Positions 1 to 39,341 of a DNA stretch of 39,341 nt are shown piece by piece; the stretch's first letter is position 1; every line of letters starts with the position of its first letter. Below the pieces are notes generated by a model, which saw only the letters and a list, made by a program, of their open reading frames with translations, did no database searches and had not been told where the DNA came from. The stretch spans positions 1-39,341 of the IMG/VR virus record IMGVR_UViG_3300044994_000190. One strand, 5' to 3'. The stretch is from a virus. Both the position numbers and the translations under genes were made by a program.

Positions 1-174
1 ATTGAGGATTGTCGCCGTGCCGCACCCGGCCACGGAACCAGAGCGGCGCGATCATTCGCGGCCGACACTCGATGGGGCACCAACTGACGACGCGCCAGCC
101 GCCGTGCCGGCGCTGCTCGGCGTACAGCACGTGCCCGAGCACGTTCCTGAGGCGCGAGCGGCGCCACATCAGGT
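1..174. repeat. Terminal redundancy, left copy
   Basis: These 174 bases recur in the same orientation at 39168-39341. The first 127 are identical. Four substitutions follow, at 128, 140, 158 and 170. The copy is best read as overlap of the ends of a circular assembly. Because all four changes fall at silent third codon positions of the gene on the minus strand, they look like natural variation and not read error. Confidence 0.9.
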
Positions 175-250
175 AGCCCTCCCGGCCCTTGCGCACCCGG
201 CGCACGTACAGGCGCAAGGCGAAGAAGACGCAGTTGCTGCGGCGATGCAT
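1..250 (-). CDS. Small basic protein, 83 aa, C-terminal end across the contig junction
   Basis: The frame opens with ATG at 250, three bases after the Rz stop and with a purine-rich GGGGAAG upstream. It runs 83 codons to base 1 and ends CAA-T. The stop is supplied by 39166-39168 at the other window end, so the gene is whole only in a circular genome. The product is rich in Arg, Trp and aromatics (for example WRRSRLRN and GGWRVVSWCP) and has no clear membrane segment. I do not recognise the family. It lies directly downstream of Rz/Rz1 in the lysis block, but nothing seen gives it a lysis role. The four base differences from the right-end copy are all silent, which supports real coding. Confidence 0.7.
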   Translation of the reverse strand, partial: MHRRSNCVFFALRLYVRRVRKGREGYLMWRRSRLRNVLGHVLYAEQRRHGGWRVVSWCPIECRPRMIAPLWFRGRVRHGDNPQ

Positions 251-253
251 GGG

Positions 254-739
254 TCACTTCCCCACCCCCGTCAGCGTGTCGTAGGCTCGCTCGCAGGCGG
301 CTCCGGCGGCTGCGGCCCGGTCAGCATAGTCTCCCAGCTCGACAAGGCGCGCTGCGCACCGTCCGAGCACGTCGGAGAGCACCAGTCCGGGGCCGGCGGC
401 TGGCGCGCTTCCATCGGCAGCGGCGGCAGGCGGGGCTGCACACTCGGCACCGGCACGGGCGGCTGCGTCGCGCAGCCGGACAGCAGCAGCATCAGCACGC
501 TGGCGAGCAGCAGCGGCAGCGCGGGCCTGATCGCGTGCCGCTCGAGCCAGTTCATCCATCGCTCGGGCATGCCGGGCCTCCGTTTCTCGTGCGTCCTGCT
601 CGGCGCGCAGCGCGGCCTGCGTGTAGGCGGCGCGCAGCGCGTCCAGCTCGGCCTGGGCGTGCGAGGCGCCCGTGCGGTAGCCAGCGGCGAACACCACTGC
701 CGCCGCGATCGCCGCGCCGATCAGGTACAGGTGCATCAC
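254..739 (-). CDS. Rz: Rz-like i-spanin
   Basis: The 161-residue product starts with a hydrophobic segment (about residues 4-20, MHLYLIGAAIAAAVVF), then a long Ala/Arg/Glu-rich coiled coil (about 25-100) and a C-terminal helical part. This is the layout of inner-membrane spanins. A second frame inside the gene encodes a proline-rich lipoprotein, the classic nested Rz/Rz1 pair. Together the pair spans the periplasm and fuses inner and outer membranes in the last step of lysis. Start may be GTG at 739, overlapping the endolysin stop as GTGA, or ATG at 736. The similarity looks closest to DUF2514-type spanins, but this is judged by eye. Confidence 0.85.
   Translation of the reverse strand: MMHLYLIGAAIAAAVVFAAGYRTGASHAQAELDALRAAYTQAALRAEQDARETEARHARAMDELARAARDQARAAAAARQRADAAAVRLRDAAARAGAECAAPPAAAADGSAPAAGPGLVLSDVLGRCAARLVELGDYADRAAAAGAACERAYDTLTGVGK
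271..570 (-). CDS. Rz1: Rz1-like o-spanin lipoprotein, nested in Rz
   Basis: The 99-residue frame lies wholly within Rz in another frame. It has a signal peptide with hydrophobic core LPLLLASVLMLLLSG and a lipobox LSGC (Cys33). The mature part begins ATQPPVPVPSVQP and is proline-rich, as in o-spanins. After lipid attachment the protein should sit in the inner leaflet of the outer membrane and bind the Rz ectodomain. The full nesting, lipobox and proline content together make this call strong. The mature part of about 67 residues is somewhat longer than in lambda Rz1. Confidence 0.88.
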   Translation of the reverse strand: MPERWMNWLERHAIRPALPLLLASVLMLLLSGCATQPPVPVPSVQPRLPPLPMEARQPPAPDWCSPTCSDGAQRALSSWETMLTGPQPPEPPASEPTTR

Positions 740-1473
740 GTCCAGCCGCTCCTGCGCTGCTTCCAGCGCCAGTACACCGTCGTGCCGCCCGTCACCAGCA
801 GCACGACGCCCAGCACCGCGCCGGGCGACACGCCGAGCGCCGATGCCATCTCGACGGCATCCTTGAGCACCGGCCGCACGCTGTCGAACGCCGAGCCGGC
901 CAGCGCGAGCGCGCCGGTGGCGAGCGTGACGACGCCCGACTGCTGGATCGGCGACTGGACGAGCGACGACTCGCTCACCACTGCCTGCGGCATGCGCACT
1001 GCTTCGTCATCGCGCAGGTACAGCGCCGCCTCGGCCGCGCGTCGGCTCGTGAGTCCAGGCAATTCGACGAGGGCGCCGTTGACGCGCGCCTTGTTCCACA
1101 ACGAGAACGCCCGCGCGGCGGCCTGCGTGTCACCTGCGTTGTGCAGGCGCAGCACGCTCGAGCGGCGCAGCCCTTCGAGCCCGATGTTGTAGGCCAGGCT
1201 CACCAGTGCGCCCAGCTCGTTCGCCGTTGCCGGGCGGGTCAGCATGTTGCGCACCTGCGTCGTGTAGTGCGTGAGCGAGTCGCAGAATCGCCGATCGGCC
1301 TCCTCCTGCGTCCAGACGGTCTCGGGGCCAACGCCGTCAGTCTCGCCCCATCCGCACGTCCACACGCCGGCGGGGCAGCGGTAAGCCTTGAGCCGGCACC
1401 CTTCGCGCTCTGCGATCAGCGCGACAGCCTCCCGAGTGATCGGCCAAGGCAACGACGGGTCGGGCAGCTTCAT
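736..1473 (-). CDS. GH24 endolysin (lysozyme) with C-terminal membrane segments
   Basis: The 245-residue protein has an N-terminal GH24 lysozyme domain (about 12-160). The motif EGCRLKAY...CPAGVWTCGWGET contains Glu24, Cys33 and Thr39, the E-8-(D/C)-5-T spacing of phage lysozymes that cleave the MurNAc-GlcNAc bond. A second conserved block, ALVSLAYNIG, follows. There is no N-terminal signal or SAR segment, so release should depend on a holin. The C-terminus (about 180-240) adds two hydrophobic stretches, VVTLATGALALAGSAF and PGAVLGVVLLVTGGTTVYW, ending in a basic tail, so the enzyme may be tethered to the inner membrane or have holin-like ability. Start is ATG at 1473 with an AAGGAGG-like site upstream. 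Confidence 0.9.
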   Translation of the reverse strand: MKLPDPSLPWPITREAVALIAEREGCRLKAYRCPAGVWTCGWGETDGVGPETVWTQEEADRRFCDSLTHYTTQVRNMLTRPATANELGALVSLAYNIGLEGLRRSSVLRLHNAGDTQAAARAFSLWNKARVNGALVELPGLTSRRAAEAALYLRDDEAVRMPQAVVSESSLVQSPIQQSGVVTLATGALALAGSAFDSVRPVLKDAVEMASALGVSPGAVLGVVLLVTGGTTVYWRWKQRRSGWT

Positions 1474-1483
1474 GGCTCCTCCT

Positions 1484-1846
1484 TCAGCAGTGATCGCCCT
1501 TGGGGTCGAACGGATCGAGCATGTGGTCGCAGATCCACTGCGCCCACCGGCGGCGCCAGTGGTCGTGCCCGCGCATGTAGCGGTTCAGGCGCGACGTGAA
1601 GAGGTGCTCCCCGCCTCGCGGCAGGTCTGCGAACATCAGGGTGCCGACGACGTACTGCAGCACGACGTCCATCGCGTAGCCCGCGACGACCACTGGCAGC
1701 GCCAGCCAGAACAGCACGGACTGCCTGGGCAGGCGGCCGGCCAGATAGGCGCGGTACAGGCCCATGACCAGGATGTAGACGAGCCAGCACGCGTAGACGT
1801 AGCCGACGCCGAGCGCGACGGCTTGCGGCACGGCGGCGGCGCTCAT
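1484..1846 (-). CDS. Membrane protein, candidate holin
   Basis: The 120-residue product has two clear hydrophobic helices (about residues 10-32 and 43-68). A hydrophilic C-terminus rich in Arg and Trp follows and ends DPFDPKGDHC. Its ATG overlaps the preceding stop (ATGA) and it sits just upstream of the endolysin. Position, size and topology suggest a holin or lysis accessory protein. The long charged C-terminal tail is unusual for a holin, however, and I do not recognise a characterised family. The C-terminal DPFDPxGDHC stretch is reminiscent of small conserved phage membrane proteins of betaproteobacteria (recollection, unverified). Confidence 0.65.
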   Translation of the reverse strand: MSAAAVPQAVALGVGYVYACWLVYILVMGLYRAYLAGRLPRQSVLFWLALPVVVAGYAMDVVLQYVVGTLMFADLPRGGEHLFTSRLNRYMRGHDHWRRRWAQWICDHMLDPFDPKGDHC

Positions 1847-2103
1847 GGCTGCGCCTGCGGTTGCGCCGTGACCTGCCGCAGCAACGCGTCGGCCGCGATG
1901 ATCTCGTCGCGCGTCATGTCGCGCGGCGGGTACGCGGCGAACTGGATCGTCTGCAGCGCGATCTCGGGCACGTAGTCGATCATCACGACGCTGCGGCCGT
2001 TGATGATCGGCGCGTGCTCGAGCAGCACCTGCTTGCCGTGCAGCTTCGCGCCGCCGCGGTTGCCGTACCACCACAAGCGGGTGGCGTACAGCGCGCTGCT
2101 CAC
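1843..2103 (-). CDS. Conserved-looking hypothetical protein, 86 aa
   Basis: The GTG start at 2103 lies eight bases downstream of the previous stop. The frame ends in an ATGA overlap with the membrane-protein gene. The product starts VSSALYATRLWWYGNRGGAKLHGK, continues with a predicted mixed alpha/beta core (LLEHAPIINGRSVVMIDY) and ends in a Gln/Pro tail. No signal peptide or membrane segment is visible. It lies between a virion-like gene and the candidate holin. No function can be assigned; a small virion or lysis accessory protein is possible. Confidence 0.6.
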   Translation of the reverse strand: MSSALYATRLWWYGNRGGAKLHGKQVLLEHAPIINGRSVVMIDYVPEIALQTIQFAAYPPRDMTRDEIIAADALLRQVTAQPQAQP

Positions 2104-2111
2104 GGTGCGCC

Positions 2112-2531
2112 TCAGGCGTTGGTGATGCGCAGCGTCGAGCTCTGCAGCGTGAACGTGCCGTTGTTGGTGGACACGTCGCTGCCGAAGTCGATGACCGCGA
2201 TCAGCTCGTCGGCCGATGCCGCGCCGCCGCGCGACTTGTAGTACACGGCTTTGCGCGCGGTGATGGTCGACGACGTCCACGTGGCGCCGCCCAGCGTGAT
2301 GTCCACGCGGTCGTTGGACGTGTCCAGCGACACCGACACGGTCACCGTCTGGCCGCCGGCTGTGTAGCCGGTGCCGCTGACCTCGTTGGTGACGTCGTCG
2401 CGAAAGTCGTGCGTGTCCTTGTTTTCTGTGTAGCCGCTGGTGGTCAGCATCACCTTGAAGGTGTCGGTGTCGAAGTCGATGTTGCCCCTGGCCAGCAGCT
2501 CCAGAGCGCGGTTGTAGATGAGCGAGGCCAC
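2112..2531 (-). CDS. Putative small beta-rich virion protein (139 aa)
   Basis: It starts with GTG at 2531 behind a strong site, GAAAGGAGCACA. The product begins MASLIYNRALELLARGNIDF and continues in alternating, Thr/Ser/Gly-rich beta-strand-like sequence (VTVSVSLDTSNDRVDITLG, TFTLQSSTLRITNA). This type of short beta-rich protein is often found among phage structural genes and may decorate the head or tail. The same SD block precedes the 130-aa gene at 38741-39133, which has a similar makeup, so the two may be distant relatives. No catalytic motif is present. Function is inferred from composition and context only. Confidence 0.6.
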   Translation of the reverse strand: MASLIYNRALELLARGNIDFDTDTFKVMLTTSGYTENKDTHDFRDDVTNEVSGTGYTAGGQTVTVSVSLDTSNDRVDITLGGATWTSSTITARKAVYYKSRGGAASADELIAVIDFGSDVSTNNGTFTLQSSTLRITNA

Positions 2532-2544
2532 GCGTGTGCTCCTT

Positions 2545-2907
2545 TCAATGCTTGACGATGACCAACCCCAACACCGCCGCCGCCACGATGGTGACGACCA
2601 GCGTCATCGCGCGCACCACCCACTGGCGCGCCTCGAGCAGGCCGGGCATTTCGCGCTCCATGGCGCCGAGGCGCTCGTGCAGCGCATCGATGCGCTTGAC
2701 GATCGTGTCCTGCCGCTGCTGCAGCGCCGTCATGGCACCCTCGTGCTTCTTGAACTCGACGTCCAGGCGCACGACGGAGGTCATGGCCTCGGTGAGGCTG
2801 CGCAGCGCGCTGCGCAGGTCGTCGACCTTGTCTTCGGTCGCGCGGGCGGTCGCCCGCAGTTCGGCCAGCTCGGTGGCCAGCTTGGAGATTTCGCTCGAGT
2901 CGCCCAT
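2545..2907 (-). CDS. Coiled-coil protein with C-terminal membrane anchor
   Basis: From ATG at 2907 the product is 120 residues (MGDSSEISKLATELAELRAT...). Most of it is a heptad-rich coiled coil (about 5-92), followed by one C-terminal hydrophobic helix (MTLVVTIVAAAVLGLVIV, 101-118). ATG codons at 2919 and 2955 are alternative starts; no clear ribosome site decides. The repeat hairpin at 2950-2976 lies just upstream. The layout, cytoplasmic coil plus tail anchor, resembles small membrane proteins in phage lysis blocks, possibly a holin partner. It opens the lysis/appendage module. Family not identified. Confidence 0.65.
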   Translation of the reverse strand: MGDSSEISKLATELAELRATARATEDKVDDLRSALRSLTEAMTSVVRLDVEFKKHEGAMTALQQRQDTIVKRIDALHERLGAMEREMPGLLEARQWVVRAMTLVVTIVAAAVLGLVIVKH

Positions 2908-2949
2908 CGCGCCGCCCATTGCACCGACGCGAGCTTGGCCCGCGCGCGC

Positions 2950-2976
2950 GGACATGCACAGGCACAACGTGTCCGC
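2950..2976. repeat. Inverted-repeat element, copy A
   Basis: GGACATG, an 11-base loop (CACAGGCACAA), then CGTGTCC and GC. The same 27 bases recur at 35750-35776 with one difference (G to A at 2969). Both copies lie in short gaps between leftward genes, a few bases after an upstream stop and about 17-40 bases before a gene starting MGD. The stem is perfect in copy B and carries one G-T pair here. No T-run follows, so it is not a typical terminator. It may be a module-boundary sequence, operator or RNA processing site. Confidence 0.75.
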
Positions 2977-2980
2977 CCGC

Positions 2981-3316
2981 TCAGCCGCGCGCCAGGATGC
3001 GGCGCACGTGCCGCGGCGTGACGCCCAGACGTGCCGCGATCTGCGACGGCGACAGCGAGCTCGGCGCGGCGGCGAGCGCGCACACCTGCCGCGCGAGCTT
3101 GTCGGCGTCGCGCTCGCGCAGCTGCGGCACGTAGGCGCGCACGGCGCTGCCGCCGAAGCTGCGCTGCAGCGCACGCATGACGGCGGCTTCGCGGTCGCCG
3201 GCGCGCAGGCTGTGCCAGGCGCGATCGACGTCGGGGTCGCGCGTGATGGCGGTCACGAGTTCGTGCAGCGCCGTCTGCCGGGTGCGCTGCGCTGGGCCGA
3301 TGCGGCGCAAGCTCAT
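2981..3316 (-). CDS. Mor-like helix-turn-helix protein
   Basis: The 111-residue product starts ATG at 3316 in an ATGA overlap with TerL. It ends in a clear helix-turn-helix, SPSQIAARLGVTPRHVRRIL (89-108). A preceding segment, FGGSAVRAYVPQ, resembles the Gly-Gly / Val-Pro region of Mor-type activators. Such proteins activate middle or late transcription in Mu-like phages. Its place between terminase and the lysis/appendage module would suit control of that module. The Mor assignment is by pattern only. A structural protein that happens to contain an HTH cannot be excluded. Confidence 0.65.
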   Translation of the reverse strand: MSLRRIGPAQRTRQTALHELVTAITRDPDVDRAWHSLRAGDREAAVMRALQRSFGGSAVRAYVPQLRERDADKLARQVCALAAAPSSLSPSQIAARLGVTPRHVRRILARG

Positions 3317-5331
3317 CGCCTTGACCTCACGTGGACGCGTCGTGACAGGTAGTCGTGCCAGGGCAGCGACGCGGCGCCTGGCGTGGACGGCGGCTGCGGC
3401 GCCGGCGCGCCGTCGCTCGCTTGCGGCGCTTGCGGCGCACGCGCGAGCAGCTCGGCCTCCCAGCGGTCCCAGTCGGCCGGGCGGGCGCGGTGCAGGCGCA
3501 GCTCCGGGTGGTGCGTGGCGGCGTAGGCGTGCACCCAGGTGTCCAGCGGCTCGTTGCGCACGCTGCCGCGGCGCTTCTCGAAGCGGGCTTTGCTCGGGTT
3601 GTAGACCTCGCTGACCAGGCCGTCGAAGAACTCGTCGGGCAGGTCGGCGCTGAAGTTGCACTGCAGCTCGCACTCGAGCGCGCGCGCGGCGCCGTCGGGC
3701 GTGCGCTGCCACTGCTGCCAGCGGTCGTGGTCGGCGGCCAGCGCGGCGTAAAGCGCGTGCTTGGCGTCGACGGTGCCGACCTGGTACACGTGCACGCCGC
3801 GCCGGTCGGTCCTGCCCTGCCAGGTGACGTCGTGCAGCTTGGGCTTGCTGAGCACCGGTGCGGTGTTGGCCTTGGCGCCGTAGCTGGCCATGGCGCGGCG
3901 CACGCGGCGGCTGCGCACGTAGTGCTTCACGTGCTCGGTGCGGTGACCCATCATGTCGATGCTCACGGCCTCGACTTGCAGCAGCGCGCCGCTGGCGTGG
4001 GCGATGGGGCGGGTGAGCAAGTCGGTGAGCGCGGTCCACACCTCGGGCAGCGCGGGGTCGCCCGGCAGCACGGCGTAGTCCAGCGTCCAGAAGCGCCGGC
4101 CGCGGCCCCAGCCGACGATGTGCACCTCGAGGCGGTCGTCTTGCGTGTCGACGCCGGCGGTGACGCGGATGACGCCGCTCGGCGCGGTGCGCAGCGGGTA
4201 CGGCTGCGCGCGCTCGCGCACGAGGTTGGGCTTGACGTGCGCGGTGGTCTTGTCTTCCCAGGGCTCGGCCAGCCGGTCGTTGACGAAGGTCTTGAGCCGC
4301 GCGGGGTCGCCCTGCGCTTCGAGCCACATCTGCGCGAGCGTGGCCCAGCGCGGGCCCAGGCCGAGCGGGTAGTACAGGCAGTTGGCCGTGTAGCTGCGCA
4401 CACCGGCCACGGGGTGTGGGTTGTGCGGCACCCAGCGCCCGCGCGCGAGCATGTCGGCCTTGTGGTACTCGTCGATCTCGGCGCCGCACTCGCGGCACAC
4501 GTACCAGGCGCGTCGCGGGGTGTCGCTGCGCACGACGGTGGACCAGCGCAGGCCGGCCCACTGCAGCGGCTGCATGTGGCCGCAGTGCGGGCACGGCACG
4601 TGGTAGTGCCGCTGGTCGCCGCGCTCGAACAGGTACCAGATGCGGCTGGTGCTGCGCAGCTGCGGCGTGCTGACGTAGCAGCGGCTGTAGGTGCTCGGAA
4701 ACGCGCTCGTGCGCCCGTTGAGCATTTCGACGGGGTCGTCGCCGCCGGTGAAGTTGGCGGCGAACTCGTCGAGCTCGTCCACGCGCAGCTTGCGCACGCT
4801 GTTGGACTTCAGGCGCGTGGGGCTGCCGGCGTGCTCGATCCACAGCTGCCCGCCGGCGAAGTCCTTGAAGGTGCGGGTGTTGCTGGCCTCGCGGCTGGCC
4901 AGGCTGGTGAGCACCTCGCGCACCGCCGGCGTGTCGTCGATCATCGGCTGGATCTTTTGCAGCAGGCCCTTGGCCAGGCTGACCTCGCTCGGGTAGCAGA
5001 ACATGATCGGGCACGGGTCGTGCGTCATGGTGTAGCCGAGGTCGTTGAGCAGGATCTCGCTCTTGCCCAGCTGGATCGGGAACATCAGCACGACGTCGCC
5101 CGGTTCGCCCAGCGCGTCCATGGGCTCGCGCAGCAGCGGGTTGCGGCTGGTGCGCCAGGGCCCGGCCTCGGCGCCCTGCTTGGGGCTGATGTGGCGGTAT
5201 GCGTCGGCCCACTGGCTGACGCTCATGCGCGCGCGCGGCGCGACGATGCGCGACGCGCGACCCAACACGCGCGGGCGCGCGCTGGGCAGCGGCAGCAGCC
5301 GCCAGCGGGTGGGCTCGAGCAGGTCGGTCAT
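3313..5331 (-). CDS. terL: Terminase large subunit, GpA family
   Basis: The 672-residue product has the GpA-family signature throughout. An N-terminal ATPase has a Walker A-like FPIQLGKS (84-91) and a Walker B-like LRVDELDE (182-189). Next is a Cys pair motif CPHC (247-250) with CREC (279-282) that could bind zinc. A C-terminal nuclease region begins TAGVDTQDDR (391-400) with a likely metal-binding Asp395. It cuts concatemeric DNA and drives it into the prohead through the portal. Its ATG overlaps the TerS stop (ATGA). Length matches lambda gpA-type large subunits (about 640 residues), which cut at cos sites, so cohesive ends are likely but the cos site was not located. Confidence 0.96.
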   Translation of the reverse strand: MTDLLEPTRWRLLPLPSARPRVLGRASRIVAPRARMSVSQWADAYRHISPKQGAEAGPWRTSRNPLLREPMDALGEPGDVVLMFPIQLGKSEILLNDLGYTMTHDPCPIMFCYPSEVSLAKGLLQKIQPMIDDTPAVREVLTSLASREASNTRTFKDFAGGQLWIEHAGSPTRLKSNSVRKLRVDELDEFAANFTGGDDPVEMLNGRTSAFPSTYSRCYVSTPQLRSTSRIWYLFERGDQRHYHVPCPHCGHMQPLQWAGLRWSTVVRSDTPRRAWYVCRECGAEIDEYHKADMLARGRWVPHNPHPVAGVRSYTANCLYYPLGLGPRWATLAQMWLEAQGDPARLKTFVNDRLAEPWEDKTTAHVKPNLVRERAQPYPLRTAPSGVIRVTAGVDTQDDRLEVHIVGWGRGRRFWTLDYAVLPGDPALPEVWTALTDLLTRPIAHASGALLQVEAVSIDMMGHRTEHVKHYVRSRRVRRAMASYGAKANTAPVLSKPKLHDVTWQGRTDRRGVHVYQVGTVDAKHALYAALAADHDRWQQWQRTPDGAARALECELQCNFSADLPDEFFDGLVSEVYNPSKARFEKRRGSVRNEPLDTWVHAYAATHHPELRLHRARPADWDRWEAELLARAPQAPQASDGAPAPQPPSTPGAASLPWHDYLSRRVHVRSRR

Positions 5332-5834
5332 GGCGCCGGGTCTTCGCGCGCCAGACGCGCCAGGCGCTCGGACACGCGCCGCAGCAGGTGCTCGCCCTCG
5401 TCGCGCAGCAGCGCGCGGATGCGCGCCTCGTCGCCGCCCAGCGCGACGATTTGCGCGGGCAGCCGCTCGACCAGCGCCTCGATGCCGGCGCGGTAGGTGG
5501 CCGAGACGTCGGCCACGGCGTCGTCCACGTCGTCGGTGCGCAGCAGTTTGCCCACCGCCGCCTCGTACTCGAGCCGCTTGAGCTCGGCCTCGTAGTACTC
5601 GCGCGCCGAGCGTGCGTCGGCGAACTGCACGCCCTGCACGGCAGGCGCGGCGCGCTCGAGCGCCTGCGTGGTCTGCCGGATGCGCTCGAGGCTGGCCTCG
5701 AAGTCGACCAGCCCGTCGTCGGTGATGACGAGGCGGCCCTGCTGCTTGAGCTTGGTGACGTAGCTGCGCTCCCAGCCCTGCGCGCGCGCGAATTCGGCCT
5801 GGGTGCCGAGCGTGCGAGTGGGCGCCTGTGTCAT
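5328..5834 (-). CDS. terS: Terminase small subunit, Nu1-like
   Basis: The 168-residue protein starts ATG at 5834, overlapping the upstream stop, and ends overlapping TerL. The N-terminus has a winged-helix style motif (TQAEFARAQGWERSYVTKLKQQGRL, quoted here only for its first part TQAEFARAQGWERSYVT) followed by VITDDGLVDFEAS, as in Nu1-type small subunits that recognise packaging DNA. The middle (about 75-100) is a helical segment, YYEAELKRLEYEAAVGKLL. The C-terminal helices would contact the large subunit. Position directly before TerL supports the call strongly. Confidence 0.9.
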   Translation of the reverse strand: MTQAPTRTLGTQAEFARAQGWERSYVTKLKQQGRLVITDDGLVDFEASLERIRQTTQALERAAPAVQGVQFADARSAREYYEAELKRLEYEAAVGKLLRTDDVDDAVADVSATYRAGIEALVERLPAQIVALGGDEARIRALLRDEGEHLLRRVSERLARLAREDPAP

Positions 5835-6736
5835 GCGTCGCCCCCGGATCGCCGCGCGGCCAGACGCCGCTGCTGCTCGGCGATGGCGCGCTTGAGCTCG
5901 GCGTCGCGGTGTTGCAGCACGGCGCGCCGCACGATGCCCACGAAGTCGAAGCGCGCCCGGTACCGCGCCGCGTCGACGAAGACGAAGATGGGCCGGATGT
6001 CGCGGCCCATCAGCTCGCGCTGGTAGATGCCCGGCGGCAGCGCCGAGGCCGTGCCCGGCGCGATGGCGAAGAACTGCCCGCCGGCGCGGCGCTGCGCGGC
6101 CACGATGCGCGCGCGCGCGGCCAGCGCGTCTTTGCGCGCCGAGGTCTCGGCGGCGGTGAGGCCGCGTGCGCCGCGCGACAGCAGGCGGCGCTGCTCGGCG
6201 CTCAGCCGCGGCAGCGCGCTGGTGGCGCCCTGCGTGGGCTCGATGCGCAACTGGCTGAGCACCTGGCGCACGAGTCCCGCGCTGACGTTGCCGTAGGCGT
6301 CCAGCGGCACGCCCTGCCCGGGCACGGCGTACCAGCCGGGCGGCAGCAGGCCGCCGCGTTGCAGCAGCCGCTCGAAGCGCTTGGGCCCGCGCGTGCCGCC
6401 CGTCGTGTGCACCGGCAGGTAGCGGCTGGCGGGCGTCTCGCCGGGTGCGAGCTCGCGGTAGCTGGTGACCACGCCGCGCGCATCGGCCACCGCGGCGATG
6501 TTCCAGCCCACGCCGGCCACCAGGCGCTGCGCGGTGGCAGGCACGTAGCGCAGCTGGCGCAGCGTGTACGGCGTGGGCCGGTCGAGCGCGGCGCGGGCGC
6601 CGGCCTGCACGTCGTCGCGCGCCTGGGCGGCCGTGCGCGTGAGCGCGGTGGCCACGGCCGCCGCGAGGCGGCGCTCGCTGAAGCCGGCGAGCTCGCGGCG
6701 CAGGCGCTCGACGCCATCGATGCGCACCTCGATCAC
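5831..6736 (-). CDS. Putative virion morphogenesis / tail-associated protein
   Basis: GTG at 6736 is chosen because the frame upstream runs into the iteron region and loses coding character. The 301-residue product begins VIEVRIDGVERLRREL and is helical in its first 60 residues (AAAVATALTRTAAQARDDVQ), a pattern seen in gp10-like or 'virion morphogenesis' proteins. A middle region contains RGPKRFERLL and GGQFFAIAPG, and the C-terminus ends in a charged helix. It lies between the replication origin and TerS, with an ATGA overlap into TerS. The assignment is by resemblance only. Whether it acts in the head or tail cannot be told. Confidence 0.6.
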   Translation of the reverse strand: MIEVRIDGVERLRRELAGFSERRLAAAVATALTRTAAQARDDVQAGARAALDRPTPYTLRQLRYVPATAQRLVAGVGWNIAAVADARGVVTSYRELAPGETPASRYLPVHTTGGTRGPKRFERLLQRGGLLPPGWYAVPGQGVPLDAYGNVSAGLVRQVLSQLRIEPTQGATSALPRLSAEQRRLLSRGARGLTAAETSARKDALAARARIVAAQRRAGGQFFAIAPGTASALPPGIYQRELMGRDIRPIFVFVDAARYRARFDFVGIVRRAVLQHRDAELKRAIAEQQRRLAARRSGGDA

Positions 6737-6744
6737 GGCCGGCC

Positions 6745-7145
6745 TCCGGTTGCAGGCAGTGCCTGCAAGTTGCAGGCTGGTTGCAGGCACCGGTTGCACC
6801 GTGCAACTGACCGCAAGTGCGCACCACCATTGATTTTTTCGGGCGTGCGGGGGCGTGCGTCGCGCGCGCGCGTGACGCGGCCGCGCGGCCGCGCGCCCGC
6901 CTGCGCGCGCCCGATCGCGTGCGCACGCACGCACGCGCGGCCGCGCGGGCGCCCGCGCGATGTGCCTGCAATGCCTGCAACTTGCAAGCGCGACAAGCAC
7001 TTGCGCGCGCCACGTGCCTGCAACCACCCTGCAACCACCCTGCAACCACCCTGCAACCGGTGCAAGCGGCGGGCGCCGGCGACGCGCGCGACCAGTTGCA
7101 GGCACGCGCCGCGCGTGCCTGCAACCACCCTGCAAGTCCTGCAAC
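6745..7145. other. Candidate replication origin (iteron region)
   Basis: This is the longest stretch without a convincing gene. It is packed with the octamer CCTGCAAC and its complement GTTGCAGG. The left cluster (6748-6806) is mostly in the GTTGCAGG orientation, including inverted pairs such as GTTGCA-CCG-TGCAAC at 6793-6807. The right cluster (6965-7145) is mostly CCTGCAAC, including four tandem 11-bp units. Between them are a short AT-rich patch (ATTGATTTTTTC, 6829-6840) and a tract of alternating CG/CA steps (6841-6960). It abuts the end of a P4-type primase-helicase gene. P4-like initiators bind such iterons, so this is a likely origin. Confidence 0.75.
7017..7060 (+). repeat. Four tandem 11-bp iterons
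   Basis: The unit CCTGCAACCAC starts at 7017, 7028, 7039 and 7050; the last copy ends in GG in place of AC. Another full unit is at 7118-7128, with partial units CCTGCAA at 7129 and CCTGCAAC at 7138. The 11-bp period is close to one helical turn, which would put binding sites on one face of the DNA. Confidence 0.9.
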
Positions 7146-9568
7146 TAGAACGGCTCATGCGTGGCTCCCTGGGCGTCGCGGCGGCGGTCGCCCTCGCTGC
7201 GCCAGTCGCGCAGCGCCTGCGCGAAGGCGTTGATCTGGTCGGTGAGCGCCTGACGGTCGGCGGGCTCGGTCGCGCCAGGCGGCACGATGACGACGCTTTG
7301 CACCAGCTGCGTCAGGCTGTGGCCGCGGTAGTGCTGGCGCCGCGCCCGTCGCACGCCCGGGCGCTTGCAGATCGCGCCGACGAACGTCTTGAGGCTGGCG
7401 GGCTTGTGCACGCCCTGCTTCAGGCAGTGGTGCCGATAGGCGTCGAACAAGTCCTCGCTGCGGCACGCGGTGGCGGGCAGCGGCAGGTTGCCGGCCGCCC
7501 ACTCGACGAAGAAGCTCTCGGTGGAGTCCATGCCGAGCTCGATGAGATCGCGCTTGGCCTGCGTCATGGGCGGCAGCGACGCGGGCCCGAACCCGTCCAG
7601 GTCTACGCGCAGCAGGTGGTCGTGCAGCGCTGCGATGCCGCCGGCGTCGATCTCGCTCAGCACCGCGTTGTAGAACTCGGGCTCGAGCTTGGGTGGCGTC
7701 CAGATCACCGCATAGCGGCGGTCGTCGCGCTCCAGCGCCATGGGCTGGATCTCGTTGCTGAGGAACACCAGGTTGGCGTGGTTGCGCTCGTAGTACGGCG
7801 CGAGGTTTTTGGGGTTGATGCGGATGCGGTCGCTGGTGATCAGGGTCTTGAGCTTGTTCTTGGCGTGGTACATCTCGTCGCGCGCGACCATCTCGTCGGC
7901 GACGCCGAACAGCAAGCGGCTGGCCCAGTCGTTGAACTTGTCCTCCACCGCGTCCTGGTTGAGCAGGCGCCCGTAGCGCCCGTAGATCTCCAGCACCGAC
8001 TCGAAGAACAGGTTCTTGCCCGTGCCCTGAGGGCCGTGGACGATCACGGCCGTCTTCATCTTGGCCCCAGGGCGCTGAATCGGGTACGCCAACCAGCGCT
8101 GCAGCCACCACCACATCTCGTCGCCGTTGGGGTCCTGGCTGCACAGGAACTCGCCGAGCTCGAGCAGCTTGTCGCAACAGCCCGCGCGGGGCTGCGTGGG
8201 CCATCCGGCCCACAGGTTGCAGCGCACGGTCGGGTCGCGCTCGCCGGGGTCGAAGCCGACTTCTTCCACGCGCACCACCTGCTTGGTGGGCGACTCCATC
8301 CACTGGCGGTACAGCTGCCGGCTGGCGCACAAGTTGCGCACGCTCGACAGCGGCACCAGCACGCGCTCGTGGAAGTCGAACGCGGTGTCGGTGGCCTCGT
8401 ACACGAGCGCGAAGCGCTCGAACAGCTCGTCGGCGGTCGTGATGGGCTGCAGGTGCTCGCGCTGCGCGCCCCCGCCCCCACTGGGCGCGATGGCTCGCGG
8501 CGCGCGGCGCTGGGCATCCCAGCCGAGCTCGCCGAGGCGTGCCTCGACCTGCGCGCGCACCTCTTGCAGGCCCTCGAGCACGTGCAGGTCGTTGAAGTCG
8601 GTCGGCCCCTTGCGGTCCAGCGGCCGATCGGCGACAAAGCGCGGCACGAGCACGGCGCCGTCGACTTGCAGCGCGGCCGCGTGCGCGCTGCTGACGCCGG
8701 CGTTCGTCGTGCCGGGCGCCTGGCCGCAGTGCGGGCACTCGCGCGCCTCGGTGGGGGCGAGCGCGCCGCAGCCGCGGCACTTGCCCAGGTAGTCGTCGTC
8801 GGCGCAGAACAGCATGCGCAGGCCCGGGTAGCGCTTGGCCAGCGCCTGCGCCACGTGCGTCAGGTTGCCCGCGTCGAACGCCACCACGGTCGGCAGACCG
8901 GTCGCCTCGTACAGGCTGGCCGCCGTGGCGTAGCCCTCGGCCACCAGGCACACGCCGCCCGCCACCGGGCTGCCGATCGGGAACATGTGGCCCTGCTTGG
9001 CCAGCCCGGCGGGCCAGAAGTCCTTGTCGCGCCCGAGCTGCCGGCGCCGCCGGTGCCCGGGCGGCAGAATGAACTGCAGGCCCTGAATCTGGCCGGCCAC
9101 GTCGAGCAGCGGCACCGCCACCGCGCCGCTGGGCGCAAAGCGCAGACCGTGCGCCTGCACGCACTTGCGCACCAGGTACTCGCTGGTGCCTTGCGGGCTC
9201 AGGCGGCGCCACATCGCCTGCGCGCGCAGCGCGGCGCGTTCGGCCTCCGCGCGGCGCGCGGCCTGCTCGGCCTTGCGATCCGCGGCCATGCGCGCGCGCA
9301 GCGCGTCGAGCTGCTCGCGCGACAGCGTCGCGGCGCGGCCCACCTCGACTTTGGTGCTGCCGGGGTCGTTGCCGCGCCAGATGCCGTAGCTGCCGACGAT
9401 CAGGCACCGCCCGTCATCGAGCCTCAGCTCGTGCAAGTGGTACCACCCGCGCTTTTCGCGGTCACCCTCCACGCGGCAACGCTGCCGCTGTCCGACCACC
9501 AGCGAGTCGACGAGCAGCCCTGCGCCACGCAGCTGCTGCAGCACCGAGTCGTAATTGCCCCAGTTCAC
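7145..9568 (-). CDS. P4-type primase-helicase replication protein
   Basis: The 807-residue protein combines three parts. A Toprim-like region has EGYATAAS (211-218) and FCADDD (254-259). Two CxxC pairs just behind it (CRGC 264-267, CPHC 278-281) form a likely zinc ribbon, followed by DFNDL (324-328). The C-terminal half is an SF3-like helicase with Walker A GPQGTGKN (512-519), Walker B LLFGVADEM (552-560) and sensor VFLSNE (601-606). It should prime and unwind at the adjacent iteron origin. The gene ends at the origin's edge. Its ATG at 9568 overlaps the upstream stop. DUF5906-type or P4 alpha-like replicase is the nearest known class. Confidence 0.92.
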   Translation of the reverse strand: MNWGNYDSVLQQLRGAGLLVDSLVVGQRQRCRVEGDREKRGWYHLHELRLDDGRCLIVGSYGIWRGNDPGSTKVEVGRAATLSREQLDALRARMAADRKAEQAARRAEAERAALRAQAMWRRLSPQGTSEYLVRKCVQAHGLRFAPSGAVAVPLLDVAGQIQGLQFILPPGHRRRRQLGRDKDFWPAGLAKQGHMFPIGSPVAGGVCLVAEGYATAASLYEATGLPTVVAFDAGNLTHVAQALAKRYPGLRMLFCADDDYLGKCRGCGALAPTEARECPHCGQAPGTTNAGVSSAHAAALQVDGAVLVPRFVADRPLDRKGPTDFNDLHVLEGLQEVRAQVEARLGELGWDAQRRAPRAIAPSGGGGAQREHLQPITTADELFERFALVYEATDTAFDFHERVLVPLSSVRNLCASRQLYRQWMESPTKQVVRVEEVGFDPGERDPTVRCNLWAGWPTQPRAGCCDKLLELGEFLCSQDPNGDEMWWWLQRWLAYPIQRPGAKMKTAVIVHGPQGTGKNLFFESVLEIYGRYGRLLNQDAVEDKFNDWASRLLFGVADEMVARDEMYHAKNKLKTLITSDRIRINPKNLAPYYERNHANLVFLSNEIQPMALERDDRRYAVIWTPPKLEPEFYNAVLSEIDAGGIAALHDHLLRVDLDGFGPASLPPMTQAKRDLIELGMDSTESFFVEWAAGNLPLPATACRSEDLFDAYRHHCLKQGVHKPASLKTFVGAICKRPGVRRARRQHYRGHSLTQLVQSVVIVPPGATEPADRQALTDQINAFAQALRDWRSEGDRRRDAQGATHEPF

Positions 9569-9900
9569 CGACCGCCACCTCGACTGACTACGCCCTCGAT
9601 GGGGTCCGAATTACCCGCGTTGGGTTGGGCCAAGAAGGACCCATCGCCGGTCTCAAGCGCGTTGGGTGGTGTGGTGAACAGGGGCGCGAAAAGCACAACC
9701 TGCTGCCCCGAGGGGCGCGGGGATTGGGCCCAGGCGGCGCGCACGTCGGCGCGCAAACGGTCGGCCGCGGCTTTGCCGCGCGCGGCTTGCACGCCATCGA
9801 GGTAGGCGCGTCTGCGCTCTGGCGTCGGCATCGCGAGCACGTAGCGCACCTCGCACTGGTGCCGGTACTGCTCGCTGTACGTCCAGCCGCGCGGATCCAT
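9565..9900 (-). CDS. Conserved-looking hypothetical protein, 111 aa
   Basis: ATG at 9900. The N-terminal two thirds have a well-ordered look: EQYRHQCEVRYVLAMPTPERRRAYLDGV and a basic helix RGKAAADRLRADVRAAW (each shown in part). The last 45 residues look disordered (PSGQQVVLFAP, GNSDPIEGVV). It is coupled by overlap to the primase-helicase gene and follows the RHH gene. Short proteins of this kind (EYRHxCEVRYVL...) occur beside replication genes in betaproteobacterial phages, from memory and unverified. A replication accessory role is possible; nothing in the sequence proves it. Confidence 0.65.
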   Translation of the reverse strand: MDPRGWTYSEQYRHQCEVRYVLAMPTPERRRAYLDGVQAARGKAAADRLRADVRAAWAQSPRPSGQQVVLFAPLFTTPPNALETGDGSFLAQPNAGNSDPIEGVVSRGGGR

Positions 9901-9908
9901 GGTTCCGG

Positions 9909-10133
9909 TCAGCTTCCGGTGCCGTTCCGTCCGCCTTCCGTGCGGCCTCCGTTGCCGCGCCGCACGCGCTGAATCAAAGTCGCTTCATGCACCTTGCGAT
10001 CGACCCACTCACCCAGGATCTCGCGCACGATGGACATGCGGCTGGCGCCCGGCGTGGCTTGCACGACGGCGTCGATGACGTCCATGACCTCGCGCGGGAT
10101 CTCTCCGCGCAGCTCTACCAGGTGATCGCTCAT
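9909..10133 (-). CDS. Ribbon-helix-helix-like DNA-binding protein
   Basis: The 74-residue product (MSDHLVELRGEIPREVMDVI...) has a short strand followed by two helices (IPREVMDVIDAVVQA, SRMSIVREILGEWVDRKVHE), as in Arc/CopG regulators. The C-terminus is Gly/Arg-rich. It starts 18 bases after a strong hairpin at 10151-10178 and heads the replication part of the leftward unit. It could regulate that unit or the origin. The RHH call rests on pattern and size. Confidence 0.6.
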   Translation of the reverse strand: MSDHLVELRGEIPREVMDVIDAVVQATPGASRMSIVREILGEWVDRKVHEATLIQRVRRGNGGRTEGGRNGTGS

Positions 10134-10150
10134 GACTCAGCGAAGAAAGC

Positions 10151-10178
10151 GGCCCGCCCGCGCTGCCGCGGGCGGGCC
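10151..10178 (-). terminator. Strong hairpin, candidate attenuator of the leftward unit
   Basis: GGCCCGCCCGC and GCGGGCGGGCC form a perfect 11-bp stem with a six-base loop. On the minus strand the stem is followed by GCTTTCTTC, a weak pyrimidine tract. It lies between the YdaS-like gene and the RHH gene, so it could stop or attenuate leftward transcription until antitermination or induction. Confidence 0.6.
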
Positions 10179-10239
10179 CAACCTGCCACGGGCCGTCAGG
10201 CCGCCGGGGCAACTGAACCCGGCGCAGGGAGGAGACACC

Positions 10240-10530
10240 TCACGCACCACCACCACCTTCGCGGTGGCTCTTTTGGCGCATGGCCAAAAGCTGCTGGCGT
10301 GTCACGGCGCCTTGCGTCAGCCGCTCGATGCAGCTGGCGTAGTCCGTCTCGCCGGTGTATTCGGTGCGCGGCAGGCGCTTGGCCAGCTTCCACTTGCGCA
10401 CCGCCTTGGGTGTGAGTCCCAAGGCCCGGGCCATGATTGACATGTTCCCGACCCGCCGGATGGCCTCATCCAGCGCGGTTTCGGGCTCGCCCGCTTGCGC
10501 CCGGGCGCCGGCAACCGACATCCGATCCAT
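10240..10530 (-). CDS. YdaS/Cro-like transcriptional regulator
   Basis: The 96-residue product starts ATG at 10530. It has an HTH core, MSIMARALGLTPKAVRKWKL (30-49), followed by RLPRTEYTGETDYASCIERL, as in YdaS-type Cro analogues. It is divergent from the XRE-type repressor, the standard layout of a lysis-lysogeny switch. A -10-like TACAAT ends seven bases before the ATG, so the mRNA could be leaderless or nearly so; ATG 10521 is an alternative. It should repress the repressor promoter during lytic growth. Confidence 0.82.
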   Translation of the reverse strand: MDRMSVAGARAQAGEPETALDEAIRRVGNMSIMARALGLTPKAVRKWKLAKRLPRTEYTGETDYASCIERLTQGAVTRQQLLAMRQKSHREGGGGA

Positions 10531-10536
10531 GCGGTC

Positions 10537-10566
10537 ATTGTAGGACTCAAAGTGACCGACCAACAA
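10537..10566 (-). promoter_or_regulatory. Leftward early promoter/operator
   Basis: On the minus strand: TTGTTG (10566-10561), an 18-base spacer, then TACAAT (10542-10537). The spacer end and -10 read TTGAGTCCTACAATG, nearly the same as the rightward promoter at 11344-11373. The -35 is weak, but the shared sequence and equal spacing suggest one operator recognised at both promoters. Confidence 0.6.
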
Positions 10567-10605
10567 GTACCGGAAGTTGCCGCCGTCGTGGGCACATTGC
10601 GGCGC

Positions 10606-11037
10606 GTGGAAGTCACCGACCTGCGCGAACAGTTCGCCCGCCGGATGCACGAGGTCTGTGACGAGCTCGGCATCCCGCCCGGCCGCGGCCGGCAAACGAC
10701 GCTGGGCAAGCGCTTCGGTGTCACCCCTAAGGCCGCCCGCAAGTGGCTCGAGGGCCTGGGTTACCCGGACCTGGACATGGCCCTGCGCATCGCGCAGGAA
10801 GCGGGCGTGAGCGCGTTGTGGCTGCTGCAAGGCGTCGGCCCGAAGTACGTCGCCGAGGCGCGCAACCAAATGGCCCAGCGCGTGGGCGACATCGTCGACA
10901 GCCTGCCGCCCGACGAGCGCCAGCAGGCCATCGACTTCATCCGCTACAAGGTCGAGCGCAGCGGCAAGTGGTACGCGGCCGACCAGCTCGGCCGCTACAT
11001 GACCTTCCTGGACCGCCTGGCGCGCGCCAAGCGCTAG
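10606..11037 (+). CDS. XRE-type phage repressor
   Basis: From GTG at 10606 the product is 143 residues, VEVTDLREQFARRMHEVCDE onward. The N-terminal HTH includes QTTLGKRFGVTPKAARKWLE, followed by DLDMALRIAQEAGVSALWLLQG, a typical XRE/cI-like DNA-binding domain ending with a WLL-G motif. The C-terminal part (SLPPDERQQAIDFIRYKVE) is short and helical, with no LexA-type Ser/Lys autocleavage domain. Induction is therefore unlikely to work by self-cleavage. GTG at 10552 or ATG at 10645 are other possible starts. It is divergent from the YdaS-like gene and should hold both early promoters silent in lysogens. Confidence 0.82.
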   Translation: MEVTDLREQFARRMHEVCDELGIPPGRGRQTTLGKRFGVTPKAARKWLEGLGYPDLDMALRIAQEAGVSALWLLQGVGPKYVAEARNQMAQRVGDIVDSLPPDERQQAIDFIRYKVERSGKWYAADQLGRYMTFLDRLARAKR

Positions 11038-11049
11038 GCGCGCGGCCGC

Positions 11050-11286
11050 TCAGCGGCGCTCGAGCAGCGCCTCGATCCGCTCCAGCGCCGTGCGCGCGTG
11101 TCGCAGGTGGTGCAGCACCATCGCGCCCGCAAAGCTGACCGCGAAGACCACCCACGCCAGCGCCAGCACGATTTCCTGCAGCGACGTCGTCTGCGGGGAC
11201 AGCACCAGCAGCGGCACGCCCAGCAGCCCCACCAGCAGGCTCACGGCAGCCAGTAACCCCAGGATCAACTCGGCAATCACCGGCAC
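11050..11286 (-). CDS. Small membrane protein, possibly lysogeny-expressed
   Basis: The 78-residue product has two hydrophobic helices (LILGLLAAVSLLVGLLGVPLLVL in part, and IVLALAWVVFAVSFAGAMVL) and a basic helical tail ending LERIEALLERR. It starts with GTG at 11286. It is the only leftward gene in the rightward block and lies convergent to the repressor, with 12 bases between their stops. Genes so placed are often expressed from the prophage and can block superinfection; that role is a guess. A TAGACT -10-like hexamer adjoins the start. Confidence 0.6.
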   Translation of the reverse strand: MPVIAELILGLLAAVSLLVGLLGVPLLVLSPQTTSLQEIVLALAWVVFAVSFAGAMVLHHLRHARTALERIEALLERR

Positions 11287-11343
11287 AGTCTAGCGCATCG
11301 CGCCGGGCGACCCACGCACGGACCTACCAGTAACTTCGGGTCC

Positions 11344-11373
11344 TTGACTGTGGGTGACGTTGAGTCCTACACT
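11344..11373 (+). promoter_or_regulatory. Rightward early promoter/operator
   Basis: TTGACT (11344-11349), an 18-base spacer and TACACT (11368-11373): a good sigma-70-like match. The spacer contains GGTGACGTTGAGTCC, shared with the leftward promoter (GGTCACTTTGAGTCC). It should drive the accessory and integration operon beginning at 11413 and be repressed by the XRE-type protein. Confidence 0.72.
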
Positions 11374-11412
11374 GCCCTCATGCCGACACCCCAGTCGGCG
11401 CAAGGAGGGCAG

Positions 11413-11613
11413 ATGCAACAGATCCGGATCGAATCCGACAGCGGCGCCGAGCTCACCGTCGGCGCCGCGCGTCAGCACGTGTCACTGACGGCGCAGGCCA
11501 CGCACGCCAGCGTGGCGCTGCGCCTGAACGCCGCGCAGGCACAGCTGTTGGCACGCGCGCTCATGCAGGCCGCCACGGCGCTGGCCGTGTGCGCCGCGGA
11601 GCAGGCGCAATGA
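11413..11613 (+). CDS. Small hypothetical protein, first gene of the rightward operon
   Basis: ATG at 11413 is preceded by a near-perfect ribosome site (AAGGAGGGCAG). The 66-residue product starts MQQIRIESDSGAELTVGAAR, has a strand-rich first half and an Ala-rich helical second half (LNAAQAQLLARALMQAATAL). No known motif. It is translationally coupled to the next gene (ATGA at 11610). It is the first gene after the early promoter, so it is expressed early after infection. Confidence 0.7.
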   Translation: MQQIRIESDSGAELTVGAARQHVSLTAQATHASVALRLNAAQAQLLARALMQAATALAVCAAEQAQ

Positions 11614-11843
11614 GCGCCGCGCCGCAACTGGTGCCGCCCGTCAACGGGCGCACCGGGTCGCTCGTCCAGCAGCCGAAGAGCGGCGAGTTGATCGCCGGCG
11701 CGCTGCTGGACGTGCAAGCAAACTGGATTCCGTGCCAGTTCCTCGACGCGCCCGAATGGCTGCCCACGGGCGGCATTCAGGCGATTCAGTTCGGCGAGCT
11801 GACCGTGCTCATCGCCGAAACGCAGCGCGAGGGGCTGTCGTGA
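11610..11843 (+). CDS. Hypothetical protein, 77 aa
   Basis: ATG overlaps the upstream stop (ATGA) and the stop overlaps the next GTG (GTGA). The product, MSAAPQLVPPVNGRTGSLVQ..., is hydrophilic with mixed strands (GIQAIQFGELTVLIAE). Trp/Pro-rich stretches (NWIPCQFLDAPEWLP) suggest a folded domain. No family recognised. Overlaps on both sides support real translation in the early operon. Confidence 0.65.
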   Translation: MSAAPQLVPPVNGRTGSLVQQPKSGELIAGALLDVQANWIPCQFLDAPEWLPTGGIQAIQFGELTVLIAETQREGLS

Positions 11844-12016
11844 GCTGCCCCACCACGCGCCGCTACCCGCGCACGCTGGCCGAGGCGTTCCCAGCCGAAC
11901 GCGCGTGCGCGCTGGAGCGCCCGGCACCGCGCCGTCGGTGGCTGGATGCCGCTGTGGCGGCGGCCGGATGGTTCAGCCTTGCCGCGATCGGGGCACTCCT
12001 CGCATGGAGGGGATGA
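11840..12016 (+). CDS. Small single-span membrane protein, 58 aa
   Basis: GTG at 11840 overlaps the previous stop. The product is basic in its first half (CPTTRRYPRTLAEAFPAE). One hydrophobic helix, WLDAAVAAAGWFSLAAIGALLAW, lies near the end (quoted in full only as DAAVAAAGWFSLAAIGALL). It ends in an ATGA overlap with the next small membrane gene. The pair may act together at the inner membrane. No function assigned. Confidence 0.55.
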   Translation: MSCPTTRRYPRTLAEAFPAERACALERPAPRRRWLDAAVAAAGWFSLAAIGALLAWRG

Positions 12017-12189
12017 TGGACGATTTTGTGGACACGTTGCCGCCGATGCCGCGCGCCGCCAGCGCGGCCGACGAGCTGACGGCATACGACGGCCTCGGCG
12101 CAGGGCGCGGCATTTTGGCCGCGCTTTACATCGCTGCGTTTGCGGTGGAGGCGGCGGCGGTCATCGTGATCGCTTGGCGCGGGTGGTGA
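12013..12189 (+). CDS. Small single-span membrane protein, 58 aa
   Basis: Candidate starts are ATG at 12004, 12013 and 12016. 12013 is chosen for the ATGA overlap with the previous stop. A GGAGGGG sequence at 12007 would best suit 12016. The product has an acidic N-terminus (MMDDFVDTLPP) and one C-terminal hydrophobic helix (GILAALYIAAFAVEAAAVIV) ending WRGW. Family unknown. Confidence 0.55.
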   Translation: MMDDFVDTLPPMPRAASAADELTAYDGLGAGRGILAALYIAAFAVEAAAVIVIAWRGW

Positions 12190-12273
12190 GTTTCGCCGGC
12201 CGCCTTTGCCTGGCCCGGGCACTTTCCCACGCGCGGGAGTTCGAGATGGGCGGCGGCCGGCACCGACTCCACC

Positions 12274-12450
12274 ATGAACGCACCTGATCGCGCCGCGTGG
12301 CTGGCCGAGCGCCGCAGCGGCATCGGCGGATCCGACATCGCCGCGCTGCTGACCGATCCCAAGGTGCAGCAGCAAATGGCGCTGGCGTGGCGCGGGCTGG
12401 CCGAGGTGCACCGCGCCGAGGATGGCGTGACGGTGGTATTCAAGGAGTGA
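12274..12450 (+). pseudogene. Remnant of a YqaJ-type recombination nuclease
   Basis: The 58-residue frame begins MNAPDRAAWLAERRSGIGGSDIAALL (first 20 residues are the key part). The WLAERRSGIGGSDIAALL block is the signature N-terminus of YqaJ/lambda-exonuclease-like proteins, normally 200-350 residues. After that it switches to TDPKVQQQMALAWRGLAEVH and stops. The active-site Asp, Glu and Lys regions are absent. This looks like a large internal deletion joining the first residues to a distal segment. It could still be expressed as a short protein, but nuclease activity is not expected. Confidence 0.65.
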
Positions 12451-12454
12451 TGGC

Positions 12455-12715
12455 ATGACTAAAGACGAAATCGCAGCGCTCAAGCAGCGCTACAACGCCT
12501 GCGCCGAGGAAGGCTCGTCCATGTGGGAACGGCTTGAGGTGCTGGCCGAGGAGATGAAAGACATCCGGCGCAGGCTGGACGACGAAGCCCCCGGCTCCTA
12601 CGACCCCATCGAACTGCTGTTCAGCGGGAGGATGGGCGATGAGATGGAGGGGGAGGAAACCATGCTCACCATGTCGCGGCAGCTGAACTTGTTTGACATG
12701 GAAGATTGGCAATGA
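12455..12715 (+). CDS. Hypothetical acidic protein, 86 aa
   Basis: ATG at 12455, five bases after the previous stop. The product has a helical, coiled-coil-like N-terminal half (DEIAALKQRYNACAEEGSS, LEVLAEEMKDIRRRLDD). A less ordered acidic C-terminus ends MSRQLNLFDMEDWQ. It is coupled to the next gene by ATGA at 12712. GC and codon use are slightly lower than in the late genes. No family recognised. Confidence 0.65.
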   Translation: MTKDEIAALKQRYNACAEEGSSMWERLEVLAEEMKDIRRRLDDEAPGSYDPIELLFSGRMGDEMEGEETMLTMSRQLNLFDMEDWQ

Positions 12716-13338
12716 ATGAAGATTACTTCGGCCACGCCAGCCGCCTGGCGCTGGAGCTCGAATGCCTGCTGCTGGAGACGCGCGACACGGCCGCCGTCTC
12801 GAAGTGGTGGGACAGCGCCCACGAGGCGCTTGCGCAGTGGCGGCAGGCGGTCCGGGCCATGGAAGCGGCCATTGATGCAGCGCAGCCCGAGGCATCTACC
12901 GCGCTTGAGCAGGCGGATGACCATGCGCACATCTGCTTCAAGCTGGCGGAGCAGTACAAAAGCGACCCCGTGTTGTTCGCGGCACTCACGGACGCGGCGG
13001 CCATCATTCGAGACCTGATGCGCGGTCGTCTCCAGGCGTCGAAGTCTGCGCAAACAGCGTGGCAGCGCGGCTTTCAGCAAGGGCTTGAAAGCAATCGCGG
13101 CTTGGCGGCTCAGGCCAAGGAAGCGCTCAGGAAAGAACGCGAGGCCCACGAGAACACGAACAAAGCCATGACCGATGCGCTGCTGATGATGGAAGAGCGC
13201 GAACAGCGCGACGAAGCCCTGCTGCGGCAGGCGCTGGAGGCGCTGTTAGGCCAACGTGGCGAGCCAGACTGGCACACAGGCAAGCAAAGAGAAAACGCCA
13301 TCGCCGCCCTGCGCGAGAGGCTGGGGGATAAGGCATGA
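12712..13338 (+). CDS. Hypothetical helical protein, 208 aa
   Basis: ATG at 12712 overlaps the preceding stop. A TTG six bases earlier is less likely. The product is almost wholly helical, with two Trp-rich helices near the start (VSKWWDSAHEALAQWRQAV) and a long charged coil from about 110 to 185 (AKEALRKEREAHENTN). The end, QRENAIAALRERLG, resembles the tails of many small phage proteins of unknown function. No catalytic motif. It overlaps the ASCH-type gene. Confidence 0.65.
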   Translation: MNEDYFGHASRLALELECLLLETRDTAAVSKWWDSAHEALAQWRQAVRAMEAAIDAAQPEASTALEQADDHAHICFKLAEQYKSDPVLFAALTDAAAIIRDLMRGRLQASKSAQTAWQRGFQQGLESNRGLAAQAKEALRKEREAHENTNKAMTDALLMMEEREQRDEALLRQALEALLGQRGEPDWHTGKQRENAIAALRERLGDKA

Positions 13339-13925
13339 AGGAGCGCCCCATCATCTTCCGTGCCGAGATGGTCCGAGCGATCCTCGCAGGTCGAAAGACG
13401 CAGACGCGTCGAATCGTGAAGCCTCGCCATATGGCGACGGTGGGCGCAGAGCAGTTCCCGATTCTCGCCATGTACCCTTGCGGGTCTCCAGGGGATCGGC
13501 TGTGGGTGAGAGAGACTTGCCGCGCCGAAGCCATCGACGATGAAGGGCTGTGTGGCGTGCGCTACGTGGCGGATGGGCGGTTCATGCCCATCGCAAACAC
13601 GCGGGAAGCATCGGATCGATGGGTGCAGCTCTACTGGTATCGCGGCATGGAAGGCGCGACGGTCCCGCCGATTCACATGCCCCGCTGGGCCTCTCGCATC
13701 ACGCTGGAGATCACCGACGTGCGCGTCGAGCGGCTGCAGGACATCAGCGAGGCAGACGCGAAGGCTGAAGGGGTCTCGATGCCAGACGGAACCCCCACCC
13801 CGCCCGACTTCTGGAGCTACCAGCAGGAGTTCAGGCACCTGTGGGAGCAAATCAACGGCCCCGGCTCCTGGGATGCGAACCCGTTCGTCTGGGTCGTAAC
13901 CTTCCGGCGGATCGACCATGCATAA
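13335..13925 (+). CDS. ASCH-like phage protein
   Basis: The 196-residue product begins MKERPIIFRAEMVRAILAGR and KTQTRRIVKP. This is the hallmark of a widespread phage and prophage family related to ASCH domains, which are RNA-binding or nucleotide-base-binding folds. GDRLWVRETC and PFVWVVTFRRI complete the typical pattern. The family sometimes has roles in RNA modification or hydrolysis of modified bases, but the phage members are mostly uncharacterised. Length and both end motifs look intact. Start ATG at 13335 overlaps the previous stop. Confidence 0.82.
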   Translation: MKERPIIFRAEMVRAILAGRKTQTRRIVKPRHMATVGAEQFPILAMYPCGSPGDRLWVRETCRAEAIDDEGLCGVRYVADGRFMPIANTREASDRWVQLYWYRGMEGATVPPIHMPRWASRITLEITDVRVERLQDISEADAKAEGVSMPDGTPTPPDFWSYQQEFRHLWEQINGPGSWDANPFVWVVTFRRIDHA

Positions 13926-14502
13926 CCGACCCCACACCGACGCTGCCAAGGCCAAGATGAGCGCCGCGACGAAGGGAAAGCCGCGCCCTTGGAAGCACCG
14001 TCCGACTAAGGTGGTTGACGGCGTGCTGCGCTACCGCTGCGGTTCTTGCGAAGGCTTCTTCCCAAAGGAAGGCTTCCACCGGGACTCACGCACGCTGCTG
14101 GGCATCAAGACCCAGTGCAAGGGTTGCCACAACGCGACGAACGTGCGCAGCCGTGACAAGTCGAACAAGCGCGAGAAGGCGGTGGGCTATGAAGCGGCGC
14201 GGCGAGCCAGGAAGGCCGGCGGCACCGGGAGGGTAACGGCGGGTGACTGGCGCGCGCTCACCGAGATCCTCGGCACTTCCTGCTTGGCGTGCGGAAGCCC
14301 GGAGCAGCCGACGCAGGACCACATCGTGCCGCTCGCCAAGGGCGGCCTGCATCACCCTACCAACCTGCAGCCCCTCTGCCGCCCGTGCAATGAGCGAAAG
14401 CAGGCCCGCACCGTCGATTACCGCACACCCCAGCAGCGCGCCGCCGTGGAAGCGGTGTGGGTGATCGAGTTCAAGAAACTGGAGCAGCAGGAGCAAGCAT
14501 GA
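13918..14502 (+). CDS. HNH endonuclease with zinc-finger N-terminus
   Basis: The 194-residue protein starts with a basic NUMOD3-like stretch (HTDAAKAKMSAATKGKPR). A Cys motif follows (CGSC 41-44, CKGC 67-70). The HNH core is near the end: CLAC (122-125), DHIVPLAKGGLHHPTNLQPL (134-153), and CRPC with NERK (154-161). The fold binds one metal for DNA cleavage and a zinc for structure. N-terminal DNA-binding motifs of this kind are typical of homing endonucleases, so this may be a free-standing mobile gene. No intron is seen nearby. It could also take part in packaging or DNA processing. Confidence 0.88.
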   Translation: MHNRPHTDAAKAKMSAATKGKPRPWKHRPTKVVDGVLRYRCGSCEGFFPKEGFHRDSRTLLGIKTQCKGCHNATNVRSRDKSNKREKAVGYEAARRARKAGGTGRVTAGDWRALTEILGTSCLACGSPEQPTQDHIVPLAKGGLHHPTNLQPLCRPCNERKQARTVDYRTPQQRAAVEAVWVIEFKKLEQQEQA

Positions 14503-14909
14503 AAACCTGCCGCACCTGCAACCAGACAAAGCCCGCCGACGCATACCGAGGCACCAGAAGCGCGTGCCGCGAGTGCGAGAGCGCCCGCCGCCGCGAATGG
14601 TACGCCGCGCAGGCGGTCAAGCCGTACCAGCGGCCCGAGATGAAGGCGTACTACCGCCAGTGGTACGCGGCCCATGCCGAGTCCGTGAAGGCCCGCGCCG
14701 TCGAGTGGACAAAGGCCAACCCGGACAAGCGCCGCGACGTGTGCCGGGAAAACACGGCCCGCCAGCGTGCCAAGCTCAGCGATGCCTACGTGCGCCGGAT
14801 GCTGGCGCAGGAAATGGGGCTGCGCTGCAAAGACATCCCGCAGCCGCTGGTCGAAGCACAACGCGAACTACTCAAGATCAAGAGGTACATCCGTGAACAC
14901 AGCATCTGA
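14499..14909 (+). CDS. Zinc-finger protein, endonuclease-associated type
   Basis: ATG at 14499 overlaps the HNH stop (ATGA). The 136-residue product begins MKTCRTCNQTKPADAYRGT. CxxC pairs at CRTC and CREC likely bind one zinc. Basic, Tyr/Trp-rich repeats follow (EWYAAQAVKPYQRPEMKAYY, RQWYAAHAESVKARAVEW). This N-terminal layout is common in phage HNH-endonuclease relatives, but no HNH core is present here, so it is probably a DNA-binding partner or a truncated relative. The C-terminus, LAQEMGLRCKDIPQPLVEAQ, looks like a separate helical domain seen in small phage proteins. Confidence 0.65.
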   Translation: MKTCRTCNQTKPADAYRGTRSACRECESARRREWYAAQAVKPYQRPEMKAYYRQWYAAHAESVKARAVEWTKANPDKRRDVCRENTARQRAKLSDAYVRRMLAQEMGLRCKDIPQPLVEAQRELLKIKRYIREHSI

Positions 14910-15129
14910 ACTTCGCGCCGAACTGGCGAAGGTGTTCGCCAAACTCAAGGCCGGGGAAATCAAGCCAGGCGAGGCGGCAGAGCTTGCCAATCTGGCGGGC
15001 AAGATGATCGCGTCCGCCAAGGTGCAAGTGGAGTATTACGCGCTGCGCAAGGAGTCGCCGGAGATCGGCTTTCTGAAAGATGACGCGCAGTTGAGCAGAT
15101 CAAGCACGAAAGGAAGGCTGCATGACTGA
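14893..15129 (+). CDS. Hypothetical protein, 78 aa
   Basis: GTG at 14893 overlaps the end of the zinc-finger gene by 17 bases, with AAGAGG upstream as a ribosome site. The helical product includes KLKAGEIKPGEAAELANLAG and VQVEYYALRKESPEIGFL. Short phage proteins of this kind (…AGEI…EAAELANLAGK…) are frequent next to endonuclease or early genes, but no function is known to me. The C-terminus overlaps the next ATG. Confidence 0.6.
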   Translation: MNTASELRAELAKVFAKLKAGEIKPGEAAELANLAGKMIASAKVQVEYYALRKESPEIGFLKDDAQLSRSSTKGRLHD

Positions 15130-15460
15130 AGACCTCGACGACCTGCTGTGCCCACACTCTGCCGCAGGCAGACCGGAGCGCTTCCCCGCAAAGGCTTGCA
15201 TCTTGGCCGGCGAGTGCGGGTGCGCGTATGGCGCTGAGTGGAGCCGCGCCCTCCGCCTGGCCGACGACGCCGCCGAAAGCGTCATCTGCACCGAAGGCCG
15301 CATCGAAGCGCCCGGTGTGTGGCGCATCACGCGCGAGGTGTTCGATTCCGACCGCGCATACCCGAGCGACTGCCTTGAACACCTGCGCTGGCGCGGGCTG
15401 GTGGACGTTGAGACGGATGCTGAGACGGGCGACATGGTGGTGGGATTCAGGGGTGAGTGA
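15122..15460 (+). CDS. Hypothetical protein, 112 aa
   Basis: ATG at 15122 with an AAGGAAGG site upstream. The product contains five or six Cys in its first half (LLCPHSAAGRP, ACILAGECGCAYGAEW), perhaps a metal site. A winged-helix-like second half follows: GVWRITREVFDSD and CLEHLRWRGLVDVETDAETG. Family not recognised. It lies in a run of small early genes before two broken frames. Confidence 0.55.
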   Translation: MTEDLDDLLCPHSAAGRPERFPAKACILAGECGCAYGAEWSRALRLADDAAESVICTEGRIEAPGVWRITREVFDSDRAYPSDCLEHLRWRGLVDVETDAETGDMVVGFRGE

Positions 15461-15462
15461 CC

Positions 15463-15564
15463 ATGCACCATCAGATGCCAAACCAGATGCCACCCACTGT
15501 TGACATCTACGGCGCTGCCGAGCTGATGAAGATCCACCCCAATTTTGAGGGAGCTCACGCATGA
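15463..15564 (+). pseudogene. Truncated helix-turn-helix (AlpA/MerR-type) remnant
   Basis: The 33-codon frame includes TVDIYGAAELMKIHPNF, which resembles the first helix and turn of excisionase-type HTH_17 proteins (…YGAAEILKVHPNT…). It then stops at TGA (15562) before the recognition helix and wing. It could be translated but should not fold as the intact domain. In the same frame beyond the stop, coding-like sequence of a different gene continues to 15720. Confidence 0.5.
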
Positions 15565-15720
15565 CCAAGACGCCGCGAAAACGAGGAAAACGCGCAGCTT
15601 GCCCGCGAGCACGCCCAGGCCTGCGAGCGCCGTGAGCGCGATTTGCGCTACGGACGCAAGGTCATCCACACCGGGTACGGCTACCGGCCGGCCCGATCAA
15701 CCCACCTGAAAGGACGCTGA
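15561..15720 (+). pseudogene. Frameshifted small gene
   Basis: ATG at 15561 (overlapping the previous stop) gives MTKTPRKRGKR and then a TGA at 15633. Shifting by one base at the A-rich stretch CGAAAACGAGGAAAACG (15577-15593) gives a sensible continuation: ENAQLAREHAQACERRERDL, then YGRKVIHTGYGYRPARSTH, ending at 15720 beside the next ATG. This suggests a one-base indel or a programmed +1 slip. An assembly error is also possible. The restored product of about 50 residues would be a charged helical protein of unknown role. Confidence 0.5.
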
Positions 15721-16040
15721 TGAGACGACCGTTTTTCGACACGCTGCGCGATGTGCGCGGCGGCCAGGTGATCGACGACCTGGCCGAGCAGCTGCAGGAG
15801 CTGGTGCGCGCGGTGGAGGCCACCGGCAAGGCCGGCGCGCTGACGCTGACGCTGGAGGTCAAGCCCTTCAATGGCGCGGCCGAGGCCGCCGTCGTGGTCA
15901 AGGACACGATCAAGCTCAAGCTACCCAAGCTCGATTCGGCAGGCACCGTGCTGTTCGCAACCGTGGACGGCAACTTGCAGCGCAACCACCCCGCCCAGGA
16001 CGAGCTGCCCGGCATCACGCTGGCGGCTGCATCCCACTGA
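15720..16040 (+). CDS. Hypothetical protein paired with the YfdQ-like gene
   Basis: The 106-residue product has an N-terminal helix (GGQVIDDLAEQLQELVRAVE) and a strand-rich second part (ALTLTLEVKPF, AAVVVKDTIKLKLPK, TVLFATVDGNLQRNHPAQDE). The layout recalls small phage proteins usually encoded just ahead of DUF2303 proteins, which is also the case here. Function unknown. The ATG overlaps the stop of the preceding frame (TGATG). Confidence 0.7.
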   Translation: MRRPFFDTLRDVRGGQVIDDLAEQLQELVRAVEATGKAGALTLTLEVKPFNGAAEAAVVVKDTIKLKLPKLDSAGTVLFATVDGNLQRNHPAQDELPGITLAAASH

Positions 16041-16063
16041 ACCGACCCACCAGGAGCCATTGC

Positions 16064-16891
16064 ATGAGCACGATCGATGCCACGCTGACCGACCAAACGA
16101 TCCGATCGCTTGCGGAGCTGGGCGCCGCCCTGACGCGCCCGACGCGCAACCCGGACCCGCACGGCACCCACTTCGTCGCCCTGCCGCCGGGCTGGGGGCT
16201 GCACGACCTGCCCACAGACGAAGTGCCGCCCCGCCCGAAAGCCTCGGTGAAGCTGCGCGATGCAACCAGCTTCATCCGCTACGTCAACGACCACAAGGAG
16301 GCGCGCTCGCGCATCTATGCCACGCTGGAGCCGGCGCGCTTCCTGGCCGTGCTGGATGACTTCCAGACCAGCGATACGGCCGGGCTCGGCGATCAAGCCG
16401 ACTGGCGGGAGTTTCGCGTCGAGTTCACCGTGCCGCCCAGCCGCGAGTGGCAGACGTGGACGAGCGCGAACCGCAAGCACATGAGCCAGCTCGGGTTCGC
16501 GGAGTTCCTGCAGGACCAACTGCCTGACGTGATCGCGCCCAGCGGCGCCGACTTGCTGGAGATGAGCCTCAACTTCGAGGCCGCACAGAGCGGCCACTTC
16601 GTGGCTTCTCAGCGCCTGCACGACGGCAGCCACAACCTCACCTGGCGCGCCGACAACTCGGGCGGCACGGTGCGCCTGCCCGAGTTGATCAAGCTGTGCA
16701 TCTCTGTCTTCGAAAACGAGGCCCCGCGCGAGATCGATGCACGGCTGCGCTACCGTGTGAAGGATGGTGCGCTGACGATCTGGTTCGAGTTGGTGCGCCC
16801 GCACAAGGTGCTGGAGGCCGCCTTCCGCGAGACTTGGGCTCGCATCGAGCAGGAGACGCAGACCCCCATCCTGCTGGGCGCGCCGGAGTAA
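16064..16891 (+). CDS. YfdQ-like DUF2303 protein
   Basis: The 275-residue product shows the features of DUF2303/YfdQ: HFVALPPGWGLHDL near the start, ASVKLRDATSFIRYVNDHKE, then AVLDDFQTSDTAGLGDQADW and EFAEFLQDQLPDVIAP-like FAEFLQDQLPD. The C-terminal half is strand-rich (LTWRADNSGGTVRLPELI). The family is common in phages and prophages, and its role in the cell is not established; nucleic-acid metabolism is sometimes guessed from neighbours. A GGAGCC site precedes the ATG. It is followed by a dNMP kinase. Confidence 0.87.
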   Translation: MSTIDATLTDQTIRSLAELGAALTRPTRNPDPHGTHFVALPPGWGLHDLPTDEVPPRPKASVKLRDATSFIRYVNDHKEARSRIYATLEPARFLAVLDDFQTSDTAGLGDQADWREFRVEFTVPPSREWQTWTSANRKHMSQLGFAEFLQDQLPDVIAPSGADLLEMSLNFEAAQSGHFVASQRLHDGSHNLTWRADNSGGTVRLPELIKLCISVFENEAPREIDARLRYRVKDGALTIWFELVRPHKVLEAAFRETWARIEQETQTPILLGAPE

Positions 16892-16896
16892 GCGCC

Positions 16897-17490
16897 ATGC
16901 ACCTGATCGGCATCACTGGCCTGGCCGGCGCCGGCAAGGACACCGCGGCGCGCTACCTGTGCCGCCGCTACGGGTTCGTGCCGGCGAGCTTCGCCGGCGC
17001 GCTCAAGGAGATGTGCCTGGCCTGGGCAGAGTACGTGGGCGTCGACCACGCCCACTTCACCGAGCCGCGGCTCAAGGAGCAGCCCATCCCCGGCTTCGGC
17101 TTCAGCGCCCGTCGCATGATGCAAACGCTCGGCACCGAGTGGGGCCGAGCGCTCATGCCCATGCTGTGGATCGTCGGCCTGCAGCGCCACCTGGGGCTGC
17201 ACGATGGCGGCTCGTCCATCCACGACCGCATCGTCATCAGCGACTGCAGGTTCCCCAACGAGGCCGAGTGGGTAGCCGGGCAGGGCGGCGTGCTGGTGCG
17301 CGTGCGGCGCGACGTGGCCCCCGTCCACGCGCACGAAAGCGAGCAGCACGCCGCCGCGCTGCCCGTGCAGCACGAGCTGCACAACGTCGGCAGCGTGGGC
17401 GCCCTGCACGTGCAGATCGACGTGCTCATGACGCGGTTGGGCATCGACGAGCGCGACCCCGTGTGCGACGACGAGGCGCAATCGTGGTGA
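16897..17490 (+). CDS. Deoxynucleoside monophosphate kinase
   Basis: The 197-residue protein opens MHLIGITGLAGAGKDTAARY, with a P-loop GLAGAGKDT (8-16). It continues with SFAGALKEMCLAWAEYVGVD, the block typical of phage dNMP kinases, and later QTLGTEWGR and IVISDCRFPNEAEW. Such enzymes phosphorylate dNMPs to dNDPs and supply precursors for phage DNA synthesis. All key regions are present and the length fits (about 200-250 residues). The last codons overlap the GTG of the next gene. Confidence 0.9.
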   Translation: MHLIGITGLAGAGKDTAARYLCRRYGFVPASFAGALKEMCLAWAEYVGVDHAHFTEPRLKEQPIPGFGFSARRMMQTLGTEWGRALMPMLWIVGLQRHLGLHDGGSSIHDRIVISDCRFPNEAEWVAGQGGVLVRVRRDVAPVHAHESEQHAAALPVQHELHNVGSVGALHVQIDVLMTRLGIDERDPVCDDEAQSW

Positions 17491-17996
17491 GCGCGCGCCT
17501 TGGCACCACCCGCGCCTTGCGCGAACTGGCCGCGCGGCACGAGGCCGAGGGCATCACCGCAGCGTGGGCCGCAAGCCAGGTGGGCGTGAGCGTCGAGTGC
17601 GCCTCGAAGCTGCTGTTGCAAGCGGTGCACAAGCACTCGATGCACCGCGTGCGCGGCGCCGAAGGCCGTTGGCTGTACTTCGCGCAGCGCGAACACGCGC
17701 TGCGCTACGCCGAGCGCACCGGCCTGGCGTATGACGAGCGGCCCCCGCGCGTCAGGGCGCCGCTCGAGCGCCAGCCGCGGCGCGGCACTGGCGCGGCGCT
17801 GCAGCCTCCCACGGTGCTGCCCGTGTGTGGCCCGGCGCACCTGCCTGGCGAGCCCGTCATCACCGAGCACACGCGCATCGTGCGCGCGGCCGCGCCGGTG
17901 GACGCGCGCTACGCCCCCGATCGCCGCGAGCGCGTCGTCGATGCCGCGCAGTGCCGCGACTGGGCCAAGCACGCCATGCGGGAGGTGGCCGCATGA
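17487..17996 (+). CDS. DNA-binding-like hypothetical protein, 169 aa
   Basis: GTG at 17487 overlaps the kinase stop; GTG at 17484 is an equal choice. The N-terminus has a helix-turn-helix-like pattern (ITAAWAASQVGVSVECASKL) followed by a wing-like segment (MHRVRGAEGRWLYFAQREHA). The second half is Arg/Pro-rich and probably disordered, with a last ordered stretch, ERVVDAAQCRDWAKHAM. It may be an early regulator or replication accessory factor. No family recognised. Confidence 0.6.
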   Translation: MSARLGTTRALRELAARHEAEGITAAWAASQVGVSVECASKLLLQAVHKHSMHRVRGAEGRWLYFAQREHALRYAERTGLAYDERPPRVRAPLERQPRRGTGAALQPPTVLPVCGPAHLPGEPVITEHTRIVRAAAPVDARYAPDRRERVVDAAQCRDWAKHAMREVAA

Positions 17997-18214
17997 TCGG
18001 CCGCACCTACAAATTGCCATCGTGGCGCCTGGTGCGCGTGCTCGAGCTGCTGCGCGACCAGCGCGGCCACGTGCTGGCATGCGCCTACGTGCCCAGCCTC
18101 GGCGCGCCCGCGCCGACCGACGCCGACCTCATGCTGCGCCGCACATGGCTGATCGAGTACGGCTGGCGGCTGTACGGCGAGCGCACCGTGCAGCGGCAAA
18201 GCAAGGACGCCTGA
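17993..18214 (+). CDS. Small winged-helix-like hypothetical protein, 73 aa
   Basis: ATG overlaps the preceding stop (ATGA). The product MIGRTYKLPSWRLVRVLELL is basic, and its second half (LMLRRTWLIEYGWRLYGERT) could form a helix followed by a strand pair. It precedes the excisionase-like gene. The spacing LRDQRGHVLACAYV...YGWRLYG hints at a winged helix, but this is weak. Function unknown. Confidence 0.55.
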   Translation: MIGRTYKLPSWRLVRVLELLRDQRGHVLACAYVPSLGAPAPTDADLMLRRTWLIEYGWRLYGERTVQRQSKDA

Positions 18215-18216
18215 CC

Positions 18217-18573
18217 ATGCTCACCGCCGCCGACGTCGCCCGCCAGCTCGGCCTGAGCCGCCGCAAGGTCTACGACCTGGCGCACAGCGGCGCGCTGCCC
18301 GCGTACCGCTTCGACGGTGCGGTACGCTTCGACCCGGCCGACGTTGCCGCCTACATCCAGCGCTGCCGCGCCAAAACGCCATGCCCGTCTACTTCGACCG
18401 CGCCCGCCGGCGGTGGCGCTACGAGTACGACCGCCGCATTGACGGATGCCGACGCCGCGTTACGAAGCTACTTCCGGCGTCGTGGAGTCGAGCCCAGGCC
18501 GAGGCCTACGCCGCCGAGCACGACAAGCGGCTGCACCTCATTGCAACTGGTGCCGTCAGGCCCGAGCCGCTGA
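18217..18573 (+). CDS. xis: Excisionase-like HTH protein
   Basis: The product begins MLTAADVARQLGLSRRKVYD and continues with ALPAYRFDGAVRFDPADVAA, a textbook HTH_17 (MerR/excisionase-like) domain in about 55 residues. The rest of the 118-residue frame overlaps the integrase start by 193 bases and is Thr/Pro/Ser-rich, so the functional protein may effectively be the first 60 residues. It should bend attP DNA and steer the integrase towards excision. The place directly before int fits. An alternative role as a transcription regulator cannot be excluded. Confidence 0.78.
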   Translation: MLTAADVARQLGLSRRKVYDLAHSGALPAYRFDGAVRFDPADVAAYIQRCRAKTPCPSTSTAPAGGGATSTTAALTDADAALRSYFRRRGVEPRPRPTPPSTTSGCTSLQLVPSGPSR

Positions 18574-19331
18574 TCGCACAGGCCGTGCTGCTGTACCTGC
18601 AGCACCGCGCCCCGCACCTGAAGAACCGCGCCAAGCTCGAGCGCGACCTCGCCCTCATCCAGCCCTGGTACAGCGGGCGGCGCCTAGCCGAGCTGCCCGC
18701 CGTGTGCCGCCAGTACGCCGCCCAGCACGCAACCACGCTCGCGCCGGCCACCGTGCGCAACCGCCTGGCGTACCTGACCGCCGCGTGCCGCTGGGCCTGG
18801 AAGCACCACGGCATGGGCGAGCACGACCCGGCCGAGCGCGTCACGCTGCCGCCCGTGCGCAACGAGCGCCACCGCTACCTGACGCGCAAGCAGGTCGTGC
18901 GCATCGCGCGCACCATCACCCATCCAGACGTGCGCGCCGTCGTGCTCGTGGCCTACTACAGCGGCATGCGCCTGAGCGAGTGCCTGCGCGCGCAGCCGCG
19001 CGAAGGCGCGTGGCACCTCGAGGACACCAAGAACGGCGACCGCCGCAGCGTTCCGATCCACCCCAAGGTGGCGCAGTACGCGCGCCTCTGGCCGCCGGCG
19101 TGCTCGGCGCGCACCGTGCAGTCGTGGTTCTTGTGGGCGTGCGAGCAGCTCGGCCTCGAGGACGTGCGTTTTCACGACCTGCGCCACGCCGCGGCCAGCG
19201 CGATGGTCAACGCCGGCGTGCCGCTGTACACGGTCGGCGCCGTGCTCGGCCACCGGGCGGCGGCGAGCACTCGGCGATACTCGCACCTGGCCACGCAAAC
19301 GCTGGCCGAGGCCATCAAGCGCATCGGCTGA
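18381..19331 (+). CDS. int: Tyrosine-type integrase
   Basis: The 316-residue recombinase begins MPVYFDRARRRWRYEYDRRI, an arm-binding start common in phage integrases. The catalytic residues are all visible: Arg197 in GMRLSE, Lys217 in TKNGD, His265 and Arg268 in FHDLRH, His291 in LGHR, and Tyr300 in RRYSHL. It joins attP to the host tRNA-Leu gene. The stop is 99 bases before the attP core. The start lies inside the excisionase-like frame without a strong ribosome site, so coupled translation is likely. Confidence 0.97.
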   Translation: MPVYFDRARRRWRYEYDRRIDGCRRRVTKLLPASWSRAQAEAYAAEHDKRLHLIATGAVRPEPLIAQAVLLYLQHRAPHLKNRAKLERDLALIQPWYSGRRLAELPAVCRQYAAQHATTLAPATVRNRLAYLTAACRWAWKHHGMGEHDPAERVTLPPVRNERHRYLTRKQVVRIARTITHPDVRAVVLVAYYSGMRLSECLRAQPREGAWHLEDTKNGDRRSVPIHPKVAQYARLWPPACSARTVQSWFLWACEQLGLEDVRFHDLRHAAASAMVNAGVPLYTVGAVLGHRAAASTRRYSHLATQTLAEAIKRIG

Positions 19332-19332
19332 C

Positions 19333-19349
19333 GGGTGTGTGGGAAGAAT
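19333..19349 (+). repeat. Arm-type direct repeat, left
   Basis: GGGTGTGTGGGAAGAAT recurs exactly 180 bases later at 19513-19529. The two copies flank the tRNA-like core, so they are probably arm sites bound by the integrase N-terminus. After the 17 identical bases both copies go on with similar sequence (TTGACCACC here, CTGCCACACC there). Confidence 0.8.
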
Positions 19350-19430
19350 TTGACCACCAGCACTCGAAACAGCCCATTTTTGCCACCCACGCACCTGGGT
19401 CCGCACTCTGAGCACGCAGCGCGCGGGGCG

Positions 19431-19483
19431 CTCAAAATCCCCCGCCGCAAGGCGTGCCGGTTCGAGTCCGGCTCCGGGCACCA
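19431..19483 (+). other. attP core: 3' part of a tRNA-Leu(CAA) gene
   Basis: The stretch holds an anticodon loop CTCAAAA, a long variable arm (CCGCCGCAAGGCG), a perfect T-arm (GCCGG-TTCGAGT-CCGGC, 19456-19472), the 3' acceptor strand TCCGGGC (19473-19479), a discriminator A and CCA (19481-19483). The 5' half of a tRNA is missing: the bases before the loop do not pair properly. This is how phages carry an attachment core that restores the host tRNA after integration. The variable and T-arm sequence resembles tRNA-Leu(CAA) of Burkholderiales. attP lying inside the contig means the excised, circular form was assembled. Confidence 0.9.
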
Positions 19484-19511
19484 GGGGCTAAATCTGGCCA
19501 CGGAAGCCGGT

Positions 19512-19541
19512 GGGGTGTGTGGGAAGAATCTGCCACACCCC
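19512..19541. repeat. Arm-type direct repeat, right, inside a hairpin
   Basis: The second copy of GGGTGTGTGGGAAGAAT (19513-19529) lies in an inverted repeat GGGGTGTG (19512-19519) / CACACCCC (19534-19541) with a 14-base loop. This could also serve as the end of leftward tail transcription, as the tail-appendage stop is at 19544. No T-run follows, so terminator function is uncertain. Confidence 0.65.
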
Positions 19542-19543
19542 CG

Positions 19544-20188
19544 TCACGCCGACCCCTTGATCAGCCCCGCCGCCACGAGGTCAGCGCGCAGCTGATTCAC
19601 CAGCGTCTTGAGCGCGTTGAGCATGTCGCGCTCCGTCGTCGTGTACGTCGCGCCGGCCGTCTGCGTGACGGCCGCCTGGTTGGCGCTCGCCGGGCGCACG
19701 ATGGGCGTCGCGCCCCAGAAACCCAGCTTCTCGGCCGGGTCCGTGCCGATGCGGCTGCCCGTCACCGTGCCGAACTGCAACGCCTTGCCCTCGTTGATGA
19801 CGACGTTCTGGGTGAGGACCGATCGCGCATCGACGACGTTCGTGCCGTCGCAGATCAGGTGCGCCGCGCAGTACGCGGGCACGACCTGCCCCGCGCCGCC
19901 GACGGGCCTGAACGTGCAATTGGCCCCCGTGTCGTTGACGACGATCCAGTCGCCGGTGCGCGCCGGGAACTGCACGATGTAGCCGGCGCTGGGCGACCCG
20001 TACAGGTTGATCTGACGCACCACCGTTTGCGCGGCCGTCAGCGTGATGGTGCCGCCGGCCGTGACGTTTACGGCCGTGCGCCCCGCGCACACGTCGTCGA
20101 TCTGCTGCAGCGCCTCGTTGACCGTCACGTGCGCCTGCGCCTGTCCTTGTTCAAGCAGCGTGATGCCAAGGCGAGAAGTGGTTGCCAT
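19544..20188 (-). CDS. Tail appendage protein with DUF2793-like N-terminus
   Basis: The 214-residue product begins MATTSRLGITLLEQGQAQAH and VTVNEALQQID, the characteristic start of DUF2793-like phage tail proteins. A beta-rich middle follows (GGTITLTAAQTVVRQINLYG). The C-terminus has QTAGATYTTTERDMLNALKT and a helical LVNQLRADLVAAGLI, a frequent ending of short tail-fibre proteins. It is the last gene of the tail block and probably attaches to the tail tip. No enzyme motif. Confidence 0.78.
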   Translation of the reverse strand: MATTSRLGITLLEQGQAQAHVTVNEALQQIDDVCAGRTAVNVTAGGTITLTAAQTVVRQINLYGSPSAGYIVQFPARTGDWIVVNDTGANCTFRPVGGAGQVVPAYCAAHLICDGTNVVDARSVLTQNVVINEGKALQFGTVTGSRIGTDPAEKLGFWGATPIVRPASANQAAVTQTAGATYTTTERDMLNALKTLVNQLRADLVAAGLIKGSA

Positions 20189-20200
20189 GTTGCCGTGTCC

Positions 20201-22420
20201 CTATAGCGTGGCCGTGGCCCACGGGCTCACGGCGTACTGCCCCACGCGCCGCACGCGCATGCTCACGCTCGCCTGCGGCGCCCCGAAATCCGTCGTCTGC
20301 TGCGCAGCGGTGTACGTCCACGACGTGCCATTCACCTGCACGCTGCGCACGACGGTCGTGCCGTCGAGCACGTGCAGCTCGTGCAGCGCCAGCGGATCGT
20401 CGCGCGCGTCCACGCCGCCGTCTGCCAGCTCGGTGCCCACGCGCGAGCGCTCGAACCACGTGATCGTCAGGTCGCCGCCGCCGTCGCGGCTGCCCCGCAC
20501 GTGTACCGGCGACCACGGGCGCACGCTGCCCGTGCCGATCGTGTACGTGCGCGCGCTGTGCGGCGTCGCGCTGCCGGCTGGCACGACGCGGAACATGCGC
20601 GTCGACCCGATCGCCGACACGCCGACCGGCACGAACACCGCCGACGACATGAGCACGAACCGCGCGCCCGCGCCCCACGCTTGCATCAGATGCTCGGTGC
20701 CGCGCCGCCCGCGCAGCAGCCGCGACAGCCGGTACGTGCTGCCGCCCAGGTGCTGCGCCTGCCCGAACTGCACCAGCTCGTCGCCGATGAGCGCGAGGTT
20801 CGCGCCCGCCCACAACGCCTGCGACGTGGCCGATTGCAGCGTGCCGCGCACGATCTGCACGTCCACGGTGCCGGTGTCGAATCGGTACGCGCCGGCCGAC
20901 GGTGCGGCCAGCGCGCTCACCGTCTGCCCGATGATCGACGGCGTCGCCATCGCATCGACTGCGCTCCACGTGTCGCCCGCGTCGATCGACGCCTCCAGCA
21001 CCGCGCCGCGCCAGGCCGTGCCCGTGCCCGCGGCGGCCCACCAGAAACCGCCCGTCTGCGCCTGCGCGTCGGTGAGCGGCGGCGCATCGAACACGTGCAG
21101 CGTGCCCACACCGAAGTCCGCCGGCTGCTGCCCGACGTAGTTGCCGCTGTCGCCGCCGTTGCCCTCGCCCGTCAGCACCGACGCGCGGTACGCCTCGCCC
21201 TCGCACTCCAGCGCGCCGTTGGCGCCCACGGTGATCTGCGTCAGCCTCACCGTATGCGTTCGCGTCGGCGTGACGATGCGCACCACGTCGCCCGGCTCCA
21301 AGTACAGGTACTTGGGCGGCAGCCGCAGCGGCCCGAACTGCACCCGCGACACGACGCCGCGACGCAGCAGCGCATCGCACGCAGCGCGCGCCGCCTGCGC
21401 CGACCACGTCGCGATCACGTCGATCTCCAGCGTGCCGACCGCGCCGCCCGTTTGCAGCGACGCCTGCTGCACCGACACCTGATAGTCGCGCGCCAGGTCC
21501 AAATAGCGCACGCGCACCTCGCGCGGCAGCGCGTCCTCGCGCACACGGCGCACGGGCAGCACCGCGTCGCCGGACAGCAGTTCGCCGTGATCGATCGTCG
21601 CCGCGATGGTGTTCGTCTCGATCGGCCGCACCGCGAGTCGCTCGCCCGTGTTGACCAACTGCAGCGACAGCGCGGCCGTCCACGCCTCGATCAGCTGCGC
21701 AGACGAGCCCGCGCCGATCGCGAGCCCGTCGAACTCGTGCACCGCTTGCGTGACGTCGATCTCGTCTGGCTGCACGCCGTGCCGCTGCATCAGCTCGGAC
21801 AGCACGTCGGCCATGACGGCGGGCGCGTCGGGCGCGCCGCGCGCCAGCTCCACCTCGATCTGCGGCAGCCGCCGCCCGAACTGATCGACGGGCAACTCAC
21901 TCACGTACAGCACGCAGCGCCCGCGATACGCAGGCGTGTTGCCCACGCCCAGCCGCGCTTGCATGATCGCCGACGGCGCCTGCGTCGGCCCGCCCGGCGC
22001 GAATTCCCACGCGCCGCCGCCTTCGAACTCGCCGCTCAGGTGCAGCTCGCCGTCCGGCGCCTGCCAAAGCAGCTTCTTGTCGCCCCAAATGCGCAGCGGG
22101 CGCAACTGCGTGTGCCCCGCGCACAGGAGCGCCGCGAACGTGCCGTAATACTGGTACGTGGTCGTCGTGATCGTCGAGCCCTTGCCGGCGCTCTGCTTGT
22201 TGACGTTGACCTCTTCGCGCAGCGGCGCCGCCCAGATGATGTTGCCGCCAACGCGCGCGCGGCCGTGCACGACGGGGATCGGCGCGCCGTACTTGCTGCC
22301 GACGACGTTCAAGTCGTCGAGGCGCGGCCCGGCGTTGTTGAAGTCGGGCGCCGTCGCATAAGCCACCGCGGCGTTGATCGCTGTCGTGGCCAGCAAGAGC
22401 GCGAAGCTGCCTGGGTCCAT
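20201..22420 (-). CDS. Tail hub / tip protein, GTA-type
   Basis: The 739-residue protein starts MDPGSFALLLATTAINAAVA and LDDLNVVGSKYGAPIPVVHG, then NIIWAAPLREEV and YYGTFAALLCAGHTQLRPLR. This is the conserved N-terminus of gene-transfer-agent-like and gpJ-like hub proteins (phage tail protein family PF13550 by my reading). The middle has insertion and beta domains. The C-terminus contains a fibronectin-like segment (WTYTAAQQTTDFGAPQAS). It forms the tail tip through which DNA leaves. It follows the NlpC/P60 gene, as in gene transfer agents, but lacks the large TIM-barrel part that GTA homologues carry. Confidence 0.87.
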   Translation of the reverse strand: MDPGSFALLLATTAINAAVAYATAPDFNNAGPRLDDLNVVGSKYGAPIPVVHGRARVGGNIIWAAPLREEVNVNKQSAGKGSTITTTTYQYYGTFAALLCAGHTQLRPLRIWGDKKLLWQAPDGELHLSGEFEGGGAWEFAPGGPTQAPSAIMQARLGVGNTPAYRGRCVLYVSELPVDQFGRRLPQIEVELARGAPDAPAVMADVLSELMQRHGVQPDEIDVTQAVHEFDGLAIGAGSSAQLIEAWTAALSLQLVNTGERLAVRPIETNTIAATIDHGELLSGDAVLPVRRVREDALPREVRVRYLDLARDYQVSVQQASLQTGGAVGTLEIDVIATWSAQAARAACDALLRRGVVSRVQFGPLRLPPKYLYLEPGDVVRIVTPTRTHTVRLTQITVGANGALECEGEAYRASVLTGEGNGGDSGNYVGQQPADFGVGTLHVFDAPPLTDAQAQTGGFWWAAAGTGTAWRGAVLEASIDAGDTWSAVDAMATPSIIGQTVSALAAPSAGAYRFDTGTVDVQIVRGTLQSATSQALWAGANLALIGDELVQFGQAQHLGGSTYRLSRLLRGRRGTEHLMQAWGAGARFVLMSSAVFVPVGVSAIGSTRMFRVVPAGSATPHSARTYTIGTGSVRPWSPVHVRGSRDGGGDLTITWFERSRVGTELADGGVDARDDPLALHELHVLDGTTVVRSVQVNGTSWTYTAAQQTTDFGAPQASVSMRVRRVGQYAVSPWATATL

Positions 22421-22426
22421 TGCGTG

Positions 22427-22840
22427 TCACCTCCAGCGCCAAATGCCAGCGATGCGATCCAGCCACAGCGGCGACATCTGCACGATGCGCACGCCGTGCC
22501 CGTATGTCGCGTGGATCATCTGCGCGTCCTCGAGCGCGACGGCCAGATGTCGCGGCGCGTCGTAGATGCGCATCAGGCACACGTCGCCCGCTTGCAGCGG
22601 CGGCTGCGCGCGCTCCAGCAGCGGGCTCGCGTCCAGCTCGCGCGGCAGCACGTGCGCGCCGATGCGCAGCGAGTAGCCCACCATGTCCGTGTGCGGCTCG
22701 ATGCCGCACTCGCGCAGCGCGACGATCAGCAGCCCGACGCAGTCGACGCCAGCGCGCGAGCGCCCGCCCGTGTGCCACGGCACGCCCTGCATCGAGCGCA
22801 ACACAGACAGCAGCTGCGGCACGTCCACGCGCGTGCTCAT
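22427..22840 (-). CDS. NlpC/P60 tail-tip peptidase
   Basis: The 137-residue enzyme shows GVPWHTGGRSRAGVDCVGLL with the catalytic Cys34, then APRHLAVAL with His98. His110 (MIHATYGHGV) is a candidate third residue. This is the NlpC/P60 layout of tail-assembled cell-wall peptidases (gene-transfer-agent gp14, lambda gpK C-terminus), which cut peptidoglycan cross-links during DNA entry. Its ATG overlaps the end of the DUF2163 gene (ATGA). Length fits the family. Confidence 0.93.
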   Translation of the reverse strand: MSTRVDVPQLLSVLRSMQGVPWHTGGRSRAGVDCVGLLIVALRECGIEPHTDMVGYSLRIGAHVLPRELDASPLLERAQPPLQAGDVCLMRIYDAPRHLAVALEDAQMIHATYGHGVRIVQMSPLWLDRIAGIWRWR

Positions 22841-23682
22841 GACTGCTCCACGGCCGGCGCCGCCAGCAGGTCCATGCCCGGCACGTCCGGCTCGCCCTGG
22901 AAGTTGACGACGTTCGCGAACACGTCGCGGCACGTCGCGCGCGTCTTGTTGCAGCCGGCCGTCAGCCGCACGGAGTCCCCGACCGCCGGAAGCGTCAACG
23001 GCGCGACGTACAGCGTCAGCGTCAGCCCCGCCCACGCACGGATCTCCGTCTTGAGCCCGGCCGCTGCGCCCGTGAGCACTTCGAGCACGCCGTTCGCGTA
23101 GGTGGCGGTGCCCGGCAACTGCGACGGCCCCGTGACCGTGATCTGATCGTCGCCGGTGACGGCAGCGACCGTGTACGTGTGCCGCCAGCCGCTCATGCTC
23201 ACGCGGCACCGATCGTCGCCAAGCTGCGCGCGGCACGTCGGCGTCGTGACCTCGACCACCGTCGTTTGCAGCATTTGCGACAGCCCATTGCATTGCATCA
23301 CGTAGCGATCGTCGTCGATCACGATGTCGCCGACCGTGCCCAAGGCCAGCGGGATCGGCGCGATGTCCTGATCAGCGAAGCCCACCATCACCGCGACGCG
23401 CGCGCCGTCGTACTTGCCGTTGAGCACGTCGTCGCGCGTGACGACTTCGCCGAACAGCCCGACGCAATCTGCGTTCTCGACGGCGGTGCCCACGCGCAGC
23501 CGCAGCGCGGAACGCTCGATCGCCCCGGTGGGCGCATACGTGTGCCCGCCGGCGACCACGGCGCGGTCGCAGTCGGTCAAGCGCACGACCGTCGCATCGC
23601 GCCGCGTGATGCGCCACAGCGTCACCAGCGACGTCGCGCGATCGGCCAGCGCCTCGAGCTGTTGAGCGCTGAGCGCTTTCAC
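22837..23682 (-). CDS. DUF2163-type tail protein
   Basis: GTG at 23682 overlaps the stop of the large fusion gene (GTGA). The 281-residue product starts VKALSAQQLEALADRATSLV and TLWRITRRDATVVRLTDCDR. Next are YAPTGAIERSALRLRVGTAV, the DUF2163 N-terminal signature, and a C-terminal part with Cys-containing CRAQLGDDRC and CNKTRATCRDVF, as in BR0599-like tail proteins. In gene transfer agents the homologue (gp13) sits at the tip between the distal tail and hub. The conserved order around it supports the same role. Confidence 0.9.
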   Translation of the reverse strand: MKALSAQQLEALADRATSLVTLWRITRRDATVVRLTDCDRAVVAGGHTYAPTGAIERSALRLRVGTAVENADCVGLFGEVVTRDDVLNGKYDGARVAVMVGFADQDIAPIPLALGTVGDIVIDDDRYVMQCNGLSQMLQTTVVEVTTPTCRAQLGDDRCRVSMSGWRHTYTVAAVTGDDQITVTGPSQLPGTATYANGVLEVLTGAAAGLKTEIRAWAGLTLTLYVAPLTLPAVGDSVRLTAGCNKTRATCRDVFANVVNFQGEPDVPGMDLLAAPAVEQS

Positions 23683-26600
23683 GCGCGCACCTCCACCAGC
23701 GCGATCGTCCCCGCGTCGAACAGCAACTGGTCGCGCGTCGTGCGCGTGACGACCTCGGCGGGCAGGTAGTCGACGTCGAACCGCACCTGCACGTCGAACT
23801 CGAACGACGCGCGCACGACGACGCCGGCGCCCGGTGGCGTGACGAACGACACCAGCCCCGTGCTGCTGTTGAGCGTCCACCCAGACGCCTGCGGCACGCC
23901 GTTGAGGCTCACGCTGACCGTGCCCGGCACCGGCTTGGTGATCTTGCGCACGAACTCGTGCGCGCCGTACACGTAGCGCTTCACCAGCTGGAACGTCGTC
24001 GTCGTGCCGTTGCCGATGCCCAGTTGCTGATCGCTCGCGCGGTAGTCCGACCAGTCCTTGTAGCGGAACGAGCGCCAGCGACCACGCGCAGCCATGAACA
24101 GCGCGCGCACCGCGTCGAACTGCTGCTGCGTGCGCACCGCGAGCGACGCGTCGTAGCGATGCAGCGGCATCGTCCACCGGGCGTTGCGCATCGAATCGCC
24201 GCTTTGCGTCTCCACGATCGACGTCGAGAACTGCGGCCCGCCCGTGCTGCCGCGCGAAACGTCCACCGGGAATCGCTCGTCCATGAAGTCCATGTCCTCG
24301 TCCCTTCCGATCTGCCTCGTGGCTGGCAGAAATTCCTCGATGTCGCCGTCGTCCAGCTTCCACACGCCCACGCCGCCGAACCAAAGTTCGGCCGTGCGCT
24401 GCGCGCGGTCGAACGTCAGCGGCGTGCCGAACCACGCGCTGCGTCTGCCGTCGGTCCAGTGCGCTTCGGTGTCATCGACGTCGATGCGCCGCCCGTAGGC
24501 GAGCGCCTCGGCGATGCCGCGGTGGTAGTCGATGTACTGCGCATCGCCAGGCTCCTGCGCGTCCCACAGGTGCCCGAACGCGCGCGCGCCGCACAGCACG
24601 CGCGGCCAGAACGGCTCGGGCACCACCGCGCGCACGTACTCGTACACCGCGTCCCAAAACCACTGCGGCGCGGCGGGCGCCGGATCGCCCCAGGGGCCTG
24701 ACTCGGTGTACGACATGATCTTGACCGCGTCGCACACCTTGCACAGCGCGCCCAGATCGCACCAGCCCGTCCAGGCCGGGTCGTCGTATGCGGTGCCCGT
24801 GATCGCCGGCGCCGTCGCGTGCAGCAGCTTGCCCGCAGCGTGCATCGCAGCCGCGAGCTGCGCGTAGAACGCCGTGGCTGCCGCGCGCGAGCTTGCCGGC
24901 AGCCCCTCCAGGTTGCAGGTGATGCCGTCCCAGCCGCCCGAGACCGCCAGCGCGACGATCTGCGGCACGTACACGGCCGGGTTGTTGACCACGTGCGCGC
25001 CGATCGTCGCGTCCGGCTCGCCCGTGCCCAGGTTGTTGTTGATGATGAGCAGACAGCGCACGCCGCGCGCCTGCAGCCACGACTTGTCGTCGGCGTAGGT
25101 CGTGCCGCTATACGTGCCGCCGTCGTTGATCGGGAACGGCACGATGCCGCCCGCGCCGTCGAACCCGTAGGCGTCGAACGCCACGTAGTCGAGCGTCTGT
25201 GGCCGCGCGCGCACGCTGGCGTTGCCGGCCGGGTCGGCCTCGATCGACCCCTGCCAGCGCACGCCGCGATGCCGCACGTCGGCGAACAGCAAGCCGCTGT
25301 ACGCCAGCAGGTTGTTGCGGCTGTCCGCCGGCGGCTGCGTGCCGTAGACGAGCCAGCGGCCCAACGCCCAGCGCGTGCGCCGCAGCGCGGGCTCGCGCAG
25401 CTCGCCGTCGCGCACGTTGCGGTACGCGGCGATGGTGTAGCCGTCGGTCAGCCCGCGCGACGCGAACAGCGCCGCCAATTGCGCGTCGATGTCCAGCCAC
25501 GCAGGTCGATCCTCGACGACGCCGGTGCCCGCCGCGTAGTACGACCCGAACGGGTAGATGACCTGGGTGGGCGCGGGCAGCGCAGGCAGCATCGACGACA
25601 CGTAACCCACGACGACCCTGCGCACGCCCCAGCGCGTGCGCTGCTCGGTGCCCACCGTCGGCCCGCCGTTGACCGTCTCGATGACCAGCACGTCGCCGGC
25701 CTGCACGGTGTACGGCTGCACGTCGAGCGCCTGCCCTTTGGTGATGCGCCAGATCGGCGCCAAACCGACGGGCGACGCCGTCGCGCTTTGCATCACCGCG
25801 ACCGTCACCGTCACGCTGGCGCCCACCGCATCGGGGCTCATCAGGATGCCGTCCGGCGTCGTGCCGTAGGTGCCCGGCAGCACGTAGTACGTGCGCGGCG
25901 ACAGCGGCAGGTACTCGCCGGTGCCCGGGTCCATCTCCGCGTCATAGTGCCGTGCATACTCGCCCTGCGCGTCCGTCACCGACACCACGTCCACGTAAGC
26001 CTCGCCCGGCTGCATGTCCACGCTGACGATGCCCTCTGCCGGCACCACTTGCGGTGAGCGCACTACGTTTTGCATCTGCCCGACGAGCAGCCGGAACGTC
26101 GCCGGATAGCTGCGGTCGAGCGGCTCTTGCGGCAGCGGCGCGCCGCGCGGCTGTCGATACGGGTCGGCGTCGCCGCCCTTGATCATCTCGGGCGGCCCGA
26201 CCGCGATGCGCACGTAGCGCATCGTGCGCCCGATCGCGCCGTCGAGCGGCACGACGGCCGTATACCGCCCCGGGTTGGCCCACCCGATGGGCTTCCAGCG
26301 GCTGTAGCCGGCGCGCTCCCACGCGACGACCTCGCCCCATTGCACGCGCGGCAACTCGCCCACCGCCGCCAGGAACGCATCGATGTCCGCGCCGATGTAG
26401 TCCAGATACTCGGCCGTGGTCGCCTGACGGCCCGTGCCCGTGGCCAGAATGATCGCCGGCACGACGGGCCAGCGGCTGTTGGCCGGATAGTCGATGTACT
26501 GCCAATAACGATCCGGCGCGCCCTGCGAGCCCTGCGGGTACAGCCCGCGGCACGTCGTCGTCGCGCGAAACGCCGTGTCGTTGGCCGTCGGCACCGCGAA

Positions 26601-27524
26601 CAGCAGCGCCACGCCGTCGCCCGCGTTGAGCGTCTGCCACGTCATTTCGAACGGCACGTTGGCCGTCACCGCGAACGGCGTGCTGAGCGCCAGCGTGAAG
26701 AATTCCCGCTCCACCCACTGCGCGCGCGTTTCGTACTGCTTCGGCGCGATCACGTCGTCGAACACGACGGTGGAGCCCACCGTCACGCGCACCTGCGCGT
26801 CGTAGCCCGCGCCGCTGGGCTTGCTCAGCGCCATGAACAGCCGCAGCGTCGTGATCGTGCCGCTGATGCGCGGCGTGATGCGCAGCGTCGTCGTGATCGG
26901 CGTCGCGCCGTCGTAGGGGTCGGTGCCGAACAGCGGCACGCCCAGCGTCGTTTGATCGACGAACGAGTAGTCCCAGTACCAGCGCGTGTCGCCCGTGGGC
27001 CGATACACGACGTCGCCGTCGTCGATCCAGCACGGGCGCTCGAGCACGGGCCCCACGTCCACGCCGCCGCTGCCGTCGGGCAGCAGCGTGAGATGGTGGA
27101 TGTTGTGCGTGTGGCACATGAGTTCGACGAGCCCGCTGGCCGCGTACTCGTAGATTTGCGCCCACGTCAGAAACCCGTCGTCCGGGTCGCGCACGCCCAG
27201 GCGCCGCGTGATGAGCGCCAACCCGCACGGCACGCCGCGCTCGATGAGCCACGGCACGACGAGCCGCACCGTGTCGAGCCCGTCGTCGAAGTGCAGGCAC
27301 GTCACCGGCTCGTCGAACGACAGCGCACCGGCGCGCCACGCGGCGTACTCGCTAGGCTTCACGAAGCGATACCCGGCATCGAGCATCGTCTGCACGTGCG
27401 CCTTGATGTCGGCGACAGCCTCGCGGAACACCAGCGCATCGGCGCGGCGCGACACGCACCCGTGCAGGCACAGCACCGTCGGGTACACGCGGCGCTTGAG
27501 CGCTGCGCCCAGGTACGCGCTCAT
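23679..27524 (-). CDS. Three-part tail enzyme: PgaB-like deacetylase, GH18-like barrel, DUF2460
   Basis: 1281 residues. The N-terminus (about 12-150) is a polysaccharide deacetylase. HFDDG (78-82) supplies Asp80/Asp81, GFLTWAQIYEYAASGLVELM precedes HTHNIHH, and His138 and His143 keep the five-residue spacing of PgaB's zinc ligands. A beta-rich segment (about 205-320) follows, then DIDAFLAAVG...WGEVV, resembling the distal part of the same deacetylase fold. Residues about 630-1065 form a GH18-like barrel with WDGITCNLEGLP (Glu873), KIMSYTESGPWGDP and GVGVWKLDDGD. Residues about 1085-1281 are DUF2460, the distal-tail domain (FPVDVSRGSTGGPQFSTSI). It probably sits at the tail tip and strips or cuts a surface polysaccharide. 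Substrate unknown. Confidence 0.86.
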   Translation of the reverse strand: MSAYLGAALKRRVYPTVLCLHGCVSRRADALVFREAVADIKAHVQTMLDAGYRFVKPSEYAAWRAGALSFDEPVTCLHFDDGLDTVRLVVPWLIERGVPCGLALITRRLGVRDPDDGFLTWAQIYEYAASGLVELMCHTHNIHHLTLLPDGSGGVDVGPVLERPCWIDDGDVVYRPTGDTRWYWDYSFVDQTTLGVPLFGTDPYDGATPITTTLRITPRISGTITTLRLFMALSKPSGAGYDAQVRVTVGSTVVFDDVIAPKQYETRAQWVEREFFTLALSTPFAVTANVPFEMTWQTLNAGDGVALLFAVPTANDTAFRATTTCRGLYPQGSQGAPDRYWQYIDYPANSRWPVVPAIILATGTGRQATTAEYLDYIGADIDAFLAAVGELPRVQWGEVVAWERAGYSRWKPIGWANPGRYTAVVPLDGAIGRTMRYVRIAVGPPEMIKGGDADPYRQPRGAPLPQEPLDRSYPATFRLLVGQMQNVVRSPQVVPAEGIVSVDMQPGEAYVDVVSVTDAQGEYARHYDAEMDPGTGEYLPLSPRTYYVLPGTYGTTPDGILMSPDAVGASVTVTVAVMQSATASPVGLAPIWRITKGQALDVQPYTVQAGDVLVIETVNGGPTVGTEQRTRWGVRRVVVGYVSSMLPALPAPTQVIYPFGSYYAAGTGVVEDRPAWLDIDAQLAALFASRGLTDGYTIAAYRNVRDGELREPALRRTRWALGRWLVYGTQPPADSRNNLLAYSGLLFADVRHRGVRWQGSIEADPAGNASVRARPQTLDYVAFDAYGFDGAGGIVPFPINDGGTYSGTTYADDKSWLQARGVRCLLIINNNLGTGEPDATIGAHVVNNPAVYVPQIVALAVSGGWDGITCNLEGLPASSRAAATAFYAQLAAAMHAAGKLLHATAPAITGTAYDDPAWTGWCDLGALCKVCDAVKIMSYTESGPWGDPAPAAPQWFWDAVYEYVRAVVPEPFWPRVLCGARAFGHLWDAQEPGDAQYIDYHRGIAEALAYGRRIDVDDTEAHWTDGRRSAWFGTPLTFDRAQRTAELWFGGVGVWKLDDGDIEEFLPATRQIGRDEDMDFMDERFPVDVSRGSTGGPQFSTSIVETQSGDSMRNARWTMPLHRYDASLAVRTQQQFDAVRALFMAARGRWRSFRYKDWSDYRASDQQLGIGNGTTTTFQLVKRYVYGAHEFVRKITKPVPGTVSVSLNGVPQASGWTLNSSTGLVSFVTPPGAGVVVRASFEFDVQVRFDVDYLPAEVVTRTTRDQLLFDAGTIALVEVRA

Positions 27525-27790
27525 TCACCGGCCACCCACACCGCCGCGCGCTTGCCCACCAGCGCGGCGGGAAACGTCAGCGTGACCTGCGTGTACACCT
27601 CGCCGAGCCCGGCCACCGTCTGCGGCGCGGCGCTGACGCCGACCTCGGTCGGCGCGCCGTAGACGGTGCACAGCACCACCGGCTCGTTGACCAGATACCG
27701 CCCCGGCGGGAACGACAGATCGATCGACGTCGAGGTAATCGAGATGACGACGGCCAACGGCCGACGAAACGGCTGCCAATCGGCGCTCAT
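27521..27790 (-). CDS. Small tail-block hypothetical protein, 89 aa
   Basis: The product is beta-rich (AVVISITSTSIDLSFPPGRY, TVYGAPTEVGVSAAPQ). Both its start and stop overlap neighbours by four bases, between tape measure and the large fusion enzyme. In related phages the gene after the tape measure encodes a distal-tail or adaptor protein; here it is very short. It could be an adaptor that docks the fusion enzyme. Family unknown. Confidence 0.6.
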   Translation of the reverse strand: MSADWQPFRRPLAVVISITSTSIDLSFPPGRYLVNEPVVLCTVYGAPTEVGVSAAPQTVAGLGEVYTQVTLTFPAALVGKRAAVWVAGE

Positions 27791-29736
27791 GCGACCGCCC
27801 GCACGCGCGCCAAGCGGCGCGAGATGTCCACCGCCATCTGCCGCGCCGATGAGCGGAAACCGTCCGCGTTGCCGCCGGTCGCGTTGACGTTGATGGTGAT
27901 CGCGACGCCGTCGCCACTGCGCCGCAGCTTGTGGTTGGGCTCGATCGTGCCGCTGCTGCGCGGCACGAACAGCTCGGGCCCGCGCTCACCGACGATGTAC
28001 GCGCGCCCGGCCGACACCGGGCCGCCCTCGGCGCGGAATCCGCCGAAGATGGCCGTTGCCAATGCGGCCAGGTTACCGCCTTGGCCTTTGCCGAACAGCG
28101 CATTCATCAAGTCCGCCGCCGCTGCCCGGGCGACCATCTGCGTGAGCATGTCGGCAAACGACTGCAGGATGTTGTCGAAACGACCGCGCAGGATGTCGGC
28201 GAGCCCTGACCCGAGCACATCCTCGATGCGCTCGGCCGCCTGCTCGGCGAGCTTCTGCATCTTGTGCGCCGCGTCCTCGGCCGCCTGCGGCAGCGCGCCC
28301 AGCGCCTCGTAGGTCTGCCACAGCGCCTCGTTGAGCATGCGGATTTGCACCGGGTCGCTCGCGCGCTCGAGCGCGCCGCGCAGCAGCTCGACGTCTTGCT
28401 GCGCGCGCTGCAGCTTGGCGGTGTCGGTCGCGGCGAGCAGCGATTCGATGCGCTTGTTGGCTTCGGCCGCCTGCTGCGCGGCGGGGTCGAGCGCCTCGAG
28501 CGCCTGACGCGTGCGCTCGATGGCCTCGACCACCGCCGGCGCGCCGCCCGATTCGGCGCGCAGACGGTACAGCTCCTGCAGCTGCGCCGTCAGCGCGGCG
28601 ATGCGCGCGGCGTCGGTCTGCTCCAGCGCGCGGATCGCATCGACGGTGGCCGGGTCGATGGCGGGCGCAACCAGCTTGGGCGCGCGCTCGGTCGCGGCGC
28701 GCGGCGCGCGGCGTGCCGGCTCGGGCACCGTCAGCGATGGACGCTCGTCGGGCGTGGCGGGCGTGGCCGGCGCGTACAGCTGTTTGAGCCGCTCGCTGGC
28801 CTGCGCCGACTTGCGCATCATGTCCTCGAGCTGACCCCGGATCTCGCGCACGCGCTGCGCCGCGCCGTCGATGCCGGCCTTCTCGCGTGCCGACCAGATC
28901 TCGAGCTGTCGGCCCAGGAGCTCGACCGCGTTGGCGTAGGCGCGCACCTCGCGCTCGGCCGCGCCGCGCTCGCCGCCGCTGAACAGCGCCGCCAGGCCGC
29001 CTTCGCGCAACAGCTCGAAGGCGCGGTTGAGCGCCGGCACCAGCTGGCCCGCGAACACGCGCGACAGGTCTTCGACGTTGCGGCGCAGCTGCGCGAACTC
29101 CTTGTTCAGGCGGTCGGCCTGCGCCACCTGCTCGGCGGTGACGGTGCCAGCGAACTGCGTCTGCTCGGCCAGCTCGCGCAGCAGCGGCCCGGCCTCGCGC
29201 ACGCTGCGGCCGAACAGCTCCTGGACCGCCCGCGCCTTGTTGCCGTCGTCGGCAAAGCGCGCCAGCGCAACGGCCGTTTCGCGCAGCGCCAGCGCCGGGT
29301 CTTGACGCCGCAGCTCGGCGGCGTCGAGCCCGAGCTGCTCGAACAGCGCCGCGATGTCGCGGTTGCTGCCGGCCTCTTTCAGCGCGTTGTTGAACTTGAC
29401 GAGCACGCCCGCCACGTCGTCGAGCGATCCGCCCGCGTTGCGCGCGACGTTCTCCAGCGCCGAGACGTTTTCGATGCTCGCGCCCGTCGCCTCGCTCAGG
29501 TCTTTGATCGCCAGCAGGCCGCGGTTGACCTGGCCGACGAACGCGGCGATGGCGCCGACCGCGGCGAAGGCCGCCGTCACGCCGGCGCCGATGCCGCGCA
29601 GCGTGGCGGCGACGGCGCCAAAGCGCCCCTGCATGTCGCGCGCGGTGCGCTCGACCACCTCGCCGGCGCGGCGCATGTCGGCCTGGAACTGGGCGATGTC
29701 GCCCACCAGCTTGACGCTGAGCGTGCTCAGGCTCAC
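27787..29736 (-). CDS. Tape measure protein
   Basis: GTG at 29736 overlaps the preceding stop (GTGA). The 649-residue product starts VSLSTLSVKLVGDIAQFQAD and is helical throughout, with coiled-coil regions. A hydrophobic stretch (VTAAFAAVGAIAAFVG, about 50-70) follows the first coil. The C-terminal RAEGGPVSAGRAYIVGERGP and ELFVPRSSGTI block is a hallmark of tape measure proteins. It sets tail length, roughly 100 nm if the usual 1.5 Å per residue holds, and is ejected at infection. It follows the chaperone pair, as expected. Confidence 0.94.
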   Translation of the reverse strand: MSLSTLSVKLVGDIAQFQADMRRAGEVVERTARDMQGRFGAVAATLRGIGAGVTAAFAAVGAIAAFVGQVNRGLLAIKDLSEATGASIENVSALENVARNAGGSLDDVAGVLVKFNNALKEAGSNRDIAALFEQLGLDAAELRRQDPALALRETAVALARFADDGNKARAVQELFGRSVREAGPLLRELAEQTQFAGTVTAEQVAQADRLNKEFAQLRRNVEDLSRVFAGQLVPALNRAFELLREGGLAALFSGGERGAAEREVRAYANAVELLGRQLEIWSAREKAGIDGAAQRVREIRGQLEDMMRKSAQASERLKQLYAPATPATPDERPSLTVPEPARRAPRAATERAPKLVAPAIDPATVDAIRALEQTDAARIAALTAQLQELYRLRAESGGAPAVVEAIERTRQALEALDPAAQQAAEANKRIESLLAATDTAKLQRAQQDVELLRGALERASDPVQIRMLNEALWQTYEALGALPQAAEDAAHKMQKLAEQAAERIEDVLGSGLADILRGRFDNILQSFADMLTQMVARAAAADLMNALFGKGQGGNLAALATAIFGGFRAEGGPVSAGRAYIVGERGPELFVPRSSGTIEPNHKLRRSGDGVAITINVNATGGNADGFRSSARQMAVDISRRLARVRAVA

Positions 29737-29969
29737 CGCTCGGCCTCCTGCGGCGCGCGGTAGTGCTGGATGGCCTCGAGCCGCCACAGCAGGCCCTCGA
29801 GGTCACGCACGCCCAGGTACTCGCACACCAGCGGCAGCCCCGCCCAGTCGATGCCGCCCATGCCGGTGCGCAGCAGGTTGTAGGCGGTGATGGCCAGCGT
29901 GTCCATCGCGTCGGGCTCGGGTGCGTCGTCGTGCTGGATGCCGTGCTGGCGGTCCAGCACGGCGGTCAT
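29733..29969 (-). CDS. Tail assembly chaperone, second part (T-like), reached by -1 frameshift
   Basis: The frame MTAVLDRQHGIQHDDAPEPD continues ITAYNLLRTGMGGIDWAGLP and ends PQEAER. It could start alone at ATG 29969 (ATGA overlap). It also lies exactly in the -1 frame relative to the upstream chaperone after the GGGAAAC signal, so it is likely made mainly as a G-T fusion of about 193 residues, as in lambda. The part binds tail tube protein during assembly on the tape measure. Confidence 0.82.
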   Translation of the reverse strand: MTAVLDRQHGIQHDDAPEPDAMDTLAITAYNLLRTGMGGIDWAGLPLVCEYLGVRDLEGLLWRLEAIQHYRAPQEAER

Positions 29970-30316
29970 GCGTTTCCCGCGTCGGCCCGCGCCTTGCCCG
30001 CGCGCTCGACCTGCGCGACGAAAGCCTCGAGCAGCTTGCGCAGCAGCTCGGGCTCGTCGCGCAGCCAGGCCTGCGCCAGCTCCGCGTCGAACTCGAGCGC
30101 GTCGTCGTCGCCCGCGGCGCCCACGATGTGGCGCGCCGTCACACCGCGCCAGCCCACCACGTGCGACAGCACGATGTCCACGTCGCCGCGGCCCGACATG
30201 GCCGCCAGCTCGGCGTACAGCGCGCGGCGCATCTGGATGGCCACGCCGTCGTCGCCGCATTCGACCCAGAAGCGCCGCTGCTCCTGCAGCGTGCGCAGCA
30301 CGTCGGAGGGTTTCAT
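29966..30316 (-). CDS. Tail assembly chaperone, first part (G-like)
   Basis: The 116-residue product begins MKPSDVLRTLQEQRRFWVEC and has the helical core typical of G-like chaperones (LAQAWLRDEPELLRKLLEAF). It ends ARADAGNA just after the slippery heptamer. It follows the tail tube gene and precedes tape measure. It coats the tape measure during tail building and is absent from the virion in known systems. Confidence 0.87.
   Translation of the reverse strand: MKPSDVLRTLQEQRRFWVECGDDGVAIQMRRALYAELAAMSGRGDVDIVLSHVVGWRGVTARHIVGAAGDDDALEFDAELAQAWLRDEPELLRKLLEAFVAQVERAGKARADAGNA
29972..29978 (-). promoter_or_regulatory. -1 ribosomal frameshift signal GGGAAAC
   Basis: Read on the minus strand in the chaperone frame: GCG GGA AAC GCA TGA. 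The heptamer G GGA AAC fits the X XXY YYZ rule and is one base away from lambda's G GGA AAG. A -1 slip leads into CGC ATG ACC GCC, the frame of the T-like part. The signal lies two codons before the zero-frame stop. Confidence 0.88.
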
Positions 30317-30320
30317 GCGA

Positions 30321-30959
30321 TCACGACAGCAGCACGAAGCCGCTGACCGTCACCGAGATGCTGCCCGTGCCCACCGCGCCGCGGTCCACGCTTTCGCCGG
30401 GGATCGACGGCTCGCCGTACCACACGCGCGTCGCGCCGCCCGGCAGCAGGATGCGAAACACGTGCTTCGCGCCGGCCTGCGCGGCCGCGATGACGGCCGC
30501 CATCGCGGTGGTGGGCACGTCCACCGCCAGCAGATTGATCGACACCGATTGCGGCGCGAGCAGGCCCGATTCTTCCTTCTTCACGATGTCGAGCAGCGTC
30601 GTCACGTCGAGCTTCTCGCTCTCGCCGCCGCCGATCTCGTAGGACGTCGCTTCGGCCAGCGTGTGCCAGGTCGCCACCGGCGTGAACGAGCACGAGCCGG
30701 TGAAGTCCGCGTAGCCGGTGGTGTTCAGCCCCGCGAGCTCGAACGTGTTGGTGGCCACGTTGGCGATCTTGACGGCCTGCCCCTCCAGTTGGGCCATGCC
30801 GCTCACGCCGCTGAAGTAGCCCACGGTGCCGTTGGTCATGCCGTGCGACGTGGACGTGGCCACGCCTGGGTTGGCTTTGGTCACCGCGGTGACGCTTTTG
30901 GCGCTGCCGTAAGTGGCCGCCATTTGCACGGTCACGCCGCGTCCTTTCACGTAGGGCAT
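30321..30959 (-). CDS. Tail tube protein
   Basis: The 212-residue product starts MPYVKGRGVTVQMAATYGSA behind a GGAGGTGTGAG ribosome site. It contains LNTTGYADFTGSCSFTPVAT, EKLDVTTLLDIVKKEESGLL and TGSISVTVSGFVLL at the end, the overall pattern of siphophage tail tube proteins. Many copies form the tail tube. Position directly before the chaperones supports it. Confidence 0.9.
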   Translation of the reverse strand: MPYVKGRGVTVQMAATYGSAKSVTAVTKANPGVATSTSHGMTNGTVGYFSGVSGMAQLEGQAVKIANVATNTFELAGLNTTGYADFTGSCSFTPVATWHTLAEATSYEIGGGESEKLDVTTLLDIVKKEESGLLAPQSVSINLLAVDVPTTAMAAVIAAAQAGAKHVFRILLPGGATRVWYGEPSIPGESVDRGAVGTGSISVTVSGFVLLS

Positions 30960-30987
30960 CTCACACCTCCATTTGCGCTATGTGCCC

Positions 30988-31419
30988 TCAGAGCGACGCC
31001 CCCGTCGCCTCCATGTGGGCGGTGATCAGCAGCGTGGCGCTCGCGTAGCGGGCGTCCAGCGCGTCGTAGTCGTAGCTGAGCGACGGGCGCGACAGCCCGG
31101 CGGGCACCGCGCCGCCCAGCGTGGGGTCGGTCATCAGCCGCGCATACACGGCCTGCACCAGCGCATCGAGCGCGGCGTCCACCGCTGCGCCGGCGCGCAC
31201 CAGGCACTCGACGGCGATGCGCACCTGCCACACCGCCGTGTCGCCGAAGCCCAGCGTCTCCTGCTCGGGCTCGGCGCCCAGCGCGCCCACCACCACCGCC
31301 GAGCCGAGCGCTTCGGGCAGAGCGCGCGCGCGCGAGCGCCGCTCCACCGCCGCCGCCACGGCCGGCGCTTGTGCCAGCGCGGCGACGATGGCATCGACCA
31401 CCTGCGTGACGATGCTCAC
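30988..31419 (-). CDS. Tail terminator / completion protein, gpU-like
   Basis: The 143-residue product has an N-terminal helix (VTQVVDAIVAALAQAPAVAA), a strand-rich middle (AVWQVRIAVECLVRAG), a helix AALDALVQAVYARLMTDPTL and a last strand pair (ASATLLITAHMEAT), the layout of tail terminators. It lies between the head-tail joining gene and the tail tube gene. It caps the finished tail. The stop is followed by a 28-base gap. Confidence 0.78.
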   Translation of the reverse strand: MSIVTQVVDAIVAALAQAPAVAAAVERRSRARALPEALGSAVVVGALGAEPEQETLGFGDTAVWQVRIAVECLVRAGAAVDAALDALVQAVYARLMTDPTLGGAVPAGLSRPSLSYDYDALDARYASATLLITAHMEATGASL

Positions 31420-31700
31420 GACGCCGCCTCCAGCCGCAGCTCCGAGACGCCGGTGCCGTCGGGCCGGTGCTCGACGACGGTGTACGTGGCCGAGCCCACT
31501 GTCAGCGTAGCGCCCACGACACCGGGCGGCACCTGCGCGCTGGGCAGCGTCAGGCGCGGCAGACTCGCCGCCATGCCCAGCGCACCGACGCCGGCCAGCT
31601 CGTGCCCGGCGTCGAAGATGCCGCGCACGGGCACGCCGTCGAGCAGGGCGTCGACGCCGAAGTCGGCGAAGAACGGGCGCAGGTCTTCGGCGAAGGCCAT
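31416..31700 (-). CDS. Head-tail joining protein, gpFII-like
   Basis: The 94-residue product includes VPVRGIFDAGHELAGVGALG, LTLPSAQVPPGVVGATLTVG and YTVVEHRPDGTGVSELRLE. The same order of strands (…IRGVFDD…SLFVRTDEV…GDTLTIGEENFWV) is seen in lambda gpFII. It should attach to the connector and give a binding surface for the tail. It overlaps the next gene by four bases. Confidence 0.78.
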   Translation of the reverse strand: MAFAEDLRPFFADFGVDALLDGVPVRGIFDAGHELAGVGALGMAASLPRLTLPSAQVPPGVVGATLTVGSATYTVVEHRPDGTGVSELRLEAAS

Positions 31701-31721
31701 GGCCGTCGTCGTGCCGTGCGG

Positions 31722-31922
31722 TCAGCCCTCGGCGCTCGCCCGGCGCTTCTTGGTCGCCCTGGCGACTTCGTCCTCGGTCGCCAGGCGCGTGCGGCCCGCG
31801 CCGGTGAGTTCTTTGGCCAGCTCGGGCTCGACGTTGGTGAGCACGTCGCCCACCGCGTAGTGCTCGCCGTCGATCTTGACGGCGTCGATGACGATCAGGT
31901 TGACGTTCTTGGGTCCACTCAT
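31722..31922 (-). CDS. Small head-block protein, 66 aa
   Basis: ATG at 31922 begins right after the hairpin at 31935-31958, whose 3' arm adjoins the ribosome site GGGAG. The product contains VIDAVKIDGEHYAVGDVLTN and AKELTGAGRTRLATEDEV, a short folded domain seen in small proteins between capsid and joining genes of many phages. Role may be head completion. The tail end is Lys/Arg-rich. Confidence 0.7.
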   Translation of the reverse strand: MSGPKNVNLIVIDAVKIDGEHYAVGDVLTNVEPELAKELTGAGRTRLATEDEVARATKKRRASAEG

Positions 31923-31934
31923 GGCGATCTCCCG

Positions 31935-31958
31935 CCCGCCGGCGCGGTTGCCGGCGGG
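31935..31958 (-). terminator. Stem-loop after the capsid gene
   Basis: CCCGCCGGC (31935-31943) and GCCGGCGGG (31950-31958) form a perfect 9-bp stem with a six-base loop, 15 bases after the capsid stop. There is no U-run, so it may stabilise the capsid mRNA end or limit downstream reading. It overlaps the ribosome site of the next gene. Confidence 0.6.
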
Positions 31959-31972
31959 CTTGCGGTTGTCGA

Positions 31973-34021
31973 TTACGGCGTCAGCGCGTCGTCCATGACC
32001 GCAAACGCGCCCGGCTGGCGGCACAGCCAGTCGAAGAACTGGTTGAGCGTGATGCGCACCTGGCCGCTGGCGGCGAGCGTGTACGGGTCCACCGTCACGT
32101 CCAGGCCGCCGAACAGGCCCAGCACGAACATGCTCCAGTCGCTGGAGAAGATCACCGACGAGCACACGCCGTTGCTCGTGCCCTTGGTGAGGTTGCTCGG
32201 CACGTTGTTGGTGATGCCCACGCGGTAGCCGTTGAGCGGGCGCTCGCCACCGTCCCAGATGAACTGCAGGTTGGCGGCCTTCTGCGTGTTCTTGGCGGTG
32301 TTGACGGTCTTGGTGTTGACCAGGTAACCCGCGCGCTGCGTGGCCACCGCGTTGGCGTTGGCGCACGCGGCCTCCAGGCCCGTGATGTGCGACCACGCCA
32401 GGTTGGCGCCGTTGGTGCCGCCCACCACCGAGCCGATGCCCGAGACGTTGCGGATGCCGCGTGCCTGCGGCGAGCTGCCGGTGCCGTTGATGCCCTGCGC
32501 TTCGATGAGCACCGCCGCGCCGTCGACCAGGTCCTGGCGCAGCATCGCTTCGATGCCGATCTCGGCCTGGATGATGGCCTGCTTCGACGGCTCGACGTAG
32601 GCGGCCACGCGCTTGGGCGACAGCGTCGGCAGCGCGGTGGTGGGCTGCGTCTCGGTGGCGCCGGCCACTTCGGTCAACATCGCCAGCGTGCCGGCCACCG
32701 TCTTGCGCGGCACGCCCACGTTGGCGCGCAAGCCCGGCAGCACCGTCACGCCCAGGTCCACGAGCACGGTGGCCGCGCGCAGCACGTCGGTGAACATGTC
32801 GGCCATCACGGTCGTTTGCACCAGGTTGCCGGCTTCCGACGCGGTGCCCACGTTGAAATCGCGCTGCTGCATCGCGTCGCGGTTGACGCGGCCGCGGAAC
32901 ATGACGTCGGGCGGGATGAAGAAGCCCTCGGCCTCGCGGCCCAGCGTGCGTGCGATCTCGCGGCTGACCTCGCGCTCGAGACCCGCGTCGACGTTGGCCC
33001 CGGGGATCTGCGCCTGGATCGCGCGCAGGAAGCTGTACTGCTTCTGCTCGCGCGTGCTGGCGCCGAGCGCGGGCAGCGAGGTCACGTCGGTGGCGCCCGA
33101 CTGCATGCGCTGCATGATCAGGTCGTTCATGCGCTGCGGATCGGCGCCCTCGGCGATGACGTCGGCCACGTCGTTGGGCTTGAGCCATTGGCCGTAGGCC
33201 TTGGCCAGGCGCTGGATGGTGGCCACGTTGGCCTTGAACGCTTCGTCGCCCTGCACGGGCTTCTCGACAGTCTGGGTCATGGGTTGCTCCATGCGGGGTT
33301 CACGGGGGGCGGCCGGCGCACGCGCCGGCGCGACGGTCTCGGCGTCCACGCTGCGGCCAATGCCCACAGTCATGTCTGCCGGGATGCTCACCAGGCTGCA
33401 CTCGAGCGGCAGCCAGTCGGTGACGCGGTAGGTGGCGACTTCGGTGTCGCCGCGCTTTTCTTTGCTGATCAGTTCCAGCTCGCGGATCTCGTAGCCCACG
33501 CTGACGTTGACCCGCACGTCGTCGAGCGCGTCGCGCAGCTCCTGCTCGGCGCGCTCGCTGCGCCCGAAGCGCACCACGGCGCGGGCGCGGCCGCTCTTGG
33601 CGTCGAGCCATGCGCGCGTGACGACGCCGATCTGCGCGTCGGTGTCGTGGTTGCTCAGCAGCGGTGCGCGCCCGCTGGCCATCCAGCTGAGGTCGATCTC
33701 GCCGGCCTTGTGGCCCAGGATCTCCACGCCCCACCAGCGCTCGTAGGGCGCTTCGCTCGAAAAGCTCAGCTCGACCTCGCGCGTGTCGGGGTCCACGCGC
33801 GCGCCGCGGATGGCGCCGCTGGTGTAGTCCACCAGTGGCGGCGGCGCGTCGGCCTGCGCGCGCTGTTCGGCGTCGTCGGCGGGGTCAGCGTCGCGACGGC
33901 GCAGCGCGTCGGCCACGCGCAGCCGCTGCCCCGGCTGCATCGCGGCCAGGGCGTCGAGCAGCGCGCGCCGCGCGGGCGCGTCGGCGCGGCTCCAATAGCG
34001 GTGCGACAGCACGGCGCTCAT
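31973..34021 (-). CDS. Fused prohead protease and HK97-fold major capsid protein
   Basis: 682 residues in one frame. The first part (about 60-225) is an HK97-type (S78) protease. LLSNHD gives His125, VRVNVSVGYEI gives Ser174, and LECSLVSIPAD (207-217) is the conserved C-terminal block. A linker and helical scaffold-like delta region follow (about 240-390). The capsid proper starts near 390 (NRDAMQQRDFNVGTASEAGN) and includes VEPSKQAIIQAEIGIEAMLR and RITLNQFFDWLCRQPGAFA, all HK97-type. It should assemble, cut itself free and form the shell. An internal ATG at residue 244 could give capsid alone, but no good ribosome site is seen. Confidence 0.93.
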   Translation of the reverse strand: MSAVLSHRYWSRADAPARRALLDALAAMQPGQRLRVADALRRRDADPADDAEQRAQADAPPPLVDYTSGAIRGARVDPDTREVELSFSSEAPYERWWGVEILGHKAGEIDLSWMASGRAPLLSNHDTDAQIGVVTRAWLDAKSGRARAVVRFGRSERAEQELRDALDDVRVNVSVGYEIRELELISKEKRGDTEVATYRVTDWLPLECSLVSIPADMTVGIGRSVDAETVAPARAPAAPREPRMEQPMTQTVEKPVQGDEAFKANVATIQRLAKAYGQWLKPNDVADVIAEGADPQRMNDLIMQRMQSGATDVTSLPALGASTREQKQYSFLRAIQAQIPGANVDAGLEREVSREIARTLGREAEGFFIPPDVMFRGRVNRDAMQQRDFNVGTASEAGNLVQTTVMADMFTDVLRAATVLVDLGVTVLPGLRANVGVPRKTVAGTLAMLTEVAGATETQPTTALPTLSPKRVAAYVEPSKQAIIQAEIGIEAMLRQDLVDGAAVLIEAQGINGTGSSPQARGIRNVSGIGSVVGGTNGANLAWSHITGLEAACANANAVATQRAGYLVNTKTVNTAKNTQKAANLQFIWDGGERPLNGYRVGITNNVPSNLTKGTSNGVCSSVIFSSDWSMFVLGLFGGLDVTVDPYTLAASGQVRITLNQFFDWLCRQPGAFAVMDDALTP

Positions 34022-35733
34022 GCGGTCTGGTCCTCCGTAGTGGCGGCGGCGTCAGCGGCCTGTGGCGCCTGGCGGGCCAGCCACGCCGGCGGCGCCAGGC
34101 CGAGCTCGCGGTAGCGGTCGAGCAGCCGGCGGTTGTCCATCAGCACGTCGTCCATGTCCACACCCTGCTCGTCGCAGATTTGCCGCAGGCTGCGCATGTC
34201 GCTGCCGGCGGCGGCGATGGCGGCCTCGATGTCGGCCTGCGGGTCCACCCAGGCCCAGCCCTGCGGCTGGAACACGGCGCTGTCGGCGATGTCGTCGAAG
34301 CGATCGGGCGCCACCGGCGTGCCGTTGGCGTAGCGCACGCGCCCGCCCAGCAACGCCACGGCCAGCCAGTCGCGAAACACGGGCCGCACGAACGCATCGA
34401 GGAACCAGCGCTGCAGCGCGCGCCAGTGCCTGCGCTCGGCCAGCTCGGCGATGCGCGCCGAGCTGTAGTTGACGCCCGACATGTCGCCGCTCAGGTTGTG
34501 GTGCGCCACGTTGAGCCCCGCGGCGATGCCGCGCAGGCACTGCGTGACGAAGGCGCCGAAGTTGGCGTGCGGGTACTCGGGGTCGAACGACTTGAAGTCC
34601 ACGCCGGGCGGCAGCGCCTCGAGCAGCCCGGCCTCGACGTCTTGCACCAGCTGACCGGTGGCATCCTTGACGGCGCCCCACGACAGGTCGTCGGGGTCCA
34701 CGGCGTCTTTGTCGACGGTGTAGAAGCCCATCTTGGCCGCGCCGATCTTGGCCGCCACGAGCGCGTACTCCTCGTAGCTCGCCAGCGTGGCCGCGCGCTT
34801 GAGCACCGCCGCCGCCCACGGGTAGCCGCGCAGCTGCTCCGGGCGCTTGCGCACGAACTCGTGGATCAGCTGCTGCATGGGCACGCGCTCGCTGAGCGCG
34901 CGCGGCGCCAGCGCGCCCGAGTCGCTGGGGTGACGCCCGTGCAGCCACAGCGCGAGCGGGCGGCCCAGCGCGTCGATCTCGACGCCCATGCGCACCGCGT
35001 TGCCGCCGGCGGGCGCGCGGTTGAGCGTGTGATCGATGCGGTCGACGTCGAGCAGCTGCAGCGCGTAGCCCCACGGCAGCGACGCCGAGCGCACGCGACG
35101 CAGCAGCATCTCGCCGTCGCGCGCGGCGGCCGCCAGCGCCTGACGGCACAGCTCGTAGAACGACAGCGTGCCCGTCACGTCGCACGCACCGCGCTCGCAC
35201 CAGCGCTGCCAGGCGCGCTCGACGGCCTGGTTCAGCCGCTCGTCGCTGCGGCCGCTGCCGAACTGCACGCGCACCTGCAGGCGCGGCACGTCCGTACCGA
35301 CGACGTTGTCGCACACGAGCTCGACGAATCGCTCGCCGACGTCGGTGTTTTGGACCCAGTCGCGGCTGCGCGCGCGCAGCGTGGGCAGCGCGCCCTCGAG
35401 GTCGGCGTTGATGCTGCTGCCCGCGCCGGTCCAGCCGGCGGTCAGGCGGTCATAGCCGCCGGCGGCGAACGCGCGCTGCTCGCGCTGCGCCCCGGCGGCC
35501 GGGATGCCGCTGACCACCGCGAACGCCGGCTGCGGCATCGACAGCGCGTGCCGCCCGGCGGCCCTCGCCGGCCGCGCGCGGCCGAAGGCGCGCCACTGCG
35601 CCAGCTCGGCCATGCGCTCGCGCTGGGCCTGCTGCTCGCGCCGCTGGCGCTCGCGATCGGCCGCGAACTGCGTCAGGATCCGCGAGGGCTTGAGCGGCAG
35701 GGCGCCGAGGTCGACATGCTGCATGTCGCCCAT
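34018..35733 (-). CDS. Portal protein, lambda gpB family
   Basis: The 571-residue product starts MGDMQHVDLGALPLKPSRIL. It carries the lambda-portal pattern: YDRLTAGWTGAGSSINADLE, RARSRDWVQNTDVGERFVEL, WQRWCERGACDVTGTLSFYE, REGEM-like ARDGEMLLRRV, QLLDVDRIDH and HNLSGDMSGVNYSSARIAEL. It forms the dodecameric ring at one vertex and the channel for DNA. It overlaps the protease-capsid gene (ATGA). ATG 35733 lies 17 bases after repeat element B. Length is close to lambda's 533. Confidence 0.95.
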   Translation of the reverse strand: MGDMQHVDLGALPLKPSRILTQFAADRERQRREQQAQRERMAELAQWRAFGRARPARAAGRHALSMPQPAFAVVSGIPAAGAQREQRAFAAGGYDRLTAGWTGAGSSINADLEGALPTLRARSRDWVQNTDVGERFVELVCDNVVGTDVPRLQVRVQFGSGRSDERLNQAVERAWQRWCERGACDVTGTLSFYELCRQALAAAARDGEMLLRRVRSASLPWGYALQLLDVDRIDHTLNRAPAGGNAVRMGVEIDALGRPLALWLHGRHPSDSGALAPRALSERVPMQQLIHEFVRKRPEQLRGYPWAAAVLKRAATLASYEEYALVAAKIGAAKMGFYTVDKDAVDPDDLSWGAVKDATGQLVQDVEAGLLEALPPGVDFKSFDPEYPHANFGAFVTQCLRGIAAGLNVAHHNLSGDMSGVNYSSARIAELAERRHWRALQRWFLDAFVRPVFRDWLAVALLGGRVRYANGTPVAPDRFDDIADSAVFQPQGWAWVDPQADIEAAIAAAGSDMRSLRQICDEQGVDMDDVLMDNRRLLDRYRELGLAPPAWLARQAPQAADAAATTEDQTA

Positions 35734-35749
35734 CGTGGCCCGCGCCGAC

Positions 35750-35776
35750 GGACATGCACAGGCACAACATGTCCGC
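35750..35776. repeat. Inverted-repeat element, copy B
   Basis: GGACATG, loop CACAGGCACAA, CATGTCC, GC: a perfect 7-bp inverted repeat. It matches copy A at 2950-2976 in 26 of 27 positions and in the same orientation. It lies between the stop of the gpW-like gene (35793) and the portal ATG (35733). The two copies bound the lysis/appendage module. Confidence 0.75.
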
Positions 35777-35792
35777 TTGCGCGAGGCGGGCG

Positions 35793-36344
35793 CTAACGCA
35801 GCCGCACGGCGATGCGCCGCACGCTGCCGCGGCCATCGGCCAGGCCTGCGGCGCGGCGCTCGCTGGCCACCTCGCGGCGGTACAGCTCGCGCAGCTTGAT
35901 GAGCTCGGCCAGCGAATAGCTGCTCAGGCTGCGGCCGTTGATCTGGTAGCTCTGCACCGCCGATCCGGCCTTGCCCGACAGCGTCGCCTCGATGGCGGCG
36001 AGCGCACGCTCGGCATCGCTGCGCGTGTCGGTGCCGGCCGGCGCGATACGCAAGCCCGGCACGATCTGCACCTGGCCCGCCAGCGCCCGGTACGCCTCGC
36101 CGCCGCGCACGAACCACAGCTCGCCGCCGTACCAGCCCGGCGCCCAGCCCGCGGTCGTGGCCGCCGTGGCACGCACGAGGAAAGCATCGCCCTCGGGCGT
36201 GCCGGCCACCGTGATGACGCTGCCGCCCGCGCGCGGGTTGAGCTTGAGCTCGAGCTCCCACCCGTCGGCGGGCAGGTAGGACGGATGCTCGGCCGGGTCG
36301 GTGACGTAGTTGAGCGTTTCGCCGGCGATGATCTGGGTGAGCAT
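35793..36344 (-). CDS. Head-tail connector protein with gpW-like C-terminus
   Basis: ATG at 36344 follows AAGGAGTCCTC. The 183-residue product has a beta-rich N-terminal part (LNYVTDPAEHPSYLPADGWE, VITVAGTPEGDAFLVRATAA). Its C-terminal segment AVQSYQINGRSLSSYSLAEL and IKLRELYRREVASERRA is the pattern of gpW-like proteins usually found just before portal. N-terminal parts of this kind occur in other phages as separate small proteins, so this looks like a fusion of the two. The gpW part (about 65 residues) should close the head after packaging. Confidence 0.78.
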   Translation of the reverse strand: MLTQIIAGETLNYVTDPAEHPSYLPADGWELELKLNPRAGGSVITVAGTPEGDAFLVRATAATTAGWAPGWYGGELWFVRGGEAYRALAGQVQIVPGLRIAPAGTDTRSDAERALAAIEATLSGKAGSAVQSYQINGRSLSSYSLAELIKLRELYRREVASERRAAGLADGRGSVRRIAVRLR

Positions 36345-36367
36345 GAGGACTCCTTGGATGATGAGCG

Positions 36368-37099
36368 TCACGCGCGCATGTCGAGCCGCCGCGGCCGCGC
36401 CGGCGAACGCACGCGCAGCGGCCGCGGCTGCGCCGGCACGGCCATGCCCAAGCGCGCTGCCGCGCGCCAGTACACGCCGGCGTCGATGCCCGCCGGCAGC
36501 CACTGCACGTACACCCCCAGAACCGCCCCGGACGCAGTGGCATCGGCTGGCCCGCTGGCGGCGCCGGCCTGCAGCGTGGCCTGCACAGTGAGCGTGGCGC
36601 CGGCCGCCGTGGCGTTGCCCTGCCCGCTGGCAGCGCCGGCCTGCAGCGCGGCCTGCGCGGTGAGCGTGGCGCCGGCCGCCGTGGCGTTGCTTTGCCCGCT
36701 GGCGGCGCCGCTGAACGCACCGGACACGCCGGTGGTGGCAAGAGAAGCAACGGCGGGGGATGACGCCGCACCGCTGAACGTGCCCGAGCCGCCGGCGACC
36801 ACAAGCTCCGCTGTCGCGGCGCTCGCCGTCGTGATGTCACCGATTACCGGGGTCGCATACGTCTGCGCAACGTCGTCGTAGACCGTCCACGCGAGCTTGT
36901 AGGCCGTGCTCGCCGACAGCCCCGTGATCGCCGTGGCCTCGTCGATGATGACGGTGCCAGAGGTCGCGAAACCGGACTCACTGCCGGCGCGGCTGGCGGC
37001 ACTGTCGTCGCTCAGATTGCCCGCTGCGATCTGCGCGCCGGAGGGCGACCCCGGCCACCCGCTTGCCGGGTGGACGATCCAGTAGGCGATCAGAGCCAT
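36368..37099 (-). CDS. Ala/Gly-rich virion protein with internal repeats
   Basis: The 243-residue product starts MALIAYWIVHPASGWPGSPS. A fibronectin-III-like segment follows (AITGLSASTAYKLAWTVYDD, about 55-92). Then comes a region of near-identical 24-residue repeats (starting at 131, 155 and 179) of the form GAASGQ-NATAAGATLT. The tail is basic (RLGMAVPAQPRPLRVRSPAR). It is probably a flexible fibre or decoration protein. The repeats are not known to me as a named family. Confidence 0.7.
   Translation of the reverse strand: MALIAYWIVHPASGWPGSPSGAQIAAGNLSDDSAASRAGSESGFATSGTVIIDEATAITGLSASTAYKLAWTVYDDVAQTYATPVIGDITTASAATAELVVAGGSGTFSGAASSPAVASLATTGVSGAFSGAASGQSNATAAGATLTAQAALQAGAASGQGNATAAGATLTVQATLQAGAASGPADATASGAVLGVYVQWLPAGIDAGVYWRAAARLGMAVPAQPRPLRVRSPARPRRLDMRA
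36512..36709 (-). repeat. 72-bp tandem repeats inside the virion gene
   Basis: Two and three-quarter copies of a 72-bp unit encode the 24-residue protein repeats. Copies 1 and 2 are nearly the same at both DNA and protein level; the last (partial) copy has diverged. Such arrays expand and contract by slippage. Confidence 0.85.
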
Positions 37100-37100
37100 G

Positions 37101-37940
37101 TCAGAACGTCGCGGTCACGCGCGGCCGGAATCCGGTGCTTGTCAGGCTGCCGGGGACGAAGGTGGGGTCGCTGAGAGTCGGCAGGCCGGAGCCGCCCTCT
37201 GTTACCGGAACGTATACCCGATGCGCAAAAATAGAATACGGCGCTGCGTGAATCTGACGGTGCATTTCAGGGCCAATGCTTCCGTCAAAAGCAAACACAT
37301 ATTCTATGTCGCCGTCCAGACCACGCCCGCCGCCATGTCGATTACCAAGTGAAGGTTGGATTGTGGAAGACGGAATTAGCTGCATTGCGCTGTTAGTCGT
37401 CGTGATCGCTTGGCCGTTGACATACATCTGCCCCGAGCCGCCCGTATACAACTCGACAGCGTATGTCGCAAACTCCCCAAACTTTACTGTTCCTTGCGCT
37501 CCTAACAAATCATTGCCTGTAGAGCCGGCATTAAAACCCAGCCTTGCTGGATCATAGCCATCGCCAAAAGCAACGAAAAACGTAGCTCTTATAGTCGAGC
37601 TATCGCGCACACTCCAAATTTGTTTGAACGTACCATATTCAGACGTCACAAAAACCCGCGCAACCAGCGTAAACCGCCGGCCCGACAGTCGATACAGGTC
37701 GCTGTTTGGCAGACTGATGATCGAAGTGCTCAAATACGATCCAATCCGTACAACGCGCCCGCCAGCGGCAACGCCGTATGTGACGTCGCTTGGCGTGACC
37801 GCGCTGCCGTCTACTGTCGAAAACGGGACGCCTCCAACCCAAGCCCACAGCAGCCGCTTGGCCAGCGGATGGGCCTGATTCAGCTCCGGCAGCTCTTGCG
37901 GCTGCGACTGATACGGCCAGACGTGCTGGATGACGCCCAC
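37101..37940 (-). CDS. LamG/ConA-lectin-like appendage protein
   Basis: The 279-residue product starts GTG at 37940 (VGVIQHVWPYQSQPQELPEL). The N-terminus has AHPLAKRLLWAWVGG, a frequent start of phage structural proteins with a LamG domain. A concanavalin-like core follows: FTLVARVFVTSEYGTFKQIW, ATYAVELYTGGSGQMYVNGQ, DGDIEYVFAFDGSI and MHRQIHAAPYSIF at the end. It probably binds a surface glycan. The DNA is plainly richer in A and T than its surroundings (about 37190-37770), a sign of recent transfer or fast change of a receptor-binding gene. Confidence 0.82.
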   Translation of the reverse strand: MGVIQHVWPYQSQPQELPELNQAHPLAKRLLWAWVGGVPFSTVDGSAVTPSDVTYGVAAGGRVVRIGSYLSTSIISLPNSDLYRLSGRRFTLVARVFVTSEYGTFKQIWSVRDSSTIRATFFVAFGDGYDPARLGFNAGSTGNDLLGAQGTVKFGEFATYAVELYTGGSGQMYVNGQAITTTNSAMQLIPSSTIQPSLGNRHGGGRGLDGDIEYVFAFDGSIGPEMHRQIHAAPYSIFAHRVYVPVTEGGSGLPTLSDPTFVPGSLTSTGFRPRVTATF

Positions 37941-37941
37941 G

Positions 37942-38349
37942 TCAGCGCACCGTGAAGTTCACGAGGATCGTCGATGTCCCGTTGGCCGCCGTCACTGTGT
38001 AGGCGCCGATCATGACGCCCTGCCCCGCAGTGGGCCATGTCGTGCCGCCGTCAGTGCTGCGCTCCAGGAACAGCGCGACCGTGCCGCTTCCGTTCGTCGC
38101 CGACGTGGCCGTGAAACTCGCAGTGATGTTCAGCCCGAGGTACTTGTCGGTGCTGTTGTCGATGGTGCTGCTGGTCGTCGTTCCTGTCGACGCGGCCAAG
38201 CTGGTAGAGCTGATCGGCGTGGATTCGCTGGCAAACGTCAGGCTGCCGTCACTGGCAAACTTCCACGCTCGCGCCTTGACGACGACCGTGATGGCCTGGT
38301 TCTGCGTGTTGCTCGCGCGGATGCGATATGTGTGTCCGAGGGCGCTCAT
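37942..38349 (-). CDS. Beta-rich virion protein, 135 aa
   Basis: The product starts MSALGHTYRIRASNTQNQAI and is Ser/Thr-rich in beta-type alternation (ITVVVKARAWKFASDGSLTF, LGLNITASFTATSATNGSGT, VALFLERSTDGGTTW). It ends STILVNFTVR. It looks like a decoration or fibre component and lies beside the lectin gene. Similar short proteins occur in other phages next to appendage genes. No enzyme motif. Confidence 0.65.
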   Translation of the reverse strand: MSALGHTYRIRASNTQNQAITVVVKARAWKFASDGSLTFASESTPISSTSLAASTGTTTSSTIDNSTDKYLGLNITASFTATSATNGSGTVALFLERSTDGGTTWPTAGQGVMIGAYTVTAANGTSTILVNFTVR

Positions 38350-38352
38350 GGG

Positions 38353-38652
38353 TCACCCGATCTCGATGAGGTCAGCCAGGATCGAGTTGACCTGAAACTG
38401 CAGGTCGTTGTCGGTCGCCGTGGCGGGTGATGCTGCAATGGTCGCATTGCGAAGGACCTGTACCGCCAGATTGCGCGGAGTGATCGCCGTGTTTCCGCGC
38501 AGCGTGTTCAGTGCCCACTGGCGGCGCACAGCGTAGTTCGGCGTACCGGGGCTTTCTGTAAGCACGTCTTGCGCCGCTTTCCATGTTGCAACGACACACC
38601 GACCCTGAAACACAGGATCGTTGGCCGCACCGAAAACTGCTGCGTAGTTCAT
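38353..38652 (-). CDS. Small helical virion-block protein, 99 aa
   Basis: ATG at 38652 with CAAGGAG upstream. The product contains WKAAQDVLTESPGTPNYAVR, QWALNTLRGNTAITPRNLAV and QFQVNSILADLIEI, mainly helical. It lies between the beta-rich genes and could be a connector or chaperone of the appendages. Family not recognised. Confidence 0.65.
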   Translation of the reverse strand: MNYAAVFGAANDPVFQGRCVVATWKAAQDVLTESPGTPNYAVRRQWALNTLRGNTAITPRNLAVQVLRNATIAASPATATDNDLQFQVNSILADLIEIG

Positions 38653-38694
38653 GGTGCAAAAACTCCTTGGTGATTGAGGTTCAGATCGCCATCA

Positions 38695-38719
38695 GTCGCC
38701 GTGCCGCACCCGGCCACGG
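38695..38719. repeat. 25-bp direct repeat, copy 2
   Basis: The 25 bases GTCGCCGTGCCGCACCCGGC plus CACGG match 39178-39202 (and 11-35 at the other end). Copy 1 is the 3' end of the 83-aa gene. Here the same bases lie in the gap after the 130-aa gene, outside any clear gene. A few more bases (ATTGAGG) are shared on the left after a short insertion. Confidence 0.85.
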
Positions 38720-38740
38720 CGACCAAAGATGGGCGCCCTA

Positions 38741-39133
38741 TCAGCCCGCCGGGGCCGTCCACGTCCACGTGCCGCGCGCGATGTCGACGTTGGCCTGGAT
38801 TGAGCCAGTGAACGTCATGCCGCCGGCGCCAACGTCGATCTCCCAGACCCGAGTGCCGCCAGAGGTCTGGAAACTGACCCACGTCGGGGTGCCATTGACG
38901 TGGTTGGCGTTGTTCTGCGTGTAGTTCGCAGCGTCGAACGTCAAAACGCCGTTGCTGACGGAGCCCGGGGTGGCGTCGGCGGTGAGCGTCGCCAGCAGGG
39001 TGCCGGTGATGGACGCGCTGGTGTCGGCGGGCTTGGTGCCGTCGTAGAACTTGATGAGGTGGTTCGCACCAAGGGTGTCGATGAGAGCCTGCGCCCAGGC
39101 GTTGCGCAGAGTTGCGTTGGCGGCTGCTGCCAT
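38741..39133 (-). CDS. Beta-rich virion protein, 130 aa
   Basis: ATG at 39133 behind TGAAAGGAGCACA, the same ribosome site as the 139-aa gene at 2112-2531. The product begins MAAAANATLRNAWAQALIDT and continues with LIKFYDGTKPADTSASITGT, VWEIDVGAGGMTFTGSIQAN and ARGTWTWTAPAG. The pattern is seen in short phage structural proteins. It lies between the 83-aa gene and the appendage genes, flanked by a 25-bp direct repeat. Confidence 0.68.
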   Translation of the reverse strand: MAAAANATLRNAWAQALIDTLGANHLIKFYDGTKPADTSASITGTLLATLTADATPGSVSNGVLTFDAANYTQNNANHVNGTPTWVSFQTSGGTRVWEIDVGAGGMTFTGSIQANVDIARGTWTWTAPAG

Positions 39134-39165
39134 GTTGTGCTCCTTTCAGTGAGCGAGATGTTGAG

Positions 39166-39341
39166 TCATTGAGGATTGTCGCCGTGCCGCACCCGGCCAC
39201 GGAACCAGAGCGGCGCGATCATTCGCGGCCGACACTCGATGGGGCACCAACTGACGACGCGCCAGCCGCCGTGCCGGCGCTGCTCGGCGTACAGAACGTG
39301 CCCGAGGACGTTCCTGAGGCGCGATCGGCGCCACATGAGGT
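39166..39341 (-). CDS. C-terminal part of the 83-aa basic protein (right-end copy)
   Basis: The frame runs from the window edge to TGA at 39168-39166 and encodes the last 58 residues, the same as those of the left-end copy. Four codons differ (CTC/CTG, CGA/CGC, GTC/GTG, GTT/GTG), all silent. Joined to 1-250 it completes the gene. Confidence 0.75.
   Translation of the reverse strand, partial: LMWRRSRLRNVLGHVLYAEQRRHGGWRVVSWCPIECRPRMIAPLWFRGRVRHGDNPQ
39168..39341. repeat. Terminal redundancy, right copy
   Basis: Matches 1-174 with four substitutions at 39295, 39307, 39325 and 39337. See the left copy. Confidence 0.9.
39178..39202. repeat. 25-bp direct repeat, copy 1
   Basis: Same 25 bases as 38695-38719. 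Together the copies flank the 130-aa virion gene at a distance of 483 bases, which could permit loss or gain of that gene by recombination. Confidence 0.85.

Follow-up and report, generated by a model that had tools for sequence, protein, structure and literature searches.

Poly-beta-1,6-GlcNAc N-deacetylases of the PgaB/IcaB type (TIGR03938 and TIGR03933) are built on a barrel that carries a DD motif and an H-x4-H motif, and in PgaB this deacetylase is joined to a second domain, a glycosidase of family GH153. Distal tail (Dit) proteins of phages form a hexameric ring; those of the DUF2460/Rcc01695 family, known from the gene transfer agent (GTA) and from vB_DshS-R4C, are normally stand-alone proteins encoded by frames of 204-301 aa. 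In other siphophages, so-called evolved Dits bearing carbohydrate-binding inserts favour adsorption to hosts that produce exopolysaccharide, and the evolved Dits of lactococcal skunaviruses are enlarged by such polysaccharide-engaging domains (PMC10688798). Here we describe a gene of a metagenomic virus whose predicted product combines, in one reading frame, a PgaB/IcaB-type deacetylase, a GH18-fold barrel and a DUF2460 domain. It resembles the skunavirus proteins in being a Dit enlarged by domains that would engage polysaccharides; the latter, however, carry carbohydrate-binding inserts only and belong to Gram-positive phages, whereas in the present case two predicted enzymes, amounting to 1077 residues, stand in front of a Dit domain of another family.

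The window, that is, the whole stretch of DNA analysed, is IMG/VR virus record IMGVR_UViG_3300044994_000190, a metagenomic record of 39,341 bases with a direct repeat at its two ends (identical over the first 127 bases and at 170 of 174 positions overall). Megablast of half the record against phage genomes returned no match. Its genes include an integrase (18381-19331, plus strand), a gpA-type terminase, a lambda-type portal and a major head protein, and the record therefore probably represents a temperate tailed phage. The tail genes lie on the minus strand in the order major tail protein, tape measure, an 89-aa frame, the fusion gene, hub, NlpC/P60 and Rcc01698-like protein (Table 1). As judged from the predicted products, this order is that of GTA-like siphophage tails; in Rhodobacter phage RcCronus the corresponding genes run tape measure, DUF2460, minor tail, peptidase and hydrolase. 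The start of the fusion gene overlaps the 89-aa frame at ATGA, and its GC content by codon position (0.67/0.51/0.93) is coding-like.

Table 1. Coordinates of the fusion gene, its predicted domains and motifs, and the neighbouring tail genes in the 39,341-base window.
Feature	Coordinates	Strand	Evidence or remark
Tape measure protein gene	27787..29787	-	Upstream of the fusion gene; PHROG tail length tape measure matches, E 1e-14
Whole fusion gene, 1281-aa protein	23679..27524	-	One uninterrupted frame; start overlaps the upstream gene at ATGA
Deacetylase barrel, piece 1 (residues 11-146), motifs 1 and 2	27087..27494	-	TIGR03938, PgaB/IcaB structures, model alignment
Asp80-Asp81 (motif 1, HFDDG), predicted catalytic base and metal ligand	27282..27287	-	Invariant in 20/20 aligned members, including cellular ones
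His138...His143 (motif 2, HTHNIH), predicted metal ligands, PgaB/IcaB spacing	27096..27113	-	Invariant in 20/20
Insert 1 (residues 147-367), beta-sandwich, tail-tip or carbohydrate-binding-like	26424..27086	-	Predicted strands, pLDDT mostly 75-97
Deacetylase barrel, helix between inserts (residues 368-395)	26340..26423	-	Model helix 370-393, pLDDT about 90
Insert 2 (residues 396-645), variable beta-sandwich, CBM35/CBM6-like	25590..26339	-	Z 6-6.9 to CBM35/CBM6
Deacetylase barrel, last piece (residues 646-741), with YPFG 657-660	25302..25589	-	YPFG conservation; needed for PgaB alignment 11..741
GH18-fold barrel (residues 752-1067)	24324..25271	-	Z 26.5 to 5jh8, SleL and YdhD next; profile E 4e-21 to YdhD
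Asn871-Leu872-Glu873, GH18 acid and substituted assisting residue	24906..24914	-	Glu in 15/15; -2 mostly Asn
DUF2460/TIGR02217 distal tail domain (residues 1078-1281)	23682..24293	-	PF09343 E 2e-65, TIGR02217 E 1e-55; 6tba, 8gtc
Baseplate hub gene	22837..23682	-	Directly downstream of the fusion gene; PF09931 E 5e-40, PF09356 E 1e-22
NlpC/P60 peptidase gene, tail tip	22427..22840	-	PF00877 E 6e-11
Rcc01698-like central tail-tip protein	20201..22420	-	PF23666 E 2e-26, PF13550 E 3e-23

The C-terminal part of the fusion protein is a complete DUF2460 domain. Its match to PF09343 scores 220.5 bits against a cut-off of 30.4 and covers domain positions 2-205 of 205, that to TIGR02217 scores 188.5 bits against a cut-off of 136.65, and its nearest solved structures are the distal tail proteins listed in Table 1. 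The gene also occupies the Dit position, between the tape measure and hub genes, an order shared with the DUF2460/Rcc01695 proteins of the GTA and vB_DshS-R4C. By domain match and model, then, its product is predicted to be an enzyme-bearing, or evolved, distal tail protein.

The N-terminus is a predicted metal-dependent N-deacetylase of the PgaB/IcaB type, with a barrel opened by two beta-sandwich domains. TIGR03938, the PgaB model, matches residues 16-144 (E 6e-10); PgaB-type models are the only NCBIfam models that match the N-terminus, and in each of the seven members scanned the deacetylase part has PgaB as its top NCBIfam match. When compared with solved structures, a family profile retrieved only PgaB, IcaB and BpsB (E 1.5e-12 to 5e-7); the window protein was also aligned with viral and MAG relatives. 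The TIGR03938 equivalog cut-off is missed (38.0 against 321.9 bits), residues 16-144 alone being matched, and PF01522 (Polysacc_deac_1) has no match in the window protein and scores 53.2 bits (cut-off 23.1) in the Bacillota prophage relative L038. Asp80, Asp81, His138 and His143 are invariant in the 20 members aligned, which come from Pseudomonadota, Thermodesulfobacteriota and Bacillota sources as well as from viral contigs. The two histidines, five residues apart, align with the SHTDNLH, HTYDLH, HSHNLH and HTWNSH motifs of solved PgaB/IcaB-type structures, and the six frames of the window contain a single instance of the pattern H[ST]xx[ILMVF]H, within the fusion gene. YPFG, far downstream in the protein, is likewise kept in every member that reaches that far, cellular ones included, with FPFG in L038 as the sole exception.

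Structures were predicted for residues 1-1078 (pLDDT 74.7, pTM 0.69) and for residues 1-741 (pLDDT 76.5, pTM 0.77). The shorter model superposes on residues 43-307 of Escherichia coli PgaB with a Z score of 22.4 (rmsd 2.6 over 247 residues) and on IcaB with a Z score of 22.0; as the PgaB superposition spans model residues 11 to 741, the barrel is predicted to be complete but discontinuous. These results agree in most respects with a sequence-only reading of the window, which had described a 1281-residue gene with exactly the coordinates of Table 1, had recognized HFDDG (residues 78-82) and HTHNIHH (residues 138-144) with PgaB-like spacing as marks of a PgaB-like deacetylase, and had held that a model lacking a CE4-like barrel would refute the proposal; such a barrel is present in the model. 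All three domains that it named were found, with database matches well above chance, but the deacetylase, which it had confined to residues 1-420, consists of three pieces (about 11-146, 368-395 and 646-741). Insert 1, which is also kept in cellular homologues, gave middling matches, useful as leads only, to tail-tip beta domains of Bxb1, Douge and phi812 (Z 8.2-8.9), and those of insert 2, the family's most variable region, to CBM35/CBM6 modules (Z 6-6.9) are leads of the same kind. While sharing the barrel and both motifs with PgaB and IcaB, the fusion protein thus differs from them by its two inserted beta-sandwiches, by scores far below the NCBIfam cut-off and by the attached tail protein.

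The model of the second barrel is closest to 5jh8, a Chromobacterium violaceum chitinase (rmsd 2.7 over 295 residues), followed by SleL and YdhD. PF00704 (GH18) remains below its cut-off on the window protein (21.9 against 29.6 bits, E 1.6e-4) and is above it in three relatives (L021, L022 and L038), and the window protein matches a solved GH18 structure with an E value of 3e-11. With the SleL/YdhD/YvbX group of GH18 proteins and with 5jh8 it shares the fold, the acid Glu, here Glu873 within WDGITCNLEG, and the MxY motif; with YdhD it also shares a residue other than Asp at position -4. It differs from that group and 5jh8 by the Asn at -2 in most members, by the tail-protein part and by the score below the Pfam cut-off.

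PgaB and the fusion protein both join a deacetylase to a glycosidase, but the second domain is GH153 in the former and GH18 in the latter. Pfam and NCBIfam scans of the fusion protein gave no match to the PgaB C-terminus, and hhalign assigned a probability of 0.4% to an alignment with a GH153 region. Capture of a whole PgaB by the phage is accordingly rejected, and the layout common to the two proteins is convergent or coincidental. The suggestion that the tail carries a PgaB-like bifunctional enzyme is thus correct in type but not supported in its likeness to PgaB as a whole; its accompanying claims of a GH18-like barrel with Glu873 and of attachment to the tail tip hold good, the latter in view of the complete DUF2460 domain and the surrounding order of tape measure, hub, NlpC/P60 and Rcc01698 genes, with the barrel borders shifted from residues 630-1065 to about 752-1067.

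The whole fusion with DUF2460 was found in nine sequences: the window, six further contigs (L004, L007, L008, L017, L028 and L029) and two prophages, one in a Rhodocyclaceae MAG (L010) and one in a Candidatus Adiutrix MAG (L011). Among 369 genomes of the class to which the Rhodocyclaceae MAG belongs, seven carry DUF2460, as the fusion in that MAG only and as 204-301 aa frames in the others. The two-enzyme unit also occurs without DUF2460. It constitutes gp23 of Pseudomonas phage PMBT3 (YP_009796574), which is about 40% identical to the window protein yet is annotated only as a minor tail protein or peptidoglycan hydrolase; it lies beside terL and holin genes in two Acinetobacter phage-plasmids, in tail modules adjoining lysis genes in L021, L022 and L023, and between tail genes and holin/amidase in L038, a very divergent Bacillota prophage gene. 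Residence at the tail end or beside lysis genes in unrelated phages is as expected of a movable adsorption enzyme. The deacetylase forms a distinct insert-bearing branch, and three of 83 Peptococcia genomes encode it by itself; these secreted proteins (L034 and L035) are 35-38% identical to the fusion protein over the first 330 residues but have a signal peptide and neither GH18 nor tail domain.

In trees of both halves, fused and unfused members are intermingled, several forks being weakly supported, which suggests that DUF2460 was probably joined to the unit, or lost from it, on more than one occasion. The two-enzyme unit is, by its predicted domains, an insert-bearing deacetylase joined to GH18, and in a subset of phages this unit is joined to DUF2460. 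With the Bacillota prophage relative as query, searches returned mostly pgaB-type genes in phage-labelled records that look like bacterial DNA. Among the matches listed by a structure search of the viral model library BFVD, all were poor (TM-score to query at most 0.16) and none was named deacetylase, although absence from that library proves little. No description of such a protein was recognized in the literature on PgaB, chitin deacetylase, GH18 or PNAG with phage tails, or on DUF2460 with glycosidases, so that a deacetylase-GH18-DUF2460 protein is apparently undescribed in the literature searched. Those parts of the PMBT3 paper reached by the terms searched contain no discussion of gp23 (PMC8421299).

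The reading that we favour, and consider rather probable, is that of an enzyme-bearing Dit, assembled rather than captured as a unit, which de-N-acetylates and probably cuts a GlcNAc-type surface polymer at adsorption. Because Dit proteins are hexameric, up to six enzyme arms could project from the tail tip. The beta-sandwiches and barrels would engage an N-acetyl-hexosamine polymer on the cell surface, the deacetylase would strip some of its N-acetyl groups, and the GH18 domain would hold, and probably cut, the chain at remaining GlcNAc units. The tail could thereby come close to the outer membrane, and there the wall would be opened by the tail's separate NlpC/P60 peptidase. By analogy with evolved Dits, the purpose may be passage through the polymer layer or attachment to it (PMC10688798). 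A more specific version can be offered only tentatively: a family of tail-tip proteins, common to phages whose hosts are Gram-negative or Gram-positive, would remove N-acetyl groups from poly-GlcNAc-type exopolysaccharide and cleave it through a GH18 domain with Asn in a GH85-like arrangement, an independently built counterpart of the PgaB reaction. In their reaction GH18 glycosidases use the N-acetyl group carried by the very sugar at which they cleave, and hence the deacetylase and the GH18 domain must act on different sugar units; the consistent picture is one of partial deacetylation, as happens with PgaB.

As to the substrate, the domain evidence points indirectly to a poly-GlcNAc-type (PNAG-type) exopolysaccharide as the most likely target. 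Judged by synthase genes, a link to PNAG-producing hosts is suggestive in Peptococcia, present but weakened in the Adiutrix MAG, and lacking in the Rhodocyclaceae MAG. Of the 83 Peptococcia genomes, six have a PgaC/IcaA-like synthase, and these include all three that encode the stand-alone deacetylase (hypergeometric 2e-4), a coincidence that counts as one observation at most as the three are close relatives. The Adiutrix MAG has a PgaC above the cut-off, and its PgaB has lost the DDG and the first His; no good PgaC match was found in the Rhodocyclaceae MAG. Some other N-acetylhexosamine polymer, be it Pel-like, chitin-like or a species-specific capsule or O-antigen, is a somewhat unlikely target, even though the closest GH18 proteins are chitinases and the variability of insert 2 is what would be expected if it read different polymers. 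The Pel system, too, uses a deacetylase and glycosidase pair (PelA), which lends this alternative some further weight, but the sequence profiles single out PgaB and IcaB.

It is also conceivable, though unlikely, that the GH18 domain is mainly a lectin-like binding module and the deacetylase alone is catalytic, in which case the tail would walk along the polymer, attaching to stretches of GlcNAc and removing their acetyl groups; de-O-acetylating tailspikes act without cutting the chain. This possibility arises from the active site. In classical GH18 enzymes the Asp at -2 from the acid orients the N-acetyl group on the sugar that undergoes cleavage, and Asp-to-Asn chitinase mutants are weak; here that residue is Asn in 12 of 15 members, including the window protein (Asn871), and Thr in L028. 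The structural matches include chitinase-like lectins (5xep and 1hjv), which have the same fold and altered motifs. Such lectins usually lose the catalytic acid, however, whereas Glu873 and the MxY Tyr939 are invariant in all 15 GH18 members, and two of these (L021 and L038) retain Asp at -2. Furthermore, GH85 glucosaminidases work with a natural Asn-x-Glu, in which the Asn does the orienting job, and the substitution is therefore no proof of inactivity. Slow hydrolysis, an altered mechanism or pure binding may each follow from Asn871.

Peptidoglycan is a less likely target than a PNAG-type polymer, and we regard as quite improbable a scheme in which a wall deacetylase and a SleL/YdhD-like glucosaminidase open murein during DNA entry. 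The spore-cortex enzymes SleL and YdhD are indeed among the nearest solved GH18 relatives, and members of the family are found in both Gram-negative and Gram-positive phages. The CE4 peptidoglycan deacetylase 6go1 (Z 20.4) is nearly as good as PgaB by fold, and PplD and Bacillus deacetylases reach Z scores of 20-21.5 to the 1-741 model, so that the fold does not discriminate among CE4 substrates. Motif spacing and profile, by contrast, are those of PgaB/IcaB, the tail tip already has a wall peptidase in NlpC/P60, and deacetylated murein is usually harder to cut. Finally, an origin of the fusion as an assembly chimera or frame artefact, a possibility raised by the metagenomic nature of this virus record, is rejected as having almost no chance of being true, given that eight other, divergent contigs, which come from different samples and of which two belong to bacterial MAGs, show the same domain order in one frame, and that a second contig is identical over 13.4 kb.

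To our knowledge, phage tail depolymerases are mostly single lyases, hydrolases or O-esterases carried on spikes, and few phage enzymes are known for the PNAG-type matrix, which is widespread. A deacetylase and a glycosidase borne on the distal-tail ring itself would constitute a new layout. The comparison also corrects annotations, PMBT3 gp23 having been called a peptidoglycan hydrolase and stand-alone DUF2460 proteins glycoside hydrolases. With Asn, Asp or Thr at the assisting position, the family amounts to a natural experiment on the GH18 mechanism, and the fusion protein itself is a concrete candidate for phage attack on PNAG-type biofilm polymers.

The window probably represents a complete genome with overlapping ends, as positions 1-174 and 39168-39341 form a direct terminal repeat with 4 mismatches in 174 bases, the first 127 being exact. 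A second contig, IMGVR_UViG_3300044993_000158, shows identity with window positions 16291-29724 across 13.4 kb and apparently derives from the same phage.

Coordinates of the head gene, a GH18 region and a PgaB gene
Feature	Location	Strand	Remarks
Major head protein, 682 aa	window 31973-34021	(-)	matches head and head-protease families
GH18 region	L028:2786-3583		contig with whole fusion; motif WDGIIATLEQ
PgaB of Ca. Adiutrix MAG	L056:2484-4103	(-)	score above NCBIfam cut-off; neighbours in frame

The Ca. Adiutrix MAG, whose prophage carries the whole fusion, also encodes a PgaB of its own adjoining an intact PgaC. This PgaB reads FDVAH where FDDG is expected and SFSHRLH in place of SHTxxxH, and from these motifs is probably a dead deacetylase. 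Among other relatives, an in-frame TAA interrupts the stand-alone deacetylase gene of a Peptococcaceae MAG (L012:6225-8309), and two related genomes (L034, L035) carry intact relatives. On Acinetobacter indicus plasmid pAI02 (L006), the two-enzyme gene is annotated as beginning at the first deacetylase motif; thus, either its 5' part is absent or its start is misannotated.

Stand-alone DUF2460 proteins of ~216 aa, including RcCronus gp14 (L061), are labelled 'glycoside hydrolase' in their records. The distal-tail domain seems to be the sole domain present, and the label is likely a propagated misannotation.

In L028, the GH18 region retains the Glu, with Thr at the assisting position two residues before it. 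The L028 DUF2460 domain is closer to that of the window (53%) than is the deacetylase part (38%), a disparity hinting at module exchange.
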